Positions 1 through 51,613 of a stretch of 51,613 nt of DNA are shown piece after piece. How positions within the stretch are numbered: the first letter of the stretch is position 1; each line of letters starts with the position of its first letter. The notes under the pieces were generated by a model. The model did not search any database. It was given only the letters and a program-made list of their open reading frames with translations, and had not been told where the DNA came from. The position numbers were made by a program, and so were the translations under genes. The stretch spans positions 1-51,613 of the forward strand of contig JAJXWJ010000018.1 in assembly GCA_021781655.1 (NCBI GenBank). Direction: 5' to 3'. Origin of the DNA: Bacillota bacterium (GTDB lineage: Bacteria; Bacillota; Clostridia; Clostridiales; Clostridiaceae).

Positions 1-2
1 AA

Positions 3-137
3 AAGACTTTTCTAAAGGATAGAAAAGGACAAAAGGTAAATTTGGCATTGGGCATGACTACCGAAACAAGGGTAGATTATGACAAGATAACATATATGAA
101 ATACTTTTTAGAGCAGATAGGAATTAAGTTTGATTAA
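3..137 (+). CDS. C-terminal end of a probable HlyD-type secretion adaptor (partial)
   Basis: The window opens inside a reading frame that stays open for 44 codons and stops at 135-137. The visible tail contains GQKVNLALGMTTETRV followed by a short KYFLEQIGIKFD end. A glycine-methionine turn followed by a beta strand and a short basic/hydrophobic tail is how many HlyD-family membrane fusion proteins of bacteriocin ABC exporters end. The next gene encodes a double-glycine-leader peptide, which would be the natural cargo of such an exporter. The assignment rests on 44 residues and context only; the start lies outside the window, and another beta-rich envelope protein is possible. Confidence 0.4.
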   Translation, partial: KTFLKDRKGQKVNLALGMTTETRVDYDKITYMKYFLEQIGIKFD

Positions 138-261
138 TTAGCTATTGGAAGTAATTATAGCTTATAAGGGTTAGTGCGCATAAACCTCGTAATTCTATAA
201 GTTGCTTTTAATATATATACAAAAAAATAATAAAATGGTAAAATGAGAGGAGAATTTATTT

Positions 262-642
262 ATGAGTACAATGGCTTTACAATTACCTAGTAGTTTTGTT
301 GATGTTGAAAGTGAGGAAATGGAATATGTTGATGGAGGGAATGGATGGTGGAATTCTGTTCCAGTTGTTGCCGGTGCAATAGATATTCTTATAGGTTTCG
401 TTCCAGTAATTGGTGAATTGAATGATTTAAGTGAAGCTGGTAAGTTGGTTAGGGCTGGAAGAACTTATATCAGGACAGGAGTGCAGGTTGCACTAAATGA
501 AGCAAAGATTGCAGTTTCTAGTGCAATGTTAGATGGTATAACTAATGCACTTACTGTAGTCTCTGGTGTTTCGATAGGTACTGCAATAGCAGTAGCAATA
601 GACCATTTAGATGGTAAACCAGATGGTTATTGTTTTGGTTAG
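262..642 (+). CDS. Double-glycine-leader bacteriocin-like secreted protein
   Basis: This is a 126-aa protein. Residues 1-26 look like a double-glycine leader: an acidic stretch (FVDVESEEMEYVDGG) ends in Gly25-Gly26, the cleavage site used by C39-peptidase ABC exporters. Cleavage would release a mature part of about 100 aa starting NGWWNSV. That part has two glycine/alanine/valine-rich hydrophobic stretches (about residues 35-50 and 95-112) around a charged amphipathic middle. It is long for a class II bacteriocin, and only one cysteine is present (position 124), so disulfide or lanthionine crosslinks are unlikely. A purine-rich ribosome site (AGAGGAGA) precedes the ATG. The upstream partial gene resembles an exporter adaptor and the downstream gene encodes a membrane protein, a layout typical of bacteriocin plus immunity. 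The leader call is firm; the killing role is inferred. Confidence 0.65.
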   Translation: MSTMALQLPSSFVDVESEEMEYVDGGNGWWNSVPVVAGAIDILIGFVPVIGELNDLSEAGKLVRAGRTYIRTGVQVALNEAKIAVSSAMLDGITNALTVVSGVSIGTAIAVAIDHLDGKPDGYCFG

Positions 643-722
643 TTAATTAGTATATAAATTTATTCTAAATTTAGTGTCGGTATTAATATATCGACACTAA
701 TTCTATAAAAAGGGAGTATTTT

Positions 723-1355
723 ATGACAATCAATGATATATTAATATATTCAATTATTAATTTTATATTTACCATGATATCATATTTAGCGGTATATAAA
801 ATAGCTTATAAAGAACGAATTAATAAAATTTTTATAGTTCCCAATATTATGTTCATCATAGTTATTATTTATAGTATAGTGCTTATACTTAATAGAAGTC
901 CTTACGAAGTAATTGCTTTGGCAGTGATTCCTAATATTATTCTAGTAATTATTATGTATCCATTTAGCAGATATTTATCAAAAAAAATTATGAGAATGAA
1001 GAAAATCAATAATGTTATTTTGATAAATAAAGAAAGTCTTAATTTGGAATTGTCAATATATCATCGTAAATTTAGCGATAATGAATTAAATGAAATTGCA
1101 AAAATATTGAATAATTTTTTTGCAAGATTTACGGAGGTGTATCATAAAAATACTTTAAATCCGATATCAATATTTTGCACAAAAAAAGAGGATGTTTGTG
1201 TAGTACAGTTTTCAATAATTTTTATAGATGATAGTTCAGAAGATAGTAATGAATTAATAAAAGTATTTAAATTGATTGGCGAAGAATCAAATGGAGAATT
1301 TAAATTATTAAATAAATTTAAATGTGGATATCTACAAATTGAGTATTTAATTTAA
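723..1355 (+). CDS. Membrane protein of unknown function, immunity candidate
   Basis: This is a 210-aa protein I do not recognise. The first 95 residues contain three strongly hydrophobic segments (about 6-27, 37-57 and 62-85) followed by a basic KKIMRMKK stretch, so the C-terminal 110 residues are probably cytoplasmic. That soluble part is lysine/asparagine-rich with alternating helices and strands and no recognisable catalytic motif. The gene lies 80 bp downstream of the double-glycine peptide on the same strand, behind an AAAGGGAG ribosome site. Its position and topology would suit a self-immunity protein, but nothing in the sequence proves this. Its base composition is even lower in GC than the neighbouring core genes, in line with an acquired patch. 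Confidence 0.5.
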   Translation: MTINDILIYSIINFIFTMISYLAVYKIAYKERINKIFIVPNIMFIIVIIYSIVLILNRSPYEVIALAVIPNIILVIIMYPFSRYLSKKIMRMKKINNVILINKESLNLELSIYHRKFSDNELNEIAKILNNFFARFTEVYHKNTLNPISIFCTKKEDVCVVQFSIIFIDDSSEDSNELIKVFKLIGEESNGEFKLLNKFKCGYLQIEYLI

Positions 1356-1499
1356 AATTAGAGTATTATTTTTGATTTAATAAAAAAACTATTACCTAAA
1401 TATGTTGAGTAAAGATCCAAAAACAGTAAGTCTTGCAGAACTTCGAATGAAAAAGATTCTTGATGATACGAGTATGCTATATATCTTACATTAAAGAAT

Positions 1500-2457
1500 C
1501 TACATTTTGAAACATAATCTTTGTAAAACTTGTTCTGGAATTTTATTGACATAATCAATAAAATTTATAACTGCAAACTTAATCTTTTTTACCGAACTGA
1601 AAAATACATTATTAATTGTATCATCTTTAAGCCAACCCCATAAACCTTCTGTGAGATTAAGATTTGGACTGTAGGGTGGCAAGAAATTTAATGTTAGTCT
1701 ATCTGAATTCTTTGCTAAAAATGGTTGTAATAATTTTGCATGATGAATACGAGAATTATCCAATACCAATATTATTTTTCCGGTTGGATAAAACTCTAGA
1801 ACCTTTTGAAGAAAACGCAAAAATGCATGTACATCATATTTTTCCTCTTCACTGCAAATAACATGGCTCGTTTCATAATTTAAAACACCTAATAATTTTA
1901 CTCCCCAGTGCTTACCTGTTGTAGGGATTATACGTTGGTGTCCTTTTAAAAACCATGTTTTAGATATAGATTGATAGTCTCTGATCATTGATTCATCTTC
2001 AAAGAGGATATGCTCAATTTCACCATCAATCAGTTTTTTTTATAGTTTCAAATTCCTGTTTAAATTCTTCTTGCTTTTCAGGATTGGCTTTGTTTAACGC
2101 ATATGTCGGTCTTGTATAACTCAAATTAAGCCGACGTAAAGCGTCAAGCATACCACTATGGCTATATTTAACTTTGAAATTTGCATAAACCCATTTGCAG
2201 ATAAGATTGCAATCCCAATTTTTCCTTGGAGCAAAGCCCACTTAATCAGGAGTGTTGTTAATATAAATTCCGACTGTGTGTTCACAAAGATTTTCCATGC
2301 TTGCGATATCCTTGTTTAGATACCCTTGAAGAAGATGATAAATAACCATATAACGTATATGCATTCTTCTATCTTTATTTTCTTTAATTGCATTTTTTAT
2401 TTTTTGTATTTTAGGATCATCCTCTTTAGGAAATGGTTTTGCTTTAATTCTTACCAT
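1500..2457 (-). pseudogene. IS630-family transposase, broken by a stop codon and a frameshift
   Basis: Three consecutive minus-strand frames together make one IS630-type transposase. 2242-2457 carries the N-terminal helix-turn-helix. 2026-2241 continues in the same frame after an in-frame TAA at 2242-2244. 1500 to about 2033 encodes the DDE catalytic domain in another frame. The catalytic residues are visible: FEDES (first Asp), LVLDNSRIHHA (second Asp) and PNLNLTEGLWGWLK (Glu). The frame change falls at a run of eight A's (2034-2041 on the complement), where one base fewer gives a continuous ...KKLIDGEIEH... reading. A slippage-prone A-run could be programmed, but the separate TAA argues that the copy is dead. 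I could not find convincing terminal inverted repeats, so the element boundaries are unknown. Confidence 0.8.
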
Positions 2458-2850
2458 AAATATACCACCGTTTCATAACTTATTGGTATAAATAGTATAT
2501 TCGACATGGTTTTAATAAACCTCTTTTACTTACAAATAATATAAAATATTAACCAAACGACTTGTGTAAAATCTTTATCGGAAAATATATAGTTATTCAA
2601 AGGTTAAAGATTTTATATAATTTAAGTAGCATTTAGATTTAACAAAATAAATAATATAGAGCAATTTTTTAATTAAGATGAACTTATATTCAATAAATTT
2701 GATATAAACTTCCAGAAGTACGGGAAATAAGTTCTTGTTTACATTTTATTGGATTGAATTTCGCTTTTTTATTCTAACCCTAAAAGTATATTATAGATTC
2801 ACTCACAGAATTAGTTTTTAAATTTGAAAGAATAAAAGGAGAATATTATA
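2458..2850. other. Long AT-rich intergenic stretch
   Basis: There is no credible coding sequence here on either strand. The part nearest 2457 should hold the upstream end of the decayed insertion sequence. An inverted repeat of the type TAAAATCTTTA...TTAAAGATTTTA lies around 2573-2619, with a loop of about 25 nt; it could be a weak hairpin. The last 20 bases carry the ribosome site (AAAAGGAG) of the next gene. Otherwise I see nothing specific. Confidence 0.5.
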
Positions 2851-3138
2851 ATGATTATTCTAAATTCAATAATTGGTTTAATAGTTGCTGTAATTACAAC
2901 ATGTGCAATACTATTTAACTACAAAAAAATGATGATTTTTAATTCTAAAAAGATAATTTCTATTATATTATTTTTAGGTTTAACATTTATTATTATAGTT
3001 TTTAAATCTATATTGGGATATTTTAACATTATCACCCAGATAATAAGTGGGATATTAAGTCCTATAACCATAAGTCTACTTATTTATATTGTATTTGGTA
3101 AAAATAAATATAGAAAGCAAAAGAATGTACAGTTTTAA
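2851..3138 (+). CDS. Small three-helix membrane protein, unknown
   Basis: This is a 95-aa protein that I do not recognise. It consists almost entirely of three hydrophobic helices (about 3-22, 35-54 and 60-83), with short lysine-rich connectors and a basic tail (GKNKYRKQK), implying a cytoplasmic C terminus. The start is supported by AAAAGGAG eight bases upstream. It is a stand-alone gene between a dead insertion sequence and a convergent pair, with a terminator-like hairpin about 110 bp downstream. Small three-helix proteins near bacteriocin genes are often immunity proteins, but here the link is only proximity. Confidence 0.55.
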   Translation: MIILNSIIGLIVAVITTCAILFNYKKMMIFNSKKIISIILFLGLTFIIIVFKSILGYFNIITQIISGILSPITISLLIYIVFGKNKYRKQKNVQF

Positions 3139-3244
3139 TAATAAGTGTGGATATGACGTAAATCTTATAGGTAGTTTTGTTTGTGGAAAATTTATAGGTA
3201 TAGTGTAGAAATACAACCAGTAAATAAATACTAGTTATAGTATG

Positions 3245-3282
3245 AAAAATCCAATATTTATTTATGAAGTATTGGATTTTTT
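3245..3282. terminator. Bidirectional rho-independent terminator
   Basis: AAAAATCCAATA pairs with TATTGGATTTTT across a 13-nt loop, flanked by A's on the left and T's on the right. It can therefore terminate both the small membrane gene ending at 3138 and the minus-strand pair ending at 3320. Confidence 0.8.
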
Positions 3283-3319
3283 GTTGTATGAAATTATGTT
3301 TAAAAGGCGAATGCTAGAT

Positions 3320-3535
3320 TTAAGACTCTTCGTGATAAAATCGCTTTCCAGTATTAGGATTATAATATACCCTTAACTTGCAACCAGTTTTTGGGTCTAT
3401 ATTAACTTCTTCTGTTCTTACGTAACCTTCAGGAATTTTAAAACCTTGGCTTTTTTTGTATCTTTTATCCCAAACAAAGTAAGAAACAATAGCCAAAATT
3501 ATAATTCCTAGTTGAAATAAAATATAAAAAATCAT
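3320..3535 (-). CDS. Small membrane-anchored protein, unknown
   Basis: This is a 71-aa protein. One hydrophobic N-terminal helix (residues 2-22) is followed by a basic stop-transfer stretch (DKRYKKSQG) and a 45-residue soluble tail. The tail contains a VDPKTG...VYYNPNTGKRFYHEE pattern that looks like a small beta hairpin module. The gene starts three bases after the stop of the YbjQ-like gene, and its ribosome site overlaps the end of that gene, so the two are almost certainly cotranscribed. I do not recognise a family. The tight coupling suggests it acts with the YbjQ-like protein, perhaps as its membrane partner. Confidence 0.6.
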   Translation of the reverse strand: MIFYILFQLGIIILAIVSYFVWDKRYKKSQGFKIPEGYVRTEEVNIDPKTGCKLRVYYNPNTGKRFYHEES

Positions 3536-3538
3536 TTT

Positions 3539-3859
3539 CTATTCCTTCTCAATAACAACAGCAGTACCATATGCCAAAACTTCACTCATATATTGACCTA
3601 TTTCACTAGAATCAAACCTCATCATTACAATAGCATTAGCTCCCATGGCAGCCCCGTTTTCAACTAGACGATCGATTGCTTGTTTACGAGCATCCTCAAG
3701 CATAACAGTATATTCATGAATTTCTCCACCAACTATGCTTCTAAGACTAGCAGTAATATTTCCACCTAAGCCACGACTTCTTACTACCAAACCAAAAACT
3801 TGACCTTTCACTTCTTTAACCTTATAACCTGAAATATTTTCTGTAGTAACAACTAACAT
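3539..3859 (-). CDS. YbjQ-family (UPF0145) protein
   Basis: This 106-aa protein matches the YbjQ/UPF0145 family in length and pattern. It has an N-terminal VVTTENISGYKV strand, the conserved RSRGLGGNITASLRSIVGGE segment, a central helix with A..R....GANA, and a C-terminal strand ending in AYGTAVVI. Members form a pentameric ring-like fold and their biochemical role is unknown; some are linked to heavy-metal or stress genes. A strong AGGAGG ribosome site lies eight bases before the ATG. The gene heads a two-gene unit with the small membrane protein that follows it. Confidence 0.88.
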   Translation of the reverse strand: MLVVTTENISGYKVKEVKGQVFGLVVRSRGLGGNITASLRSIVGGEIHEYTVMLEDARKQAIDRLVENGAAMGANAIVMMRFDSSEIGQYMSEVLAYGTAVVIEKE

Positions 3860-4106
3860 TTTTTATACCTCCTAGGTTTTTTGCATATTTCCATCTTATA
3901 TAGATATAATATTACCATTCTAATTAACAGTAAACATATTTTGCTTACAATATACAAATAATAATTGAGAATGTCGTTTATCATGCTTAAGAATAACAAG
4001 TTATATGTTTCGATTAAGTAAAATTATTAAAGATTTAAAATAAATGTAACAATTATTGGATATAATATAATTAAATAATACTTTAAAAAAGGGGGCTTAT
4101 GAGTGT

Positions 4107-4568
4107 ATGAGGAGCATTACCTATGGCGAAGTAGATTTTAACAAGATGATAAAGCTTATAGAAAAATATATTCACTCTGAATCAGAGTTTGAATATAGAG
4201 TATCTATAGGAACAGATTCTCAAAATTTTGATTTAACTAAAGTTGTTATAGTTGCAGCAGTTCATAGGATAGGCAAAGGCGGTATATTTTTTTATGAAAT
4301 AAAAAGGATAAAGAAAATAACAAATATAAGACAAAAAATTTTTTATGAAACCAATTTGAGCCTGAATCTTGCCTTGAAGGTTTCTGAAAGATTTAAGAAA
4401 GATAACTTTGACTATAAGCTTTCTATACATGTAGATGCAGGTGAAGCTGGGAACTCATCAAAGGTAATTCCAGAGATTACAGCCTGGATAAATTCTTTGG
4501 GTTTTGATTGCAAGACCAAGCCATATTCTTATGCAGCTTCTTGTATAGCAAATAGGTACTCAAAATAA
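4107..4568 (+). CDS. YkuK-like RNase H-fold protein (DUF458)
   Basis: This 153-aa protein resembles Bacillus YkuK. It has an SIGTDSQNF motif near residue 33, where the Asp sits at the first strand of an RNase H-like fold. It also has a VDAGEAGNSSKVIPEITAWI segment (about residues 110-130) and ends with KPYSYAASCIANRYSK, all typical of the family. YkuK is usually described as an RNase H-like protein associated with sporulating Firmicutes; its substrate is not established. The gene has its own GGGGG ribosome site 12 bases upstream of the ATG. Its last nine bases overlap the 3' end of the convergent gene at 4560-5090, with no terminator between them. Confidence 0.82.
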   Translation: MRSITYGEVDFNKMIKLIEKYIHSESEFEYRVSIGTDSQNFDLTKVVIVAAVHRIGKGGIFFYEIKRIKKITNIRQKIFYETNLSLNLALKVSERFKKDNFDYKLSIHVDAGEAGNSSKVIPEITAWINSLGFDCKTKPYSYAASCIANRYSK

Positions 4569-5090
4569 ATTAGTTTCAGCTTTATTTACGACTTTATTAT
4601 TTATAAAAACTATAGTCATAGAAGATTTATTATTATTTATCCATGAATATTCATCACATTTGTCATTATAAATATATTGTGCTTCATATATTAATTGTCC
4701 TTGTCCAAACAAGGATTTTATTTTTGTATAGGTCATTCCTACTGTTATCATGTTGAAATCTTTCAAATTTACTTTTGAATTTTGTTTGATTAGTTTGGTT
4801 TCAGCTTTATTTGTAACTTTATTTCCTTGTAATGTAATTGAAATTAATCCTCCTAAGTTGCTTTTCCATGAATATAATTTAGTTGTAACCCCAGAGTTAT
4901 TTACGGATGAGTCTATTTTCCCATCTCCAAGTATTGATTTTACTTCATCATAAGACATTCCCATTTTAATTTGTAAAAAATTTTGCATATTTATTTTATA
5001 CGGAGTTTTGAAGTTTAATTTTAAATAAAACAAAACTGAAGTTATTGATATGGTGATTATTAAAATTGTTATTAAAATTTTATTTTTCAT
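4560..5090 (-). CDS. Membrane-anchored protein with two SmpA/BLIP-like repeats
   Basis: This is a 176-aa protein. Residues 5-24 form an N-terminal membrane segment without a lipobox cysteine. Two similar modules of about 70 residues follow. Each begins with a (I/V)(K/T)(M/V)GM(S/T)Y..(V/I)KS(I/L)(L/F)G.G helix and ends with a YSW......I.F.....V..KAET strand pair. This repeat is characteristic of the small alpha/beta fold shared by SmpA/BamE and beta-lactamase inhibitory protein-like domains (DUF3862 type). In Firmicutes such proteins are extracytoplasmic and mostly uncharacterised. The repeats contain no catalytic residues, so a binding role is more likely than an enzymatic one. It overlaps the end of the convergent YkuK-like gene by nine bases. 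Confidence 0.7.
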   Translation of the reverse strand: MKNKILITILIITISITSVLFYLKLNFKTPYKINMQNFLQIKMGMSYDEVKSILGDGKIDSSVNNSGVTTKLYSWKSNLGGLISITLQGNKVTNKAETKLIKQNSKVNLKDFNMITVGMTYTKIKSLFGQGQLIYEAQYIYNDKCDEYSWINNNKSSMTIVFINNKVVNKAETNLF

Positions 5091-5189
5091 GATTTTTCCT
5101 CTTTAATACAAAGTAGAGAGTTGAAAAGCATAAGAAGATTTTATTTATTCGCAACTCTCTACTTTTAGTTAAATAAATTCTAGTTCATT

Positions 5190-7475
5190 TTATTGTGCAG
5201 AAGAAAAGTTATAGTTATTTGAGTTGTTATTGTCCCAAGTACCGGCATTGTTTTTGAATGCAAGGTTTACTATATAACTTCCTGAAGGAACATTAATTGT
5301 TGCCGACCATCTTCCATCAGGCTGCTTAGTCATTGTAACATCTGAAGCATTTGTCCAAGCATTGTACCCCCAATGTAAAGTAATGGATGTTGCAGATGAA
5401 GCTAAAGCTCCATTATAATAAATTGTGGTTGTTTTTCCGGCAGTTGGTGCAGGAGTTACTTGAACTAAAGGAGTAGAGGAATATACTTGTAAATGCCAAT
5501 CATTGCTGCTGTTATTATCCCAGCTTGAGCCATTTGTAAAATCAAAATCTAATTTTGTTGCAGCAGTTGGAATAGTTATAGTTCCTTCCCAAAAACCGTT
5601 TGAATCTTTAGTCATAGTTACATTAGTAGGGTTTGTCCATCCATTATATCCCAAATGCAAAGAAACGCTGTTTGAACTTGCTAATGAACCACTATAGTAA
5701 ATGGTGAAGCTATTTCCTTGAATAAGCTTACTACTATCATAGTCTACTTTATATCCTGCGGTTGGTGTGTATGAAGAAGTTGAGGTTACAGGTATAGACC
5801 AGTTTGCTGAATTATTAGTGTCCCAGTTAGTACCATCTGTAAAATTTAAGTTTACTGCTGATTTAGCAGTAGTAGGGACTGTTAAAGTAGCTTGCCAAGT
5901 ATTATTTCCAAGTGAAGTCATTGTTGTATTTGTAGTTCCAGCCCAGTTGTCGTATCCCCAGTGAACACTCACATTTGAAGAATTTTGTAAAGCTCCTCCA
6001 GTAGCGGTGTATGTTAAAGTAACAGTTTTTCCAGGTACAGCCGTTGATGGTGACCATGTTACTGTAGGTGAAGGTGTTACATTTTTATATAGTACAATGA
6101 TAGAATCTCCTGGAATGTTACCAGTAATTGTTCCATTGGCAACCGTTAAAGTTGCACTTGCTGTTCCTTGGTTAGTATAGGTTCCGCTTGCAAGATTTGT
6201 AGCACTATTTAAATATGTGCTTCCACCAATGTTTACAATAACAGTACCAACAGTTCCACGGTCAATCAACATGGTTTGATTATTGTTAGTTAATCTTAAA
6301 TATTCATTTTGTCCTACCATTGCATTGTGGAATTTGTTTATTGCAACAACATCTGCATCTTTCCATAAAGCATCGCCCTCATTACCTATAGAGCTTGTAG
6401 GTCTATCAAAAAATAAAGGAGTAGCACCAGCTCTTGAAGCAGCAATAGCCCAACCTAGTTTTCTTTGTGTATCTGTTAAGCTTTTACTTGTTCCGTCTTC
6501 GTAATTATCATGAGTTTCAACAAAGTCAACACAGTTTGCTGGGTTTAATCCGCCCATGCCAGTAGCACCACTCAAATTACCTGAAGTTAATGCATTTCTT
6601 AAATTATATCCATAAGTGCTTGCAGTCACATCCATAAAAGTTTCATAGGCAGCAACATTATCAACGGTTCCATCTTGTAGAATTTCACCATAAGCATATA
6701 AATTTGATCTATTGTTCACTTTTCCTAAAACATTTTCCCAATACTGTCCTGCCCAAGATTGTCCAGCATCAAGACCTAAATCAGTTTCAATATGTTTAGC
6801 TGCATCAAAACGGAAACCGCTTGCACCAGCAGCAACAAGTTGATTTAGGTAAGCAAGTGCTTTGGTTTGTACTGCTGAACTTTGAGTGTCTAAGTCTGGC
6901 ATTCCAATACCTTGTTGAGTTATATCATATCTATTATTCCAATTTGTACACTGACCTAAATTGTGGTATAAACTTGAATTTTGAAAACTTGGGTCTACGG
7001 ATGGGTCAAGTTGATCTGGATTCCCGTTATTTGCCATATGATTCATAACACAATCAACTATAATAGAAATACCATAGTTTTTTGCAGCGGAACATAAGGC
7101 TGAAAAGTCACTTAAGGAGCCAAGTTGTGCATTACCAACAGCTTCATTTGTAGGTTGGTATAATAACCACCACTGAGCAGGATCGGTGCTAGAACTTTTA
7201 GTACCTTGTACAGGAGAAACCTGGATGGATTTATAACCGGCAGCTGCGATATTTGGGAGCTCATTTTTAATAGTATTAAAGGACCAGTCAAAAGCGTGAA
7301 GAATAACTCCGTCTTTAGTTTTGTTTGGTAGGCTACTATTGTTGGTTGCCAAAGTTGAAGCGTATGCCACTGACTGGTTTATGTGATTTGGTAACAGTGA
7401 TACATTGAAGGGAACAGCTATAGCAACAGCTACAACTAAAGTAACTACAGTTTTTGATAGTGCTTTGAATCTCAT
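5190..7475 (-). CDS. Secreted alpha-amylase (GH13) with three starch-binding modules
   Basis: This is a 761-aa exoenzyme that hydrolyses alpha-1,4 bonds in starch. Residues 1-40 are a signal peptide (basic MRFKALSK, hydrophobic core, AYAS cleavage region). The catalytic barrel (about 55-465) shows all four GH13 blocks: DCVMNH at 141-146, GFRFDAAKH with nucleophile Asp224, the acid/base Glu264 in AYGEIL, and FVETHDN with His322-Asp323. Three related modules of about 85 residues follow (about 478-556, 574-660 and 675-760). Each has HWGY..W or HLGYNGW and a final W(D)(N/T)N(N/S)S.N(W/N) motif, which identifies CBM25-type starch-binding domains. The barrel resembles the Bacillus subtilis AmyE type. 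The gene is monocistronic, with an AGGAGG ribosome site and a LacI-type operator upstream. Confidence 0.95.
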   Translation of the reverse strand: MRFKALSKTVVTLVVAVAIAVPFNVSLLPNHINQSVAYASTLATNNSSLPNKTKDGVILHAFDWSFNTIKNELPNIAAAGYKSIQVSPVQGTKSSSTDPAQWWLLYQPTNEAVGNAQLGSLSDFSALCSAAKNYGISIIVDCVMNHMANNGNPDQLDPSVDPSFQNSSLYHNLGQCTNWNNRYDITQQGIGMPDLDTQSSAVQTKALAYLNQLVAAGASGFRFDAAKHIETDLGLDAGQSWAGQYWENVLGKVNNRSNLYAYGEILQDGTVDNVAAYETFMDVTASTYGYNLRNALTSGNLSGATGMGGLNPANCVDFVETHDNYEDGTSKSLTDTQRKLGWAIAASRAGATPLFFDRPTSSIGNEGDALWKDADVVAINKFHNAMVGQNEYLRLTNNNQTMLIDRGTVGTVIVNIGGSTYLNSATNLASGTYTNQGTASATLTVANGTITGNIPGDSIIVLYKNVTPSPTVTWSPSTAVPGKTVTLTYTATGGALQNSSNVSVHWGYDNWAGTTNTTMTSLGNNTWQATLTVPTTAKSAVNLNFTDGTNWDTNNSANWSIPVTSTSSYTPTAGYKVDYDSSKLIQGNSFTIYYSGSLASSNSVSLHLGYNGWTNPTNVTMTKDSNGFWEGTITIPTAATKLDFDFTNGSSWDNNSSNDWHLQVYSSTPLVQVTPAPTAGKTTTIYYNGALASSATSITLHWGYNAWTNASDVTMTKQPDGRWSATINVPSGSYIVNLAFKNNAGTWDNNNSNNYNFSSAQ

Positions 7476-7557
7476 AAAAAAATCCTCCTTAAAATTTAAA
7501 ATTAGTTTAGTTGATGAAAATATTTAATTAATTATCACCTCCAATAAAATGTAATTA

Positions 7558-7573
7558 ATGCAACCGATTGCGC
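7558..7573 (-). promoter_or_regulatory. LacI/CcpA-type operator upstream of the amylase gene
   Basis: ATGCAACCGATTGCGC contains the inverted repeat GCAA-CCGA-TTGC around a central CG, the signature of LacI-family operators. It fits the catabolite-response element pattern (TGNAANCGNWNNCW) except for the last base, and also resembles MalR-type maltose operators. It lies 83 bp before the amylase ATG, just downstream of a plausible TTGTAA...TAAAAT promoter on the minus strand, so binding would block transcription. CcpA itself is encoded at 29040-30038. Confidence 0.65.
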
Positions 7574-7702
7574 TATCTTTATTTTATCATATATTACATT
7601 ATATTTACAATATTTTTAAAATTTTTTATATATTTTTATGCTAATAATAAAAATATTTCCTACTGTTACCGTTATATAAATGCAAAGATGTCTATAATTC
7701 AA

Positions 7703-7731
7703 TTGACAAAAAAAAATTACTATAATATAAT
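7703..7731 (+). promoter_or_regulatory. Sigma-A promoter of ileS
   Basis: A perfect TTGACA (7703-7708) and a perfect TATAAT (7726-7731) are separated by 17 bp. Transcription should begin near 7738, giving a leader of about 330 nt that contains the T-box element. Confidence 0.85.
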
Positions 7732-7789
7732 TTATTCTATGGTAACCTAATTATTTAATAGCAAAGATCAGGAAAAGTAATTATATTTT

Positions 7790-7982
7790 AAGCTTTTAGA
7801 GAGTGGGAGATGGTGAAAACCCATAGCAAAAGTATAAGGAAAATCACCTGTGAGCTGAGAGCTGAATTTTAGTAAGCTTTTTCGTAATCCTGCGTTAATG
7901 GATAGAGTATATTTGTACTTGAAAGTTCATTTTTAGGTGGTATAGCGAGTTTACTTCGTCCTAGTAGGGCGAAGTTTTTTAT
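7790..7982 (+). ncRNA. T-box riboswitch of ileS
   Basis: The leader has the T-box layout. A stem I region begins near 7790 (AGAGAGTGGGAGATGGTGAA). A candidate isoleucine specifier ATC lies at 7843-7845, followed by the GAGCTGAGAGCTGAA segment and a CCTGCGTTAATGG stem II/III region. The T-box itself is AGGTGGTATAGCGAG at 7935-7949. It is followed at once by a terminator hairpin (ACTTCGTCC/GGGCGAAGT, 7953-7975) and a T-run. Uncharged tRNA-Ile would pair with the specifier and the T-box bulge, favouring the antiterminator and ileS expression. The element class is clear; the exact specifier position is a reading by eye. Confidence 0.92.
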
Positions 7983-8070
7983 TTTTGCAAAATAATATAG
8001 GCATCTTAAAAAAATAAAAAGTATTTATAGAATTTTTTTAGCTAGGCTTAATCTGAAAGGAGTAAAGTTA

Positions 8071-11000
8071 ATGTACAATAAAGTTGATTTAGGCAAAAGT
8101 TTTGTAGACATGGAGAAGGATACTCTTAAGTTATGGGAAGAAAAAGAAATCATTAAAAAGAGCTTTGCAGAAAATGAGGATGGAAAGTATTTCACGTTTT
8201 ATGATGGACCTCCAACTGCAAATGGTAAACCTCATGTAGGTCATGTTTTAACAAGAGTTATGAAAGATATTATTCCAAGATACAAGGTAATGAAGGGTTA
8301 TAAAGTAATTAGAAAAGCTGGATGGGATACACACGGACTTCCAGTTGAACTTGAAATAGAAAAGAAGCTTGGAATTTCCGGAAAACCTGAAATCGAAAAA
8401 TATGGTGTGGAAGAGTTTGTTAAAGAGTGTAAAAGTAGCGTTTTTACTTATGTTAATATGTGGAAGGATATGTCTGAAAAGCTAGGTTTTTGGGTTGATA
8501 TGGATAATCCTTATGTAACTTATCATGACAGCTATATAGAGTCCGTTTGGTGGGCATTAAAAACTATGTGGGATAAAGAGCTACTATATAAGGGTCATAA
8601 AGTTATTCCATACTGTCCAAGATGTGGAACAGCGTTGTCCTCTCATGAAGTTGCACAAGGTTATAAGGATGTTAAGGAAGCTACTGCTTTTGTAAAGTTT
8701 AAAGTAAAAGGGGCAGAAAATAAATATATACTTGCATGGACTACAACTCCTTGGACATTACCAAGTAATGTTGCATTAGCAGTTAATAAATCTTTTGATT
8801 ACGTAGAAGTTGTAAACAAGGATGAACATTTAATATTAGCAAAAAATTTATTAAACGTTCTTGAAGGCGAATATGAAACAGTAAAAGAATTTAAAGGAGA
8901 ACAGCTTCTTGGAGTAGAATATGAACAGTTATTTAAGTTCGAAGTTCCAGAAGGAAAAGCCTTTTATGTAGTTCACGGTGATTTTGTTACTTTAAGCGAT
9001 GGTACAGGAATCGTTCATATGGCACCAGCTTACGGTGAAGATGATAGTATTGTAGCTAAGAAAAATGGAATACCACTTATTAATTTAGTAGATTTAGAAG
9101 GTAAATTTGTAGATGCAGTAGAGCCTTGGAAGGGATTGTTCGTAAAAAAAGCGGATCCTAAAATTTTAGAATATATGAAAGCAAATGGTACGCTTTATAA
9201 ATCAGAAAAATTTACTCACTCTTATCCACATTGTTGGAGATGCGATACTCCATTACTTTATTATCCAAAAGATAGCTGGTTTGTAAAAATGACATCGTTA
9301 AGAGATAAGCTATTAGAAAATAATAATAAAATAAATTGGTATCCAGACAATATTAGAACAGGAAGATTTGGAAAGTTCCTTGAAAATGTTATTGATTGGA
9401 GCATAAGCAGGGATAGATATTGGGGAACACCGCTTCCTATTTGGGAATGTGAATGTGGTCATAGAGAGTGTATTGGCAGCAAGGAAGAATTAAAGGAAAA
9501 AGGTATAAATGTACCAGAAAATATAGAGCTTCATAAGCCATACATCGATAAGGTTAAGCTTACATGCCCTCATTGCAATAAACCAATGACAAGGGTTAAC
9601 GAAGTTATAGATTGTTGGTTTGATTCAGGTTCTATGCCATTTGCACAGCTTCATTACCCATTTGAAAACAAAGAACTATTTGAAGCTAATTTCCCAGCAC
9701 AATTTATATCTGAAGCGGTAGACCAAACTAGAGGATGGTTTTATAGTCTTCTTGCAATATCTACAGCTATATTTGATACTAATCCATTTGAAAATTGTAT
9801 AGTGCTTGGTCATGTTTTAGATAAGCATGGACTAAAGATGTCTAAACATAAAGGAAATGTAGTAGACCCATTTTCGGTACTTGAAAATCAAGGTGCAGAC
9901 GCTGCAAGATGGCATTTTTACACTGCAAGTGCTCCTTGGCTTCCAACAAGGTTTTCAGAAGAGGATGTGGCTGAAACACAACGTAAATTTTTAAGCACAC
10001 TGTGGAATGTATATTCCTTCTATGTACTTTATGCTGAAATAGATAAATTTGATCCGCTAAAATATAGAGACTTTAAGTCTAATAATATAATGGATAAATG
10101 GATAAATTCTAAGCTTAATACTTTAGTTAAAGAAGTTGAAGAAAATTTAGATAACTATGGAATTACTCAGGCAGCACTTGCCATTGAGAATTTTGTAGAT
10201 GAACTTTCAAACTGGTATGTAAGAAGAAATAGAGCAAGATACTGGACAACAGAACTTACCGAGGATAAGATAGGTGCTTATACCACTTTATATAATACTT
10301 TAGTTACTTTAAGCAAAATAGCAGCACCATTTATTCCTTTTATGGCAGAAGAAATTTATCAGAGTTTAGTTAAATCTTTAGATGAAAATGCTTTAGAAAG
10401 CATCCACCTATGCACATGGCCAAAATATGATGAAAAATTTGTAGATAAAGACCTTGAGAAAGATATGGATCTTGCATATAAAATAGTTAAGCTTGGAAGA
10501 AGTGCAAGAAATGGTGCAAACATAAAGAACAGGCAGCCATTAAGAGAAATGCGTTTAAGCACTAAAGGATTACCAGAATATTATGGTGTTATTATAAAAG
10601 ATGAATTAAATATAAAAGAAATAGTATTTGGTGCAGACCTTTCAAAATACGTTAATTTTGAAATCAAGCCTAATCTACCAGTTTTAGGAAAACAATTTGG
10701 TAAGTTGATACCAGGAATTAGAAAAGAAATTGCTTCAAGAAACCAAATGGAACTTGCAAACACAGTGAATAGCGGAAAAACTGTTACTATTAACGTGAAT
10801 GGAACAGAAATAGATTTAAGCAGTGAAAATCTATTAGTAACGATGCAGGGACTTGAAGGTTTTGCCTTTGCTGCAGAAGGGGAAATCGGTGTACTTTTAG
10901 AAACTACCATAACAGCTGAGCTTCGTGAAGAAGGTTATGTAAGAGAAATTTTAAGCAAGGTTCAAAACATGAGAAAAGAAAGCGGTTTTGAAGTTGCTGA

Positions 11001-11178
11001 TAAAATTACTTTGTTTGTAGCTAACAATGAAGCATTAGAGGCAGTTGTTAAAAAGTTTGAAGACACCATTAAAAAGGAAACCTTAGCAGTTAGCGTTATA
11101 TATGATGAAGAAAAAGTCTATAATAAAGCTAGCATAAATGGTGAAAGTTTAGATTTAGCTGTTGAAAAAATAGACTAA
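8071..11178 (+). CDS. ileS: Isoleucyl-tRNA synthetase
   Basis: This 1035-aa class I synthetase charges tRNA-Ile in the cytoplasm. The HIGH-type signature is HVGH at residues 55-58, following [10 protein letters not shown]. The KMSKS loop is KMSKH at 589-593. An editing (CP1) domain with the [11 protein letters not shown] segment lies near residue 225, and a cysteine-rich motif (CECGH...CPHCNKP) interrupts the CP1/catalytic junction. Length and the C-terminal part fit the long, eukaryote-like IleS2 form common in clostridia, which is usually less sensitive to mupirocin; that sensitivity is family knowledge, not shown here. The ATG has an AAAGGAG ribosome site. The gene is controlled by the upstream T-box and ends in a strong terminator. 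Confidence 0.98.
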
Positions 11179-11180
11179 GA

Positions 11181-11235
11181 AATAACGAGGTTGTCGCAAA
11201 AGAATTTATGTGCGACAACCTCGGTTATTTTTTGT
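11181..11235. terminator. Bidirectional terminator between ileS and the HAD gene
   Basis: AATAACGAGGTTGTCGCA pairs with TGCGACAACCTCGGTTATT, with one bulged base, followed by a T-run on the plus strand and preceded by A's that serve the minus strand. It overlaps the last codons of the convergent HAD gene, so it probably terminates both transcripts. Confidence 0.88.
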
Positions 11236-11887
11236 TTTTCATAATTTTAATAATTTCCTCAGGTTTATCAATAATATATTTTGGGCTATAACCCTCAAGT
11301 TCTTCACGATTTCTAAAGCCCCAGGTAACACCAACCGTATCCATTCCAGCATTAATTCCAGTTTTCATGTCTGTATTTGTATCGCCAATATATAAGCAAT
11401 CTGTTTGTAAAACGGACATCTTTTTGGCAATAATTAATGCACCTTCTGGATCAGGTTTGATTTTTATATTAGCTTTTTCACCACATATTATATCAAAAAA
11501 ATCATATCCAAATATCTCATTTACATTGTCAATTGCTCTAGCATGAGGCTTGTTTGATAAAACAGCTATTTTAATGTTTTTTTCTTTTAAATAACTTAGC
11601 ATAGCCTTTATTCCATCATAAGCTTTTACTTCATGCATACTATGAATTTTAAAATAATTAGAATAAGTTACAATGGCATCCTCATAGTTATTTAAGTTTT
11701 TATCGCCACAGTAAATTAAAGCTCTCTCAATTAATTTTTTGTACCCATCGCCAACAAATAATTTGTAATGTTCTTCATCTACAGGACCTAAACCATATTT
11801 TTTTAGGGTTAAGTTTGCAGTATAGGAAATAGCCTTAATAGAATTTATTAAAGTTCCATCTAAATCAAAAATACAACATTTATACAA
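11225..11887 (-). CDS. HAD phosphatase, phosphoglycolate-phosphatase-like
   Basis: This is a 220-aa HAD hydrolase. Motif I is FDLDGTLINS (nucleophile and acid/base aspartates at the N terminus), motif II is VLSNKPH, and motif III/IV is KPDPEG...LYIGDTNTDM. The helical cap (about residues 15-80) is of the C1 type seen in Gph/PpaX. The enzyme probably dephosphorylates a small phosphorylated metabolite such as phosphoglycolate. Translation starts at TTG behind GAGGTGAT. It is the last gene of the minus-strand run that begins with lrgA, 25 bp after the regulator gene, so it may belong to the same transcript. The exact substrate cannot be read from the sequence. Confidence 0.85.
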   Translation of the reverse strand: MYKCCIFDLDGTLINSIKAISYTANLTLKKYGLGPVDEEHYKLFVGDGYKKLIERALIYCGDKNLNNYEDAIVTYSNYFKIHSMHEVKAYDGIKAMLSYLKEKNIKIAVLSNKPHARAIDNVNEIFGYDFFDIICGEKANIKIKPDPEGALIIAKKMSVLQTDCLYIGDTNTDMKTGINAGMDTVGVTWGFRNREELEGYSPKYIIDKPEEIIKIMKNKK

Positions 11888-11912
11888 AATATCACCTCTA
11901 AGTTTTAATAAG

Positions 11913-12584
11913 TTACATATAATTACTAAGCTCTAAATGTTTTCTCACAGCATTTGAAGCTTTAAGACTATCGTGGAATAATAATGCATTATAAATTTCT
12001 TCATGCTGACCCTTTATCATATCTTTATTTAAAGTGTAAACCTCTGATGCCTCAATATATGATTCAATTAAGCTAGAAATAGAAAAATTTATAGTTGTTA
12101 TAAGTGGATTATTAGAAGCTTCTGCAATTTTATAATGAAATTTTTTATCAAGAGAGATGGCTATGGAAGAATCTTTTGCAAGGCTTTGCTCCTTAAGAAT
12201 ATAATTTAACTCTTCTAACTGTACTTTGCTAATATTTTGAGCCGCTAGAGCTGCTGTTTCTGGTTCTAGTATTTTTCTAAGCTGAAGCACGTCGTCGGTT
12301 TTACTACCAAGGAGCATAAAAACTATGGATAGAGGTTCTAATAAAATGTTATCAAAGTCTTTTTTTATGAAATTACCTTCGCCATGTTTTGCTTCAACAA
12401 GGCCTAGAAGCTCTAAAGCTCTAAGAGCTTCTCTTAAAGAAGCTCTACTAACACCAAATTGTTCACATAGATCTCTTTCGGAAGGGAGTTTGTCTCCCAT
12501 CTTTAACTCTCCATCTTTAACGGCTTGCTTTATTTGCTCAATAATTATTTCATAAATTTTAGTTGTTTTTATTTGATCTAACAT
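11913..12584 (-). CDS. FadR/PdhR-type GntR transcriptional regulator
   Basis: This is a 223-aa protein. Residues 5-70 form a GntR winged helix (KLPSERDLCEQFGVSRASLREALRALE...GLVEAKHGEGNFI). The C-terminal part is an all-helical FadR-type (FCD) sensor domain, with the usual E.....AA.N.....L and H..I...L....A...V..HL pattern that supplies metal-binding and effector residues. Relatives such as PdhR and LldR sense pyruvate or lactate. The gene is downstream of lrgAB and separated by three bases from the preceding gene. A TGGT-N3-ACCA palindrome of the type this subfamily binds sits at the lrgA promoter, so it most likely controls its own operon. The effector is an inference from that context. Confidence 0.88.
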   Translation of the reverse strand: MLDQIKTTKIYEIIIEQIKQAVKDGELKMGDKLPSERDLCEQFGVSRASLREALRALELLGLVEAKHGEGNFIKKDFDNILLEPLSIVFMLLGSKTDDVLQLRKILEPETAALAAQNISKVQLEELNYILKEQSLAKDSSIAISLDKKFHYKIAEASNNPLITTINFSISSLIESYIEASEVYTLNKDMIKGQHEEIYNALLFHDSLKASNAVRKHLELSNYM

Positions 12585-12587
12585 TTT

Positions 12588-13133
12588 TTATTTCCCCTCT
12601 GAGGTGCAATTTAAATAATTTAATAAGTCGTTGTAATTTTTTTCAGCAATAGCATCTTTTCCTTTTGAAGCTTCTATTTTTTTGCCATTCTTCTTCATAT
12701 TTTCTTTATAATTTTTAAGAGCTTTAATTATTACTTCTTGAAAAAAAGGAATAGTATTAATTATTCTTTTAATTCCATAGCAATATTCATCATCGCTTAA
12801 GCTAAAGCATTTAAAAAGTCCTGAGGTTAGTCTTCCATCTGAAAACATGAAAATATATCTATCGTTCATTTCGTCGGATAAATCAACTTCTATCTTATGT
12901 TTATATAGTCGAAATACTACGTTATCCCTCGTAACAAATATGGGGAATATGCAAGAAAATATAGAAGGCATATTTTCTTCTTCTATTTCTGAAAAATCAT
13001 TCTCATTTAATTGTTCAATAATTTCTTCTGTAAAAATACTATCTTTTATTTTTTTTGCAAGCTTTTGTTTTAATTTTTGTTCCTTTTCTTCTTCCATTAA
13101 ATTATCTAAGGAAACAAATAGTCCTTTAAACAT
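12588..13133 (-). CDS. Unknown protein in the lrgAB operon
   Basis: This is a 181-aa hydrophilic protein I do not recognise. Residues 12-55 are highly charged and probably helical (EEEKEQKLKQKLAKKIKD). The middle (about 65-110) looks like a small beta-rich domain (FVTRDNVVFRLYKHKIEVDL). The C-terminal third is again lysine-rich and helical. There is no signal peptide, membrane segment or catalytic motif. It lies 12 bp after lrgB and three bp before the regulator gene, with a clear GGGGG ribosome site, so it is part of the operon. It could be a cytoplasmic partner of the transporter or of the regulator; neither is shown. Confidence 0.6.
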   Translation of the reverse strand: MFKGLFVSLDNLMEEEKEQKLKQKLAKKIKDSIFTEEIIEQLNENDFSEIEEENMPSIFSCIFPIFVTRDNVVFRLYKHKIEVDLSDEMNDRYIFMFSDGRLTSGLFKCFSLSDDEYCYGIKRIINTIPFFQEVIIKALKNYKENMKKNGKKIEASKGKDAIAEKNYNDLLNYLNCTSEGK

Positions 13134-13145
13134 GGCAAATACCCC

Positions 13146-13844
13146 CTAAAATTTTAAAAATATTGCCCAAAGTAAAGGTGCAATAAGAACTGTAATTATA
13201 CCAGAAATAGCAATAGTTAAGCTACTCATAGCACCTTCAATTTCCCCTATTTCCATAGCCTTTGCTGTTCCCACGGCATGACAGGAAGCTCCCATTGCAA
13301 TTCCCATGGCTACTTTATCTTCTAGTTTTAATAACTTACTTAAAAATGGGCCTGTAATTGAACCTAAAATTCCTGTAATTACGATAGCAAAAACAGTGAC
13401 AGAAGGAATACCTCCAAGTTGGCTTGAAAGAGCCATACCTATAGGAGTTGTAATTGATTTAGGAATTAATGATTTTGTTAGTACATCTGAAAGACCAAAT
13501 AATTTTGATAATATAATTATACACACAATTCCAGATGTTGCGCCACAAAATATTCCCAATAGTATTGGCAAAGCATTTTTTCTAAAAAGAGCAAACTTTT
13601 TATATAAAGGTAATGCAAGAGCAATAGTAGCTGGAGCTAGAAAGAAAGAAATAACTTGTCCTCCTATATTATAGTCAGTATATTTAATGCTAAATTTAGA
13701 TAAAAACACTATAATTATAATAGTTGCTATAAGTAGCGGATTAAAAATTGAAAGCTTTAGTTTTTGTTTTATAAACGAGCCTATTTCATAAGCAATTAGT
13801 GAAATTAAAACTCCAAACAGGGGAGAAGTGATTATATCGTTCAT
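13146..13844 (-). CDS. lrgB: LrgB/CidB-family membrane protein
   Basis: This is a 232-aa, multi-helix membrane protein with the LrgB hallmarks PLFGVLISL at the start, ITTPIGMALSSQLGGIPS in the middle, and GIAMGASCHAVGTAKAMEIGE near the end. LrgB works with LrgA; the pair was first described as holin/antiholin-like and in Bacillus as a pyruvate transporter (PftAB). I place the start at the ATG at 13844, because its ATGA overlaps the lrgA stop and an AAAGG ribosome site is suitably spaced; an upstream in-frame GTG at 13853 lies too close to that site. The FadR-type regulator in the same operon makes a carboxylate transport role attractive. Confidence 0.93.
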   Translation of the reverse strand: MNDIITSPLFGVLISLIAYEIGSFIKQKLKLSIFNPLLIATIIIIVFLSKFSIKYTDYNIGGQVISFFLAPATIALALPLYKKFALFRKNALPILLGIFCGATSGIVCIIILSKLFGLSDVLTKSLIPKSITTPIGMALSSQLGGIPSVTVFAIVITGILGSITGPFLSKLLKLEDKVAMGIAMGASCHAVGTAKAMEIGEIEGAMSSLTIAISGIITVLIAPLLWAIFLKF

Positions 13845-14191
13845 TTTGAGCACGCCTTTCGTAAAAATTTAACAGTAGATGCAGTTACAATAAAAACAAC
13901 GGAGGTGGAAATAAATATTATTATAAAAAATTGTATAAGCTTTCCACTCAATAAACCTAAAGCAGTCATTAGTCCAACACCGGCAGGAACGAAAAGAAAT
14001 GACATGTGAGAAATTAAAACATCACATACATCTTCAATCATTTCTGTTTTTACTATTCCAAAAGATAAAGCTAAAAAAAGTATAATAAGTCCTAAAACTG
14101 TTCCTGGAATAGGCAAATTTAAAGCCCACTGAAGGATAACGCCTAAAAAATATGCTGCTAAAATAATAGCTAATTGCCTTAAATGTTTCAA
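13841..14191 (-). CDS. lrgA: LrgA/CidA-family membrane protein
   Basis: This is a 116-aa protein with four hydrophobic helices and the family pattern LPIPGTVLGLIILFLAL followed by SHMSFLFVPAGVGLM. I choose the TTG start at 14191, reading LKHLRQLAI, because GGAAGGTG lies directly upstream. The longer frame back to an ATG at 14239 would run through the operator, and its extra residues do not look like LrgA. It is the first gene of the minus-strand operon and overlaps lrgB by four bases (ATGA). Together the two proteins form a membrane complex implicated in murein hydrolase control or pyruvate transport. Confidence 0.92.
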   Translation of the reverse strand: MKHLRQLAIILAAYFLGVILQWALNLPIPGTVLGLIILFLALSFGIVKTEMIEDVCDVLISHMSFLFVPAGVGLMTALGLLSGKLIQFFIIIFISTSVVFIVTASTVKFLRKACSK

Positions 14192-14225
14192 AAAAACACC
14201 TTCCTTTTTCAAATGACTGGTATAC

Positions 14226-14274
14226 TGGTCATACCACATAAATTTAATATATCATATTTTTTTTATAATTTCAA
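14226..14274 (-). promoter_or_regulatory. lrgA promoter with a PdhR/LldR-type operator at the start site
   Basis: Reading the minus strand, TTGAAA (14274-14269) and TATATT (14251-14246) are 17 bp apart. Just after the -10, at the expected start of transcription, lies TGGTCATACCA (14236-14226). This is a perfect TGGT-N3-ACCA palindrome, matching the operators of FadR-subfamily GntR regulators such as PdhR and LldR. The regulator encoded at 11913-12584 in this operon is the obvious candidate to bind here and repress. Confidence 0.72.
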
Positions 14275-14304
14275 ATAAATAATTGAAATTTATAGAGAAT
14301 AGAA

Positions 14305-14325
14305 AGAAAGTGCGATGCACTTTCT
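14305..14325 (-). terminator. Hairpin downstream of the EamA gene
   Basis: AGAAAGTGC and GCACTTTCT form a nine-pair stem with a three-base loop, followed on the minus strand by a pyrimidine-rich but interrupted T tract. It lies 42 bp after the stop of the EamA gene and upstream of the lrgA promoter, so it probably insulates the two units. Confidence 0.55.
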
Positions 14326-14366
14326 AATGAATTTCACCTAGTAAATTATCTCGTAATCCTATTTTT

Positions 14367-15227
14367 TTATGCTTTTCTAACAAAATTCACGGCTCCAACT
14401 ATTAATATAGCCCCAATAAGCTGGAAAATTGAAATTGATTCTTTTAAGAACAGAGCTGAAAAAGCCATTGCTGTTGGAATTTCAAGATTACCAATGATAG
14501 ATACCTTAACTGATCCTATATATTGAATAGCCTTATACAGCAAAGTAAGAGGGATTATTTCGCAAAAAATAGCAAGTGCAACTATGTAAATAAATGTGTC
14601 TTGATTTAGATGAGCTTCTAAAAAAACTTTAGGACCACTAAAAATTATTAAACTTATATAGGAAAATAAAGTTGAATAAGCATTAATGCTTAAAGAATCA
14701 ACATCGCTAAGTTTTTTTTCACAATATAAATTCATAAACGCATAAAATATAGCACTTAATATTCCAAAAATGATTCCAAGAAAGGAATAGTTTTTGTTGC
14801 CTGAAAATACATTGAGCGCTAAAAGACAACCAATAAATGCTATTACCATAGCAAAAAGCTTACCTAAGTTTAACTTTTGCTGCTCAAATATTATTGAGTA
14901 AACGAATACCATTATTGGATAAGTAAATAAAAGTATTGTAACCATGGAGACGTCAAGATATTCAAAGGCTTTGTAATAAAATACTGTCATAAAGGTATTG
15001 CCTACTATGCCTAATATACAAAGATGAAATAGCTGCTTTTTACTAACCACAAGCTTTGATTTATCTTTAATAAATATAAAAGTGAAAAGTATGATTATAG
15101 CAATTGTATATTGGAAAATTAAAAGTTCTATAGAATCAAAGCCAGATTTCTCCGCCAATTTAACTAAAACGCCTGCAGTTCCAAAAAAAATGGCAGACTG
15201 TATAGCATAAATATATCCTTTTTTCAA
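14367..15227 (-). CDS. EamA-family (DMT) transporter
   Basis: This is a 286-aa inner-membrane protein with ten hydrophobic segments arranged as two similar halves (about 1-140 and 145-286). The halves carry the EamA patterns GTAGVLVKLAEKSGFDS in the first and GNLEIPTAMAFSALFLKE in the second. The family exports or imports small metabolites such as amino acids or their analogues by drug/metabolite-type transport. The substrate is not predictable. It is a single gene with its own terminator hairpin, on the same strand as the lrg operon. A short spacer separates it from the divergent ABC transporter operon. Confidence 0.88.
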   Translation of the reverse strand: MKKGYIYAIQSAIFFGTAGVLVKLAEKSGFDSIELLIFQYTIAIIILFTFIFIKDKSKLVVSKKQLFHLCILGIVGNTFMTVFYYKAFEYLDVSMVTILLFTYPIMVFVYSIIFEQQKLNLGKLFAMVIAFIGCLLALNVFSGNKNYSFLGIIFGILSAIFYAFMNLYCEKKLSDVDSLSINAYSTLFSYISLIIFSGPKVFLEAHLNQDTFIYIVALAIFCEIIPLTLLYKAIQYIGSVKVSIIGNLEIPTAMAFSALFLKESISIFQLIGAILIVGAVNFVRKA

Positions 15228-15323
15228 AAAATCACGTCCTTAATAATTTGCACATTTATGATATTATATCATATCATTATGCACCCTAAATATATCTTGC
15301 CTCACGAAAAGGCTAATTTGGTA

Positions 15324-15352
15324 TTGACAATAAAGATATAAGGATATAATAT
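15324..15352 (+). promoter_or_regulatory. Candidate promoter of the ABC transporter operon
   Basis: A perfect TTGACA (15324-15329) is followed by GATATAATATTATAG. TATAAT (15345-15350) gives a 15-bp spacer, while TAATAT (15347-15352) gives 17 bp. The region lies 80-110 bp before the ABC ATPase start and there is no other gene between. Confidence 0.55.
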
Positions 15353-15433
15353 TATAGTGTTGTACTAATTAAATAGTACACATTGTAACTAATAAGCTAT
15401 GAAATAAAAATATAGAAAAGGGATGAAAATGCA

Positions 15434-16357
15434 ATGTCAGAGGTAGTTTTAAAAACTGAAAGGCTCAAAAAGGTTATCGGTAAACGCACCATCGTATCAG
15501 ACATTTCACTGGAACTTAAAAAAGGAGAGATATTTGGATTTTTAGGGCCAAATGGTGCAGGTAAGAGCACAACTATTAAAATGATAGTTGGATTATCAAA
15601 AATCACGGAAGGCAATATTTTTGTAAGTGGATGTTCCATAAAAGATGATTTTAAGGGTGCAATGAAAAATATAGGTTGCATAGTGGAAAATCCTGATATG
15701 TATAAATATATGTCAGGACTAGATAACCTTAAAATCTTTGCTAAGATGTACAATAATGTGGATGAAAATAGAATTGTGGAAGTTGTGAAAATTGTAGATT
15801 TAGAAAGGGCTATAAAGGATAAAGTAAAGACTTATTCCCTTGGAATGAAGCAGAGATTAGGAATAGCACAAGCACTGTTACATAGACCAAATCTTTTAAT
15901 TTTGGATGAGCCTACAAATGGACTTGACCCAGCTGGAATAAAAGAAATGAGAGAGCTTTTAAGAAAGCTTACAGAGGATACGGGTATTACAGTATTCGTA
16001 TCAAGTCATATTTTGAGTGAAATGCAACAGTTATGTGATAGGGTTGGAATTATAAACAAAGGAAAATTAATTACTGTTAAATCAGTAGATGAACTGGTTA
16101 ATATGTCACATAAGGATGATAAAATAGCTTTATGTATTGAAACAGATAATAATTTAAAAGCTTCTGAAATTCTTTCAAGTATAGATGTAAATAATAGTAG
16201 TATGGCAGATGGCGTTCATGTTGAAGTTAATAGGGAAGATATTCCGCTAATAGTTAAGACTTTAGTATATGGAGAAATATCTATATATGGTATAAATAAA
16301 AAGGATTCTCAATCCCTTGAAGATGTATTCATGTCGCTTACTGGGGAGGGGAAATAA
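15434..16357 (+). CDS. ABC transporter ATP-binding protein (BcrA/NatA type)
   Basis: This 307-aa ATPase subunit powers the membrane protein encoded next. The Walker A is GPNGAGKST (about residues 40-48), the signature is YSLGMKQRLGIAQ, and the Walker B is LLILDEPTNGLDP. A D-loop and the switch histidine SSHI follow. The C-terminal 85 residues match the accessory region of bacitracin-exporter-like (BcrA) and sodium-exporter-like ATPases. It is followed after one base by the permease gene. Such two-gene transporters usually export antibiotics, lantibiotics or ions; no adjacent two-component regulator points to a specific drug. Confidence 0.93.
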   Translation: MSEVVLKTERLKKVIGKRTIVSDISLELKKGEIFGFLGPNGAGKSTTIKMIVGLSKITEGNIFVSGCSIKDDFKGAMKNIGCIVENPDMYKYMSGLDNLKIFAKMYNNVDENRIVEVVKIVDLERAIKDKVKTYSLGMKQRLGIAQALLHRPNLLILDEPTNGLDPAGIKEMRELLRKLTEDTGITVFVSSHILSEMQQLCDRVGIINKGKLITVKSVDELVNMSHKDDKIALCIETDNNLKASEILSSIDVNNSSMADGVHVEVNREDIPLIVKTLVYGEISIYGINKKDSQSLEDVFMSLTGEGK

Positions 16358-16358
16358 T

Positions 16359-17351
16359 ATGGGAAACTTTTTTTCACTTGTATCAATTGAAAATACAAAG
16401 CTTTGGAAGAGGCTTTCTACAAAAGTGATGTTTTGCTTATTGATATTAATTATAGTTTTGACGGCGGGAGTTATGAAATATTATTATGTAAGTAATAAAG
16501 TAGCAACTACTACTACGGTTTCTGCTAGTTGGAAACAAGATTTACAAAAAAAACTTACAGCTGAGAAATTGCAGCTTAAACAAATTAATAACTCTGGAAG
16601 CAAGGTTGAAAAAGCAGAGAGTGGCTCCTTAGAAAAGTCCATAGCAGAAGATGAATATAGCATAAATAATAACATTAAGCCTAAAAGCGAAAGCAATATA
16701 TGGTCAAGTATAGCTGAGATGGAGAGCAATGTAGGCTACGGTGAGATTATTGCACTATTTTTATTAATATCCTGTTCTGCATTAGTAGCAGGAGAGTTTT
16801 CAGAAGGTACTATGAAAATGATTATTTCAAGACCTTATAAGCGATATGAAATTTTAACGGCAAAGCTAGTAGCTACATTAATATATGGTTTTGAACTTTT
16901 AGTTTCCTCTTTTGTCGTAACCTTTATTGTCGTTGGGGTTCTATTTGGTTTTACAAATATGAGTGCTAAAGAAATGTTTTGGAATGGAAGCAGTATAAGT
17001 TATATGTCGTCATTATTAAAAACATTAATTATTTTTGGACTGGAGTTTCTTAGAATAATATTTTATGTACTTGTAGCGTTTGCATTATCAGCTGCCTTTA
17101 GGTCTCGTTCTTTAGCAACAGGCTTCTCTTTATTTATTTTTTTAGTTGGAGGAGGAATAGTGAGAATACTAGCAATGTACTTTGCTTGGGGTAAATACTT
17201 GCCTTTTGGAAGAGATAATTTTGCATATCTTGTTACAAATGGCTCGCCTATTCAAGGAGTAACGCTATTATCAGCAATGGTATTAACTGCAATATATGCT
17301 CTTGTCTTTGCGTTTATTGGATACTTTGTGTTCCAGAAAAGAGATATATAA
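16359..17351 (+). CDS. ABC-2 type permease
   Basis: This is a 330-aa membrane subunit with about six transmembrane helices. The first is near residues 20-40, and a large lysine/serine-rich extracellular loop (about 45-120) is followed by five further helices. LVAGEFSEGTMKMIISRPYKR is the conserved ABC-2 permease segment before helix 3. I place the start at the ATG at 16359 behind GGGGAGGGG; an earlier in-frame start inside the ATPase gene would add an unlikely 14 residues. The last residues FQKRDI are the usual end of this family. It is cotranscribed with the ATPase and followed by a strong terminator. Confidence 0.9.
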   Translation: MGNFFSLVSIENTKLWKRLSTKVMFCLLILIIVLTAGVMKYYYVSNKVATTTTVSASWKQDLQKKLTAEKLQLKQINNSGSKVEKAESGSLEKSIAEDEYSINNNIKPKSESNIWSSIAEMESNVGYGEIIALFLLISCSALVAGEFSEGTMKMIISRPYKRYEILTAKLVATLIYGFELLVSSFVVTFIVVGVLFGFTNMSAKEMFWNGSSISYMSSLLKTLIIFGLEFLRIIFYVLVAFALSAAFRSRSLATGFSLFIFLVGGGIVRILAMYFAWGKYLPFGRDNFAYLVTNGSPIQGVTLLSAMVLTAIYALVFAFIGYFVFQKRDI

Positions 17352-17400
17352 AACATTAGGCTATCAGACTAACTATTTAGTTTGGTAGCCTAATGTTTTT
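17351..17400 (+). terminator. Terminator of the ABC transporter operon
   Basis: AAACATTAGGCTA and TAGCCTAATGTTT form a 13-pair stem closed by a loop that itself contains an AACTA/TAGTT inner stem, followed by a T-run. It starts at the last base of the permease stop codon. Confidence 0.9.
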
Positions 17401-17421
17401 ACTAGCTACATTAAATAGCCT

Positions 17422-17450
17422 TTGCTTTTTACAAAAAAAAGTAGTATAAA
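17422..17450 (+). promoter_or_regulatory. Candidate promoter of the Ter operon
   Basis: TTGCTT (17422-17427) and TATAAA (17445-17450) are 17 bp apart, about 107 bp before the first gene of the Ter operon. No other match of this quality is seen in the gap from 17401 to 17557, and no SigB- or SigM-like sequence was evident. Confidence 0.45.
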
Positions 17451-17557
17451 ATATTTATATGAGAAAAATTACATAATAAAAAGGAAAATAAGATTTTTTA
17501 AAGAATATATGAAGGTATAATAAGCACGTAATATTAGTCGGAGGTGCTAACATTAAA

Positions 17558-20068
17558 ATGGACAATACTAACAATGGCTTAAGCGGATTTTCATTAAGTG
17601 ATTTTACAATAAATAAAGATAATGAAGACTTTTATAGTGCAATAAAAAACAAAAATACTTTTTTAATGCAATGCAAAAATCCATTAGAAGATATTACCCT
17701 TACTATTGCAGAAAGAAAAAATACAGCTTCAAATGATAAAGTTCCAATAGTAGGCTATCTTTATAGTGGCTTTGATGAAAAAATAAATTATTTAAATACT
17801 TTGGAAAAGCTGCATAATAAATTTTTAGAGCTCAGTAATTTATATTTATGTTTTCAAAATGGAATACCTATTTTAGCTGACGAAGAAATAACTAAAGAAG
17901 TTTCTAAGCTACTTATAGGAACGAACTCTAATGTTGACTCAAATTTAATAGCAATTGTAACAAATAAAAGTGAACTGTACAATATTACAAATAAAAAGGA
18001 TATAAACTTATCTATTAAGGAAGCTTTTACTTTAATTATAAATAAATATGTAAAAAATGAAGTAGGAGTTAATACAAGTAAATTTAAAAATTTTGTTATA
18101 AAAATTCTTTCTTGGTGCAAGGAATATATAAAACAAATATATATAAGTGAAATATCAGACTATAATCCAAAATGCATTTATTATGGAAGCATAAAAAAGC
18201 ATGAAAGTTATTTTATAATGCTTTTAAATATGGTTGGTGCAGATATTTTAATAGTGGAGCCTTCTGGGCAGTCTGAATGGAGAAACATAGATAAAGATGG
18301 CAAACTGTTAGCTATATTTGAAGGAAAGTTTAAAGAAAATATAAAGGAAAATCCTTTTGGAAAAGCAAAACAAGAAGCAGCAACTACAGCTGTTAAGGAG
18401 GAAAAGGCTCCCCCAAAAATATTAGTAAACTCTCAAGGAATGCTTGCAATTAATTTAAAAAGATCACTTGATATTTTTAAGGATATAAAACTTAAGGTTA
18501 CTGACAGGGGAGGACTAATAGAAGGAAAAAGTCCTATAGTTCCAATATATTTTTATAGATATATAGGAATGGAGCAAAGTGAATTCACAGAGATTGAATA
18601 TAATAATAAAATTTATTTGTTAGATAAAGAATTAGAAGGTAGTGGTTGTAATTATTTAAAATTCACAGGCCTTATTGAACCGCCTAAAAATGAAGAAGTT
18701 CAACAAATTGCTAATGGAATCTCAAATATATTTGACAAGCTAAAAACTTTAGATTTGAATATTATATTTAATGATGTGATAAATTACAAGCTTTTACCGC
18801 AATATTATAATAAAAGTGTTAATAATAGTATACAATTTGCATTTAGAGAAATGTTTACAATTTATTCAAAAAAAGAAAATACAAATTTAACAAAAGCAAA
18901 AAACTTTCTTGCTAAACTTGTTGTATGGATTAATAGATATTCCAAAACTTTACTGAAAAATATTCCTCAAGATGGATTTCTAATTTATAATCCTAAAATA
19001 TTATATTTTGGTGAAATTAAAAGTGCTGAAGTGTATTTATTAATATTTTTTTCACTTATAGGATGTGACGTTTTATATATTAATAGCGATTATAACGGAG
19101 ATGACATATTTCGTAGTATAGATAGTAATGAAACTTATACTATGGTGCAAAAAAATGATATTAACGCTAACTTAGGTTACTTTCCACAGGAAGAGAAGCT
19201 AGTTAGAAAAGCCACGGTAGCATATGAAGCATCAGGAAAGGTAGAGGAGCTTTTATTTACTCCAGATTCAGGTATCTACAAGCCTTGGCAATTTGAAAGT
19301 TATAATGCACTTCCAATCACTTTGAAGACAACCTTTGAGGAAATAGCAATACTTTGGGAAGAAGAGGCTAGAGTAAGACCAGATTTTAAAATAGCTAATA
19401 ACACCGTATATGTACCAAATATTTTTGCAAAAATAAATGGGACTCATGAAGATTTAGAAAGATATTGGGAGTTTACTGCTAGGCTTAGAAATTCAGCTAA
19501 TACAGTATTTATTGATAAGATACCTTTTTCAACACTAAATTACACGAGAGAAGAAATGTTTTCTTTAGCGTATGTTCTAAATAAAGATGGATATGTAGAT
19601 AAAGAAAAAATAATGACAACTAGCTTTTATAAATATTCTTATTTAAGAAAGAGTACTCAAAATTTGATTATTGAAAAAATAAATGAACTTATAAAATGTG
19701 ATTTTTTTATAAATGCAGTAGACAATAAGTTCAAATTAAAAATTATTTTTACTGCTTTAAACTTAAATGAAAATATAATTAAGCTAGTGCAAAATTTTGA
19801 TTTTCCATTTAATATTCCAAAGGTTGTGATATATGCAAATGATAGAACAGAATTTAGTGAAGAAGATATAATAACAATATTATTATTAAATCTTCTTTGT
19901 ATGGATGTTATTATTTTAACGCCTACAGGTTACAATAATATTGAAAATAGTATAAAAGCTTATGCCTTTGATACACATAATCTTCCAACTTATAAATTAG
20001 ATCTTACCTTTAAAAGTGGAGCTGTAAAAAAAGAAGTTAAGTCGATTTTTTCAAAAATATTTAAATAG
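17558..20068 (+). CDS. YceG-like protein of the Ter stress operon
   Basis: This is an 836-aa cytoplasmic protein resembling Bacillus YceG, a component of Ter-linked stress operons with no known activity. Three related segments can be seen. Two start with NPK(C/I)(I/L)Y(Y/F)G.IK..E.Y (near residues 205 and 480) and run into a hydrophobic strand plus a (G)(A/C)D(I/V)L motif. A more diverged third is near residue 745 (PKVVIYANDRTEFSEEDI). This suggests an internally repeated Rossmann-like architecture. A low-complexity alanine/lysine linker lies near residues 265-290. It begins the operon and is 19 bp upstream of the TelA gene, the same pairing as yceG-yceH in Bacillus. Confidence 0.8.
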   Translation: MDNTNNGLSGFSLSDFTINKDNEDFYSAIKNKNTFLMQCKNPLEDITLTIAERKNTASNDKVPIVGYLYSGFDEKINYLNTLEKLHNKFLELSNLYLCFQNGIPILADEEITKEVSKLLIGTNSNVDSNLIAIVTNKSELYNITNKKDINLSIKEAFTLIINKYVKNEVGVNTSKFKNFVIKILSWCKEYIKQIYISEISDYNPKCIYYGSIKKHESYFIMLLNMVGADILIVEPSGQSEWRNIDKDGKLLAIFEGKFKENIKENPFGKAKQEAATTAVKEEKAPPKILVNSQGMLAINLKRSLDIFKDIKLKVTDRGGLIEGKSPIVPIYFYRYIGMEQSEFTEIEYNNKIYLLDKELEGSGCNYLKFTGLIEPPKNEEVQQIANGISNIFDKLKTLDLNIIFNDVINYKLLPQYYNKSVNNSIQFAFREMFTIYSKKENTNLTKAKNFLAKLVVWINRYSKTLLKNIPQDGFLIYNPKILYFGEIKSAEVYLLIFFSLIGCDVLYINSDYNGDDIFRSIDSNETYTMVQKNDINANLGYFPQEEKLVRKATVAYEASGKVEELLFTPDSGIYKPWQFESYNALPITLKTTFEEIAILWEEEARVRPDFKIANNTVYVPNIFAKINGTHEDLERYWEFTARLRNSANTVFIDKIPFSTLNYTREEMFSLAYVLNKDGYVDKEKIMTTSFYKYSYLRKSTQNLIIEKINELIKCDFFINAVDNKFKLKIIFTALNLNENIIKLVQNFDFPFNIPKVVIYANDRTEFSEEDIITILLLNLLCMDVIILTPTGYNNIENSIKAYAFDTHNLPTYKLDLTFKSGAVKKEVKSIFSKIFK

Positions 20069-20087
20069 AATTTAGGGGGAAATAGTA

Positions 20088-21230
20088 ATGGATATTGGAA
20101 ATAATATAAATCTTGGAAATAGTATGGATATGACAAATACAGTAGGAAATGAAGTTGTGATGCCAAGCTTTGACTTAGAAGCACAAAAACAAGAAATAGC
20201 AGCAAAAATAAAAAATTCTCCAGAGGTGCAAAACATAGTAAGGCAAATAGATATTTCAGATCCTAATTCAATATTAACCTTCGGCAAACAGGCTACCGAG
20301 GAAATGTCGACTACAGCAGATAAGTTGTTGCATCAAATGGAAATAAGCAAGGTTGAGGATTCTGGTCAGATGCTTATGCAGTTAAAGAAGATAATGGATA
20401 AATTCGATATAAAGGAGCTTGAAGGAGAGGAAAAGCAAGGATTTATAAGCAAATTATTTAATTCTACAAAAAATTCTCTAGAAGCTTTATTTAAAAAATA
20501 TCATACTATGGGGGATGAAGTAGATAAAATCTTTGTTACAATCAAGCAATATGAGTCCGAAATACACAAGGTAAATAAAAATCTTGATGAAATGTTTATT
20601 GGAAATGTGGAATGCTATGAGCAGCTGGAGAAATATATATACGCTGGAGAATTAGCTATAGAGCATATTAATAAAAATATGCTTCCCGAGCTTCAAACTA
20701 AAGCTGTAGAAGGCGATGAGATGGATAAGCTAAATTTAGAAAATATGAATAGAGTTTTAGAGATGCTAGATCAAAGAGTTCATGATTTAAAGCTTGCAGA
20801 ACATGTTGCCCTTCAGGGAATGCCAGATATAAAAACTATGCAATATAGTAATTTTAGTTTGATAAGAAAAATTAATTCTGCTTTCATAATAACGCTTCCA
20901 GTATTTAAGCAGTGCTTAGTTAAGACAATTATGCTAAAGAGACAAAAGGTACAGGCAAAAAGCCTCTCTGCTTTGGATGAAACTACCAATGAACTTTTGC
21001 TTAGAAATGCAAATACTACTGCTATGCAAAATAAAGAAATAGCTAAACTATCCTCTGGAAGCTCTATTGAAATTGAGACTTTAGAAAAAACTTGGCAAAC
21101 AATTGTAAGTGGTATAGAAGAAACTAAGAGAATACAGGAAGAAGCAAAACAAAAAAGAATAGATAGTAACAAGAGATTAGAGGTTTTAAAAGAGGATTAT
21201 GAAAAAAAGAGATATTTAAATCAAATGTAA
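20088..21230 (+). CDS. TelA-family toxic-anion resistance protein
   Basis: This is a 380-aa soluble, almost wholly helical protein of the TelA/KlaA family (Bacillus YceH). Family signs include the SPEVQNIVRQIDISDPNSIL start and the F...L......GYEQLEKYI-type central helix (here ECYEQLEKYIYAGELAIEHI). A late stretch FSLIRKINSAFIITLPVFKQC precedes a long C-terminal coiled coil. Members contribute to resistance to tellurite, phage and colicins, by an unknown mechanism. It directly follows the YceG-like gene, and a 111-bp gap with a TATAAT at 21269-21274 separates it from the first TerD gene, where an internal promoter is possible. Confidence 0.92.
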   Translation: MDIGNNINLGNSMDMTNTVGNEVVMPSFDLEAQKQEIAAKIKNSPEVQNIVRQIDISDPNSILTFGKQATEEMSTTADKLLHQMEISKVEDSGQMLMQLKKIMDKFDIKELEGEEKQGFISKLFNSTKNSLEALFKKYHTMGDEVDKIFVTIKQYESEIHKVNKNLDEMFIGNVECYEQLEKYIYAGELAIEHINKNMLPELQTKAVEGDEMDKLNLENMNRVLEMLDQRVHDLKLAEHVALQGMPDIKTMQYSNFSLIRKINSAFIITLPVFKQCLVKTIMLKRQKVQAKSLSALDETTNELLLRNANTTAMQNKEIAKLSSGSSIEIETLEKTWQTIVSGIEETKRIQEEAKQKRIDSNKRLEVLKEDYEKKRYLNQM

Positions 21231-21341
21231 GTTAACAATGAAAAACTAGGTTTATAACTTAAAAAGTGTATAATATGGCTAATTGCTATATAAAAATAAA
21301 AACAAAAGTTTAAAATATATATTTATTGGGAGGTAATTATT

Positions 21342-21917
21342 ATGAGTATAGTATTAACAAAAGGTCAAAAAATCGATTTAACAAAGGGCGGTACATTAAA
21401 AAAGGTATTTGTAGGTTTAGGTTGGGATACAAATAAGTATGATGGAGGATATGATTTTGATTTAGATGCTTCTGTTTTCTGTTGTGGTGAAGATGGAAAA
21501 GCACATAAAGATACAGATTTTGTGTTTTATAATAATTTAAAGCATCCATCTGGAGCTATCGAGCATTTAGGAGATAACCTAACTGGAGGTGGAGATGGAG
21601 ATGACGAGCAAGTATTAATTGACCTAAAGGCAATTCCTAGTGAAATACATAAAATCGCCTTTGCTGTAACTATATATGAAGCTGATGAAAGAAAACAAAA
21701 CTTTGGTCAGGTTTCAAATGCTTTCGTTAGAGTAGTTAATTCAGAAAATAATGAAGAGCTTTTAAGATACGACTTAGGAGAAGATTTCTCTATTGAAACA
21801 GCTGTAGTAGTAGCAGAAATATATAGAAGCGGCAGTGAATGGAAATTTAATGCAATAGGAAGTGGCTTCCAAGGTGGTCTTGCTGCACTTTGCAAAAACT
21901 TTGGATTAAATGTTTAA
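21342..21917 (+). CDS. terD: TerD-family calcium-binding stress protein (copy 1)
   Basis: This 191-aa protein is a canonical TerD/TerE. It begins with [11 protein letters not shown], has the FDLDAS segment and the calcium-binding [13 protein letters not shown] loop, and ends with [19 protein letters not shown]. TerD folds as a beta sandwich that binds two calcium ions and gathers at the membrane with TerC. It is closely related to the copy at 26851-27429 (the last 75 residues are nearly identical), pointing to duplication within the operon. A GGGAGG ribosome site precedes the ATG. Confidence 0.95.
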
Positions 21918-21940
21918 AATAAAAATGGGAGAGAATATAT

Positions 21941-22543
21941 ATGGCTATAATATTAGAAAAGGGTAAGAAGATTAATTTAACTAAAAAATCCCCAGTGCTT
22001 GGTAAAATAAATGTTAATTTAAACTGGAATCAAGGTAATCAAAGTAAAGGCTTTTTTTCTAGTCTTTTTGCAGCAAGCAGTGCAGTGGATTTAGATTTAG
22101 GCTGTTTATTTGAATTAAAGAATGGAAAAAAAGGTGCAGTACAAGCACTAGGAAATAGTTTTGGAAACTTTACAGAGGAGCCATTTATGTATCTTGATGG
22201 AGATGATAGAACAGGTGAATCTCAAGGTGGAGAAAATATATTTATAAATGGTGACTTAATTAAAAATATAAAAAGAATTTTAGTTTATACTTTTATTTAC
22301 CAGGGAGTTGCAAACTGGAGCGAGGTAGATGGAGTAGTAACTATAAAAAGACCTTTAGAAGAAGATATAGTAATAAAAATGGATGAGCATAGAAACGGCG
22401 TAAATATGTGTGCTTTAATAATGCTTGAAAATATGAATGATGAAACTTTTTCAGTGGAAAAACTAGTTCAATATTTTCATGGTCATGAAGAGATGGATAA
22501 ACAATATAATTGGGGTTTAAAATGGGTAGCTGGAAGAAAATAA
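21941..22543 (+). CDS. Divergent TerD-family protein (copy 2)
   Basis: This is a 200-aa TerD-fold protein that departs from the canonical copies. It keeps the N-terminal KGKKINLTKKSP strand and a reduced acidic loop (YLDGDDRTGESQGGE). The ionic and C-terminal motifs differ, and the end lacks [21 protein letters not shown] insertion follows the first strands; the other divergent copy (27447-28058) carries the same insertion. It lies 23 bp after copy 1. It may form mixed complexes with the canonical TerD rather than bind calcium in the same way; that is inference. It also resembles the TerA/TerF-like branch in proportions. Confidence 0.82.
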   Translation: MAIILEKGKKINLTKKSPVLGKINVNLNWNQGNQSKGFFSSLFAASSAVDLDLGCLFELKNGKKGAVQALGNSFGNFTEEPFMYLDGDDRTGESQGGENIFINGDLIKNIKRILVYTFIYQGVANWSEVDGVVTIKRPLEEDIVIKMDEHRNGVNMCALIMLENMNDETFSVEKLVQYFHGHEEMDKQYNWGLKWVAGRK

Positions 22544-22579
22544 TATATTTTGATGCGGTAAGAAAGGGGTTTTTAAGCA

Positions 22580-23674
22580 TTGAGATATTTTGATTATTTA
22601 GACGAAGCTAGACAAAGTGAAATTTTTTTTAGTACACCTAAAGAGTTTAACAAGTTAGCACCAAGAGAAGCATTAAGCTACTCTCTTGGTGCCCTTCTTT
22701 ATATACCTGCAGTAAGGGAAAATATGCTTGGATTATTAGTGGAAGATAAGCTAAAAGAAGTTAAGGCTGTAGTAATATGCTTAGAAGATTCCGCTGGAAA
22801 TAAGGGAGAGGAAAAAGCTAAAGATAATCTGGTCACTCTTCTTAAAAAGTATGATGAGAGGCTACAAAATAGTGATTTAAAAGAGGAAGACTTACCTTTG
22901 ATTTTTATAAGGCCAAAGGGCTATAAACATATGACAAAGCTATTACCATACATAGAGAAATATTTATATATATTGACAGGGATATGCATCCCAAAGGCAA
23001 AGCTTGAGCAGTTAAAAAAATTCATTATTTTAAATGAACAGCTTAAATTAAAAAAAATCAATTTATATTTGATGCCAATAATTGAAACTAAGGATTATGT
23101 ATATTTTGAAAAGACAAATAAGGCTTTAGAGAAACTAGCTCTATTAATAGCTAAAAACAAAGAACAATTTTTAAACATAAGAATGGGCATGACCGACATC
23201 TTAGGCTTATATGGACTTAGAAGAGTAAAGGGTTTCACCATTTACGATAATTTGCTCTTTACTAGCTTTGCACCAAAGGTTACTAATATTATGAATAGAA
23301 AAGAAATTGATATTCCAGTAAGTGGTGCGGTTTTTGAACATTTTGATTTTCAGGATAAGGTAATAAGGACAACCTTTATTAAGGAAATACTACTAGATAA
23401 ATATAATGGTATTATGGGCAAGACTGTTATACACCCAAAGCAAGTTAATATAGTAGCTGCATTGCAAGTAATTAACTATGAAGATTACATAGATGCAAAG
23501 GCTATAATGAAAAATTATGATGGAATATATGGAACTATAAAAAGTTACTCAGGAGATAGGATGAACGAAATAAATCCACATTTAAACTGGGCAAAAAAAA
23601 TAATTTTTTTAGCGGATATATATGGAGTTTTCAATAAAGGAGTAGATTATAATGAACTTCTTAAAGGAGAGTAA
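22580..23674 (+). CDS. Citrate-lyase-beta-like (HpcH/HpaI) enzyme of the Ter module
   Basis: This is a 364-aa TIM-barrel enzyme of the C-C bond lyase group. Family motifs visible are the YIPAVRENM segment, the acid pair in VVICLEDSAG, FIRPKGY near residue 115, LMPIIETKDYV near 170 and RMGMTDILGLYGLRR near 207. Relatives are magnesium-dependent and act on CoA thioesters or 2-keto acids. In Ter operons this enzyme is predicted to help build a nucleoside-like metabolite together with the two phosphoribosyltransferase-like proteins encoded next. The start is a TTG behind AAAGGGG. Its 3' end overlaps the following gene by 23 bases, indicating translational coupling. Confidence 0.85.
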   Translation: MRYFDYLDEARQSEIFFSTPKEFNKLAPREALSYSLGALLYIPAVRENMLGLLVEDKLKEVKAVVICLEDSAGNKGEEKAKDNLVTLLKKYDERLQNSDLKEEDLPLIFIRPKGYKHMTKLLPYIEKYLYILTGICIPKAKLEQLKKFIILNEQLKLKKINLYLMPIIETKDYVYFEKTNKALEKLALLIAKNKEQFLNIRMGMTDILGLYGLRRVKGFTIYDNLLFTSFAPKVTNIMNRKEIDIPVSGAVFEHFDFQDKVIRTTFIKEILLDKYNGIMGKTVIHPKQVNIVAALQVINYEDYIDAKAIMKNYDGIYGTIKSYSGDRMNEINPHLNWAKKIIFLADIYGVFNKGVDYNELLKGE

Positions 23675-24839
23675 GGAATTTAAGCTGGAAGCTTTAATCG
23701 AAGAAAATACTTTAAACTTAGATATAAATGAATTTTTAGAAGTAGCACTAAGAAATAACAGCAAAAGAGAATTCCTTTTTATAGCTAAGCTTCTTGGAAA
23801 ACATCTGGCTTGCAAACCAGAAAGGATGCAGGAGCTTGGGAAACTATTAGTATCTGCCTATTTGAAAAAATGTGATATAAGCTTAGGAAAGGGAGCTACA
23901 ATTATAGCTTTTGCTGAAACAGCTACTGCTCTTGGACATAGTTTTTTTGAAGCTTTTTGTGAGGATTCTGAATTTATTCATACTACAAGAGAAGAACTTG
24001 ATGGAATTAAAAGAATGGAGTTTATAGAAGAACATTCACATGCGGTAAACCACTATTTGTATTATGATAATTTAAAAAGCTTTAAAGAAAATGATACAGT
24101 AATTTTAATTGATGACGAGTTTACCACAGGAAAAACATGTTTAAATATAATTAATACTATAAATAAAATATACCCTAAAAAACGGTTCATATTGATATCT
24201 ATTTTAAATTGGATAAATCCTTTAGAGATTAAAAAATTTGAAAGTCTTAATTGTTCAATTCAATTTGTATATCTTTTTAAGGGAAACTTTCATTTTCTAA
24301 AATATAAAAGCATAGCAGAAAAAAATATAGTTATTAATGAAAAATGTAATTATAAAAATATTGATATAAAACATATTAAATTAAATTTTGGAGAGTACAT
24401 AGGAAGTAAAAAATATATAAAATATACTGGTAGATTTGGAATGGATAAAGCCAATCAAAAGGAACTAAATAATATTGTGGAAAGAGAAATATTAAAGCTT
24501 GAGCCAGTAAAGAAAAAAATTTTAGTGCTAGGTACAGAGGAATTTATGTATATTCCTATGCTATTTGCAAAAAAAATAAAAGGAGACGTATCTTATCATT
24601 CTACAACGAGAAGCCCTATAATTGCGTTTGAAGATAGCAAATATCCAATTAAAAACAAAAGGGAGATTACCAGTTATTTCAATGATGGTATTAAAAATTA
24701 TATTTACAATGTTAATGATACAGATTATGAAGAGGTGTTTGTTTTTCTTGAAATAGACAAGCCTTTTGATTACTCTGAAATTATAGGCTTGTTTAGTAAT
24801 TCCTTAGTAAAAAGACTAAATATTGTTCACTGCAGCTAA
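23652..24839 (+). CDS. Phosphoribosyltransferase-like protein with a TRSP domain
   Basis: This is a 395-aa two-domain protein. The N-terminal half carries a phosphoribosyltransferase PRPP loop, VILIDDEFTTGKT (about residues 153-165), and a GKGATIIAFAETATALGHS helix-loop. The C-terminal part carries the STTRSP element (about residue 317) that defines the TRSP domain found only in this gene context. The reaction is presumed to transfer a phosphoribosyl group or to cleave a nucleotide. The start codon sits inside the preceding gene behind ATAAAGGAG. It forms the core of the Ter biosynthetic module with the lyase-like enzyme before it and the second transferase-like protein after it. Confidence 0.85.
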   Translation: MNFLKESKEFKLEALIEENTLNLDINEFLEVALRNNSKREFLFIAKLLGKHLACKPERMQELGKLLVSAYLKKCDISLGKGATIIAFAETATALGHSFFEAFCEDSEFIHTTREELDGIKRMEFIEEHSHAVNHYLYYDNLKSFKENDTVILIDDEFTTGKTCLNIINTINKIYPKKRFILISILNWINPLEIKKFESLNCSIQFVYLFKGNFHFLKYKSIAEKNIVINEKCNYKNIDIKHIKLNFGEYIGSKKYIKYTGRFGMDKANQKELNNIVEREILKLEPVKKKILVLGTEEFMYIPMLFAKKIKGDVSYHSTTRSPIIAFEDSKYPIKNKREITSYFNDGIKNYIYNVNDTDYEEVFVFLEIDKPFDYSEIIGLFSNSLVKRLNIVHCS

Positions 24840-24860
24840 ATAATAAGGAGGTGAAAATTA

Positions 24861-25976
24861 ATGAGATTTCAGGTTAAAGCAAGTCCTGCTGTAAATTTTG
24901 GCAGTTATAGTGAAGCAGATGTAACGTTTTTGCTGAAGGACATATCAGCTTTTGTTGAAGAACAGGATAATGATTTTAGAGAAAGAGCAATTCAAGGTGG
25001 AAGGCATTATTCTGAAATGCTACCTATTGAATACGAGCCTAAAGAGGAGTATATGAATTTGTTCTACTCTTCTTTAGAAAAGGAAAAGTTGAAGCTAGCT
25101 TATGGAATAGCAATTCTTTCAGAAAAGATATTAAAGGCTAAAGGGAAAAGGTTGGTTTTAGTATCTCTTGCTAGAGCAGGAACGCCAATTGGAATATTAA
25201 TAAAAAGATACATAAAATACGCATATGATTTGGATTTACCTCATTACACCATATCTATAATTAAAGATAAGGGTATAGATGAAAATGCAATCAAATACAT
25301 ATTGGAAGAGCATCACAAAAGTGCAATTCAGTTCATCGATGGTTGGACAGGTAAAGGAACAATAAAGGCAGTTTTACATGAAGCGTTGCTAGATTTTTAT
25401 AATAAATATGGAATAAAGCTTTGTGACAGCTTGGCTGTTTTAGCAGATCCAGCAGGAATAGCACAATTATATGGATTAAGAGAAGATTTTTTAATACCAA
25501 GTGCATGCCTAAATTCAACGGTATCAGGTCTTGTAAGCCGCACGATGGTTAGAGGTGATATTATAAACAAGGAAGATTTTCACGGAGCAAAATATTATAA
25601 AGGTTTAGAAAAGGCAGACGTATCTAATATATTTTTACATAAGATAAGTGAAAATTTTCAAGAGGTAAGTATAGCGGCTAAAAATGCATTAATAGACTGG
25701 ACAAGTGATGATGTCCAAAATTTAGGCGTGAAGGATATAGCTATGATAAAAAAATTATATAGCATAGATAATGAAAACTTTATTAAACCTGGTATAGGGG
25801 AAACTACCAGGGTACTTTTAAGAAGAGTTCCATATAAAATAATAGTTAGAGATAAAACAGCTGCTAAAATCAAACACATAGTGTTATTAGCAAAAGATAA
25901 GGGGGTACCTGTTGAAGAGGCTGCTTTAAAAGTATATAATTGCGTTGGAATTATAAAAAATTTGAAGGAGTTATAA
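24861..25976 (+). CDS. Phosphoribosyltransferase/StiP-like protein with a C-terminal PELOTA-type domain
   Basis: This is a 371-aa protein. Its first 270 residues match the StiP-like/PRTase family of Ter operons: FRERAIQGGRHYSEMLP near residue 40, LVSLARAGTPIGIL near 98, IKDKGIDENAI near 134 and FIDGWTGKGTI near 157. The last 60 residues (RRVPYKIIVRDKTAAKIKHIVLLA...) resemble the PELOTA RNA-binding fold. The combination suggests recognition of an RNA or nucleotide substrate. Some databases call this family a cysteine protease; a phosphoribosyltransferase-like role fits the operon better. An AAGGAGGTG ribosome site precedes the ATG, and the next gene starts six bases after its stop codon. Confidence 0.82.
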   Translation: MRFQVKASPAVNFGSYSEADVTFLLKDISAFVEEQDNDFRERAIQGGRHYSEMLPIEYEPKEEYMNLFYSSLEKEKLKLAYGIAILSEKILKAKGKRLVLVSLARAGTPIGILIKRYIKYAYDLDLPHYTISIIKDKGIDENAIKYILEEHHKSAIQFIDGWTGKGTIKAVLHEALLDFYNKYGIKLCDSLAVLADPAGIAQLYGLREDFLIPSACLNSTVSGLVSRTMVRGDIINKEDFHGAKYYKGLEKADVSNIFLHKISENFQEVSIAAKNALIDWTSDDVQNLGVKDIAMIKKLYSIDNENFIKPGIGETTRVLLRRVPYKIIVRDKTAAKIKHIVLLAKDKGVPVEEAALKVYNCVGIIKNLKEL

Positions 25977-25981
25977 AGGTT

Positions 25982-26755
25982 ATGATGTTTTTTTCAGATT
26001 TAGATAAAACTATAATTCATTCGAAAAATAGTATTGGCGGTATTAATGAGGTTGTAGCTATTGAAAAATATAAGGGTGAAGATATTTCCTTCGTATCTTC
26101 AGAAATCATTTTAAGTTTACAGAGGCTATCAAAAAAAATGACCATAATTCCAGTAACTACAAGAACGGTAGAGCAGTATAAAAGAATTGAATTTGAAAGC
26201 TTTAATATTAATTTTCAGTGGGCAATAACTAATAATGGAGCATGTATTTTGCATCATGGACAACCATTAATAGAATGGGAAACAATAGTAAAAACAAAAA
26301 TTGAACAAAGTGAAAATTTCAATATTGTTTTCAGTGAATATAGTGATTATAAAAATGTTAAAGGAATACTAAGAACTAAAGCTGCAGAAGGTTTGTTTTT
26401 TTATTCCATTCTAGACAAAGAAAAATTTGATGTAACTGGCATTAAGAAATTTATTGATTATATAGAAGCTGTAGGCTGGAAATACTACTTTAGTGGAAGA
26501 AAGCTTTATTTTATTCCTGAAGGTATAACAAAAGAAAGAGCAGTTGTTTTTATTATGGAAAAGATGGGTGAAAAAAATTTTATAGCCTCAGGAGATTCAT
26601 GGCTTGATATTAATATGCTGAATTATTCACAAAGAGCTTATGTTCCGAAACATGCGGATATAATAAATAAAATAACTAATAAAAATTTATATATTTCTAA
26701 AGGTCACGGAATAAAAGCTACTGAAGAAATTCTTAATAGTATATTATGTGTTTAG
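25982..26755 (+). CDS. HAD phosphatase of the Ter module
   Basis: This is a 257-aa HAD-superfamily hydrolase with a C2-type cap. Motif I is FFSDLDKTI at the very start, motif II is the PVTTRT stretch near residue 55, motif III is the lysine in EGITKERA, and motif IV is ASGDSWLDINML near residue 205. It resembles the sucrose-phosphatase-like HADs of Ter operons and would remove a phosphate from the module's product. I choose the ATG at 25982, because the longer frame beginning at 25940 would overlap the previous gene by 37 bases and GAAGGAG lies suitably upstream. A 95-bp gap follows before the second TerD pair. Confidence 0.85.
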   Translation: MMFFSDLDKTIIHSKNSIGGINEVVAIEKYKGEDISFVSSEIILSLQRLSKKMTIIPVTTRTVEQYKRIEFESFNINFQWAITNNGACILHHGQPLIEWETIVKTKIEQSENFNIVFSEYSDYKNVKGILRTKAAEGLFFYSILDKEKFDVTGIKKFIDYIEAVGWKYYFSGRKLYFIPEGITKERAVVFIMEKMGEKNFIASGDSWLDINMLNYSQRAYVPKHADIINKITNKNLYISKGHGIKATEEILNSILCV

Positions 26756-26850
26756 CTTTCAGAAATAACAATTTATGTTATTTGTATTGCAATTACTATT
26801 TCCCTGTAGTAAGATAATGACAAAAGATAAAGTAAGAAAGAAGGTAAATT

Positions 26851-27429
26851 ATGGCTGTTAATCTACAAAAAGGTCAAAAAATAGACCTTACAAAATCAAA
26901 TCCAGGTTTAAAAAAGGTTATGGTTGGTCTCGGTTGGGATGTAAACAAATATGATAGCGGATATGCTTTTGACTTAGATGCATCTGCCTTTCTTTTGAAC
27001 GATTTAGAAAAAGTAAGTGCTGATAGTGACTTTATATTTTATAATAATAAAAACCATCCATCTGGTGCAGTTACTCATATGGGCGACAACCTAACAGGAG
27101 CTGGTGATGGAGATGATGAGCAAATAAAAATAGATTTATCGGGAGTTCCTAGTAATATTACTAAAATAGATTTTACGGTTACAATAAATGAAGCAGAACA
27201 AAGGAAACAAAACTTTGGTCAAGTATCTAATTCTTTTATAAGGGTTTGTAATGAGGAAACAGGAGAGGAATTGATTAGATATGACCTTGGAGAAGATTTT
27301 AGTATAGAAACCTCTGTAGTTGTTGCCAGGTTATATAGAGACGGTAATGAGTGGAAGTTTAATGCAATAGGAAGCGGTTTTCAAGGAGGACTTGCTGCAC
27401 TTTGCAGAAATTACGGATTGGATGTTTAA
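26851..27429 (+). CDS. terD: TerD-family calcium-binding stress protein (copy 3)
   Basis: This is a 192-aa canonical TerD. It has [11 protein letters not shown] at the start, FDLDAS, the [13 protein letters not shown] calcium loop, the [10 protein letters not shown] stretch and the [12 protein letters not shown] end. All calcium-coordinating acidic residues of copy 1 are conserved. It begins the second half of the operon after a 95-bp gap and is followed at 17 bp by a divergent partner, repeating the canonical-plus-divergent arrangement of copies 1 and 2. The product is expected to be cytoplasmic, gathering at the membrane near TerC. Confidence 0.95.
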
Positions 27430-27446
27430 AGTGAGGGATAAAATAC

Positions 27447-28058
27447 ATGTCTATTAATTTACAAAAAGGACAAAGAATAAACTTAGTAAAAAGTGGTGAA
27501 ACGCTATCAAAAATAATGGTAGGACTTGGTTGGGATCCAGTATCAAATCACAGTGCCAAAGGATTTTTTTCAAGTCTATTTGGAGCTGGAACCAAAAATG
27601 TGGATTGTGACGCTTCTGTGTTTATGTTAAATGAAAATGATAGCTTAAAAAATGGTAATATAGTTTATTTTGGCAATTTGAAGAGCAAGTGTGGAAGTGT
27701 CCAGCATACTGGTGATAATCTTACTGGTGAAGGTGATGGAGACGACGAAGTTATATTAGTAGAATTACCAAAGGTGCCAAAGGACATTGTTAAGCTAGTA
27801 TTTGTAGTTAATATTTATGACAGCAAGGAAAGAAATCAAGACTTTGGCATGATTAAAAATGCTTATATTAGGGTAGTCAATAGTAAAACTAAAGAAGAAA
27901 TAATTAAATATAATTTATCAGAGGACTATTCAGGAAAAACAGCCTTGATTGCAGGTGAAATATATAGAAGTGGTGATGAATGGAAATTTGCTGCCATTGG
28001 TGAAGGTACTAATGATGGTTCCTTAACTGAATTATCAAAGAGGTATAGAAAAAAATAA
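27447..28058 (+). CDS. Divergent TerD-family protein (copy 4)
   Basis: This is a 203-aa TerD-fold protein. It keeps the GDNLTGEGDGDDE calcium loop and the RNQDFGMIKNAYIR stretch, but its C terminus diverges (GEGTNDGSLTELSKRY). Like copy 2 it has an insertion, AKGFFSSLFGAGTK, at the end of the first strand block. This loop probably lies at the edge of the calcium sites and may mediate membrane or partner contact. It sits 17 bp after copy 3 and 23 bp before the TerC gene. Unlike copy 2 it should still bind calcium. Confidence 0.9.
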   Translation: MSINLQKGQRINLVKSGETLSKIMVGLGWDPVSNHSAKGFFSSLFGAGTKNVDCDASVFMLNENDSLKNGNIVYFGNLKSKCGSVQHTGDNLTGEGDGDDEVILVELPKVPKDIVKLVFVVNIYDSKERNQDFGMIKNAYIRVVNSKTKEEIIKYNLSEDYSGKTALIAGEIYRSGDEWKFAAIGEGTNDGSLTELSKRYRKK

Positions 28059-28081
28059 AATCTACGAGGAGAACTTAAAAT

Positions 28082-28834
28082 ATGGGATTTATAAATGGAT
28101 TAATAACGAATTATAGCCAGTTTTTTTCGTTACATGTTTTAATTACAACTTTATCTGATCCTTCAAACATAATGATTATATTAAGCTTAGTTATTTTAGA
28201 AGGACTGTTATCATCAGATAATGCAGTTGTACTAGCTATAATGGTTAAACATCTTCCAAAGAAACAGCAGAAAAAGGCTTTGTTTTATGGAATATGGGGA
28301 GCTTATTTATTTAGGTTTATTGCCATTGGAGCAGGAACTTATTTAATGAAAATATGGTGGATAAAAGTTATAGCAGCTCTGTACTTATTAAAAATGACCT
28401 TTGACCATTTCACAAAGAAGGAAGAAGATGAAGAGGTTAATGATTCAAAGGTTATAAATAAAGGGTTTTGGGCTACAGTAGTAAGTGTGGAACTAATGGA
28501 TATCGCTTTTAGTATCGATAGTGTATCAGCTGCCTTTGGAGTATCAAATAAAGTTTGGGTACTATTTTTAGGAGCTGTTTTTGGAATACTTGCAATGAGA
28601 GGTGTAGCAAATTTATTTATAGCTTTAATAGAAAGGGTTCCAGAGCTTGAAAATACAGCTTATGTATTAATCGGCATAATCGGTATAAGAATGTTAGTGG
28701 AGCTTGTAAATCTTGGCATGATATCAGATTTAATATCAAATAACATTATTTTCTTTGCCATATTAATAACATTGTTTTGCGGAACAATAATTTTACATTT
28801 TATAAAAGAAAAAATGGGCAAAACCGAAAACTAA
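28082..28834 (+). CDS. terC: TerC-family membrane protein
   Basis: This is a 250-aa integral membrane protein with about seven helices. The paired acidic motifs of TerC/YkoY/YceF-type proteins are present: EGLLSSDNAVVLA near residue 38 and ELMDIAFSIDSVSAAF near residue 140. Both acidic clusters lie within the membrane and are thought to bind metal ions; relatives export manganese or load it onto secreted enzymes. It closes the Ter operon, 23 bp after the last TerD gene, and is followed by a strong terminator. TerC and TerD proteins are known to associate, so this protein probably anchors the system. Confidence 0.94.
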   Translation: MGFINGLITNYSQFFSLHVLITTLSDPSNIMIILSLVILEGLLSSDNAVVLAIMVKHLPKKQQKKALFYGIWGAYLFRFIAIGAGTYLMKIWWIKVIAALYLLKMTFDHFTKKEEDEEVNDSKVINKGFWATVVSVELMDIAFSIDSVSAAFGVSNKVWVLFLGAVFGILAMRGVANLFIALIERVPELENTAYVLIGIIGIRMLVELVNLGMISDLISNNIIFFAILITLFCGTIILHFIKEKMGKTEN

Positions 28835-28842
28835 TAAATGGG

Positions 28843-28886
28843 AAATTAAAAATTGTACCGTGTTTCTGGTACAATTTTTAATTTTT
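28843..28886 (+). terminator. Terminator of the Ter operon
   Basis: AAATTAAAAATTGTACC and GGTACAATTTTTAATTT make a 17-pair stem with an eight-base loop, ending in a T-run. It lies nine bases after the TerC stop codon. Confidence 0.93.
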
Positions 28887-29039
28887 ATAGTATAAAAACA
28901 AAATATTAAAAAAATATAAAAAAATAGAGGAATTTTGTTGAGAATAGTAGTATAATATATTCTAACTGAAAGCAAAATTGATAAATAAAAGTGTATACGT
29001 TTAAAGATAATTTTAATATATTGTTAGGAGTTGATAATT

Positions 29040-30038
29040 ATGGCGGCATCAATAAAAGATGTGGCAAGAGAAGCAGGTGTATCTATAGCAACTGTTTCAA
29101 GAGTATTAAATGATATAGATGTAGTTAATGATGAAACAAAAAAGAAAGTTAATAATGCTATTAAAAAACTTGATTACAGACCAAACATCGTAGCAAGAAG
29201 CTTAAAGACTCAAAAGACTAGAACTATAGGCATAGTAGTTCCAGATATTTCAAGCCAGTTATATCCAGAAATCGTTCGTGGAGCAGAAGACGTTGCTAAT
29301 ATTTATAATTACAATGTTATATTGTGCAACACCGATAGAGATACTCAAAAAGAAATTGAATATTTACGAGTACTTAGAGAAAAAATGGTTGATGGGGTAA
29401 TATATATGAGTCATTCTTTGGCTGATGAAATACTAAAATTACTTAATGACCTTAACTTGCCAACAGTTTTAATTGAAAGTAAAGGGCAAGATGATAAACT
29501 GCCTAGCGTTGTTATCGATAACGTAAAAGCAGCTTATGATGCAGTAACATACTTAATTGAAAAAGGAAACAAAAAAATTGCTTTTGTAGGAACAAACCCA
29601 GATTTACAAAATGCCAGTGGTTTAAGATATGTTGGTTATAAAAAAGCTTTAGAAGAAAATAATATTGAATTAAATGAAAACCTTATTTCCTTTGGTGGAC
29701 TTAAAGCAATAGATGGAAGTGAAGGCATAGATAAAATCATGAAAAATGAAAAATTCGATGCAGTTTTCTGTGCTAGTGACGAAGTTGCTATGGGAGTTAT
29801 AAATACTCTTAGAGAAAATAAAATAAAGGTACCAAAAGAAGTTGACGTAGTAGGCTTTGGAAATATATATTCTTCATCGATATACTATCCAAAACTAACT
29901 ACAATCGATCAGCCAATGTATGATATGGGTTCGGTTGGTATGAGAATGTTAATTAAGATAATAAATAAAAAAGAAGTTGATGCTGAACATTATGTTTTAG
30001 GTCACAGTATAGTTGAAAGAGAAAGTTGTAAAAAATAA
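29040..30038 (+). CDS. ccpA: Catabolite control protein A (LacI family)
   Basis: This is a 332-aa LacI-type regulator. Its helix-turn-helix (IKDVAREAGVSIATVSRVLN) and hinge helix (RPNIVARSLKTQ) are followed by a periplasmic-binding-like core. SDEVAMGVINTLRE, VVGFGN and TTIDQPMYDMGSVGMRML near the end match CcpA specifically. CcpA with HPr-Ser-P binds cre sites to repress or activate carbon genes. I start at the ATG at 29040, because a TTG nine bases upstream sits too close to the TAGGAG ribosome site. It is monocistronic with its own terminator. The operator at 7558-7573 before the amylase gene is a plausible target in this window. Confidence 0.93.
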   Translation: MAASIKDVAREAGVSIATVSRVLNDIDVVNDETKKKVNNAIKKLDYRPNIVARSLKTQKTRTIGIVVPDISSQLYPEIVRGAEDVANIYNYNVILCNTDRDTQKEIEYLRVLREKMVDGVIYMSHSLADEILKLLNDLNLPTVLIESKGQDDKLPSVVIDNVKAAYDAVTYLIEKGNKKIAFVGTNPDLQNASGLRYVGYKKALEENNIELNENLISFGGLKAIDGSEGIDKIMKNEKFDAVFCASDEVAMGVINTLRENKIKVPKEVDVVGFGNIYSSSIYYPKLTTIDQPMYDMGSVGMRMLIKIINKKEVDAEHYVLGHSIVERESCKK

Positions 30039-30053
30039 AAGGAAGTTTTATAG

Positions 30054-30112
30054 AAGAAACGCTACAAAGTTTCATCTTATTATGATGAACTTTGATGGTG
30101 TTTCTTTTTTTA
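30054..30112 (+). terminator. Terminator of ccpA
   Basis: A long imperfect stem (AAGAAACGCTACAAAGTTTCATC against GATGAACTTTGATGGTGTTTCTT) around TTATTAT is followed by a T-run, 16 bases after the stop. Confidence 0.9.
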
Positions 30113-30203
30113 TTTTACAAAAAAACAAAATTGTATATCGAACTAGTGGAAAAATATGGTATAATATTTTTAATATGTAACATATTTCATTAGGAGGATA
30201 TAT

Positions 30204-33200
30204 ATGGAGTGTAAAGAAAAGGTTAGAAACTTATTTGACTATATGTTGAGCATAAAAAAAATGGATGAAGGAATTATTACCAATATTAATCAATATGAGA
30301 AAGTATATTGGCAAAAAAATATGGATTGCAACTGGCCAATGTGTATTAAAAATGATTCTAATAAGGAAGAATGGTTTGAAGTAGATAAAAATAATAAAGA
30401 GCTTTACGATGAATTTTTTAAATTGTATTTTAAACTTCAGAAAAACAGCGAAAATTTAGAGATTGTATGGGGAAATTACATTCTTGCTTGGAAGGCTGAA
30501 AGTGAGAATATTATTAATCCTATTTTTACGACCAAGATGGAATTAGATTTTGATGCAGAGAAAGGAAAATTCTCCTTAAAGCCTTATGATGGCAAGACAA
30601 AGGTTGAAACTAATATTTTTGCAAAAATAAATATTCCAGATATAGATAAAATATTAAAAATTAAAGATGATTTAGAAGGTAAAACCTTTGACCCGAGAAA
30701 TATAGAAGAGACAGCAGGCTCGCTATATAAAATGGCACATTATATGAGTTCAGAAGTAAGTCCATCTGGAGAAATAGAGCGAAAGTTATGTGGAATTACC
30801 GACATAATTACTACGAAATATCCTGTGTTTTATAATGCTCCTGTTATTATTGTTAGAAAATTAGACAATAGACTTTGGAATTCTGAACTTAAAAGTATTA
30901 TAAAATTGATTGAAGCTGGATATCCAATTCCCCCTACAATTGAGGCAATGGTTGAAGAAAAAGATGTACATGAAAAAATAGAAGAAAAGGAAAGCTTTAT
31001 AAATATTAATAAAGAAATTTTGTTTCCGCTTCCAAGCAATGAGGAGCAAAAGGAGGTAGTTGATAGGCTTTCAAAAAATTATGGAGTAGTAGTACAAGGA
31101 CCTCCAGGCACAGGAAAAAGCCATACCATAGTAAATTTAATATGTCATCTCTTAGCTCATGGAAAAAGAGTTCTTGTTACTAGTCAAACAGGACGAGCAC
31201 TAAGGGTTTTATCGGAAAGAATACCAGAGGAAATCAGGCCCTTGTGTGTAAGTATACTGGGTGATGATACTAAAAGTTTAAAGGAGCTAGATGAGTCCGT
31301 AAGAATAATAACAGAAAAGCTTTCAGTAAATCCAGAGGTTTTAAAGTCGGAAATTACTTATTTGAAAAAAGACTTAGAAAATTGCAGAGAAAAACAAAAT
31401 AATTTATATAAAAGCTTAAAGGAAGTAGATGTAATTGAATATAAAAAACTGAATATTGATGGGAAAAACAGAGGATTAATAGATATAGCAAAATGGACTC
31501 GGGAACATGAAAAAGCTTATAGTTATATTGATGATTGCGTAAAATTAAATGATGAAAGTCCAGTAACCGATGAAGAGATGCATACTTTAATAGAAGCTTT
31601 AAATGGAATAGACATTCAATTGCTAAAGAGAACAAATAGGCTTATGGCAATTTTAGAAGAGCTACCTGAAGTTGAAGAAATATATTCAAAGATTTCAATA
31701 ATTAATGCCTTTAATGAGACAAAAGAGACTTATATTGAAAATATTAAAAATATATTTGTTCCTAAAGAAATGAAGCTTGAAAATTATAAGGAATTAATAA
31801 GGCTTATTGAATTAGCACAAAAAAGTATGAAGAAAATTGAAGGTTCTTGGTTAAAAAATATTTGTACTAGCTATTATAACAGCGAAATTTTAAGGCCTAA
31901 CATAAAATATGTATACATGAAATTAAAATATTACATTGGAGAAATTGCAGAACTTGAAAGAAAAGTGTCGGCTCATAAAATAAAGGTTCCAGAAGGTACT
32001 GATTTATACAAATTTAAAAAAGAATTTAATATAGTTTATGAAAGATTTATTAAAAAAGGTAAGTGGGGATATTTTTATAAATTTATAAATAAAAAATATT
32101 CATATATATTTTATAATTGTTTTGTAAATGAAAATATAATAGAATCAAAGGAACAATTAGAAATTATTAAATATTGGATAAATGAAAGCATTATGAAATC
32201 AGAACTGCTTAGCCTATGGGATGGCACGATGAAAGCATATGGTGCAGAAGAGCTTAAGAATTTTAATGCTGAGTCTATGTTAAAGCTTGAACAATTAGTA
32301 AAAGAACTGGATAGTATTATAAATTGGAATATAAACATCAAAAATAAAATTAAAGATAAGCTTGGAAATATAGATTATATAGAAAATATTGATTGGTACA
32401 AAAGTGAAACATATGCAAAGCTTGAAGTTGCCGTTAAAAGCTTAAATATAATCAATCAGTATAAAGCAGCAAAAGCATTTATAATAAATTGCTCAAATAT
32501 ATGCTTAAGTAGCAAGGAGCTTGCTTCTATTGGAAAAGATATAAAAGAAATGAATTTAGAGGGGATTAAACAAAAATACAAAGAAGTGACTTTGCTAAAG
32601 GAATCTATTAATAAGGTTAAAGAAATAATGTTTTATATAAATAAGCTGTCGGAGATAGTACCTATTTTTACCTTGAAATTATTAAATAGCGAAAATAGAG
32701 AAGGTTATTCTGAATTCAATACTGCCTTCCATTGGAAGAAACTAAGCTATTTTTTTAATAAGGCACACGAATTAAAGCCAGAGGTTTTAGATATGCTTTT
32801 ACATAACGAAAAAGCAAAGGAGGCTACACTAATTAAAGAAATCGTATCTAGAGAAGCGTGGTATAGACAAATTAAATATGCTAGCGATATACAAAAAAGA
32901 AGTCTATTTGCATGGATGCAGGCAGTAAAAAGAATTGGGAAAGGTACAGGTAAATATGCAGATAAATATAGAAATATGGCACAAAAGGAAATGGAAATTT
33001 GTAAAGATACAATACCAGTATGGATTATGCCACTAAATAAGGTTATTGAAAATATTAAAGCTGATAGCAGCCCCTTTGATGTAGTGATATTTGATGAAAG
33101 TAGTCAAAGTGATATTTTTGCGCTATGTGCACTGTTTAGAGGAAAGAGAGCTATAATAGTAGGTGATGACAAACAAATAAGTCCTCAGACGGTAGGTGTA

Positions 33201-34256
33201 GATCAAGATATAGTTAATGATTTAATAAGAAGACATTTAAAAGGTATTCCCCATGCAGAATGGTTCGATTTAGAAACTAGTCTTTACAATACAGCACTTA
33301 GAGTTTTCCCAGATAGGTTATTGTTAAAGGAGCACTTTAGATGTGTCCCTGAAATCATTGGATTTAATAATGACTTATGCTATTCAAATCAAATAATACC
33401 TCTTAGGAATGCAAACAAAGATGAAATTTTTGAAAATCCTATAGTTGCAATTAAAATTCAAAATGGAGAAAAAGATAGATTTAAAAACATTAATATGGAA
33501 GAAGCAAAAGCTTTAGTAGAAAAGGTTGTAAATTGTTGTCAGGATAAGAAATATAAAAATATGACCATGGGTGTGATTTCTCTACTTGGAGACCAACAAG
33601 CAGAAGTCATTGAAAATATGTTAAGGCATAAAATTGGAGAAGAAGAAATGGTTAGAAGAAAACTGATTTGTGGAGATGCATATACCTTTCAAGGGGATGA
33701 AAGAGATATAATATTTTTATCTATGGTAGTGGCAGAAAATACAAAGTTTACACCTCTCACTAGAGAAGTTGATATTAGAAGATTTAATGTTGCAGTTAGT
33801 AGGGCGAGAAATCAATTTTGGCTGTTTTATTCTTTTAATGAAGATAATTTAAATCCAGAATGTGTAAGGAGCAAGCTTATTAGATACTGTAATGAAAATT
33901 CCTTAGCTAATTTAAGCAGTAAAGATATAGATATACAAGATGAATTCAATAAAGATATATACACTATGCTTCGAGAAAAAGGCTATAAGGTAAGACCTTT
34001 TGTAAAGCTTGGCAATCATCAAGTAGATTTTATTATTGAAGATGATAATAATAGACTCGCCTTAGAATGTTCAGGAAATAAAACTTTTATGATAGATAGA
34101 TGGGAAATAAATTATGACAGGCATAGGGTATTAGAAAGAGCTGGATGGAAGTTTTACACAATTAAAGGCAGTGAATTTTATCGCAATCCAGAAGAAACTA
34201 TGGGAAGGCTATGGAAAAGATTGGATAGTCTAGGAATTAAGCATGAAATCGTATAA
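30204..34256 (+). CDS. Large SF1 helicase with C-terminal Vsr-like nuclease domain, defence candidate
   Basis: This is a 1350-aa protein. After about 270 unassigned N-terminal residues comes a DNA2/Upf1-type superfamily 1 helicase core. It has the Walker A GPPGTGKSHTIVNL (near residue 299) and a Walker B IFDESSQSDIF (near residue 960). Motif III is VGDDKQISPQTVG, and the late motifs are TFQGDERDIIFLSMV and NVAVSRARNQFWL. The 600-residue insertion between motifs Ia and II is helical and coiled-coil-like. The last 110 residues (NHQVDFIIEDDNNRLALEC...DRHRVLERAGWKFYTI) are a Vsr/DUF559-like PD-(D/E)XK nuclease. Helicase-Vsr fusions occur in several anti-phage systems, so a stand-alone defence role is plausible. 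No methylase or partner gene lies nearby. Confidence 0.82.
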   Translation: MECKEKVRNLFDYMLSIKKMDEGIITNINQYEKVYWQKNMDCNWPMCIKNDSNKEEWFEVDKNNKELYDEFFKLYFKLQKNSENLEIVWGNYILAWKAESENIINPIFTTKMELDFDAEKGKFSLKPYDGKTKVETNIFAKINIPDIDKILKIKDDLEGKTFDPRNIEETAGSLYKMAHYMSSEVSPSGEIERKLCGITDIITTKYPVFYNAPVIIVRKLDNRLWNSELKSIIKLIEAGYPIPPTIEAMVEEKDVHEKIEEKESFININKEILFPLPSNEEQKEVVDRLSKNYGVVVQGPPGTGKSHTIVNLICHLLAHGKRVLVTSQTGRALRVLSERIPEEIRPLCVSILGDDTKSLKELDESVRIITEKLSVNPEVLKSEITYLKKDLENCREKQNNLYKSLKEVDVIEYKKLNIDGKNRGLIDIAKWTREHEKAYSYIDDCVKLNDESPVTDEEMHTLIEALNGIDIQLLKRTNRLMAILEELPEVEEIYSKISIINAFNETKETYIENIKNIFVPKEMKLENYKELIRLIELAQKSMKKIEGSWLKNICTSYYNSEILRPNIKYVYMKLKYYIGEIAELERKVSAHKIKVPEGTDLYKFKKEFNIVYERFIKKGKWGYFYKFINKKYSYIFYNCFVNENIIESKEQLEIIKYWINESIMKSELLSLWDGTMKAYGAEELKNFNAESMLKLEQLVKELDSIINWNINIKNKIKDKLGNIDYIENIDWYKSETYAKLEVAVKSLNIINQYKAAKAFIINCSNICLSSKELASIGKDIKEMNLEGIKQKYKEVTLLKESINKVKEIMFYINKLSEIVPIFTLKLLNSENREGYSEFNTAFHWKKLSYFFNKAHELKPEVLDMLLHNEKAKEATLIKEIVSREAWYRQIKYASDIQKRSLFAWMQAVKRIGKGTGKYADKYRNMAQKEMEICKDTIPVWIMPLNKVIENIKADSSPFDVVIFDESSQSDIFALCALFRGKRAIIVGDDKQISPQTVGVDQDIVNDLIRRHLKGIPHAEWFDLETSLYNTALRVFPDRLLLKEHFRCVPEIIGFNNDLCYSNQIIPLRNANKDEIFENPIVAIKIQNGEKDRFKNINMEEAKALVEKVVNCCQDKKYKNMTMGVISLLGDQQAEVIENMLRHKIGEEEMVRRKLICGDAYTFQGDERDIIFLSMVVAENTKFTPLTREVDIRRFNVAVSRARNQFWLFYSFNEDNLNPECVRSKLIRYCNENSLANLSSKDIDIQDEFNKDIYTMLREKGYKVRPFVKLGNHQVDFIIEDDNNRLALECSGNKTFMIDRWEINYDRHRVLERAGWKFYTIKGSEFYRNPEETMGRLWKRLDSLGIKHEIV

Positions 34257-34338
34257 TTCACTTGATTTTTTTATGAAATTAGTTTATTTTTAAATAAAGG
34301 TGTATATAAATTAGGGGGTGGACATTTTTTATAAAAAT

Positions 34339-34373
34339 TCAATTTTGTTTTTTTCTTGCCGTAATGTTATAAT
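34339..34373 (+). promoter_or_regulatory. Candidate promoter of the chemoreceptor gene
   Basis: Two overlapping readings are possible. TTGTTT (34345-34350) and TATAAT (34368-34373) with a 17-bp spacer fit sigma-A. TCAA (34339-34342) and GCCGTAAT (34358-34365) with a 15-bp spacer resemble the motility sigma-D pattern (TAAA-N15-GCCGATAA), which would suit a chemotaxis gene. The start codon is 80 bp further on. Confidence 0.45.
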
Positions 34374-34453
34374 TTATAACTAGCAATATTTATAATAATT
34401 TTACGATAAAAAAATTAAGTTTTTACTAGTAGCAGAAATCAGGGGGAATTTTA

Positions 34454-36451
34454 ATGAACATTAAGAGTAAGTTTTTAGTTTATTTTTTAGGATTTGCGTT
34501 AATACCTACTCTAGTTGGAGGAATTGTTAGTTATGTAGAGACAACAAATTCCAATATTAACACTGCATACACTACATTAAGCAGTGAAGAGAAGTTAGCA
34601 GAAGCAGCTATTAAAAGTAAAGTTAATAGTGAGGAAAATTTAGCAAGACAAGTTAGTTCTGATGTACCTGTTTCACAATATGTAACAAAGTATAATTCAG
34701 GCAGTAACGATGCTAACTTAAAGCAATATGTAAATAGTGAATTTAGTGACATCTTAAAAAATAATGATGATCTTGAGAATATTGCAATTACGGATAAGAA
34801 TGGTGTTTGTATAGCTTCTGGAATAAACAGTCTCGAAGGAACAAATTTATCACAGATGAATTATTTTGTAAATGCTAAAAATAATAATAGCACATATGTA
34901 TCTCCTGTGAAAAAAAGCATCGTTACCGGAAATCCAATTGTTGTAGTTTCTACGCCTATTTTAGACGGGAATAATAACTTTATTGGAATTGTACTTGAGT
35001 CGGTAAGCCTTCAAGATTTATCTAAGAGCTTTATTAATAATACAAGTATAGGTAATTCAGGTGAATTTTATATAGTTCAAACCGATGGAACAATGGTAGC
35101 AAATAAAAATCCAAAAGAAGTTTTAAAGAAGGATTTATTAAATACAGCAGATGGTAAAGCAATTGTAAGCAGCAAATCTGGTTCTAAGTCCTATAATTAT
35201 TTAGGTGTAAATAGTTTATGTGTTTATAATTATGATTCAAAGCTTGGCTGGATTTTTGTTTCAAATATCCCAGAAAGCGAAGTGAGTCAGACAAGTTTAG
35301 GTGTAATTAAAATAACATTTTCTGTAATTGCGTTAACTATAATTATTTCTATAATATTATCATTGGCTATTGCAAAGAGAATTTCTGGTCCTATATTAAA
35401 ATTATCGGAAATCATGAAAAAGACTGCAGAAGGTGATTTTACAGTAGAAATTGAAAAAGATTCAAATGATGAAATTGGCCATATGACTGAGAAGTTAAGT
35501 CATACTATTAGTGGAATGAGAAATTCAATTGGACTTATTAAAAACTGCTCTGTAGACATAGATAATTCATCGGAAATGCTATATACAACATCCTCCGATA
35601 TGGTTTCTACAGTGAATGAAGTAGCAAATGCTATTGGAGAAGTAGCTAGTGGAGCAACTACCCAAGCACAGGATCTTATGGATATTGTAAATAAGTTATC
35701 TGACTTCTCAGATGAACTAGATGAGACGAATTCTAAGCTTGATAAAGTAAATAATGGAATAAGTGAAGCTGAAAGCAAAGCTTTAGATGGAAATACCCAA
35801 GTAGATTTACTTATTCAGTCATTAGTAGATGTTAAAAATGCATTTGATGGTGTGGTAGAAAGAATAAATGGCTTAGGTGATGCAGTTTCACAAATTGGAA
35901 ATATAACTGATGCCATAAATGACATTTCAGAGCAGACCAATTTACTTGCATTAAATGCAGCAATCGAAGCAGCAAGAGCAGGTGAGCATGGTAAAGGCTT
36001 TGCTGTGGTTGCTGATGAAGTAAGAAAGCTTGCAGAAGAATCTAAAAAATCTTCAGAAGAGATTATTGAGCTTGTAAAGGTAATCGGCAGTGAAACAAAG
36101 GAAGTTGTGGACACTACAAAATCAGTAGAAGGCTTCTTAGAAGGCCAAGCTGAAGCTGCAAATAATACAGTAATTACTTTTTACGATATTATAGAAGCGG
36201 TAACGAATGTGGCAACACTAATGGCAGAAGCTAATGCTTCAATTGGTACAATAATGGAAGCTAAAAATAGTGTTTCAGATAAAGTACAAAATGTTTCTGC
36301 AGTTGCAGAAGAGGTATCAGCTTCAGCAGAAGAAATTTCTGCATCTTCAGAAGAAATGCTTGCATCTTCAGAAGAAGTACAAAATCATGCTAGGAAAATG
36401 AAAGATTCAGCAACAGAATTAATGAACGATATTAGTAAGTTTAAGGTATAG
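34454..36451 (+). CDS. Methyl-accepting chemotaxis protein with Cache sensor
   Basis: This is a 665-aa membrane receptor. Transmembrane helices lie near residues 8-28 and 283-307. The segment between is a double-Cache-type extracellular sensor ([31 protein letters not shown] and [18 protein letters not shown] are typical strands). A HAMP domain follows ([21 protein letters not shown]), then a long coiled coil with the signalling hairpin [20 protein letters not shown] near residue 495. The very C terminus lacks the pentapeptide CheR tether found in enteric receptors. Cache sensors usually bind amino or organic acids; the ligand is unknown. It is a single-gene unit with its own terminator. Confidence 0.95.
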
Positions 36452-36461
36452 TATTATTAGG

Positions 36462-36500
36462 TGCTGTCATACGCTTTAAAAGTTGTATGGCAGCATTTTT
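36462..36500 (+). terminator. Terminator of the chemoreceptor gene
   Basis: TGCTGTCATAC pairs with GTATGGCAGCA (one G-T pair) over a 12-base loop, followed by a T-run, 11 bases after the stop codon. Confidence 0.9.
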
Positions 36501-36511
36501 TATATAGTTTT

Positions 36512-36540
36512 TTGTCAAATCATTCTACTTGTGGTATTAT
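36512..36540 (+). promoter_or_regulatory. Promoter of the HD-GYP gene
   Basis: TTGTCA (36512-36517) and TATTAT (36535-36540) are 17 bp apart, 41 bp before the ATG of the next gene and just after the preceding terminator. Confidence 0.6.
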
Positions 36541-36580
36541 AATATTCTAAAGGGGATATTTATGCTAAGAGGGTGATTTA

Positions 36581-37627
36581 ATGAGGATTGTATTTGTAAA
36601 AAATTTAAATGTAGATGAAGTTATTAAAAAAAATGTTTTAAACGGAGATGGAAAAATACTATTAAAAGCTGGTACAAAAATAACTAGAGAACATATAAAT
36701 TATTTAAAAAGTAGCATGATAGTATTTGTATACGTTGAAGATGAAATGTTATCAGATGTAAGAATCGACTTTGAAATGGAAATACTAAAAGAGGATGTTT
36801 TAAATAAAATGCCTCGAATGTTTGATGAAATCGTTAGTGGAAACTATGTTGAATCAACGGAAGCTCTAAAAAATGTAGAAACTTTAGTGGATCATATTAT
36901 AGAAGAGGGAGAAGTAAATACAAATCTTTTCGAGGTTAAAGCCTACGATGATTATACATACATACATAGCCTAGATACTTCTATTATGGCAAGCTTTTTA
37001 GGAATATCTTTAGGGTATGATGAGAATAGGCTAAAGGAATTAAGTAAAGCAGCAATTTTACATGATATAGGTAAAATAAAGGTAGATAACGAACTAATTA
37101 ATAAAAGCAGTGATTTAACAAACGAAGAGTTTAGTGAAGTGAGAAGACATGCAATATATGGCTTGGAAATTTTAAAATCTGCTAAAGGAATTTCAGAAGA
37201 AATAATTAAAGGAGTAGCAGAACATCATGAGAGAGTTGACGGAAAAGGATATCCATTAGGATTAAGTGGTGAGCAAATATCACAATTTGCAAAAATAATA
37301 AGTGTTTGTGATGTATTTACTGCTGTAAGCGCAAATAGATGCTATAGGGATAGATTCGACCCTAAAGAGGCATATGAGTTAATACTTTCAGGCTCTGGTA
37401 CCATGTTTGATCCTGTGATTGTAAATAAATTCAGAGAAACCTTTTATGTGTACCCGTTAGGATGTCATGTTAAGCTTTCAAATAATAAAGAAGGTTATGT
37501 AGTTAAGCAAAATAAAAAGTTTCCAGATAGACCAATTATAAGAATTATTGAAGGTGATAATCAATTTTTTTATGAATTTGATTTGTTACAAAATACTAAT
37601 GTTGTTATAGAAGAAATAATAATGTAA
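36581..37627 (+). CDS. HD-GYP domain protein, probable cyclic-di-GMP phosphodiesterase
   Basis: This is a 348-aa cytoplasmic protein. Residues 1-120 form an unassigned N-terminal domain (with LKAGTKITREHINYLKSS). The HD-GYP core follows, with H(S)LDTSIMA near residue 128, the metal-binding HDIGK near residue 162 and HHERVDGKGYP near residue 213, ending in the DPVIVNKF stretch. Such enzymes hydrolyse cyclic-di-GMP to GMP, linking the second messenger to motility and surface behaviour; its neighbour is a chemoreceptor. A C-terminal extension of 60 residues (from about 290, with HVKLSNNKEGYV) resembles a small beta domain of unknown role. Activity is predicted from the intact motifs only. Confidence 0.9.
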   Translation: MRIVFVKNLNVDEVIKKNVLNGDGKILLKAGTKITREHINYLKSSMIVFVYVEDEMLSDVRIDFEMEILKEDVLNKMPRMFDEIVSGNYVESTEALKNVETLVDHIIEEGEVNTNLFEVKAYDDYTYIHSLDTSIMASFLGISLGYDENRLKELSKAAILHDIGKIKVDNELINKSSDLTNEEFSEVRRHAIYGLEILKSAKGISEEIIKGVAEHHERVDGKGYPLGLSGEQISQFAKIISVCDVFTAVSANRCYRDRFDPKEAYELILSGSGTMFDPVIVNKFRETFYVYPLGCHVKLSNNKEGYVVKQNKKFPDRPIIRIIEGDNQFFYEFDLLQNTNVVIEEIIM

Positions 37628-37657
37628 ATAGCTAATTATTAAAGGAGGCATAAAAAA

Positions 37658-38884
37658 ATGTTTGATGTAATGGATAGATTGTTAAACTATGTAAAATTTA
37701 ATACGAAGTCAAAAGAAGATATGGAGGTAACACCAAGTACAAAAGGACAGTTAATTTTAGCAGAAGTTCTTAAGAAAGAACTTACAGCTTTAGGTCTTGA
37801 AGATATAAAGCTAAGTGAAAATAGTTATTTGGAAGCTACATTGCCTAAAAATGTTGATAAGAAAATTCGTACTATAGGCTTTATTGCACATTTAGATACA
37901 TCTCCTGATATGTCTGGAGAAAATGTTAAGCCAAGAATAGTAAATAACTATGATGGTGAAGCTATAATATTGAATGAGGAGAAAAATGTAATATTGAGTC
38001 CTGCAGATTTTCCAGAGCTAAAGGACTATATAGGTAAAACATTAATAACTACAGATGGTACTACGCTTTTAGGTGCAGATGATAAAGCTGGAATTGCTGA
38101 AATAATGGCTGCAATTTCATATTTAGTTAATAATCCGCAAATTAAGCATGGAGATATTAAAGTTTGTTTTACTCCAGATGAAGAGATAGGACATGGAGCA
38201 CAGTTATTTGATATAGAAGGGTTTGGAGCAGAAGTAGCGTATACTATAGACGGAGGAACTATTGGTGAGCTTGAATATGAAAACTTTAATGCTGCATATG
38301 CAGAAGTAAAAGTTAACGGAAGAAATGTGCATCCAGGAAGTGCAAAAAATAAAATGATAAATTCAATGCATATAGCATCAGAGCTTATAAATATGCTGCC
38401 ATGCAATGAAAGACCTGAATTTACAGAAGGTTATGAAGGTTTTTATCATTTAAATGCTATAAAGGGAACTGTGGAAGAAACGGAATTAGACATAATAATC
38501 CGCGACTTTAATAAAGAAGACTTTGAAAAAAAGAAAGAATTAATAAAAAGAGCAGTACAGCTTTTAAATTTTAAATATGGAGACGGTAGAATAGAATTAA
38601 ATTTAAAAGACCAATATTATAACATGAAGGAAAAAATAGAACCTGTAAAATATGCCGTAGATATAGCTATTGAAGCTATGAAAATGGTAAATATCCAGCC
38701 AAACATAGTGCCTATTAGAGGTGGCACAGACGGTGCAAGGCTTTCCTATATGGGGCTTCCAACGCCAAACATTTTCACAGGCGGACATAACTTCCATGGT
38801 AAATATGAATTTATACCAGTAGAATCTATGGAAAAAGCAGTACAGGTAATACTAAAGATTATACAATTATATAGTGAAGAGTAG
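37658..38884 (+). CDS. pepT: Peptidase T (tripeptide aminopeptidase)
   Basis: This 408-aa, full-length M20 metallopeptidase removes the N-terminal residue of tripeptides in the cytoplasm. The two-zinc site is intact: AHLDTSPD (near residue 79), GADDKAG with the bridging Asp (near 141), the catalytic Glu in [10 protein letters not shown] (near 174), DGG (near 198), and the final histidine in [12 protein letters not shown] (near 381). The dimerisation domain occupies about residues 208-320. The ATG has an AAAGGAGG ribosome site. It is 30 bp after the HD-GYP gene and may share its transcript. It is followed by an unusual inverted-repeat element rather than by a classic terminator. Confidence 0.97.
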
Positions 38885-38893
38885 AAATAAACT

Positions 38894-38967
38894 ACAATGG
38901 ACAGTGAAGGTGGATTTTCCTACGCTAAGCTACGGAAAATTTTTAACTTATTTCAATTGTCCATTGT
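38894..38967. repeat. Inverted-repeat element downstream of pepT
   Basis: A perfect 10-bp inverted repeat (ACAATGGACA at 38894-38903; its complement TGTCCATTGT at 38958-38967) encloses an inner stem: ATTTTCC (38914-38920) and GGAAAAT (38934-38940), with GCT-A-AGC at the tip. The 74-bp unit can fold into a cruciform-like or branched hairpin in either strand. It lies between two convergent genes and encodes nothing. It looks like a small mobile repeat or a structured 3' element; I saw no second copy in this window. Confidence 0.65.
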
Positions 38968-39024
38968 CGATTAAATCTTCTTGCGGTTCACTTTCTAATA
39001 TTTTCAAATTTGAGACTGCAAAAA

Positions 39025-39060
39025 GTTTGTTCAAGAATCACATGGGCACGCCCAAACCCT
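39025..39060 (-). repeat. GGGTTTGGGCGTGCCCATGT motif downstream of the malic enzyme gene
   Basis: Read on the minus strand, the 20-nt core starts 15 bases after the stop codon of the malic enzyme gene and continues as GATTCTTGAACAAAC. The same core recurs after manC at 51147 onward, again in the direction of transcription. It can form a short TGGGC-GT-GCCCA hairpin and is much richer in GC than its surroundings. Confidence 0.75.
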
Positions 39061-39074
39061 AAAGGTGCATAATC

Positions 39075-40253
39075 TTAAAATATTCTAGCCACTCCAGTTT
39101 TTATTGCTGCCTTCTTAACAGAATCTGCAACGGCATAGGATATTTTTTTATCTAAAACGCTTGGAATTATATTGTCTTCATTTAAACAATTTTCATCGAT
39201 ATAATTTGCAATTGCATAGGCTGCAGCAAGCTTCATTTCTTCGTTTATAACTTTAGCTCTTACATCTAAGGCACCCCTAAATAACCCTGGAAAAACTAAT
39301 ACGTTATTAATTTGGTTTGGAAAATCAGAACGTCCCGTTCCAATTATTTTCACGCCAGCTTCTTTAGCCTCATCAGGCATAATTTCTGGTACAGGGTTAG
39401 CCATAGCAAAAACTATTGAATCTTTATTCATTGTTTTTACCATTTCTTTAGTCAAAATATTAGGTGCAGACACGCCAATAAATACATCAGCGTCAATAAG
39501 GGCATCCTTTAAATCTCCCTTTATATTTAGAGGATTTGTAACTTTTGCTAAAGCTTTTTTAGCATCATCTACATTTTCAATACCGTTATATAAAATGCCT
39601 ACCTTATCACAGGCTATTAAATTAGTAACGCCAGAGGCTAAAAGAAGATTTGCAATGGCAGTACCAGCGGCACCAGCACCATTAATCACTATTTTAATTT
39701 TATCAATTTCTTTATTAACCAATTTTAGAGCATTAATTAAACCTGCTAATACTACGATTGCAGTGCCATGTTGATCATCGTGAAAAACAGGAATATCTAA
39801 TATTTCCTTTAATTTTTCTTCTATTAGGAAACATCTCGGAGCTGAAATATCTTCTAAGTTTATACCTCCAAAGGTTGGTGCTATCATCTTAACAGTATGA
39901 ACAATTTCATCCACATCTTTAGTATCGAGACAAATTGGAAAAGCATCTACATTTGCAAACTCTTTGAACAATATAGCTTTTCCCTCCATTACTGGCATAG
40001 CCGCTTTTGGGCCTATATCTCCAAGTCCAAGAACAGCGGTTCCATCTGATACTACTGCTACTAAATTGCCCTTAGAAGTATAAGTATATACCGCTTCTTC
40101 ATCTTGATGGATTTTCTTGCAAGGCTCTGCAACGCCAGGGCTATAAGCAAGGCTTAAATCATCCCTTGTTTCTACTGTTATTTTAGATTTAACTGAAATC
40201 TTTCCTGTATATTCTTTATGAAGCTTTAAACTTTCTTCAAAATAATTCATCAT
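39075..40253 (-). CDS. NAD(P)-dependent malic enzyme
   Basis: This 392-aa enzyme converts malate to pyruvate, CO2 and NAD(P)H. It is the short bacterial form, without the phosphotransacetylase-like extension of MaeB. Visible motifs are AYSPGVAEPCK (near residue 33), VSDGTAVLGLGDIGPKAAMPVMEGK (near 68; the lysine is catalytic), the metal-binding VFHDDQHGTA (near 155), the dinucleotide loop INGAGAAGTA (near 190) and FAMANPVPEI (near 280). An AGAGGAG ribosome site precedes the ATG. It is monocistronic. Immediately after the stop comes the GC-rich motif shared with manC. Confidence 0.95.
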   Translation of the reverse strand: MMNYFEESLKLHKEYTGKISVKSKITVETRDDLSLAYSPGVAEPCKKIHQDEEAVYTYTSKGNLVAVVSDGTAVLGLGDIGPKAAMPVMEGKAILFKEFANVDAFPICLDTKDVDEIVHTVKMIAPTFGGINLEDISAPRCFLIEEKLKEILDIPVFHDDQHGTAIVVLAGLINALKLVNKEIDKIKIVINGAGAAGTAIANLLLASGVTNLIACDKVGILYNGIENVDDAKKALAKVTNPLNIKGDLKDALIDADVFIGVSAPNILTKEMVKTMNKDSIVFAMANPVPEIMPDEAKEAGVKIIGTGRSDFPNQINNVLVFPGLFRGALDVRAKVINEEMKLAAAYAIANYIDENCLNEDNIIPSVLDKKISYAVADSVKKAAIKTGVARIF

Positions 40254-40320
40254 GTGTCTCCTCTCACTATTTTAATACTATAATAATATCAGAAAATCAC
40301 AAATATTAAAATGAGTTACT

Positions 40321-40758
40321 TTAGCAGTTCATATTATAAAGGTTTATAAGCTCTTTTATAGAATTTAAAAAAATAGAGGAACTTTTCATTTGTTCTAAAA
40401 GTTTATCTAAATCTTCATTACAGTTTTTGACGTTTACTTCATCTAAATATTTAGAAGCCTTTTTATAATGATTAGCTAAAAAGGTCAAATCCTTTATAAG
40501 TACACATAACACTGGAGGAATATAAAAATCTGTTAATGAAAGACATTGTATATATCCCTCACATCTATAACTGAAGTATCTGCTTTCATTAATTTGCACA
40601 ATGAATTTTAAAAAAGATGGGTTTTTATTGATTTTTTCATTCATTAAAAGTTCATCGATAATGCCGTCCATATATTTTAAGTTTTCATTAAAGTTATTTA
40701 AAATATTAAAGGTATAACTTGTGATTTTTTTATTTGAATTAGAACATAATGGATGCAT
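40321..40758 (-). CDS. Helical protein of unknown function
   Basis: This is a 145-aa protein I do not recognise. It is predicted to be mainly helical. It has a histidine and cysteines in the N-terminal MHPLCSNSNK and a C at the C terminus, plus a CEGYIQCLS stretch in the middle, so a metal or redox role is conceivable but unproven. An AGGAGG-like ribosome site (GGAGGTGC) precedes the ATG at 40758. It is followed on the same strand, 67 bp further on, by the malic enzyme gene, which has its own ribosome site; cotranscription is possible. There is no signal peptide or membrane helix. Confidence 0.5.
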   Translation of the reverse strand: MHPLCSNSNKKITSYTFNILNNFNENLKYMDGIIDELLMNEKINKNPSFLKFIVQINESRYFSYRCEGYIQCLSLTDFYIPPVLCVLIKDLTFLANHYKKASKYLDEVNVKNCNEDLDKLLEQMKSSSIFLNSIKELINLYNMNC

Positions 40759-40903
40759 AGAGCACCTCCTAAAACAAATATGGTAATATATGTATATGAA
40801 TTATAACATATAAATATATGTATGTGCAAAAAATATTGGGGTAACCACCATAAATTCAGTTAATATAATAGTAGGAGAACAATGAAATTTTGAGGTGTTT
40901 TTT

Positions 40904-41218
40904 TTGCTATATGCACTAGTGCTTGCAGGTGGAAAGGGAACAAGGTTATATCCTTTATCTCGTGAAAATAATCCAAAACAATTTTTAAATATAGTTAATA
41001 ATAAAAGCTTTTTAAAAAATACCATAGATAGAATAAAGCCTATTGTTATGAGCGATAACATATATGTCGTAACAAATGAAATATACAAAAATAAGATTGT
41101 AGAGGAGCTTTTAGATATAAAGCAGGAAAATATATATGTAGAGCCTATGAATAAAGAAACTGCTTTATGGAGTACAAAGGTTTTACAAACAAATAAGTTT
41201 AATTTTTCGGTTTATTGA
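40904..41218 (+). pseudogene. manC: Mannose-1-phosphate guanylyltransferase, 5' part, interrupted
   Basis: The first 87 codons (40904-41164) encode the start of a GDP-mannose pyrophosphorylase: LYALVLAGGKGTRLYPLSR, with the nucleotide-binding GGKGTR loop, through EPMNKETA. The frame then runs into foreign DNA and stops at 41216-41218. The rest of the gene (from ETA-TCIGLSA onward) resumes at 50326. I choose the TTG at 40904 because GAGGTG lies six bases upstream; a GTG at 40895 would sit on that site. The enzyme makes GDP-mannose from mannose-1-phosphate and GTP for polysaccharide or glycoprotein mannosylation. As it stands it would be a non-functional 105-residue product. Confidence 0.88.
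41158..41164 (+). repeat. Left attachment site core (attL)
   Basis: AACTGCT at the point where manC similarity stops; the same heptamer occurs at 50325-50331. In both sites the likely crossover dinucleotide is AC (41159-41160). The left flank, AAAGA, is manC sequence and the right flank, TTATGG, is element sequence. Confidence 0.75.
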
Positions 41219-41277
41219 AAAAATTTCTTTTTCAAAGTATAATTTTTACATAACTTAATTGAAATGAGGGACGTTTT

Positions 41278-42435
41278 TTGCTATATGGATTAATAAAGTT
41301 TAAGAAAAAAGAAATACAAGCTATTTGTATTATTTTAATAACTTCTATTATAGGTATTGCTATTAGGGAAAGAGTTATAAATTTTGTTAGTTCAGATTTT
41401 ACAATATATTTAGAACGTTGGTATGATTTTATATTTAACAATGGAAAGATATTAGCTTTGAAATATAATTTTGCAGATTATACTATGCCCTATATTTATT
41501 TATTAACCTTAGGTACCTACATAAAAATTTCAGCTTTAAAATATATAAAGCTCGTATCTATAATTTTTGATTTTGTAGCGGCAATAATCGCAATTTTTAT
41601 TGTTAAAAAGAAATATCCAAATAAAATAACAGCATATTTTGCCTATCCTTTAATTATTTTATTGCCAACAGTAATTTTAAACGGTGCTTTATGGGCACAG
41701 TGTGACATAATATTTACAGCTTTTATGTTAATAGCTATTTATTTTATAATGAATGAAAAATACTCACTAGCTGTATTGTTTTTTGCTATAGCCTTTACCT
41801 TTAAATTGCAGACTATTTTTATTTCACCTTTATTTTTAGTGCTATTATTAAAAAAGAAGATTAAATTAAGGAATACATTTATTGTTCCTGCTGTATATTT
41901 TATTTTTATGATACCTGCCTTAATTGAAGGAAGAGGATTGTTAAGCTTACTAACTATATATTTAGATCAGTCTAAAGAAAAGAGTGAATTAACCTTAAAT
42001 TTGCCTAATATATATTTCATGGTACCAGATGATTCCAATGTAAAACTGCTTACTTATGTTGGAATTTTATTAGCGGTTTTATTAGTATTAGCAGTTGTTT
42101 TTATTCAGGTTAAATATGTTAAAGAGCTTACAAATGAAAAAATAATTGAACTTTCTTTAATATTCACCATTGTAATTCCTTTTTTGTTACCTAGAATGCA
42201 TGAAAGGTATTATTTTACTGCAGATGTTATTTCAGTTTTGTACGCTTTCTATTTTCCTAAAAGGTTTTTTGTGCCGATTATTATTCAAACTGCATCTGTA
42301 CTAGCCTATGTAATGTTTTTGTTTAATATGGAAGTTATTCCTTTGCCTTTTGTTGCGTTAACTGTTTTTGCTGATATCTTATTTATTTTCTATATGTATA
42401 TACAATCAACTACCACGAAATCACCTAATATTTAA
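41278..42435 (+). CDS. GT-C type membrane glycosyltransferase
   Basis: This is a 385-aa protein with about ten hydrophobic helices. The first extracytoplasmic region has SDFTIYLERWYDF, where the acidic residue after TM1 is the usual catalytic acid of GT-C enzymes. NGALWAQCDIIFTAF (near residue 137) and LPRMHERYYFTADV (near residue 302) are hallmarks of polyprenyl-phosphate-sugar-dependent mannosyl-type transferases. It should add a sugar from a lipid-linked donor on the outer face of the membrane. It starts at TTG behind GAGGGA. Its start region resembles that of manC. It is the first gene inside the element and lies 43 bp upstream of a second membrane transferase gene. Confidence 0.78.
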   Translation: MLYGLIKFKKKEIQAICIILITSIIGIAIRERVINFVSSDFTIYLERWYDFIFNNGKILALKYNFADYTMPYIYLLTLGTYIKISALKYIKLVSIIFDFVAAIIAIFIVKKKYPNKITAYFAYPLIILLPTVILNGALWAQCDIIFTAFMLIAIYFIMNEKYSLAVLFFAIAFTFKLQTIFISPLFLVLLLKKKIKLRNTFIVPAVYFIFMIPALIEGRGLLSLLTIYLDQSKEKSELTLNLPNIYFMVPDDSNVKLLTYVGILLAVLLVLAVVFIQVKYVKELTNEKIIELSLIFTIVIPFLLPRMHERYYFTADVISVLYAFYFPKRFFVPIIIQTASVLAYVMFLFNMEVIPLPFVALTVFADILFIFYMYIQSTTTKSPNI

Positions 42436-42477
42436 CTTCATAATAGCTACAATTACGTTAAGGGGAATTGAATACTT

Positions 42478-44115
42478 ATGGAAATATTAAATTATGTTTT
42501 TATTTTTATTACGTTTGTTATTTGTATTTTAGCCATTTTAAAGGTTTATAAAGGGAAGAAAAATGAAAATGAATTGCATTTTGATATTTTAGAAAAGCAC
42601 CATATAAAGCTAGTAAGTGTTATAATTTTAATTGGCTTTATAATAAGAATAATATATTTATCTACCAATCCACCAGGACTAAACCAAGACGAAGCTTCTA
42701 TAGGATATGATGCTTATTCTATCTTAAATTATGGCATAGACAGAAACAATTTTCATAATCCACTTTATCTCGTATCTTGGGGCAGTGGTCAAAATGCTTT
42801 ATATTTATATTTGTTAGTGCCTTTTATAAAAATATTTGGACTAAGTACTGAAATATTAAGATTACCACAAGCAATTTGTGGAACTATGTCACTAATTGTA
42901 TTTTATCTGTTAATTAAAGAACTTTGGAATAAAAATATAGCATTAATTGCACTTATTTTGCTTACTATTAGTCCGTGGCATATAATGATAAGTAGATGGG
43001 CTCTTGAGTCCAATCTTCTACCAGCTTTTTTATTATTCAGTACATATATGCTTGTTTTATCCTTTAAAAATTCAAAAATATTTTTGATATCCATGTTTTT
43101 TTTTGGAATATCTTTATATGCCTATGCACTTTCCTATATAGTTGTTCCAATATATTTATGGATTATATTAATATATGCTCTTTACTATAAAAAAATAAAA
43201 TTAAAGTACTTTACAGGAGGAATAATAATACTTATCCTTCTAACAATGCCGTTGTTTCTCCTGATTTTAATTAATAAGGGAATGATTAAACAAATAATCA
43301 CACCTTTTTTTTCTATTCCTTTAATGGAGGGGTATAGAGGTTCAGAAATAGATATAAAAAGTATAATACCAAATTTAAAAACATTTTTACATATTTTAAT
43401 TACTCAGTCAGATGGACTTGTATGGAATTCAATAAAAGATTATGGGGTTTTTTATTTATTCAGCACACCGTTCATTTTAATTGGAATTGGAAGTTCTATT
43501 GTAATTGCAATTAAAAAAAGAAAGGATAAGCAGTTTAATAATGAGTTGGTATTTTTATCGTGGCTTGTTGCTTCAATAATCATGATTTCATTAACAAATA
43601 CAAATATTAATAGAGAAAATTCAATATTTATTCCTCTAATATATTTTTGTAGTCTAGGAATATGGTTTGTGGTTAAAAATATAAAAAAAGCATTATTTAT
43701 AGTATTTATTATGTATTTAATTTCATTTGTTAGTTTTACTTCTTATTATTTTATGTATTATCCAAAGGAAATGAGCACTGTTTTTTTTCAGTCCTTTGAT
43801 GAGGCAATTAGTTATGCTTGTAATGAGACAAAAGGAACTATCACTATAACGAATGATGTCAATATGCCGTATATTTACGTTTTGTTTACAGAAAAAATTC
43901 CTGTGAGGCAATTTATTTCTACTGTGTTATATGAAAATCCAACGGCGGAATATAGAGTGCCATTAAAGTTTGGAAGGTTTATTTTTGGATATAACGATAT
44001 ATATATATCTAAAAGTCAAGTTTATGTTATAAATAATTCCGATATAGCCTTGTTTGTAAGAAGCGGCTTTAAAATAAAAAGTTTTAAAAATTTCAGTGTA
44101 GCATATTTCAATTAG
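42478..44115 (+). CDS. PMT/ArnT-like (GT39-type) membrane glycosyltransferase
   Basis: This is a 545-aa protein with about 11-12 hydrophobic helices and a C-terminal soluble tail (about residues 440-545). The catalytic first loop carries NPPGLNQDEASIGYDAY (near residue 65), the D-E motif of dolichyl-phosphate-mannose protein mannosyltransferases and ArnT. LLTISPWHIMISRWALESN (near residue 160) is the second conserved block of this group. It uses a polyprenyl-phosphate sugar and transfers it to protein or glycan outside the membrane. It follows the first transferase gene with AAGGGGAAT as ribosome site. Two lipid-sugar transferases inside a broken GDP-mannose gene suggest a shared surface-glycan theme; the acceptor is unknown. 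Confidence 0.85.
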   Translation: MEILNYVFIFITFVICILAILKVYKGKKNENELHFDILEKHHIKLVSVIILIGFIIRIIYLSTNPPGLNQDEASIGYDAYSILNYGIDRNNFHNPLYLVSWGSGQNALYLYLLVPFIKIFGLSTEILRLPQAICGTMSLIVFYLLIKELWNKNIALIALILLTISPWHIMISRWALESNLLPAFLLFSTYMLVLSFKNSKIFLISMFFFGISLYAYALSYIVVPIYLWIILIYALYYKKIKLKYFTGGIIILILLTMPLFLLILINKGMIKQIITPFFSIPLMEGYRGSEIDIKSIIPNLKTFLHILITQSDGLVWNSIKDYGVFYLFSTPFILIGIGSSIVIAIKKRKDKQFNNELVFLSWLVASIIMISLTNTNINRENSIFIPLIYFCSLGIWFVVKNIKKALFIVFIMYLISFVSFTSYYFMYYPKEMSTVFFQSFDEAISYACNETKGTITITNDVNMPYIYVLFTEKIPVRQFISTVLYENPTAEYRVPLKFGRFIFGYNDIYISKSQVYVINNSDIALFVRSGFKIKSFKNFSVAYFN

Positions 44116-44254
44116 TTTAAAGGAAAAAGCTATGTAAATATTAAGGTTGTACAGGGTAAGATGAGTAGGATAATTAATTTTTTGAAATCTGAAGGCTATG
44201 GTGTTATAATGCCAAGTATAATGTATATTTATTTTGATATGAAGGGATGTTATT

Positions 44255-44464
44255 ATGGGAGCAAAAAGTAAAAAAAAGAGAAAACCAAACATTAAACAAG
44301 CTACGAATAATTTAGAAAAAGTTGAAGTTAAAACGGCTGAAAATACTACAAAGAAGGAAATTAAGGTTTTAGGAAAGGACAGTAACATACATCCGTTATG
44401 GTATGTTGCATGCTTTGTTTTTCTAGTTGTTGCAATTTATGCCTATAATCATGTGAATCACTAG
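44255..44464 (+). CDS. Small single-helix membrane protein, unknown
   Basis: This 69-aa protein has a very basic N terminus (MGAKSKKKRKPNIKQ), a charged middle, and one hydrophobic helix near the C terminus (WYVACFVFLVVAIYAYNHV). It is therefore probably anchored with its long N-terminal part in the cytoplasm. An AGGGATG ribosome site precedes the ATG. The stretch from 44116 to 44254 upstream holds nothing convincing. It ends 18 bp before a 38-bp palindrome that probably terminates its transcript. I recognise no family. Confidence 0.5.
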   Translation: MGAKSKKKRKPNIKQATNNLEKVEVKTAENTTKKEIKVLGKDSNIHPLWYVACFVFLVVAIYAYNHVNH

Positions 44465-44482
44465 TATTAAAGCATTTTGTTA

Positions 44483-44520
44483 TAGCACAATATAGTTGAC
44501 TAATCAACTATATTGTGCTA
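44483..44520. promoter_or_regulatory. 38-bp palindrome: MarR-type operator and/or terminator
   Basis: TAGCACAATATAGTTGA and its exact complement flank CTAA, giving a perfect 17-bp stem followed by TTTTATTTT. It is a good terminator for the small membrane gene. The central TAGTTGA-CTAA-TCAACTA also fits the palindromes bound by MarR regulators, and the MarR gene starts 28 bp downstream. Operator function is inferred. Confidence 0.6.
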
Positions 44521-44548
44521 TTTTATTTTTATGGGAGATGAATAATTT

Positions 44549-45010
44549 ATGGACTACAATGTTAATAACATAATAAAACTTACTAACAGCATATATAGAT
44601 GTAATCAAGCTTTTATAGATGAGAAATTTCAAAAGTATGGCCTTACAGCAGGTTCTTATTCCTATTTAATGGTATTAAATAAAAAGCCAGGTATTAGCCA
44701 AAATGAAATAAGCAAGGAGCTCAGTGTAGATAAAGCTATGTCTGCAAGAACAATAAAAAAGTTAATTGAACTTGGTTACGTTGAAAAAATAGAAAATGAA
44801 AATGATGTTAGATGTTTTAAGCTTTATATTACGGAGAATGGTAAAAAAATAGTTCCAGATATAAAAAAAGTTATTGACGATTGGATTGAAATTTTACTTA
44901 AAGGGAATAGTAAAGAAAATGTTGAAAAAGGGATACAGTTTTTAAAATCAGTACTGAACAACGGAAATTCATGGAGAAAGACACAAGGTGAAGAGGTGAA
45001 CAAGGTTTGA
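44549..45010 (+). CDS. MarR-family transcriptional regulator
   Basis: This is a 153-aa winged-helix protein. The DNA-binding core is about residues 30-100: PGISQNEISKELSVDKAMSARTIKKL is the recognition helix region and ENENDVRCFKLYITENGKK the wing. MarR proteins dimerise and release DNA when bound to phenolic or drug-like ligands. Its stop overlaps the start of the efflux gene by four bases (TTGA), so the two are translationally coupled. The 38-bp palindrome just upstream is a candidate operator. A GGGAGATG ribosome site precedes the ATG. Confidence 0.9.
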   Translation: MDYNVNNIIKLTNSIYRCNQAFIDEKFQKYGLTAGSYSYLMVLNKKPGISQNEISKELSVDKAMSARTIKKLIELGYVEKIENENDVRCFKLYITENGKKIVPDIKKVIDDWIEILLKGNSKENVEKGIQFLKSVLNNGNSWRKTQGEEVNKV

Positions 45011-46461
45011 AAAACGAAGAAAACAAGGTTTATAAAAACAGATGGATTATGCTTTATATTTTACTAGTAGCAACCTTCATGTCAACATTAGACAGTAGCA
45101 TAGTAAATGTAGCGTTGCCAGATATGGCACAAAAGCTTAATGTAAGCATGGCGGCAATAGAATGGGTTGTTACAAGCTTTCTAATTACCATTGCAGCTTT
45201 CATATTGATATTTGGAAGACTGGGAGATATAAAAGGAAAGATAAAGATTTTTAAGTTTGGAGTAGTGCTTTTTACTTTAGGCTCATTTTTATGTGGTTTT
45301 ACTAATTCTTTATTAGTCTTAGTTTTAGCTAGAGTTTTGCAGGCTATAGGGGCAGCTGCTACAATGGCAACGAATCAAGGGATTGTTACTCAAGTTTTCC
45401 CTGCTAAAGAAAGAGGAAGAGCTCTTGGAGTAATCGGAACCTTCGTTGCATTAGGAGCAATGGCAGGCCCACCTTTAGGAGGCTTTATAGTATCTATAGC
45501 AAGTTGGAAATATATATTTTTAGTGAATGTGCCAATCGGGATAATAGTTTCTATTTTAATGGTTAAGATATTTCCAAAGATAGATTCAGTTAATGATGAA
45601 AAGCTAGATGGAAAAGGGGCATTACTATTTACTGTTTCTATTGTTTTACTATTTGGAGCTATCGTGCAAGGACAAAATACAGGATATAACAACATATATA
45701 TGATAGCAGCCTTTGTTATATCTATTATAGCTTTTATTGCATTTATATATGTTGAAAAAAGGACAGAGATGCCGCTACTTCAATTGAAAATATTTAATAA
45801 CAGTCTTTTTTCAATTAGCATAGTATGTGCACTTACATCCTTTATAGCAATCAGTGCTTCCAATATAATATTGCCCTTTTACTTTGAAGATGCTTTAAAA
45901 ATGCCGCCTGCACAAGCAGGACTATTTATGATGATATCTCCAGTAACGTTAGCCATAGTAGCACCTATAAGCGGGTACTTATCGGATAAAATAGGCTCAG
46001 AGCTATTAACATTAATAGGGCTTATACTTACGACGATAGGACTTTCACTAATATCTACTTTAACAGAAAAATCAATTTTTGCAGTGCTTGCACTTTTTCT
46101 TGTAATAATGACTCTTGGAAACGGAATATTTCAATCTCCCAATAATTCATTAGTTATGTCTACAGTATCTCGTGATAAGCTTGGTATAGCAGGAAGTGTA
46201 AATTCACTTATTAGAAATTTAGGAATGGTTATAGGTACATCTTTTGCAACACTTATTTTATATGATAGAATGAGTTCTAAGATGGGCTATAGAGTAGTAA
46301 ACTATGTTAATGGAAGACCAGATGTATTTATTTACGGAATGAGCTTTGTATATATTTTGGCAGCAGTAATATGTGGAATAGGAGCAGTTATAACAGCAAT
46401 AAGGTTATTTGGCAGCAAAAAAAAACAAGTTTCTAAATCTTTAGAAAATAATATAAGTTAA
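45007..46461 (+). CDS. DHA2-family (14-helix) drug efflux transporter
   Basis: This is a 484-aa major facilitator protein of the EmrB/QacA type with fourteen hydrophobic helices. Helix 1 carries TLDSSIVNVALPDMA (the D1 motif). GRLGDIKGKIKIF is motif A after helix 2, and GAMAGPPLGGFIV in helix 5 is the antiporter motif C. It should expel toxic organic compounds by proton antiport. The start is a TTG overlapping the marR stop codon. A hairpin terminator follows 10 bp after the stop. It is cargo of the manC-interrupting element and is probably de-repressed when MarR binds its ligand. Confidence 0.92.
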   Translation: MKNEENKVYKNRWIMLYILLVATFMSTLDSSIVNVALPDMAQKLNVSMAAIEWVVTSFLITIAAFILIFGRLGDIKGKIKIFKFGVVLFTLGSFLCGFTNSLLVLVLARVLQAIGAAATMATNQGIVTQVFPAKERGRALGVIGTFVALGAMAGPPLGGFIVSIASWKYIFLVNVPIGIIVSILMVKIFPKIDSVNDEKLDGKGALLFTVSIVLLFGAIVQGQNTGYNNIYMIAAFVISIIAFIAFIYVEKRTEMPLLQLKIFNNSLFSISIVCALTSFIAISASNIILPFYFEDALKMPPAQAGLFMMISPVTLAIVAPISGYLSDKIGSELLTLIGLILTTIGLSLISTLTEKSIFAVLALFLVIMTLGNGIFQSPNNSLVMSTVSRDKLGIAGSVNSLIRNLGMVIGTSFATLILYDRMSSKMGYRVVNYVNGRPDVFIYGMSFVYILAAVICGIGAVITAIRLFGSKKKQVSKSLENNIS

Positions 46462-46471
46462 AATTTATATA

Positions 46472-46511
46472 ATAAAAAATAAAATTGCTTTGCAATTTTA
46501 TTTTTTTATTA
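46472..46511 (+). terminator. Terminator of the marR-efflux operon
   Basis: AATAAAAAATAAAATTGC pairs with GCAATTTTATTTTTTTATT over a TTT loop with one bulge; the descending strand supplies the T-run. Confidence 0.8.
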
Positions 46512-46518
46512 TAAAGTT

Positions 46519-46620
46519 TTAAGTCCCCCAATTTGTCCCAGTATCTTCCTCAGAACGGATAACGCTTCCCGCCTTCAAACTAACGAGTAAGTGTAAATAA
46601 GTTAAAATGTGCTTTGAATT
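46519..46620 (-). pseudogene. Short minus-strand coding remnant
   Basis: On the minus strand, a stretch with much higher GC than its surroundings is open for about 33 codons and ends SVIRSEEDTGTNWGT before TAA at 46521-46519. It has no ribosome site or credible start. It looks like the 3' end of a lost gene, perhaps from an earlier mobile element, but the family is not recognised. It could instead be a non-coding recombination site, since it lies about 90 bp upstream of the recombinase operon. Confidence 0.3.
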
Positions 46621-46707
46621 TTATACCGATGTAAGGTTTCCTATTTAAGGAATAAAAAAAATTTTCATTATTAGAATATTAATAAAGATATTTAGGGGGA
46701 AATCTTA

Positions 46708-46884
46708 TTGAAGAAAGAATTAAAGTTTAATGTGTTTTATGGTACAGAAGATTTTGCAAAATTATTTGATAACTTAATAGAAGATAAAATAAAAAATGTA
46801 GCAGAAAATGTTGATAACATTGTTTATAATTTAAGTGATAAATGTTATTCATCCTCCACAAAAGAGGTGGATATAGATGAATAA
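46708..46884 (+). CDS. 58-aa protein translationally coupled to the serine recombinase
   Basis: A TTG start follows a strong TTTAGGGGGA ribosome site. The 58-residue product (LKKELKFNVFYGTEDFAKLF..., ending STKEVDIDE) is acidic and probably helical. Its stop codon overlaps the recombinase start by eight bases, so the two are coupled. No family is recognised. Small proteins encoded beside large serine recombinases can be excision factors, so this is the best candidate in the window for a recombination directionality factor. That role is an inference from position. Confidence 0.6.
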   Translation: MKKELKFNVFYGTEDFAKLFDNLIEDKIKNVAENVDNIVYNLSDKCYSSSTKEVDIDE

Positions 46885-48433
46885 AGTATGGAATATAGGA
46901 ATTTACGCCAGAGTAAGTACAGAAAAATCTGGACAAAGTGAATCCATTGCTACACAAATTGGAAATTTAAAAAAATGGATAAGAGACGCTGCCAATGAAG
47001 ATAAAGATAATATATATAATCTTATAAATATTTATAAGGATAATGGTATATCTGGCGCTAGTTTCAATAGAGATGAGTTTAAGAAATTGAAAGAAGATAT
47101 AGAGAATAAAGTAATAAATATGGTTTTAACAAGAGATTTATCTAGATTTTCAAGGGATTATTTAGAAGCGGGAATATATATAGAGAAATATTTCAAATTA
47201 AATAATATTAGATTTGTAGCAATGCTAGACAATGTGGATTCGGAAAAAAAAGAAGATGATGATTTAATACCTTTCAAAAATATGATAAATGAAATGTATA
47301 TTAAAGATACAAGCAGAAAAATAAAAAGTGCATTACGAGAAAGAATGCAAAGAGGCTCATCCATTGCAGCTAAGCCTCCTTATGGCTATAAATATGAAAA
47401 AATTTACAATGGAGAACAAAAAACAAATGTCTTAGTTCCTGAAGGCGGAGAGACTACAGAAACAGTTAAAAAAATTTTTTTATTGTATTTAAAAGGCTGG
47501 GGAGCTGGCAGAATAGCAACATATTTAAATAAAAAAGGTATAGCAACTCCTTCTTCTAGAATAAAAAATTATGCCTTAGCTAAGTTTGGATTTTGGACAA
47601 ATAATACAATATATTCTATATTGCAAAATCATAAATATGCTGGATATTTAGTACAACAAAAATATAAAAAAGTTAGTTATAAAATGAAGAAAGTCAAAAG
47701 AACCTCAAAAGATGAATGGGTTTGGTCTGGAGAATTTGAGGGAATAATAGATAAGAATACTTTTAGCAGAGTCCAAGAAATAATTAAGAATAGATCAAAT
47801 GGTTACAGGTACAAGGGAAAAGTTATACATCTATTTAGCTCTGTGCTAAAATGTGGAACATGTGGAGGGAGCCTATCATATAGAAAAAAATATGAAGGAT
47901 ATAAGTGTACTTTGTCTCAGAATGGTGCAAAAAGATGTACTTGTCATAGCATAAAAGAAAAAGATTTAATTTTAAAAATACAGCAAGATATAAAAACATT
48001 GATAGATAAAAGAATAAATAAAGAGAAATATTATAATAAAATAGAAAATATGAAAATTAAAAAAGGTGATACAAAAGAATTAATGGAAATAGAAAAAGAA
48101 TTGAAAAAATTAGACAAGCGATTTACTAAGGTATATGAAGATAAACATGATAAATTGATTTCAGATAGAAACTTTATAAATTTTATTAATATAATACAAG
48201 AAAAACAAGAGAAGTTAACGAGGAGAAAAGCCCAATTAGAAAATATAATAAAGGCTCCAGAAGATAACCTTAATATTGTGAGCATATATAAAGAAGAATT
48301 GGACAAATTTTTTAATTTAGAAGAAATAGAAAGAAACTTTGTAGAAACAATAATAGATAAAATAATAATTAATGAAGATCCTAAAACAAAGGAAAAAAGT
48401 GTAGATATATACTATAAATTTAATATTAATTAA
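46877..48433 (+). CDS. Large serine recombinase
   Basis: This 518-aa site-specific recombinase has the full large-serine layout. The N-terminal resolvase domain carries YARVSTE (catalytic serine near residue 14), NGISGASFNRDEF near 57, and TRDLSRFSRDYLEAG near 85. The recombinase domain carries PPYGYKYEK near 168 and GIATPSSR. A zinc ribbon follows (KCGTCGGSL...YKC...C.C), then a long basic coiled coil near the C terminus (about residues 395-460). Such enzymes integrate and, with a partner protein, excise DNA between short att sites, as in phage phiC31, the sigK skin element and Tn4451. It overlaps the 58-aa gene and is the obvious catalyst of the insertion in manC. Confidence 0.95.
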   Translation: MNKVWNIGIYARVSTEKSGQSESIATQIGNLKKWIRDAANEDKDNIYNLINIYKDNGISGASFNRDEFKKLKEDIENKVINMVLTRDLSRFSRDYLEAGIYIEKYFKLNNIRFVAMLDNVDSEKKEDDDLIPFKNMINEMYIKDTSRKIKSALRERMQRGSSIAAKPPYGYKYEKIYNGEQKTNVLVPEGGETTETVKKIFLLYLKGWGAGRIATYLNKKGIATPSSRIKNYALAKFGFWTNNTIYSILQNHKYAGYLVQQKYKKVSYKMKKVKRTSKDEWVWSGEFEGIIDKNTFSRVQEIIKNRSNGYRYKGKVIHLFSSVLKCGTCGGSLSYRKKYEGYKCTLSQNGAKRCTCHSIKEKDLILKIQQDIKTLIDKRINKEKYYNKIENMKIKKGDTKELMEIEKELKKLDKRFTKVYEDKHDKLISDRNFINFINIIQEKQEKLTRRKAQLENIIKAPEDNLNIVSIYKEELDKFFNLEEIERNFVETIIDKIIINEDPKTKEKSVDIYYKFNIN

Positions 48434-48465
48434 AATCAACAAGAGGGAATATTGTAATAATGTCA

Positions 48466-48503
48466 ATTATTATACCAATTTATTTTAAAATAGGTATAAT
48501 AAT
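48466..48503. other. Inverted repeat between recombinase and ATPase genes
   Basis: ATTATTATACC and GGTATAATAAT are an exact 11-bp inverted repeat with a 16-base AT-rich spacer. There is no T-run after it, so it is a poor terminator; a regulator-binding site or a weak stem-loop is possible. It lies 33 bp after the recombinase stop. Confidence 0.4.
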
Positions 48504-48602
48504 AATATGAAATAATTTTTAGACGTATGTTTAAAATTAGCAGATAATAGAGCTGTTTTTATTTAAAACTTTAAAAGTTTATTTTTTGAAAGAGGTGAGA
48601 AG

Positions 48603-50300
48603 GTGTTAAGGAAGATACCATATGGGGAATCAGATTTTAAAAAAATAATAAAAGAAAATTATATTTTTGTTGATAAAAGCAAATATATAGAAGTCTTAGA
48701 AAGTGATGCATCATATCAATTTTTTATAAGACCAAGAAGATTTGGTAAAAGTCTTTTTTTATCAATGCTCAGCAACTATTATGATATTAATAATAAAGAT
48801 AAATTTCAAGAATTATTTGGAGACTTATATATAGGAAAAAATCCTACACTGAAAAAAACTTCTTATTTTGTTTTAAGATTAGATTTTTCTAATATTTCAA
48901 CTAATCAACAAAAAGAAAATTTGATAAAAAGTTTTGATGTAAAAGTTATAGCAGCAGTAAATGATTTTTTGATTAGATATAAAGAATTATTGAGCAATGA
49001 AAAAATGGAAAATAATTTTAACGATGCTATAAGTGCAATTAGTCAATTGTCCTTAAAATTAGCAAACTCAAATAATAAAATATTGGTTTTAATTGATGAA
49101 TACGATAATTTTGCCAATGATTTAATAACTTCTAATGAAAAGTTATATTACGATGTAATTTCAAGTCAAGGCTATATAAGAACCTTTTATAAAAATTTGA
49201 AATCATTGACTAGTACAATTATTGATAGAATATTTATGACAGGAGTTAGTCCTATTTTATTAGACGATTTAACTAGCGGATTTAATATAACAAAAAATTT
49301 AACGCTAGATAAGCGTTATAATCAAATGCTTGGTTTTACAGAGGAAGAATTGAGATTATTAATAGGTGAAATTCAAATTAATAATTTTAATAAAGAAATT
49401 CTAATTACTGATATGAAGCAGTATTATAATGGGTATTTGTTTTGTGAAGAATGCGATACTCGTGTATTTAATCCTAATATGGTTTTATATTTTTTAGATA
49501 ATCTAATAAAAAATAAGAAGTATCCTAAAAATATGCTAGATTTAAATATAAAAACAGATTATAAAAAATTAGAAAGTCTTGCTTTTAATTTTAAAGATGA
49601 AGAAACAATAGAAAGTATTTTAGCAAATGAAGAAGTTGAAATAGACTTAGTTGAACGATTTAATTTAGAATTTATGTATGAAAATAAAGAAAACTTTATA
49701 TCTTTATTATTCTATATGGGTATGCTTACAGTTAAAGAATCATTTCTAGGGAATATTACTCTTAAAGTTCCTAACATAGCCATGAAGGAAATATATTGGG
49801 AATATTTTAGAAGAAAGCTATCTGAAAATAGTAATTTACACATAGAAAATGTGAAAGTAAATAAAGCAATAAAGGAAATGGCTATAGATGGGAAATGTGA
49901 TTTGTTCATTGGATACTTAGAAGAATTTCTACACAATATTTCCAATAGGGATTTAATAAAATTTGATGAAAAATATATAAAAGTTATATTACTATCTATA
50001 TTTATGAGCAATGTATATATTTCAAATAGTGAATATGAAGTTGAAGAAGGATATATAGATGTATTGCTTACTAAAAATAAAGCCTTTGAAGATAGTATTA
50101 AATATGAATGGATAATAGAGTTAAAGTATATAAAGGAAAAGGATAGGAATAACTTAGAAGAAATTAGAATTCAAGGTCTGAAACAATTAGATAGGTATTC
50201 CAGTAGCAAAAAACTAACTTCTTCATATGATTTAAATTATATGAAAAAGTTATTAATTATTGTGATTGAAAAAAAAGAAGTTGAATGGCACTTAGAATAA
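48603..50300 (+). CDS. AAA-ATPase-like protein with C-terminal PD-(D/E)XK nuclease domain
   Basis: This is a 565-aa member of a family common in anaerobes. The N-terminal KIPYGESDFKKIIKENYIFVDKS block precedes the phosphate loop RPRRFGKSLFLSML (near residue 48) and a Walker B LVLIDEYDNFAND (near residue 161). The C-terminal 80 residues carry a nuclease core, GYIDVLL...EWIIELKYIK, with the D and E-x-K catalytic residues (PDDEXK_9 type). The function is unproven; such proteins are often in several copies and next to mobile DNA, possibly in defence or element maintenance. A GTG start follows GAGAAGG. It is the last element gene, ending 24 bp before the right attachment site. Confidence 0.88.
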   Translation: MLRKIPYGESDFKKIIKENYIFVDKSKYIEVLESDASYQFFIRPRRFGKSLFLSMLSNYYDINNKDKFQELFGDLYIGKNPTLKKTSYFVLRLDFSNISTNQQKENLIKSFDVKVIAAVNDFLIRYKELLSNEKMENNFNDAISAISQLSLKLANSNNKILVLIDEYDNFANDLITSNEKLYYDVISSQGYIRTFYKNLKSLTSTIIDRIFMTGVSPILLDDLTSGFNITKNLTLDKRYNQMLGFTEEELRLLIGEIQINNFNKEILITDMKQYYNGYLFCEECDTRVFNPNMVLYFLDNLIKNKKYPKNMLDLNIKTDYKKLESLAFNFKDEETIESILANEEVEIDLVERFNLEFMYENKENFISLLFYMGMLTVKESFLGNITLKVPNIAMKEIYWEYFRRKLSENSNLHIENVKVNKAIKEMAIDGKCDLFIGYLEEFLHNISNRDLIKFDEKYIKVILLSIFMSNVYISNSEYEVEEGYIDVLLTKNKAFEDSIKYEWIIELKYIKEKDRNNLEEIRIQGLKQLDRYSSSKKLTSSYDLNYMKKLLIIVIEKKEVEWHLE

Positions 50301-50324
50301 AAAGATCGATTACGTCAGTGTAGC

Positions 50325-50331
50325 AACTGCT
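50325..50331 (+). repeat. Right attachment site core (attR)
   Basis: AACTGCT, identical to 41158-41164. Here it is within AGCA-AC-TGCT, a perfect palindrome around the AC dinucleotide (50326-50327). To its right manC sequence resumes (ACATGTATAGG). Confidence 0.75.
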
Positions 50332-51138
50332 ACATGTATAGGTCTTTCTGCAATAAAGCTTTTAAAAAAAGATAATGATGCAACGATGATAGTACTTCCC
50401 TCTGACCATTATGTAGAAGGAGAACAAGAATTTATTAATACTATAAATGAGGCAGTGGAAGTAGCATCAAAGAAAAGAGGTCTAGTAACCATAGGCATAA
50501 CACCAACTAGGGCGGAAACGGGATATGGATATATACAAACAGGAGAAAAAATAGCTATTGGAGAAAATAATTATAGAGTAGAAAGATTTCTTGAAAAGCC
50601 AAACGTTGAAGTAGTTAGAGATTTGCTATCTTTAGGAAATTATGTATGGAACAGTGGCATATTTGTATGGAGGGCCGATTCATATTTAAGAGAAATGGAA
50701 AAATATCTACCCAAAATGTACAAAAGTTTATCTACCATTTATCAAAATCTAGAAACAGACGAAGAAGAAAAAATAATACGAGAACAATACGAGCAAATAG
50801 AAGGAATCTCTGTAGATTTTGGAATACTTCAAAAGACAAGAAAAGGATACGTAGTAAAATCAAATTTTATTTGGGATGATATCGGGAATTTCATATCCCT
50901 TGCCAGATTTCTAGAAAAAAAAGGAGCTAACCTAATAAGAGGAGAAGCCTTCTTAGAACAAAGTGAAAACTGTTATGTATTTGGAAAAGATAAGCTTCTA
51001 ATCGGCTTCGGCATAAAAGATCTAATAATAGTTGACTCAGGAGACATTTTGTTAATAATGGACAAAAACAAAGATCAAGAAATAAAATCCCTAGTAGACT
51101 CAATAAAATACACCCCCCACCTAAAAGAATATATGTAA
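50326..51138 (+). pseudogene. manC: Mannose-1-phosphate guanylyltransferase, 3' part
   Basis: From ACT-GCT-ACA onward the frame encodes T-A-TCIGLSAIKLL and then the remaining family motifs: VLPSDHYVEG, TPTRAETGYGYI, VERFLEKPN, NYVWNSGIFVW, SVDFGILQKT and WDDIGNF. The first methionine (50386) lies inside the PSDH motif, so this part cannot make a functional enzyme by itself. All active-site motifs that should be in this part are intact, with no stop or frameshift, which argues that the gene is under selection or was interrupted recently. Reunited with the 5' part it would give about 355 residues, the usual length of the short guanylyltransferases. Confidence 0.9.
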
Positions 51139-51145
51139 ACATACT

Positions 51146-51446
51146 AGGGGTTTGGGCGTGCCCATGTATCCTCATGAACAAAAATTAATCACTAACTAAA
51201 GAGGGGGACGAATACTAAAATTCACTACAAAGAAAAGGCTAGGGGTTTGGGCGTGCCCATGTATCCTCATGAACAAAAATTAATCACTAACTAAAGAGGG
51301 GGACGAATACTAAAATTCACTACAAAGAAAAGGCTAGGGGTTTGGGCGTGCCCATGTATCCTCATGAACAAAAATTAATCACTAACTAAAGAGGGGGACG
51401 AATACTAAAATTCACTACAAAGAAAAGGCTAGGGGTTTGGGCGTGA
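51146..51446 (+). repeat. Three identical 95-bp tandem repeats plus a partial fourth
   Basis: Units at 51146-51240, 51241-51335 and 51336-51430 are identical base for base; a fourth begins at 51431 and departs within about 16 bases, with an extra A. Each starts AGGGGTTTGGGCGTGCCCAT, contains GAACAAAAATTAATCACTAA and GAGGGGGACGAATACT, and ends in AAAGAAAAGGCT. The unit is non-coding beyond an 11-codon frame. The first unit lies eight bases after the manC stop. The leading core also follows the malic enzyme gene (39025-39060). This accounts for most of the gene-free stretch after 51138. Confidence 0.92.
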
Positions 51447-51526
51447 CCCATAGCCATCAAGCCAATAATACCAATTATTGTAAATGATTAAACTTTCATA
51501 AATACACTATGAAGTGGTAAAAAAAT

Positions 51527-51577
51527 AAAGGATGGATTAATTACTAATATAGGGAATTAATCCATCCTTTGTTTTTT
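51527..51577 (+). terminator. Terminator after the manC repeat array
   Basis: AAAGGATGGATTAATT and AATTAATCCATCCTTT form a 16-pair stem with a 12-base loop, followed by GTTTTTT. It would end the manC transcript downstream of the repeats, which places the repeats in the 3' untranslated region. Confidence 0.92.
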
Positions 51578-51613
51578 GATTATCAACTAAATATTATATA
51601 ATAAGTATAAATT

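What the first reader, a model, noticed from the sequence alone, without database searches (positions are those of the whole stretch)
40904..51138. A GDP-mannose gene split by a recombinase element that can be removed without a scar
Sequence shows: manC 5' part ends at AACTGCT (41158-41164), manC 3' part resumes at AACTGCT (50325-50331), and joining the two copies gives PMNKETA-TCIGLSAIK in one frame with about 355 codons, all family motifs intact. The insert encodes a large serine recombinase. Known precedent: Bacillus SPbeta in the polysaccharide gene spsM and the sigK skin element are excised by large serine recombinases in the mother cell to rebuild a gene. Inference: this is a reversible switch of GDP-mannose production, possibly developmental (spore coat or surface glycan), not a dead insertion.
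Basis: partly seen in the sequence, partly recalled or inferred. Interest (0 to 1): 0.9.

Follow-up and report, generated by a model that had tools for sequence, protein, structure and literature searches.

The report
Sporulation gene split by excisable element
A gene for making an activated sugar is cut in two by a removable DNA element, and the same gene is cut at the same place in dozens of related spore-forming bacteria while still being conserved as one working gene, which suggests that the element is cut out when the cell makes a spore.

Summary
Observation confirmed. The manC halves rejoin at a shared AC inside AACTGCT into one open 355-codon gene. The ~9.17-kb insert encodes a large serine recombinase (LSR), preceded by a 58-aa ORF of a kind found in 31 of 32 relatives.

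Comparison makes it more than one insertion. All 32 of 194 family genomes with this LSR have manC split at the same codon. In the 34 rows with both halves, all rejoin open. Split manC evolves like intact manC (dN/dS 0.049-0.103, 13 of 17 pairs, against median 0.058). manC carries a sigmaK-type promoter (relaxed motif 64/64 intact, 33/34 split; controls yabG 24/30, spoIVA 1/29, other ORFs 2/60). All 9 genomes without spoIVA lack manC.

Best reading: a sporulation gene-intervening element like skin, gin and yin, excised in the mother cell. No manC case turned up in the papers searched. Three genomes have manC cut twice.

Against: excision was not seen; the window is the one split row without the promoter motif, has the least symmetric arms, and its genome has three manC paralogs.

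The parts
40844..40870 (+). putative sigmaK-type promoter of manC: AC (40844-40845), 16-nt spacer, AATATAATA (40862-40870), one mismatch to CATANNNTA
   Evidence: read by eye on the sequence; the motif is in 64/64 intact and 33/34 split manC upstream stretches, the window being the one exception; consensus recalled
40904..41160 (+). manC 5' part, start codon TTG to the crossover AC in codon 86
   Evidence: Pfam NTP_transferase; joined frame
41140..41185 (.). attL: manC half-site, crossover AC at 41159-41160, element arm TGCTTTATGGAGTACAAAGGT
   Evidence: aligned without gaps with 30 other attL sites of the LSR clade; sixth lowest score of 31
41278..42435 (+). cargo: membrane glycosyltransferase-like protein
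   Evidence: weak Alg6_Alg8 match below Pfam's cut-off
42478..44115 (+). cargo: PMT_2/PMT (GT39-like) glycosyltransferase
44255..44464 (+). cargo: 69-aa ORF, no Pfam or NCBIfam match
44549..45010 (+). cargo: MarR-family regulator
45007..46461 (+). cargo: DHA2/EmrB-type MFS exporter
46708..46884 (+). 58-aa ORF overlapping the LSR start; candidate recombination directionality factor (function inferred)
   Evidence: an ORF of this kind directly upstream of the LSR in 31 of 32 elements; alignment of 15; no Pfam match in 15 members, no NCBIfam match in the window's own, only marginal PHROG matches in single members
46877..48433 (+). large serine recombinase, 518 aa
   Evidence: domains; conserved catalytic-domain residues; relatives found only at manC
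48603..50300 (+). cargo: AAA-ATPase_like / PDDEXK_9 protein between LSR and attR
50300..50350 (.). attR: element arm GATCGATTACGTCAGTGTAGCA, crossover AC at 50326-50327, manC half-site
   Evidence: aligned without gaps with 31 other attR sites; fifth lowest score of 32
50328..51138 (+). manC 3' part, from the third base of codon 86 to the stop
   Evidence: Pfam NTP_transferase and ManC_GMP_beta-helix; joined frame

Best explanation
manC here is a sporulation gene interrupted by a site-specific intervening element. Shown: the element lies between two half-sites that share the crossover AC in codon 86, carries its own LSR and a small upstream ORF, and its removal would leave one intact manC. Shown: this LSR clade sits beside manC split at the same codon in every family genome where it was found (32 of 194, plus G212) and in one metagenome contig, and split manC stays under purifying selection as one protein. 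Shown by motif with controls: manC of the family has a sigmaK-type promoter. Inferred: during sporulation the LSR, helped by the small ORF product as directionality factor, recombines attL with attR in the mother cell, releases a circle and rebuilds manC about when sigmaK transcribes it; the enzyme then supplies GDP-mannose for a spore-surface glycan. The forespore keeps the split gene, so the element is inherited.
For: Same split in 32 of 32 LSR-bearing genomes among 194 searched; G212 has LSR and 3' half together (its 5' half was not sought); the one IMG/VR relative found is also a split-manC contig. AC is shared in 34 of 34 rows with both halves; all 34 rejoin without an internal stop, 30 to 356-358 codons with stop, 4 shorter (G086, G100, G112, G148: 208-240) because of a second break. 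Element arms are inverted repeats in phase, mean 0.70 identity between one arm and the reverse complement of the other, shuffled 0.41. dN/dS 0.049-0.103 in 13 of 17 split-split pairs (the 4 with G148 left out), intact-intact median 0.058 of 84 pairs. Root-to-tip 0.406 (30 split) against 0.388 (64 intact), p=0.79. Promoter motif counts with three controls. All 9 genomes without spoIVA are among the 29 without manC at E<=1e-70 (Fisher p=1.1e-8, but only four genera). sigK in the own genome is uninterrupted. In 13 of 35 split genomes no other manC N-terminal half was found at E<=1e-9.
Against: No excised junction or circle was observed; the NTP_transferase search of the own assembly shows only the two halves at this locus. 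The sigmaK motif is not clearly enriched upstream of the LSR operon (strict 4/32, shuffle mean 1.5, maximum 5; relaxed 6/32, mean 3.5, maximum 7); CATA sites are (23/31, mean 7.9, maximum 16), but they overlap a hairpin and no -35 was established. The window is the only one of 34 split rows without the relaxed motif, has the lowest arm symmetry (0.50, under the shuffled 95th percentile of 0.52) and the longest terminal branch among split copies. Its genome has three manC paralogs. Elements move horizontally, so the age of this insertion is unknown. 20 of 185 genomes with spoIVA also gave no manC match at that threshold, at least three of them (G086, G100, G112) because manC is split twice.
Confidence: 0.77

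Rival explanations
1. Selfish LSR elements use a conserved manC codon as attachment site; manC is simply knocked out while they are in, and excision serves only their own transfer.
For: Horizontal movement (G000/G153 LSR 0.79 against manC 0.56; G034/G097 0.84 against 0.71), split and intact manC within the same genera, varied cargo and length, manC paralogs in 21 of 35 split genomes at E<=1e-9.
Against: A knocked-out gene should decay: pairs with closely related elements (G073/G104, dS 0.28; G143/G150, dS 0.57) have dN/dS 0.074 and 0.049, none of 34 rows has an internal stop, and rates do not differ from intact copies.
Confidence: 0.14
2. Reversible phase variation in growing cells: occasional excision and re-insertion switches GDP-mannose and a vegetative surface glycan on and off.
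For: LSR elements can re-insert when no directionality factor is present (PMC5025042, passages, for skin); GT-like cargo.
Against: The promoter of manC is of sigmaK type and not a vegetative one; no excised copy in the own assembly; paralogs could supply GDP-mannose.
Confidence: 0.06
3. The two halves are translated apart and the protein works as two chains, so no excision is needed.
For: Both halves have open frames.
Against: The 3' half has no in-frame start in the 60 nt before the crossover (up to a stop) in 24 of 35 rows, and its first internal start is 5-21 codons in, mostly 19; yet those codons (ATCIGLSA..) are conserved.
Confidence: 0.01

Closest known systems
gin element in gerE, Bacillus cereus ATCC10987 (PMC5595907; first of six parts of the text seen)
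   Same: element without phage genes that splits a sporulation gene, serine recombinase, short shared core (9 bp), extra factor needed for excision
   Different: gin is 28.6 kb with three LSRs in a small regulator gene; here one LSR beside attR, elements down to 2.8 kb, in a sugar-nucleotide enzyme gene, in Clostridiaceae-type hosts; excision not demonstrated here
skin in sigK, Clostridioides difficile and Bacillus subtilis (PMC5025042; abstract start and passages seen)
   Same: LSR plus a small directionality factor; excision rebuilds a mother-cell gene; some strains lack the element
   Different: target sigK, prophage-like; the factor gene is under sigmaE and SpoIIID and lies apart from the LSR gene by locus number, while here the small ORF overlaps the LSR start
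SPbeta in spsM, Bacillus subtilis (PMC4191935; listing and start of abstract seen)
   Same: LSR element in a polysaccharide synthesis gene, rebuilt in sporulation
   Different: active 100-kb-class prophage (size recalled); here mostly short elements without a phage relative above 60% identity
yin in yabG, Clostridium botulinum (PMC10747680; passages seen)
   Same: prophage-like element in a SigK-regulon gene; LSR next to the split; proposed small factor; excised circle detected there by PCR
   Different: one isolate reported; here a recurrent split of another gene in 17 genera, with another LSR clade

Membership tests
sporulation gene-intervening elements | host gene split by an element flanked by a short direct repeat whose recombination restores the frame | tested here: met
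sporulation gene-intervening elements | element encodes a site-specific serine recombinase next to its att sites | tested here: met
sporulation gene-intervening elements | interrupted gene belongs to sporulation | tested here: met
   sigmaK-type promoter with controls, link to spoIVA; for the window's own copy the -10 deviates, and no expression data were seen
sporulation gene-intervening elements | split gene kept functional (purifying selection) | tested here: met
   for the family; not datable for the window's copy alone
sporulation gene-intervening elements | directionality factor encoded in the element | tested here: inconclusive
   conserved small ORF in 31 of 32 elements, function only inferred
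sporulation gene-intervening elements | excision during sporulation, in the mother cell | not testable with these tools
   no reads or cultures; no excised copy in the own assembly
skin, SPbeta, gin or yin proper | insertion in sigK, spsM, gerE or yabG | tested here: not met
   target is manC; the own sigK is uninterrupted
temperate phage integrated at manC | same recombinase in phage records, phage genes in the element | tested here: not met
   no phage record at 60% or more, listed rows 25-32%; Pfam names no phage structural gene in the window's element; the gene content of the other elements was not surveyed

The most novel reading that the evidence does not exclude
manC is a recurrent split gene of sporulation in this family: unrelated serine recombinases have settled at the same codon, and another near codon 204, so that in some species one enzyme gene exists as three exons that must be joined by two DNA excisions in the mother cell before a spore glycan can be made.
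Probability: 0.58. Interest if true: 0.87.

Novelty: new variant of a known kind. Interest (0 to 1): 0.8.

Why it matters
If true, it takes programmed gene rearrangement in spore formers from scattered cases to a recurrent arrangement in one bacterial family (33 genomes with this LSR and three with other LSRs at the same codon), with a sugar-nucleotide enzyme as target, elements stripped to little more than a recombinase, and in three genomes a gene cut twice. It gives a natural series of related LSR/att pairs with a candidate directionality factor, and makes the question why such elements persist in sporulation genes testable by comparing intact, singly and doubly split species.

Tried and rejected
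Literature. One search (serine recombinase, mannose-1-phosphate guanylyltransferase, Clostridium, sporulation) gave 0 papers; (large serine recombinase, manC, excision, Clostridium) gave 1, a Parageobacillus phage paper by its title; (GDP-mannose, spore coat, Clostridium, sigK) gave 0; one search listed 10 of 108, none on this by title; one search listed 4 and one search listed 20, among them the known intervening elements; two searches listed 5 and 7. In the passages asked for, PMC10747680 has no 'mannose' and PMC5553647 neither 'mannose' nor 'manC'. Only open-licence papers are held, so this is no proof of absence. Searches show manC genes in C. acetobutylicum and C. beijerinckii transcriptomes; orthology to this manC was not tested, so they are not used.

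sigmaK motif upstream of the LSR operon: not clearly enriched. CATA sites are, but promoter control of the LSR is left open. Purely vertical inheritance: rejected, LSR and manC trees disagree at several pairs. Purely recent insertions: rejected by pairs with close elements and appreciable dS. The genome-contig scan found 2 relatives, one at 27% identity; it served to name one genome (Clostridium puniceum DSM 2619). G155 is taken for C. saccharoperbutylacetonicum N1-4 from its chromosome length, by recall only. The sigmaK consensus and spoIVA as a sigmaE gene are recalled.

Rows dropped: 4 split-split pairs with G148 (dN/dS 0.22-0.39; that row runs past a second break); the print was cut in the middle, so not all split-intact pairs were seen. 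G044 has no 5' half. One spoIVA locus (L227) was skipped. Rows of 340 residues or fewer were left out. Phage and plasmid searches listed 20 of 400 and 20 of 273 records. One search left out G044 for attL. G212 was not added to the table, trees or promoter counts. manC loci of 64 intact genomes were fetched, not all intact ones.

Full report
WHAT IS IN THE WINDOW. The manC halves lie at 40904-41160 and 50328-51138 on the + strand; AACTGCT is at 41158-41164 and 50325-50331. Joined, they give one open frame of 355 codons. The roughly 9.17 kb between them hold two glycosyltransferase-like genes, a 69-aa ORF, a MarR gene, an EmrB-type exporter, a 58-aa ORF, a 518-aa large serine recombinase (LSR) and an AAA-ATPase/PD-(D/E)XK gene. 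The genome has three other open ManC-like genes at 36-39% identity and an uninterrupted sigK.

THE SAME SPLIT ELSEWHERE. Of 194 genomes of the family, 32 have the LSR at E<=1e-100, in 17 of 46 genera; 165 have the manC 3' part at E<=1e-70. Fetched loci show, in 32 of 32, the LSR upstream of a manC piece that begins at the same codon. An order-wide search of 225 genomes found 33 at E<=1e-90, all in this family; the one new genome, G212, has LSR and manC 3' half side by side. The pattern scan of IMG/VR found one relative, also on a split-manC contig. The 5' half was found in 31 of the 32: upstream on the same contig and strand in 26, on another contig of a draft in five (G015, G067, G111, G145, G179), not found in G044. 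Three further genomes (G130, G149, G157) are split at the same codon beside recombinases about 27-31% identical to the window's, with other arm sequences. In phage and plasmid records no match reached 60% identity; the 20 rows listed of each are at 25-32%. Not every LSR is whole: the match in G067 contains a stop, and G086, G100 and G112 have shorter ones of 415-428 aa.

ATTACHMENT SITES. In 34 of 34 rows with both halves attL and attR share AC in codon 86, and none of the joined frames has an internal stop: 30 give 356-358 codons with stop, 4 (G086, G100, G112, G148) end at 208-240. Consensus element arms are ACCGCTTTATAGACGATATAGGTCAT (attL) and AAATGACCTATAACGTCTATAAAGGGAC (attR), inverted repeats in phase: mean identity 0.70 after reverse complement, 0.41 for shuffled arms, 95th percentile 0.52; the window is lowest at 0.50. 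For the 22 LSR-clade elements with both halves in one fetched stretch, lengths run from 2,814 bp (G009) to 22,358 bp (G092); by contig coordinates G155 is about 100 kb.

A SMALL ORF. An ORF of 48-79 aa, most with a Y-G-x-E-D-F-like motif, ends within 17 nt of the LSR start or overlaps it in 31 of 32 elements; the exception, G044, lies near a contig end. Fifteen were aligned. No Pfam match in the 15, no NCBIfam match for the window's own, two marginal PHROG matches in single members. By place and size I propose it as recombination directionality factor; this is inference.

SELECTION. Of 17 split-split pairs above 80% identity, 13 have dN/dS 0.049-0.103 (G104/G073 0.074 at dS 0.28; G143/G150 0.049 at dS 0.57; G153/G155 0.059 at dS 1.0); the other 4 include G148, whose row runs past a second break (0.22-0.39). 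Intact pairs have median 0.058 (84 pairs with dS under 2). Root-to-tip lengths do not differ (30 split 0.406, 64 intact 0.388, p=0.79). The window's manC departs from 5 of 135 conserved columns, by conservative changes, and has the longest terminal branch among split copies. The trees show elements shared by close relatives (G073/G104; G143/G148/G150) and horizontal movement: the window's LSR is 0.79 and 0.77 identical to those of G153 and G155, its manC 0.56 and 0.55.

SPORULATION LINK. The motif AC-N14-18-CATANNNT is in the 150 nt upstream of 64/64 intact and 33/34 split manC; in the same kind of stretch, 24/30 yabG (sigmaK gene by the passages of PMC10747680), 1/29 spoIVA (sigmaE gene, recalled) and 2/60 other ORFs. 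The strict form CATANNNTA gives 48/64, 22/34, 17/30, 0/29 and 1/60. Shuffles gave means of 4.1 and 2.1 for the relaxed form upstream of intact and split manC. The window is the one row without it, with AATATAATA in place of the -10. All 9 of 194 genomes without spoIVA are among the 29 without manC at the threshold used (Fisher p=1.1e-8), but they fall in four genera, so they are not nine independent cases. Upstream of the LSR operon the motif is near chance (strict 4/32, relaxed 6/32); CATA sites are enriched (23/31, shuffle mean 7.9) together with hairpins over the ribosome-binding site (13/31 with z under -2; yabG 3/30, spoIVA 2/29).

TWICE-SPLIT GENES. In G086, G100 and G112 manC lies in three colinear pieces (about 1-86, 87-204, 205-355); the second gap holds another LSR on the opposite strand beside the last piece. 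Both sides share AGAGC(A/G)GAT in G086 and G100, and reading across would give WRAD-S-L-LREME (by eye). G148 and the IMG/VR contig show the first two pieces followed by such an LSR; the last piece was not found in the stretches read.

INTERPRETATION. The pattern fits the known kind of sporulation gene-intervening elements: skin/sigK (PMC5025042, passages), SPbeta/spsM (PMC4191935, listing), gin/gerE (PMC5595907, first of six parts) and yin/yabG (PMC10747680, passages). The target and the LSR clade are new as far as the searches made reach. Excision in the mother cell is inferred; nothing here could show it. For the window in particular, the diverged promoter and arms and the paralogs leave open that its copy is losing a function that its relatives keep.

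Noticed in passing
L096+L175 (G086), L097+L177 (G112), L176 (G100), L089+L178 (G148), L244: manC is interrupted a second time near codon 204 by an element with another LSR on the opposite strand; three colinear pieces in G086, G100 and G112.
   Followed up: partly
upstream of manC in G006 and G035 (L126, L100); upstream of the LSR operon in G067, G129, G104, G121, G021: Long hairpins pair the promoter region with the ribosome-binding site, as if only transcripts started inside the hairpin could be translated; z under -2 in 12/64 intact and 4/34 split manC and 13/31 LSR operons, against 3/30 yabG and 2/29 spoIVA.
   Followed up: partly
window 51144-51451: 3.2 tandem copies (99% matches) of a 95-bp unit directly after manC; no Rfam match there.
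   Followed up: no
G000:C29:5544-5744 and G000:C87:4472-4672: Two copies of the last part of yabG with stops inside, besides the full gene on C129; perhaps relics of insertions into yabG.
   Followed up: no
L102:2796-3836 (Clostridium puniceum, G153:C142): A manC paralog, 40% identical to the window's, lies between the two manC halves, so the element seems to carry it as cargo.
   Followed up: no
L091 (G130) 12561-13370 and 17196-18017: Two manC 3' halves 4.6 kb apart follow one 5' half, suggesting tandem elements.
   Followed up: no
window 41278-44115: Cargo includes a PMT/GT39-like glycosyltransferase; such enzymes often use lipid-linked mannose made from GDP-mannose (recalled), the product of the interrupted gene.
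   Followed up: no
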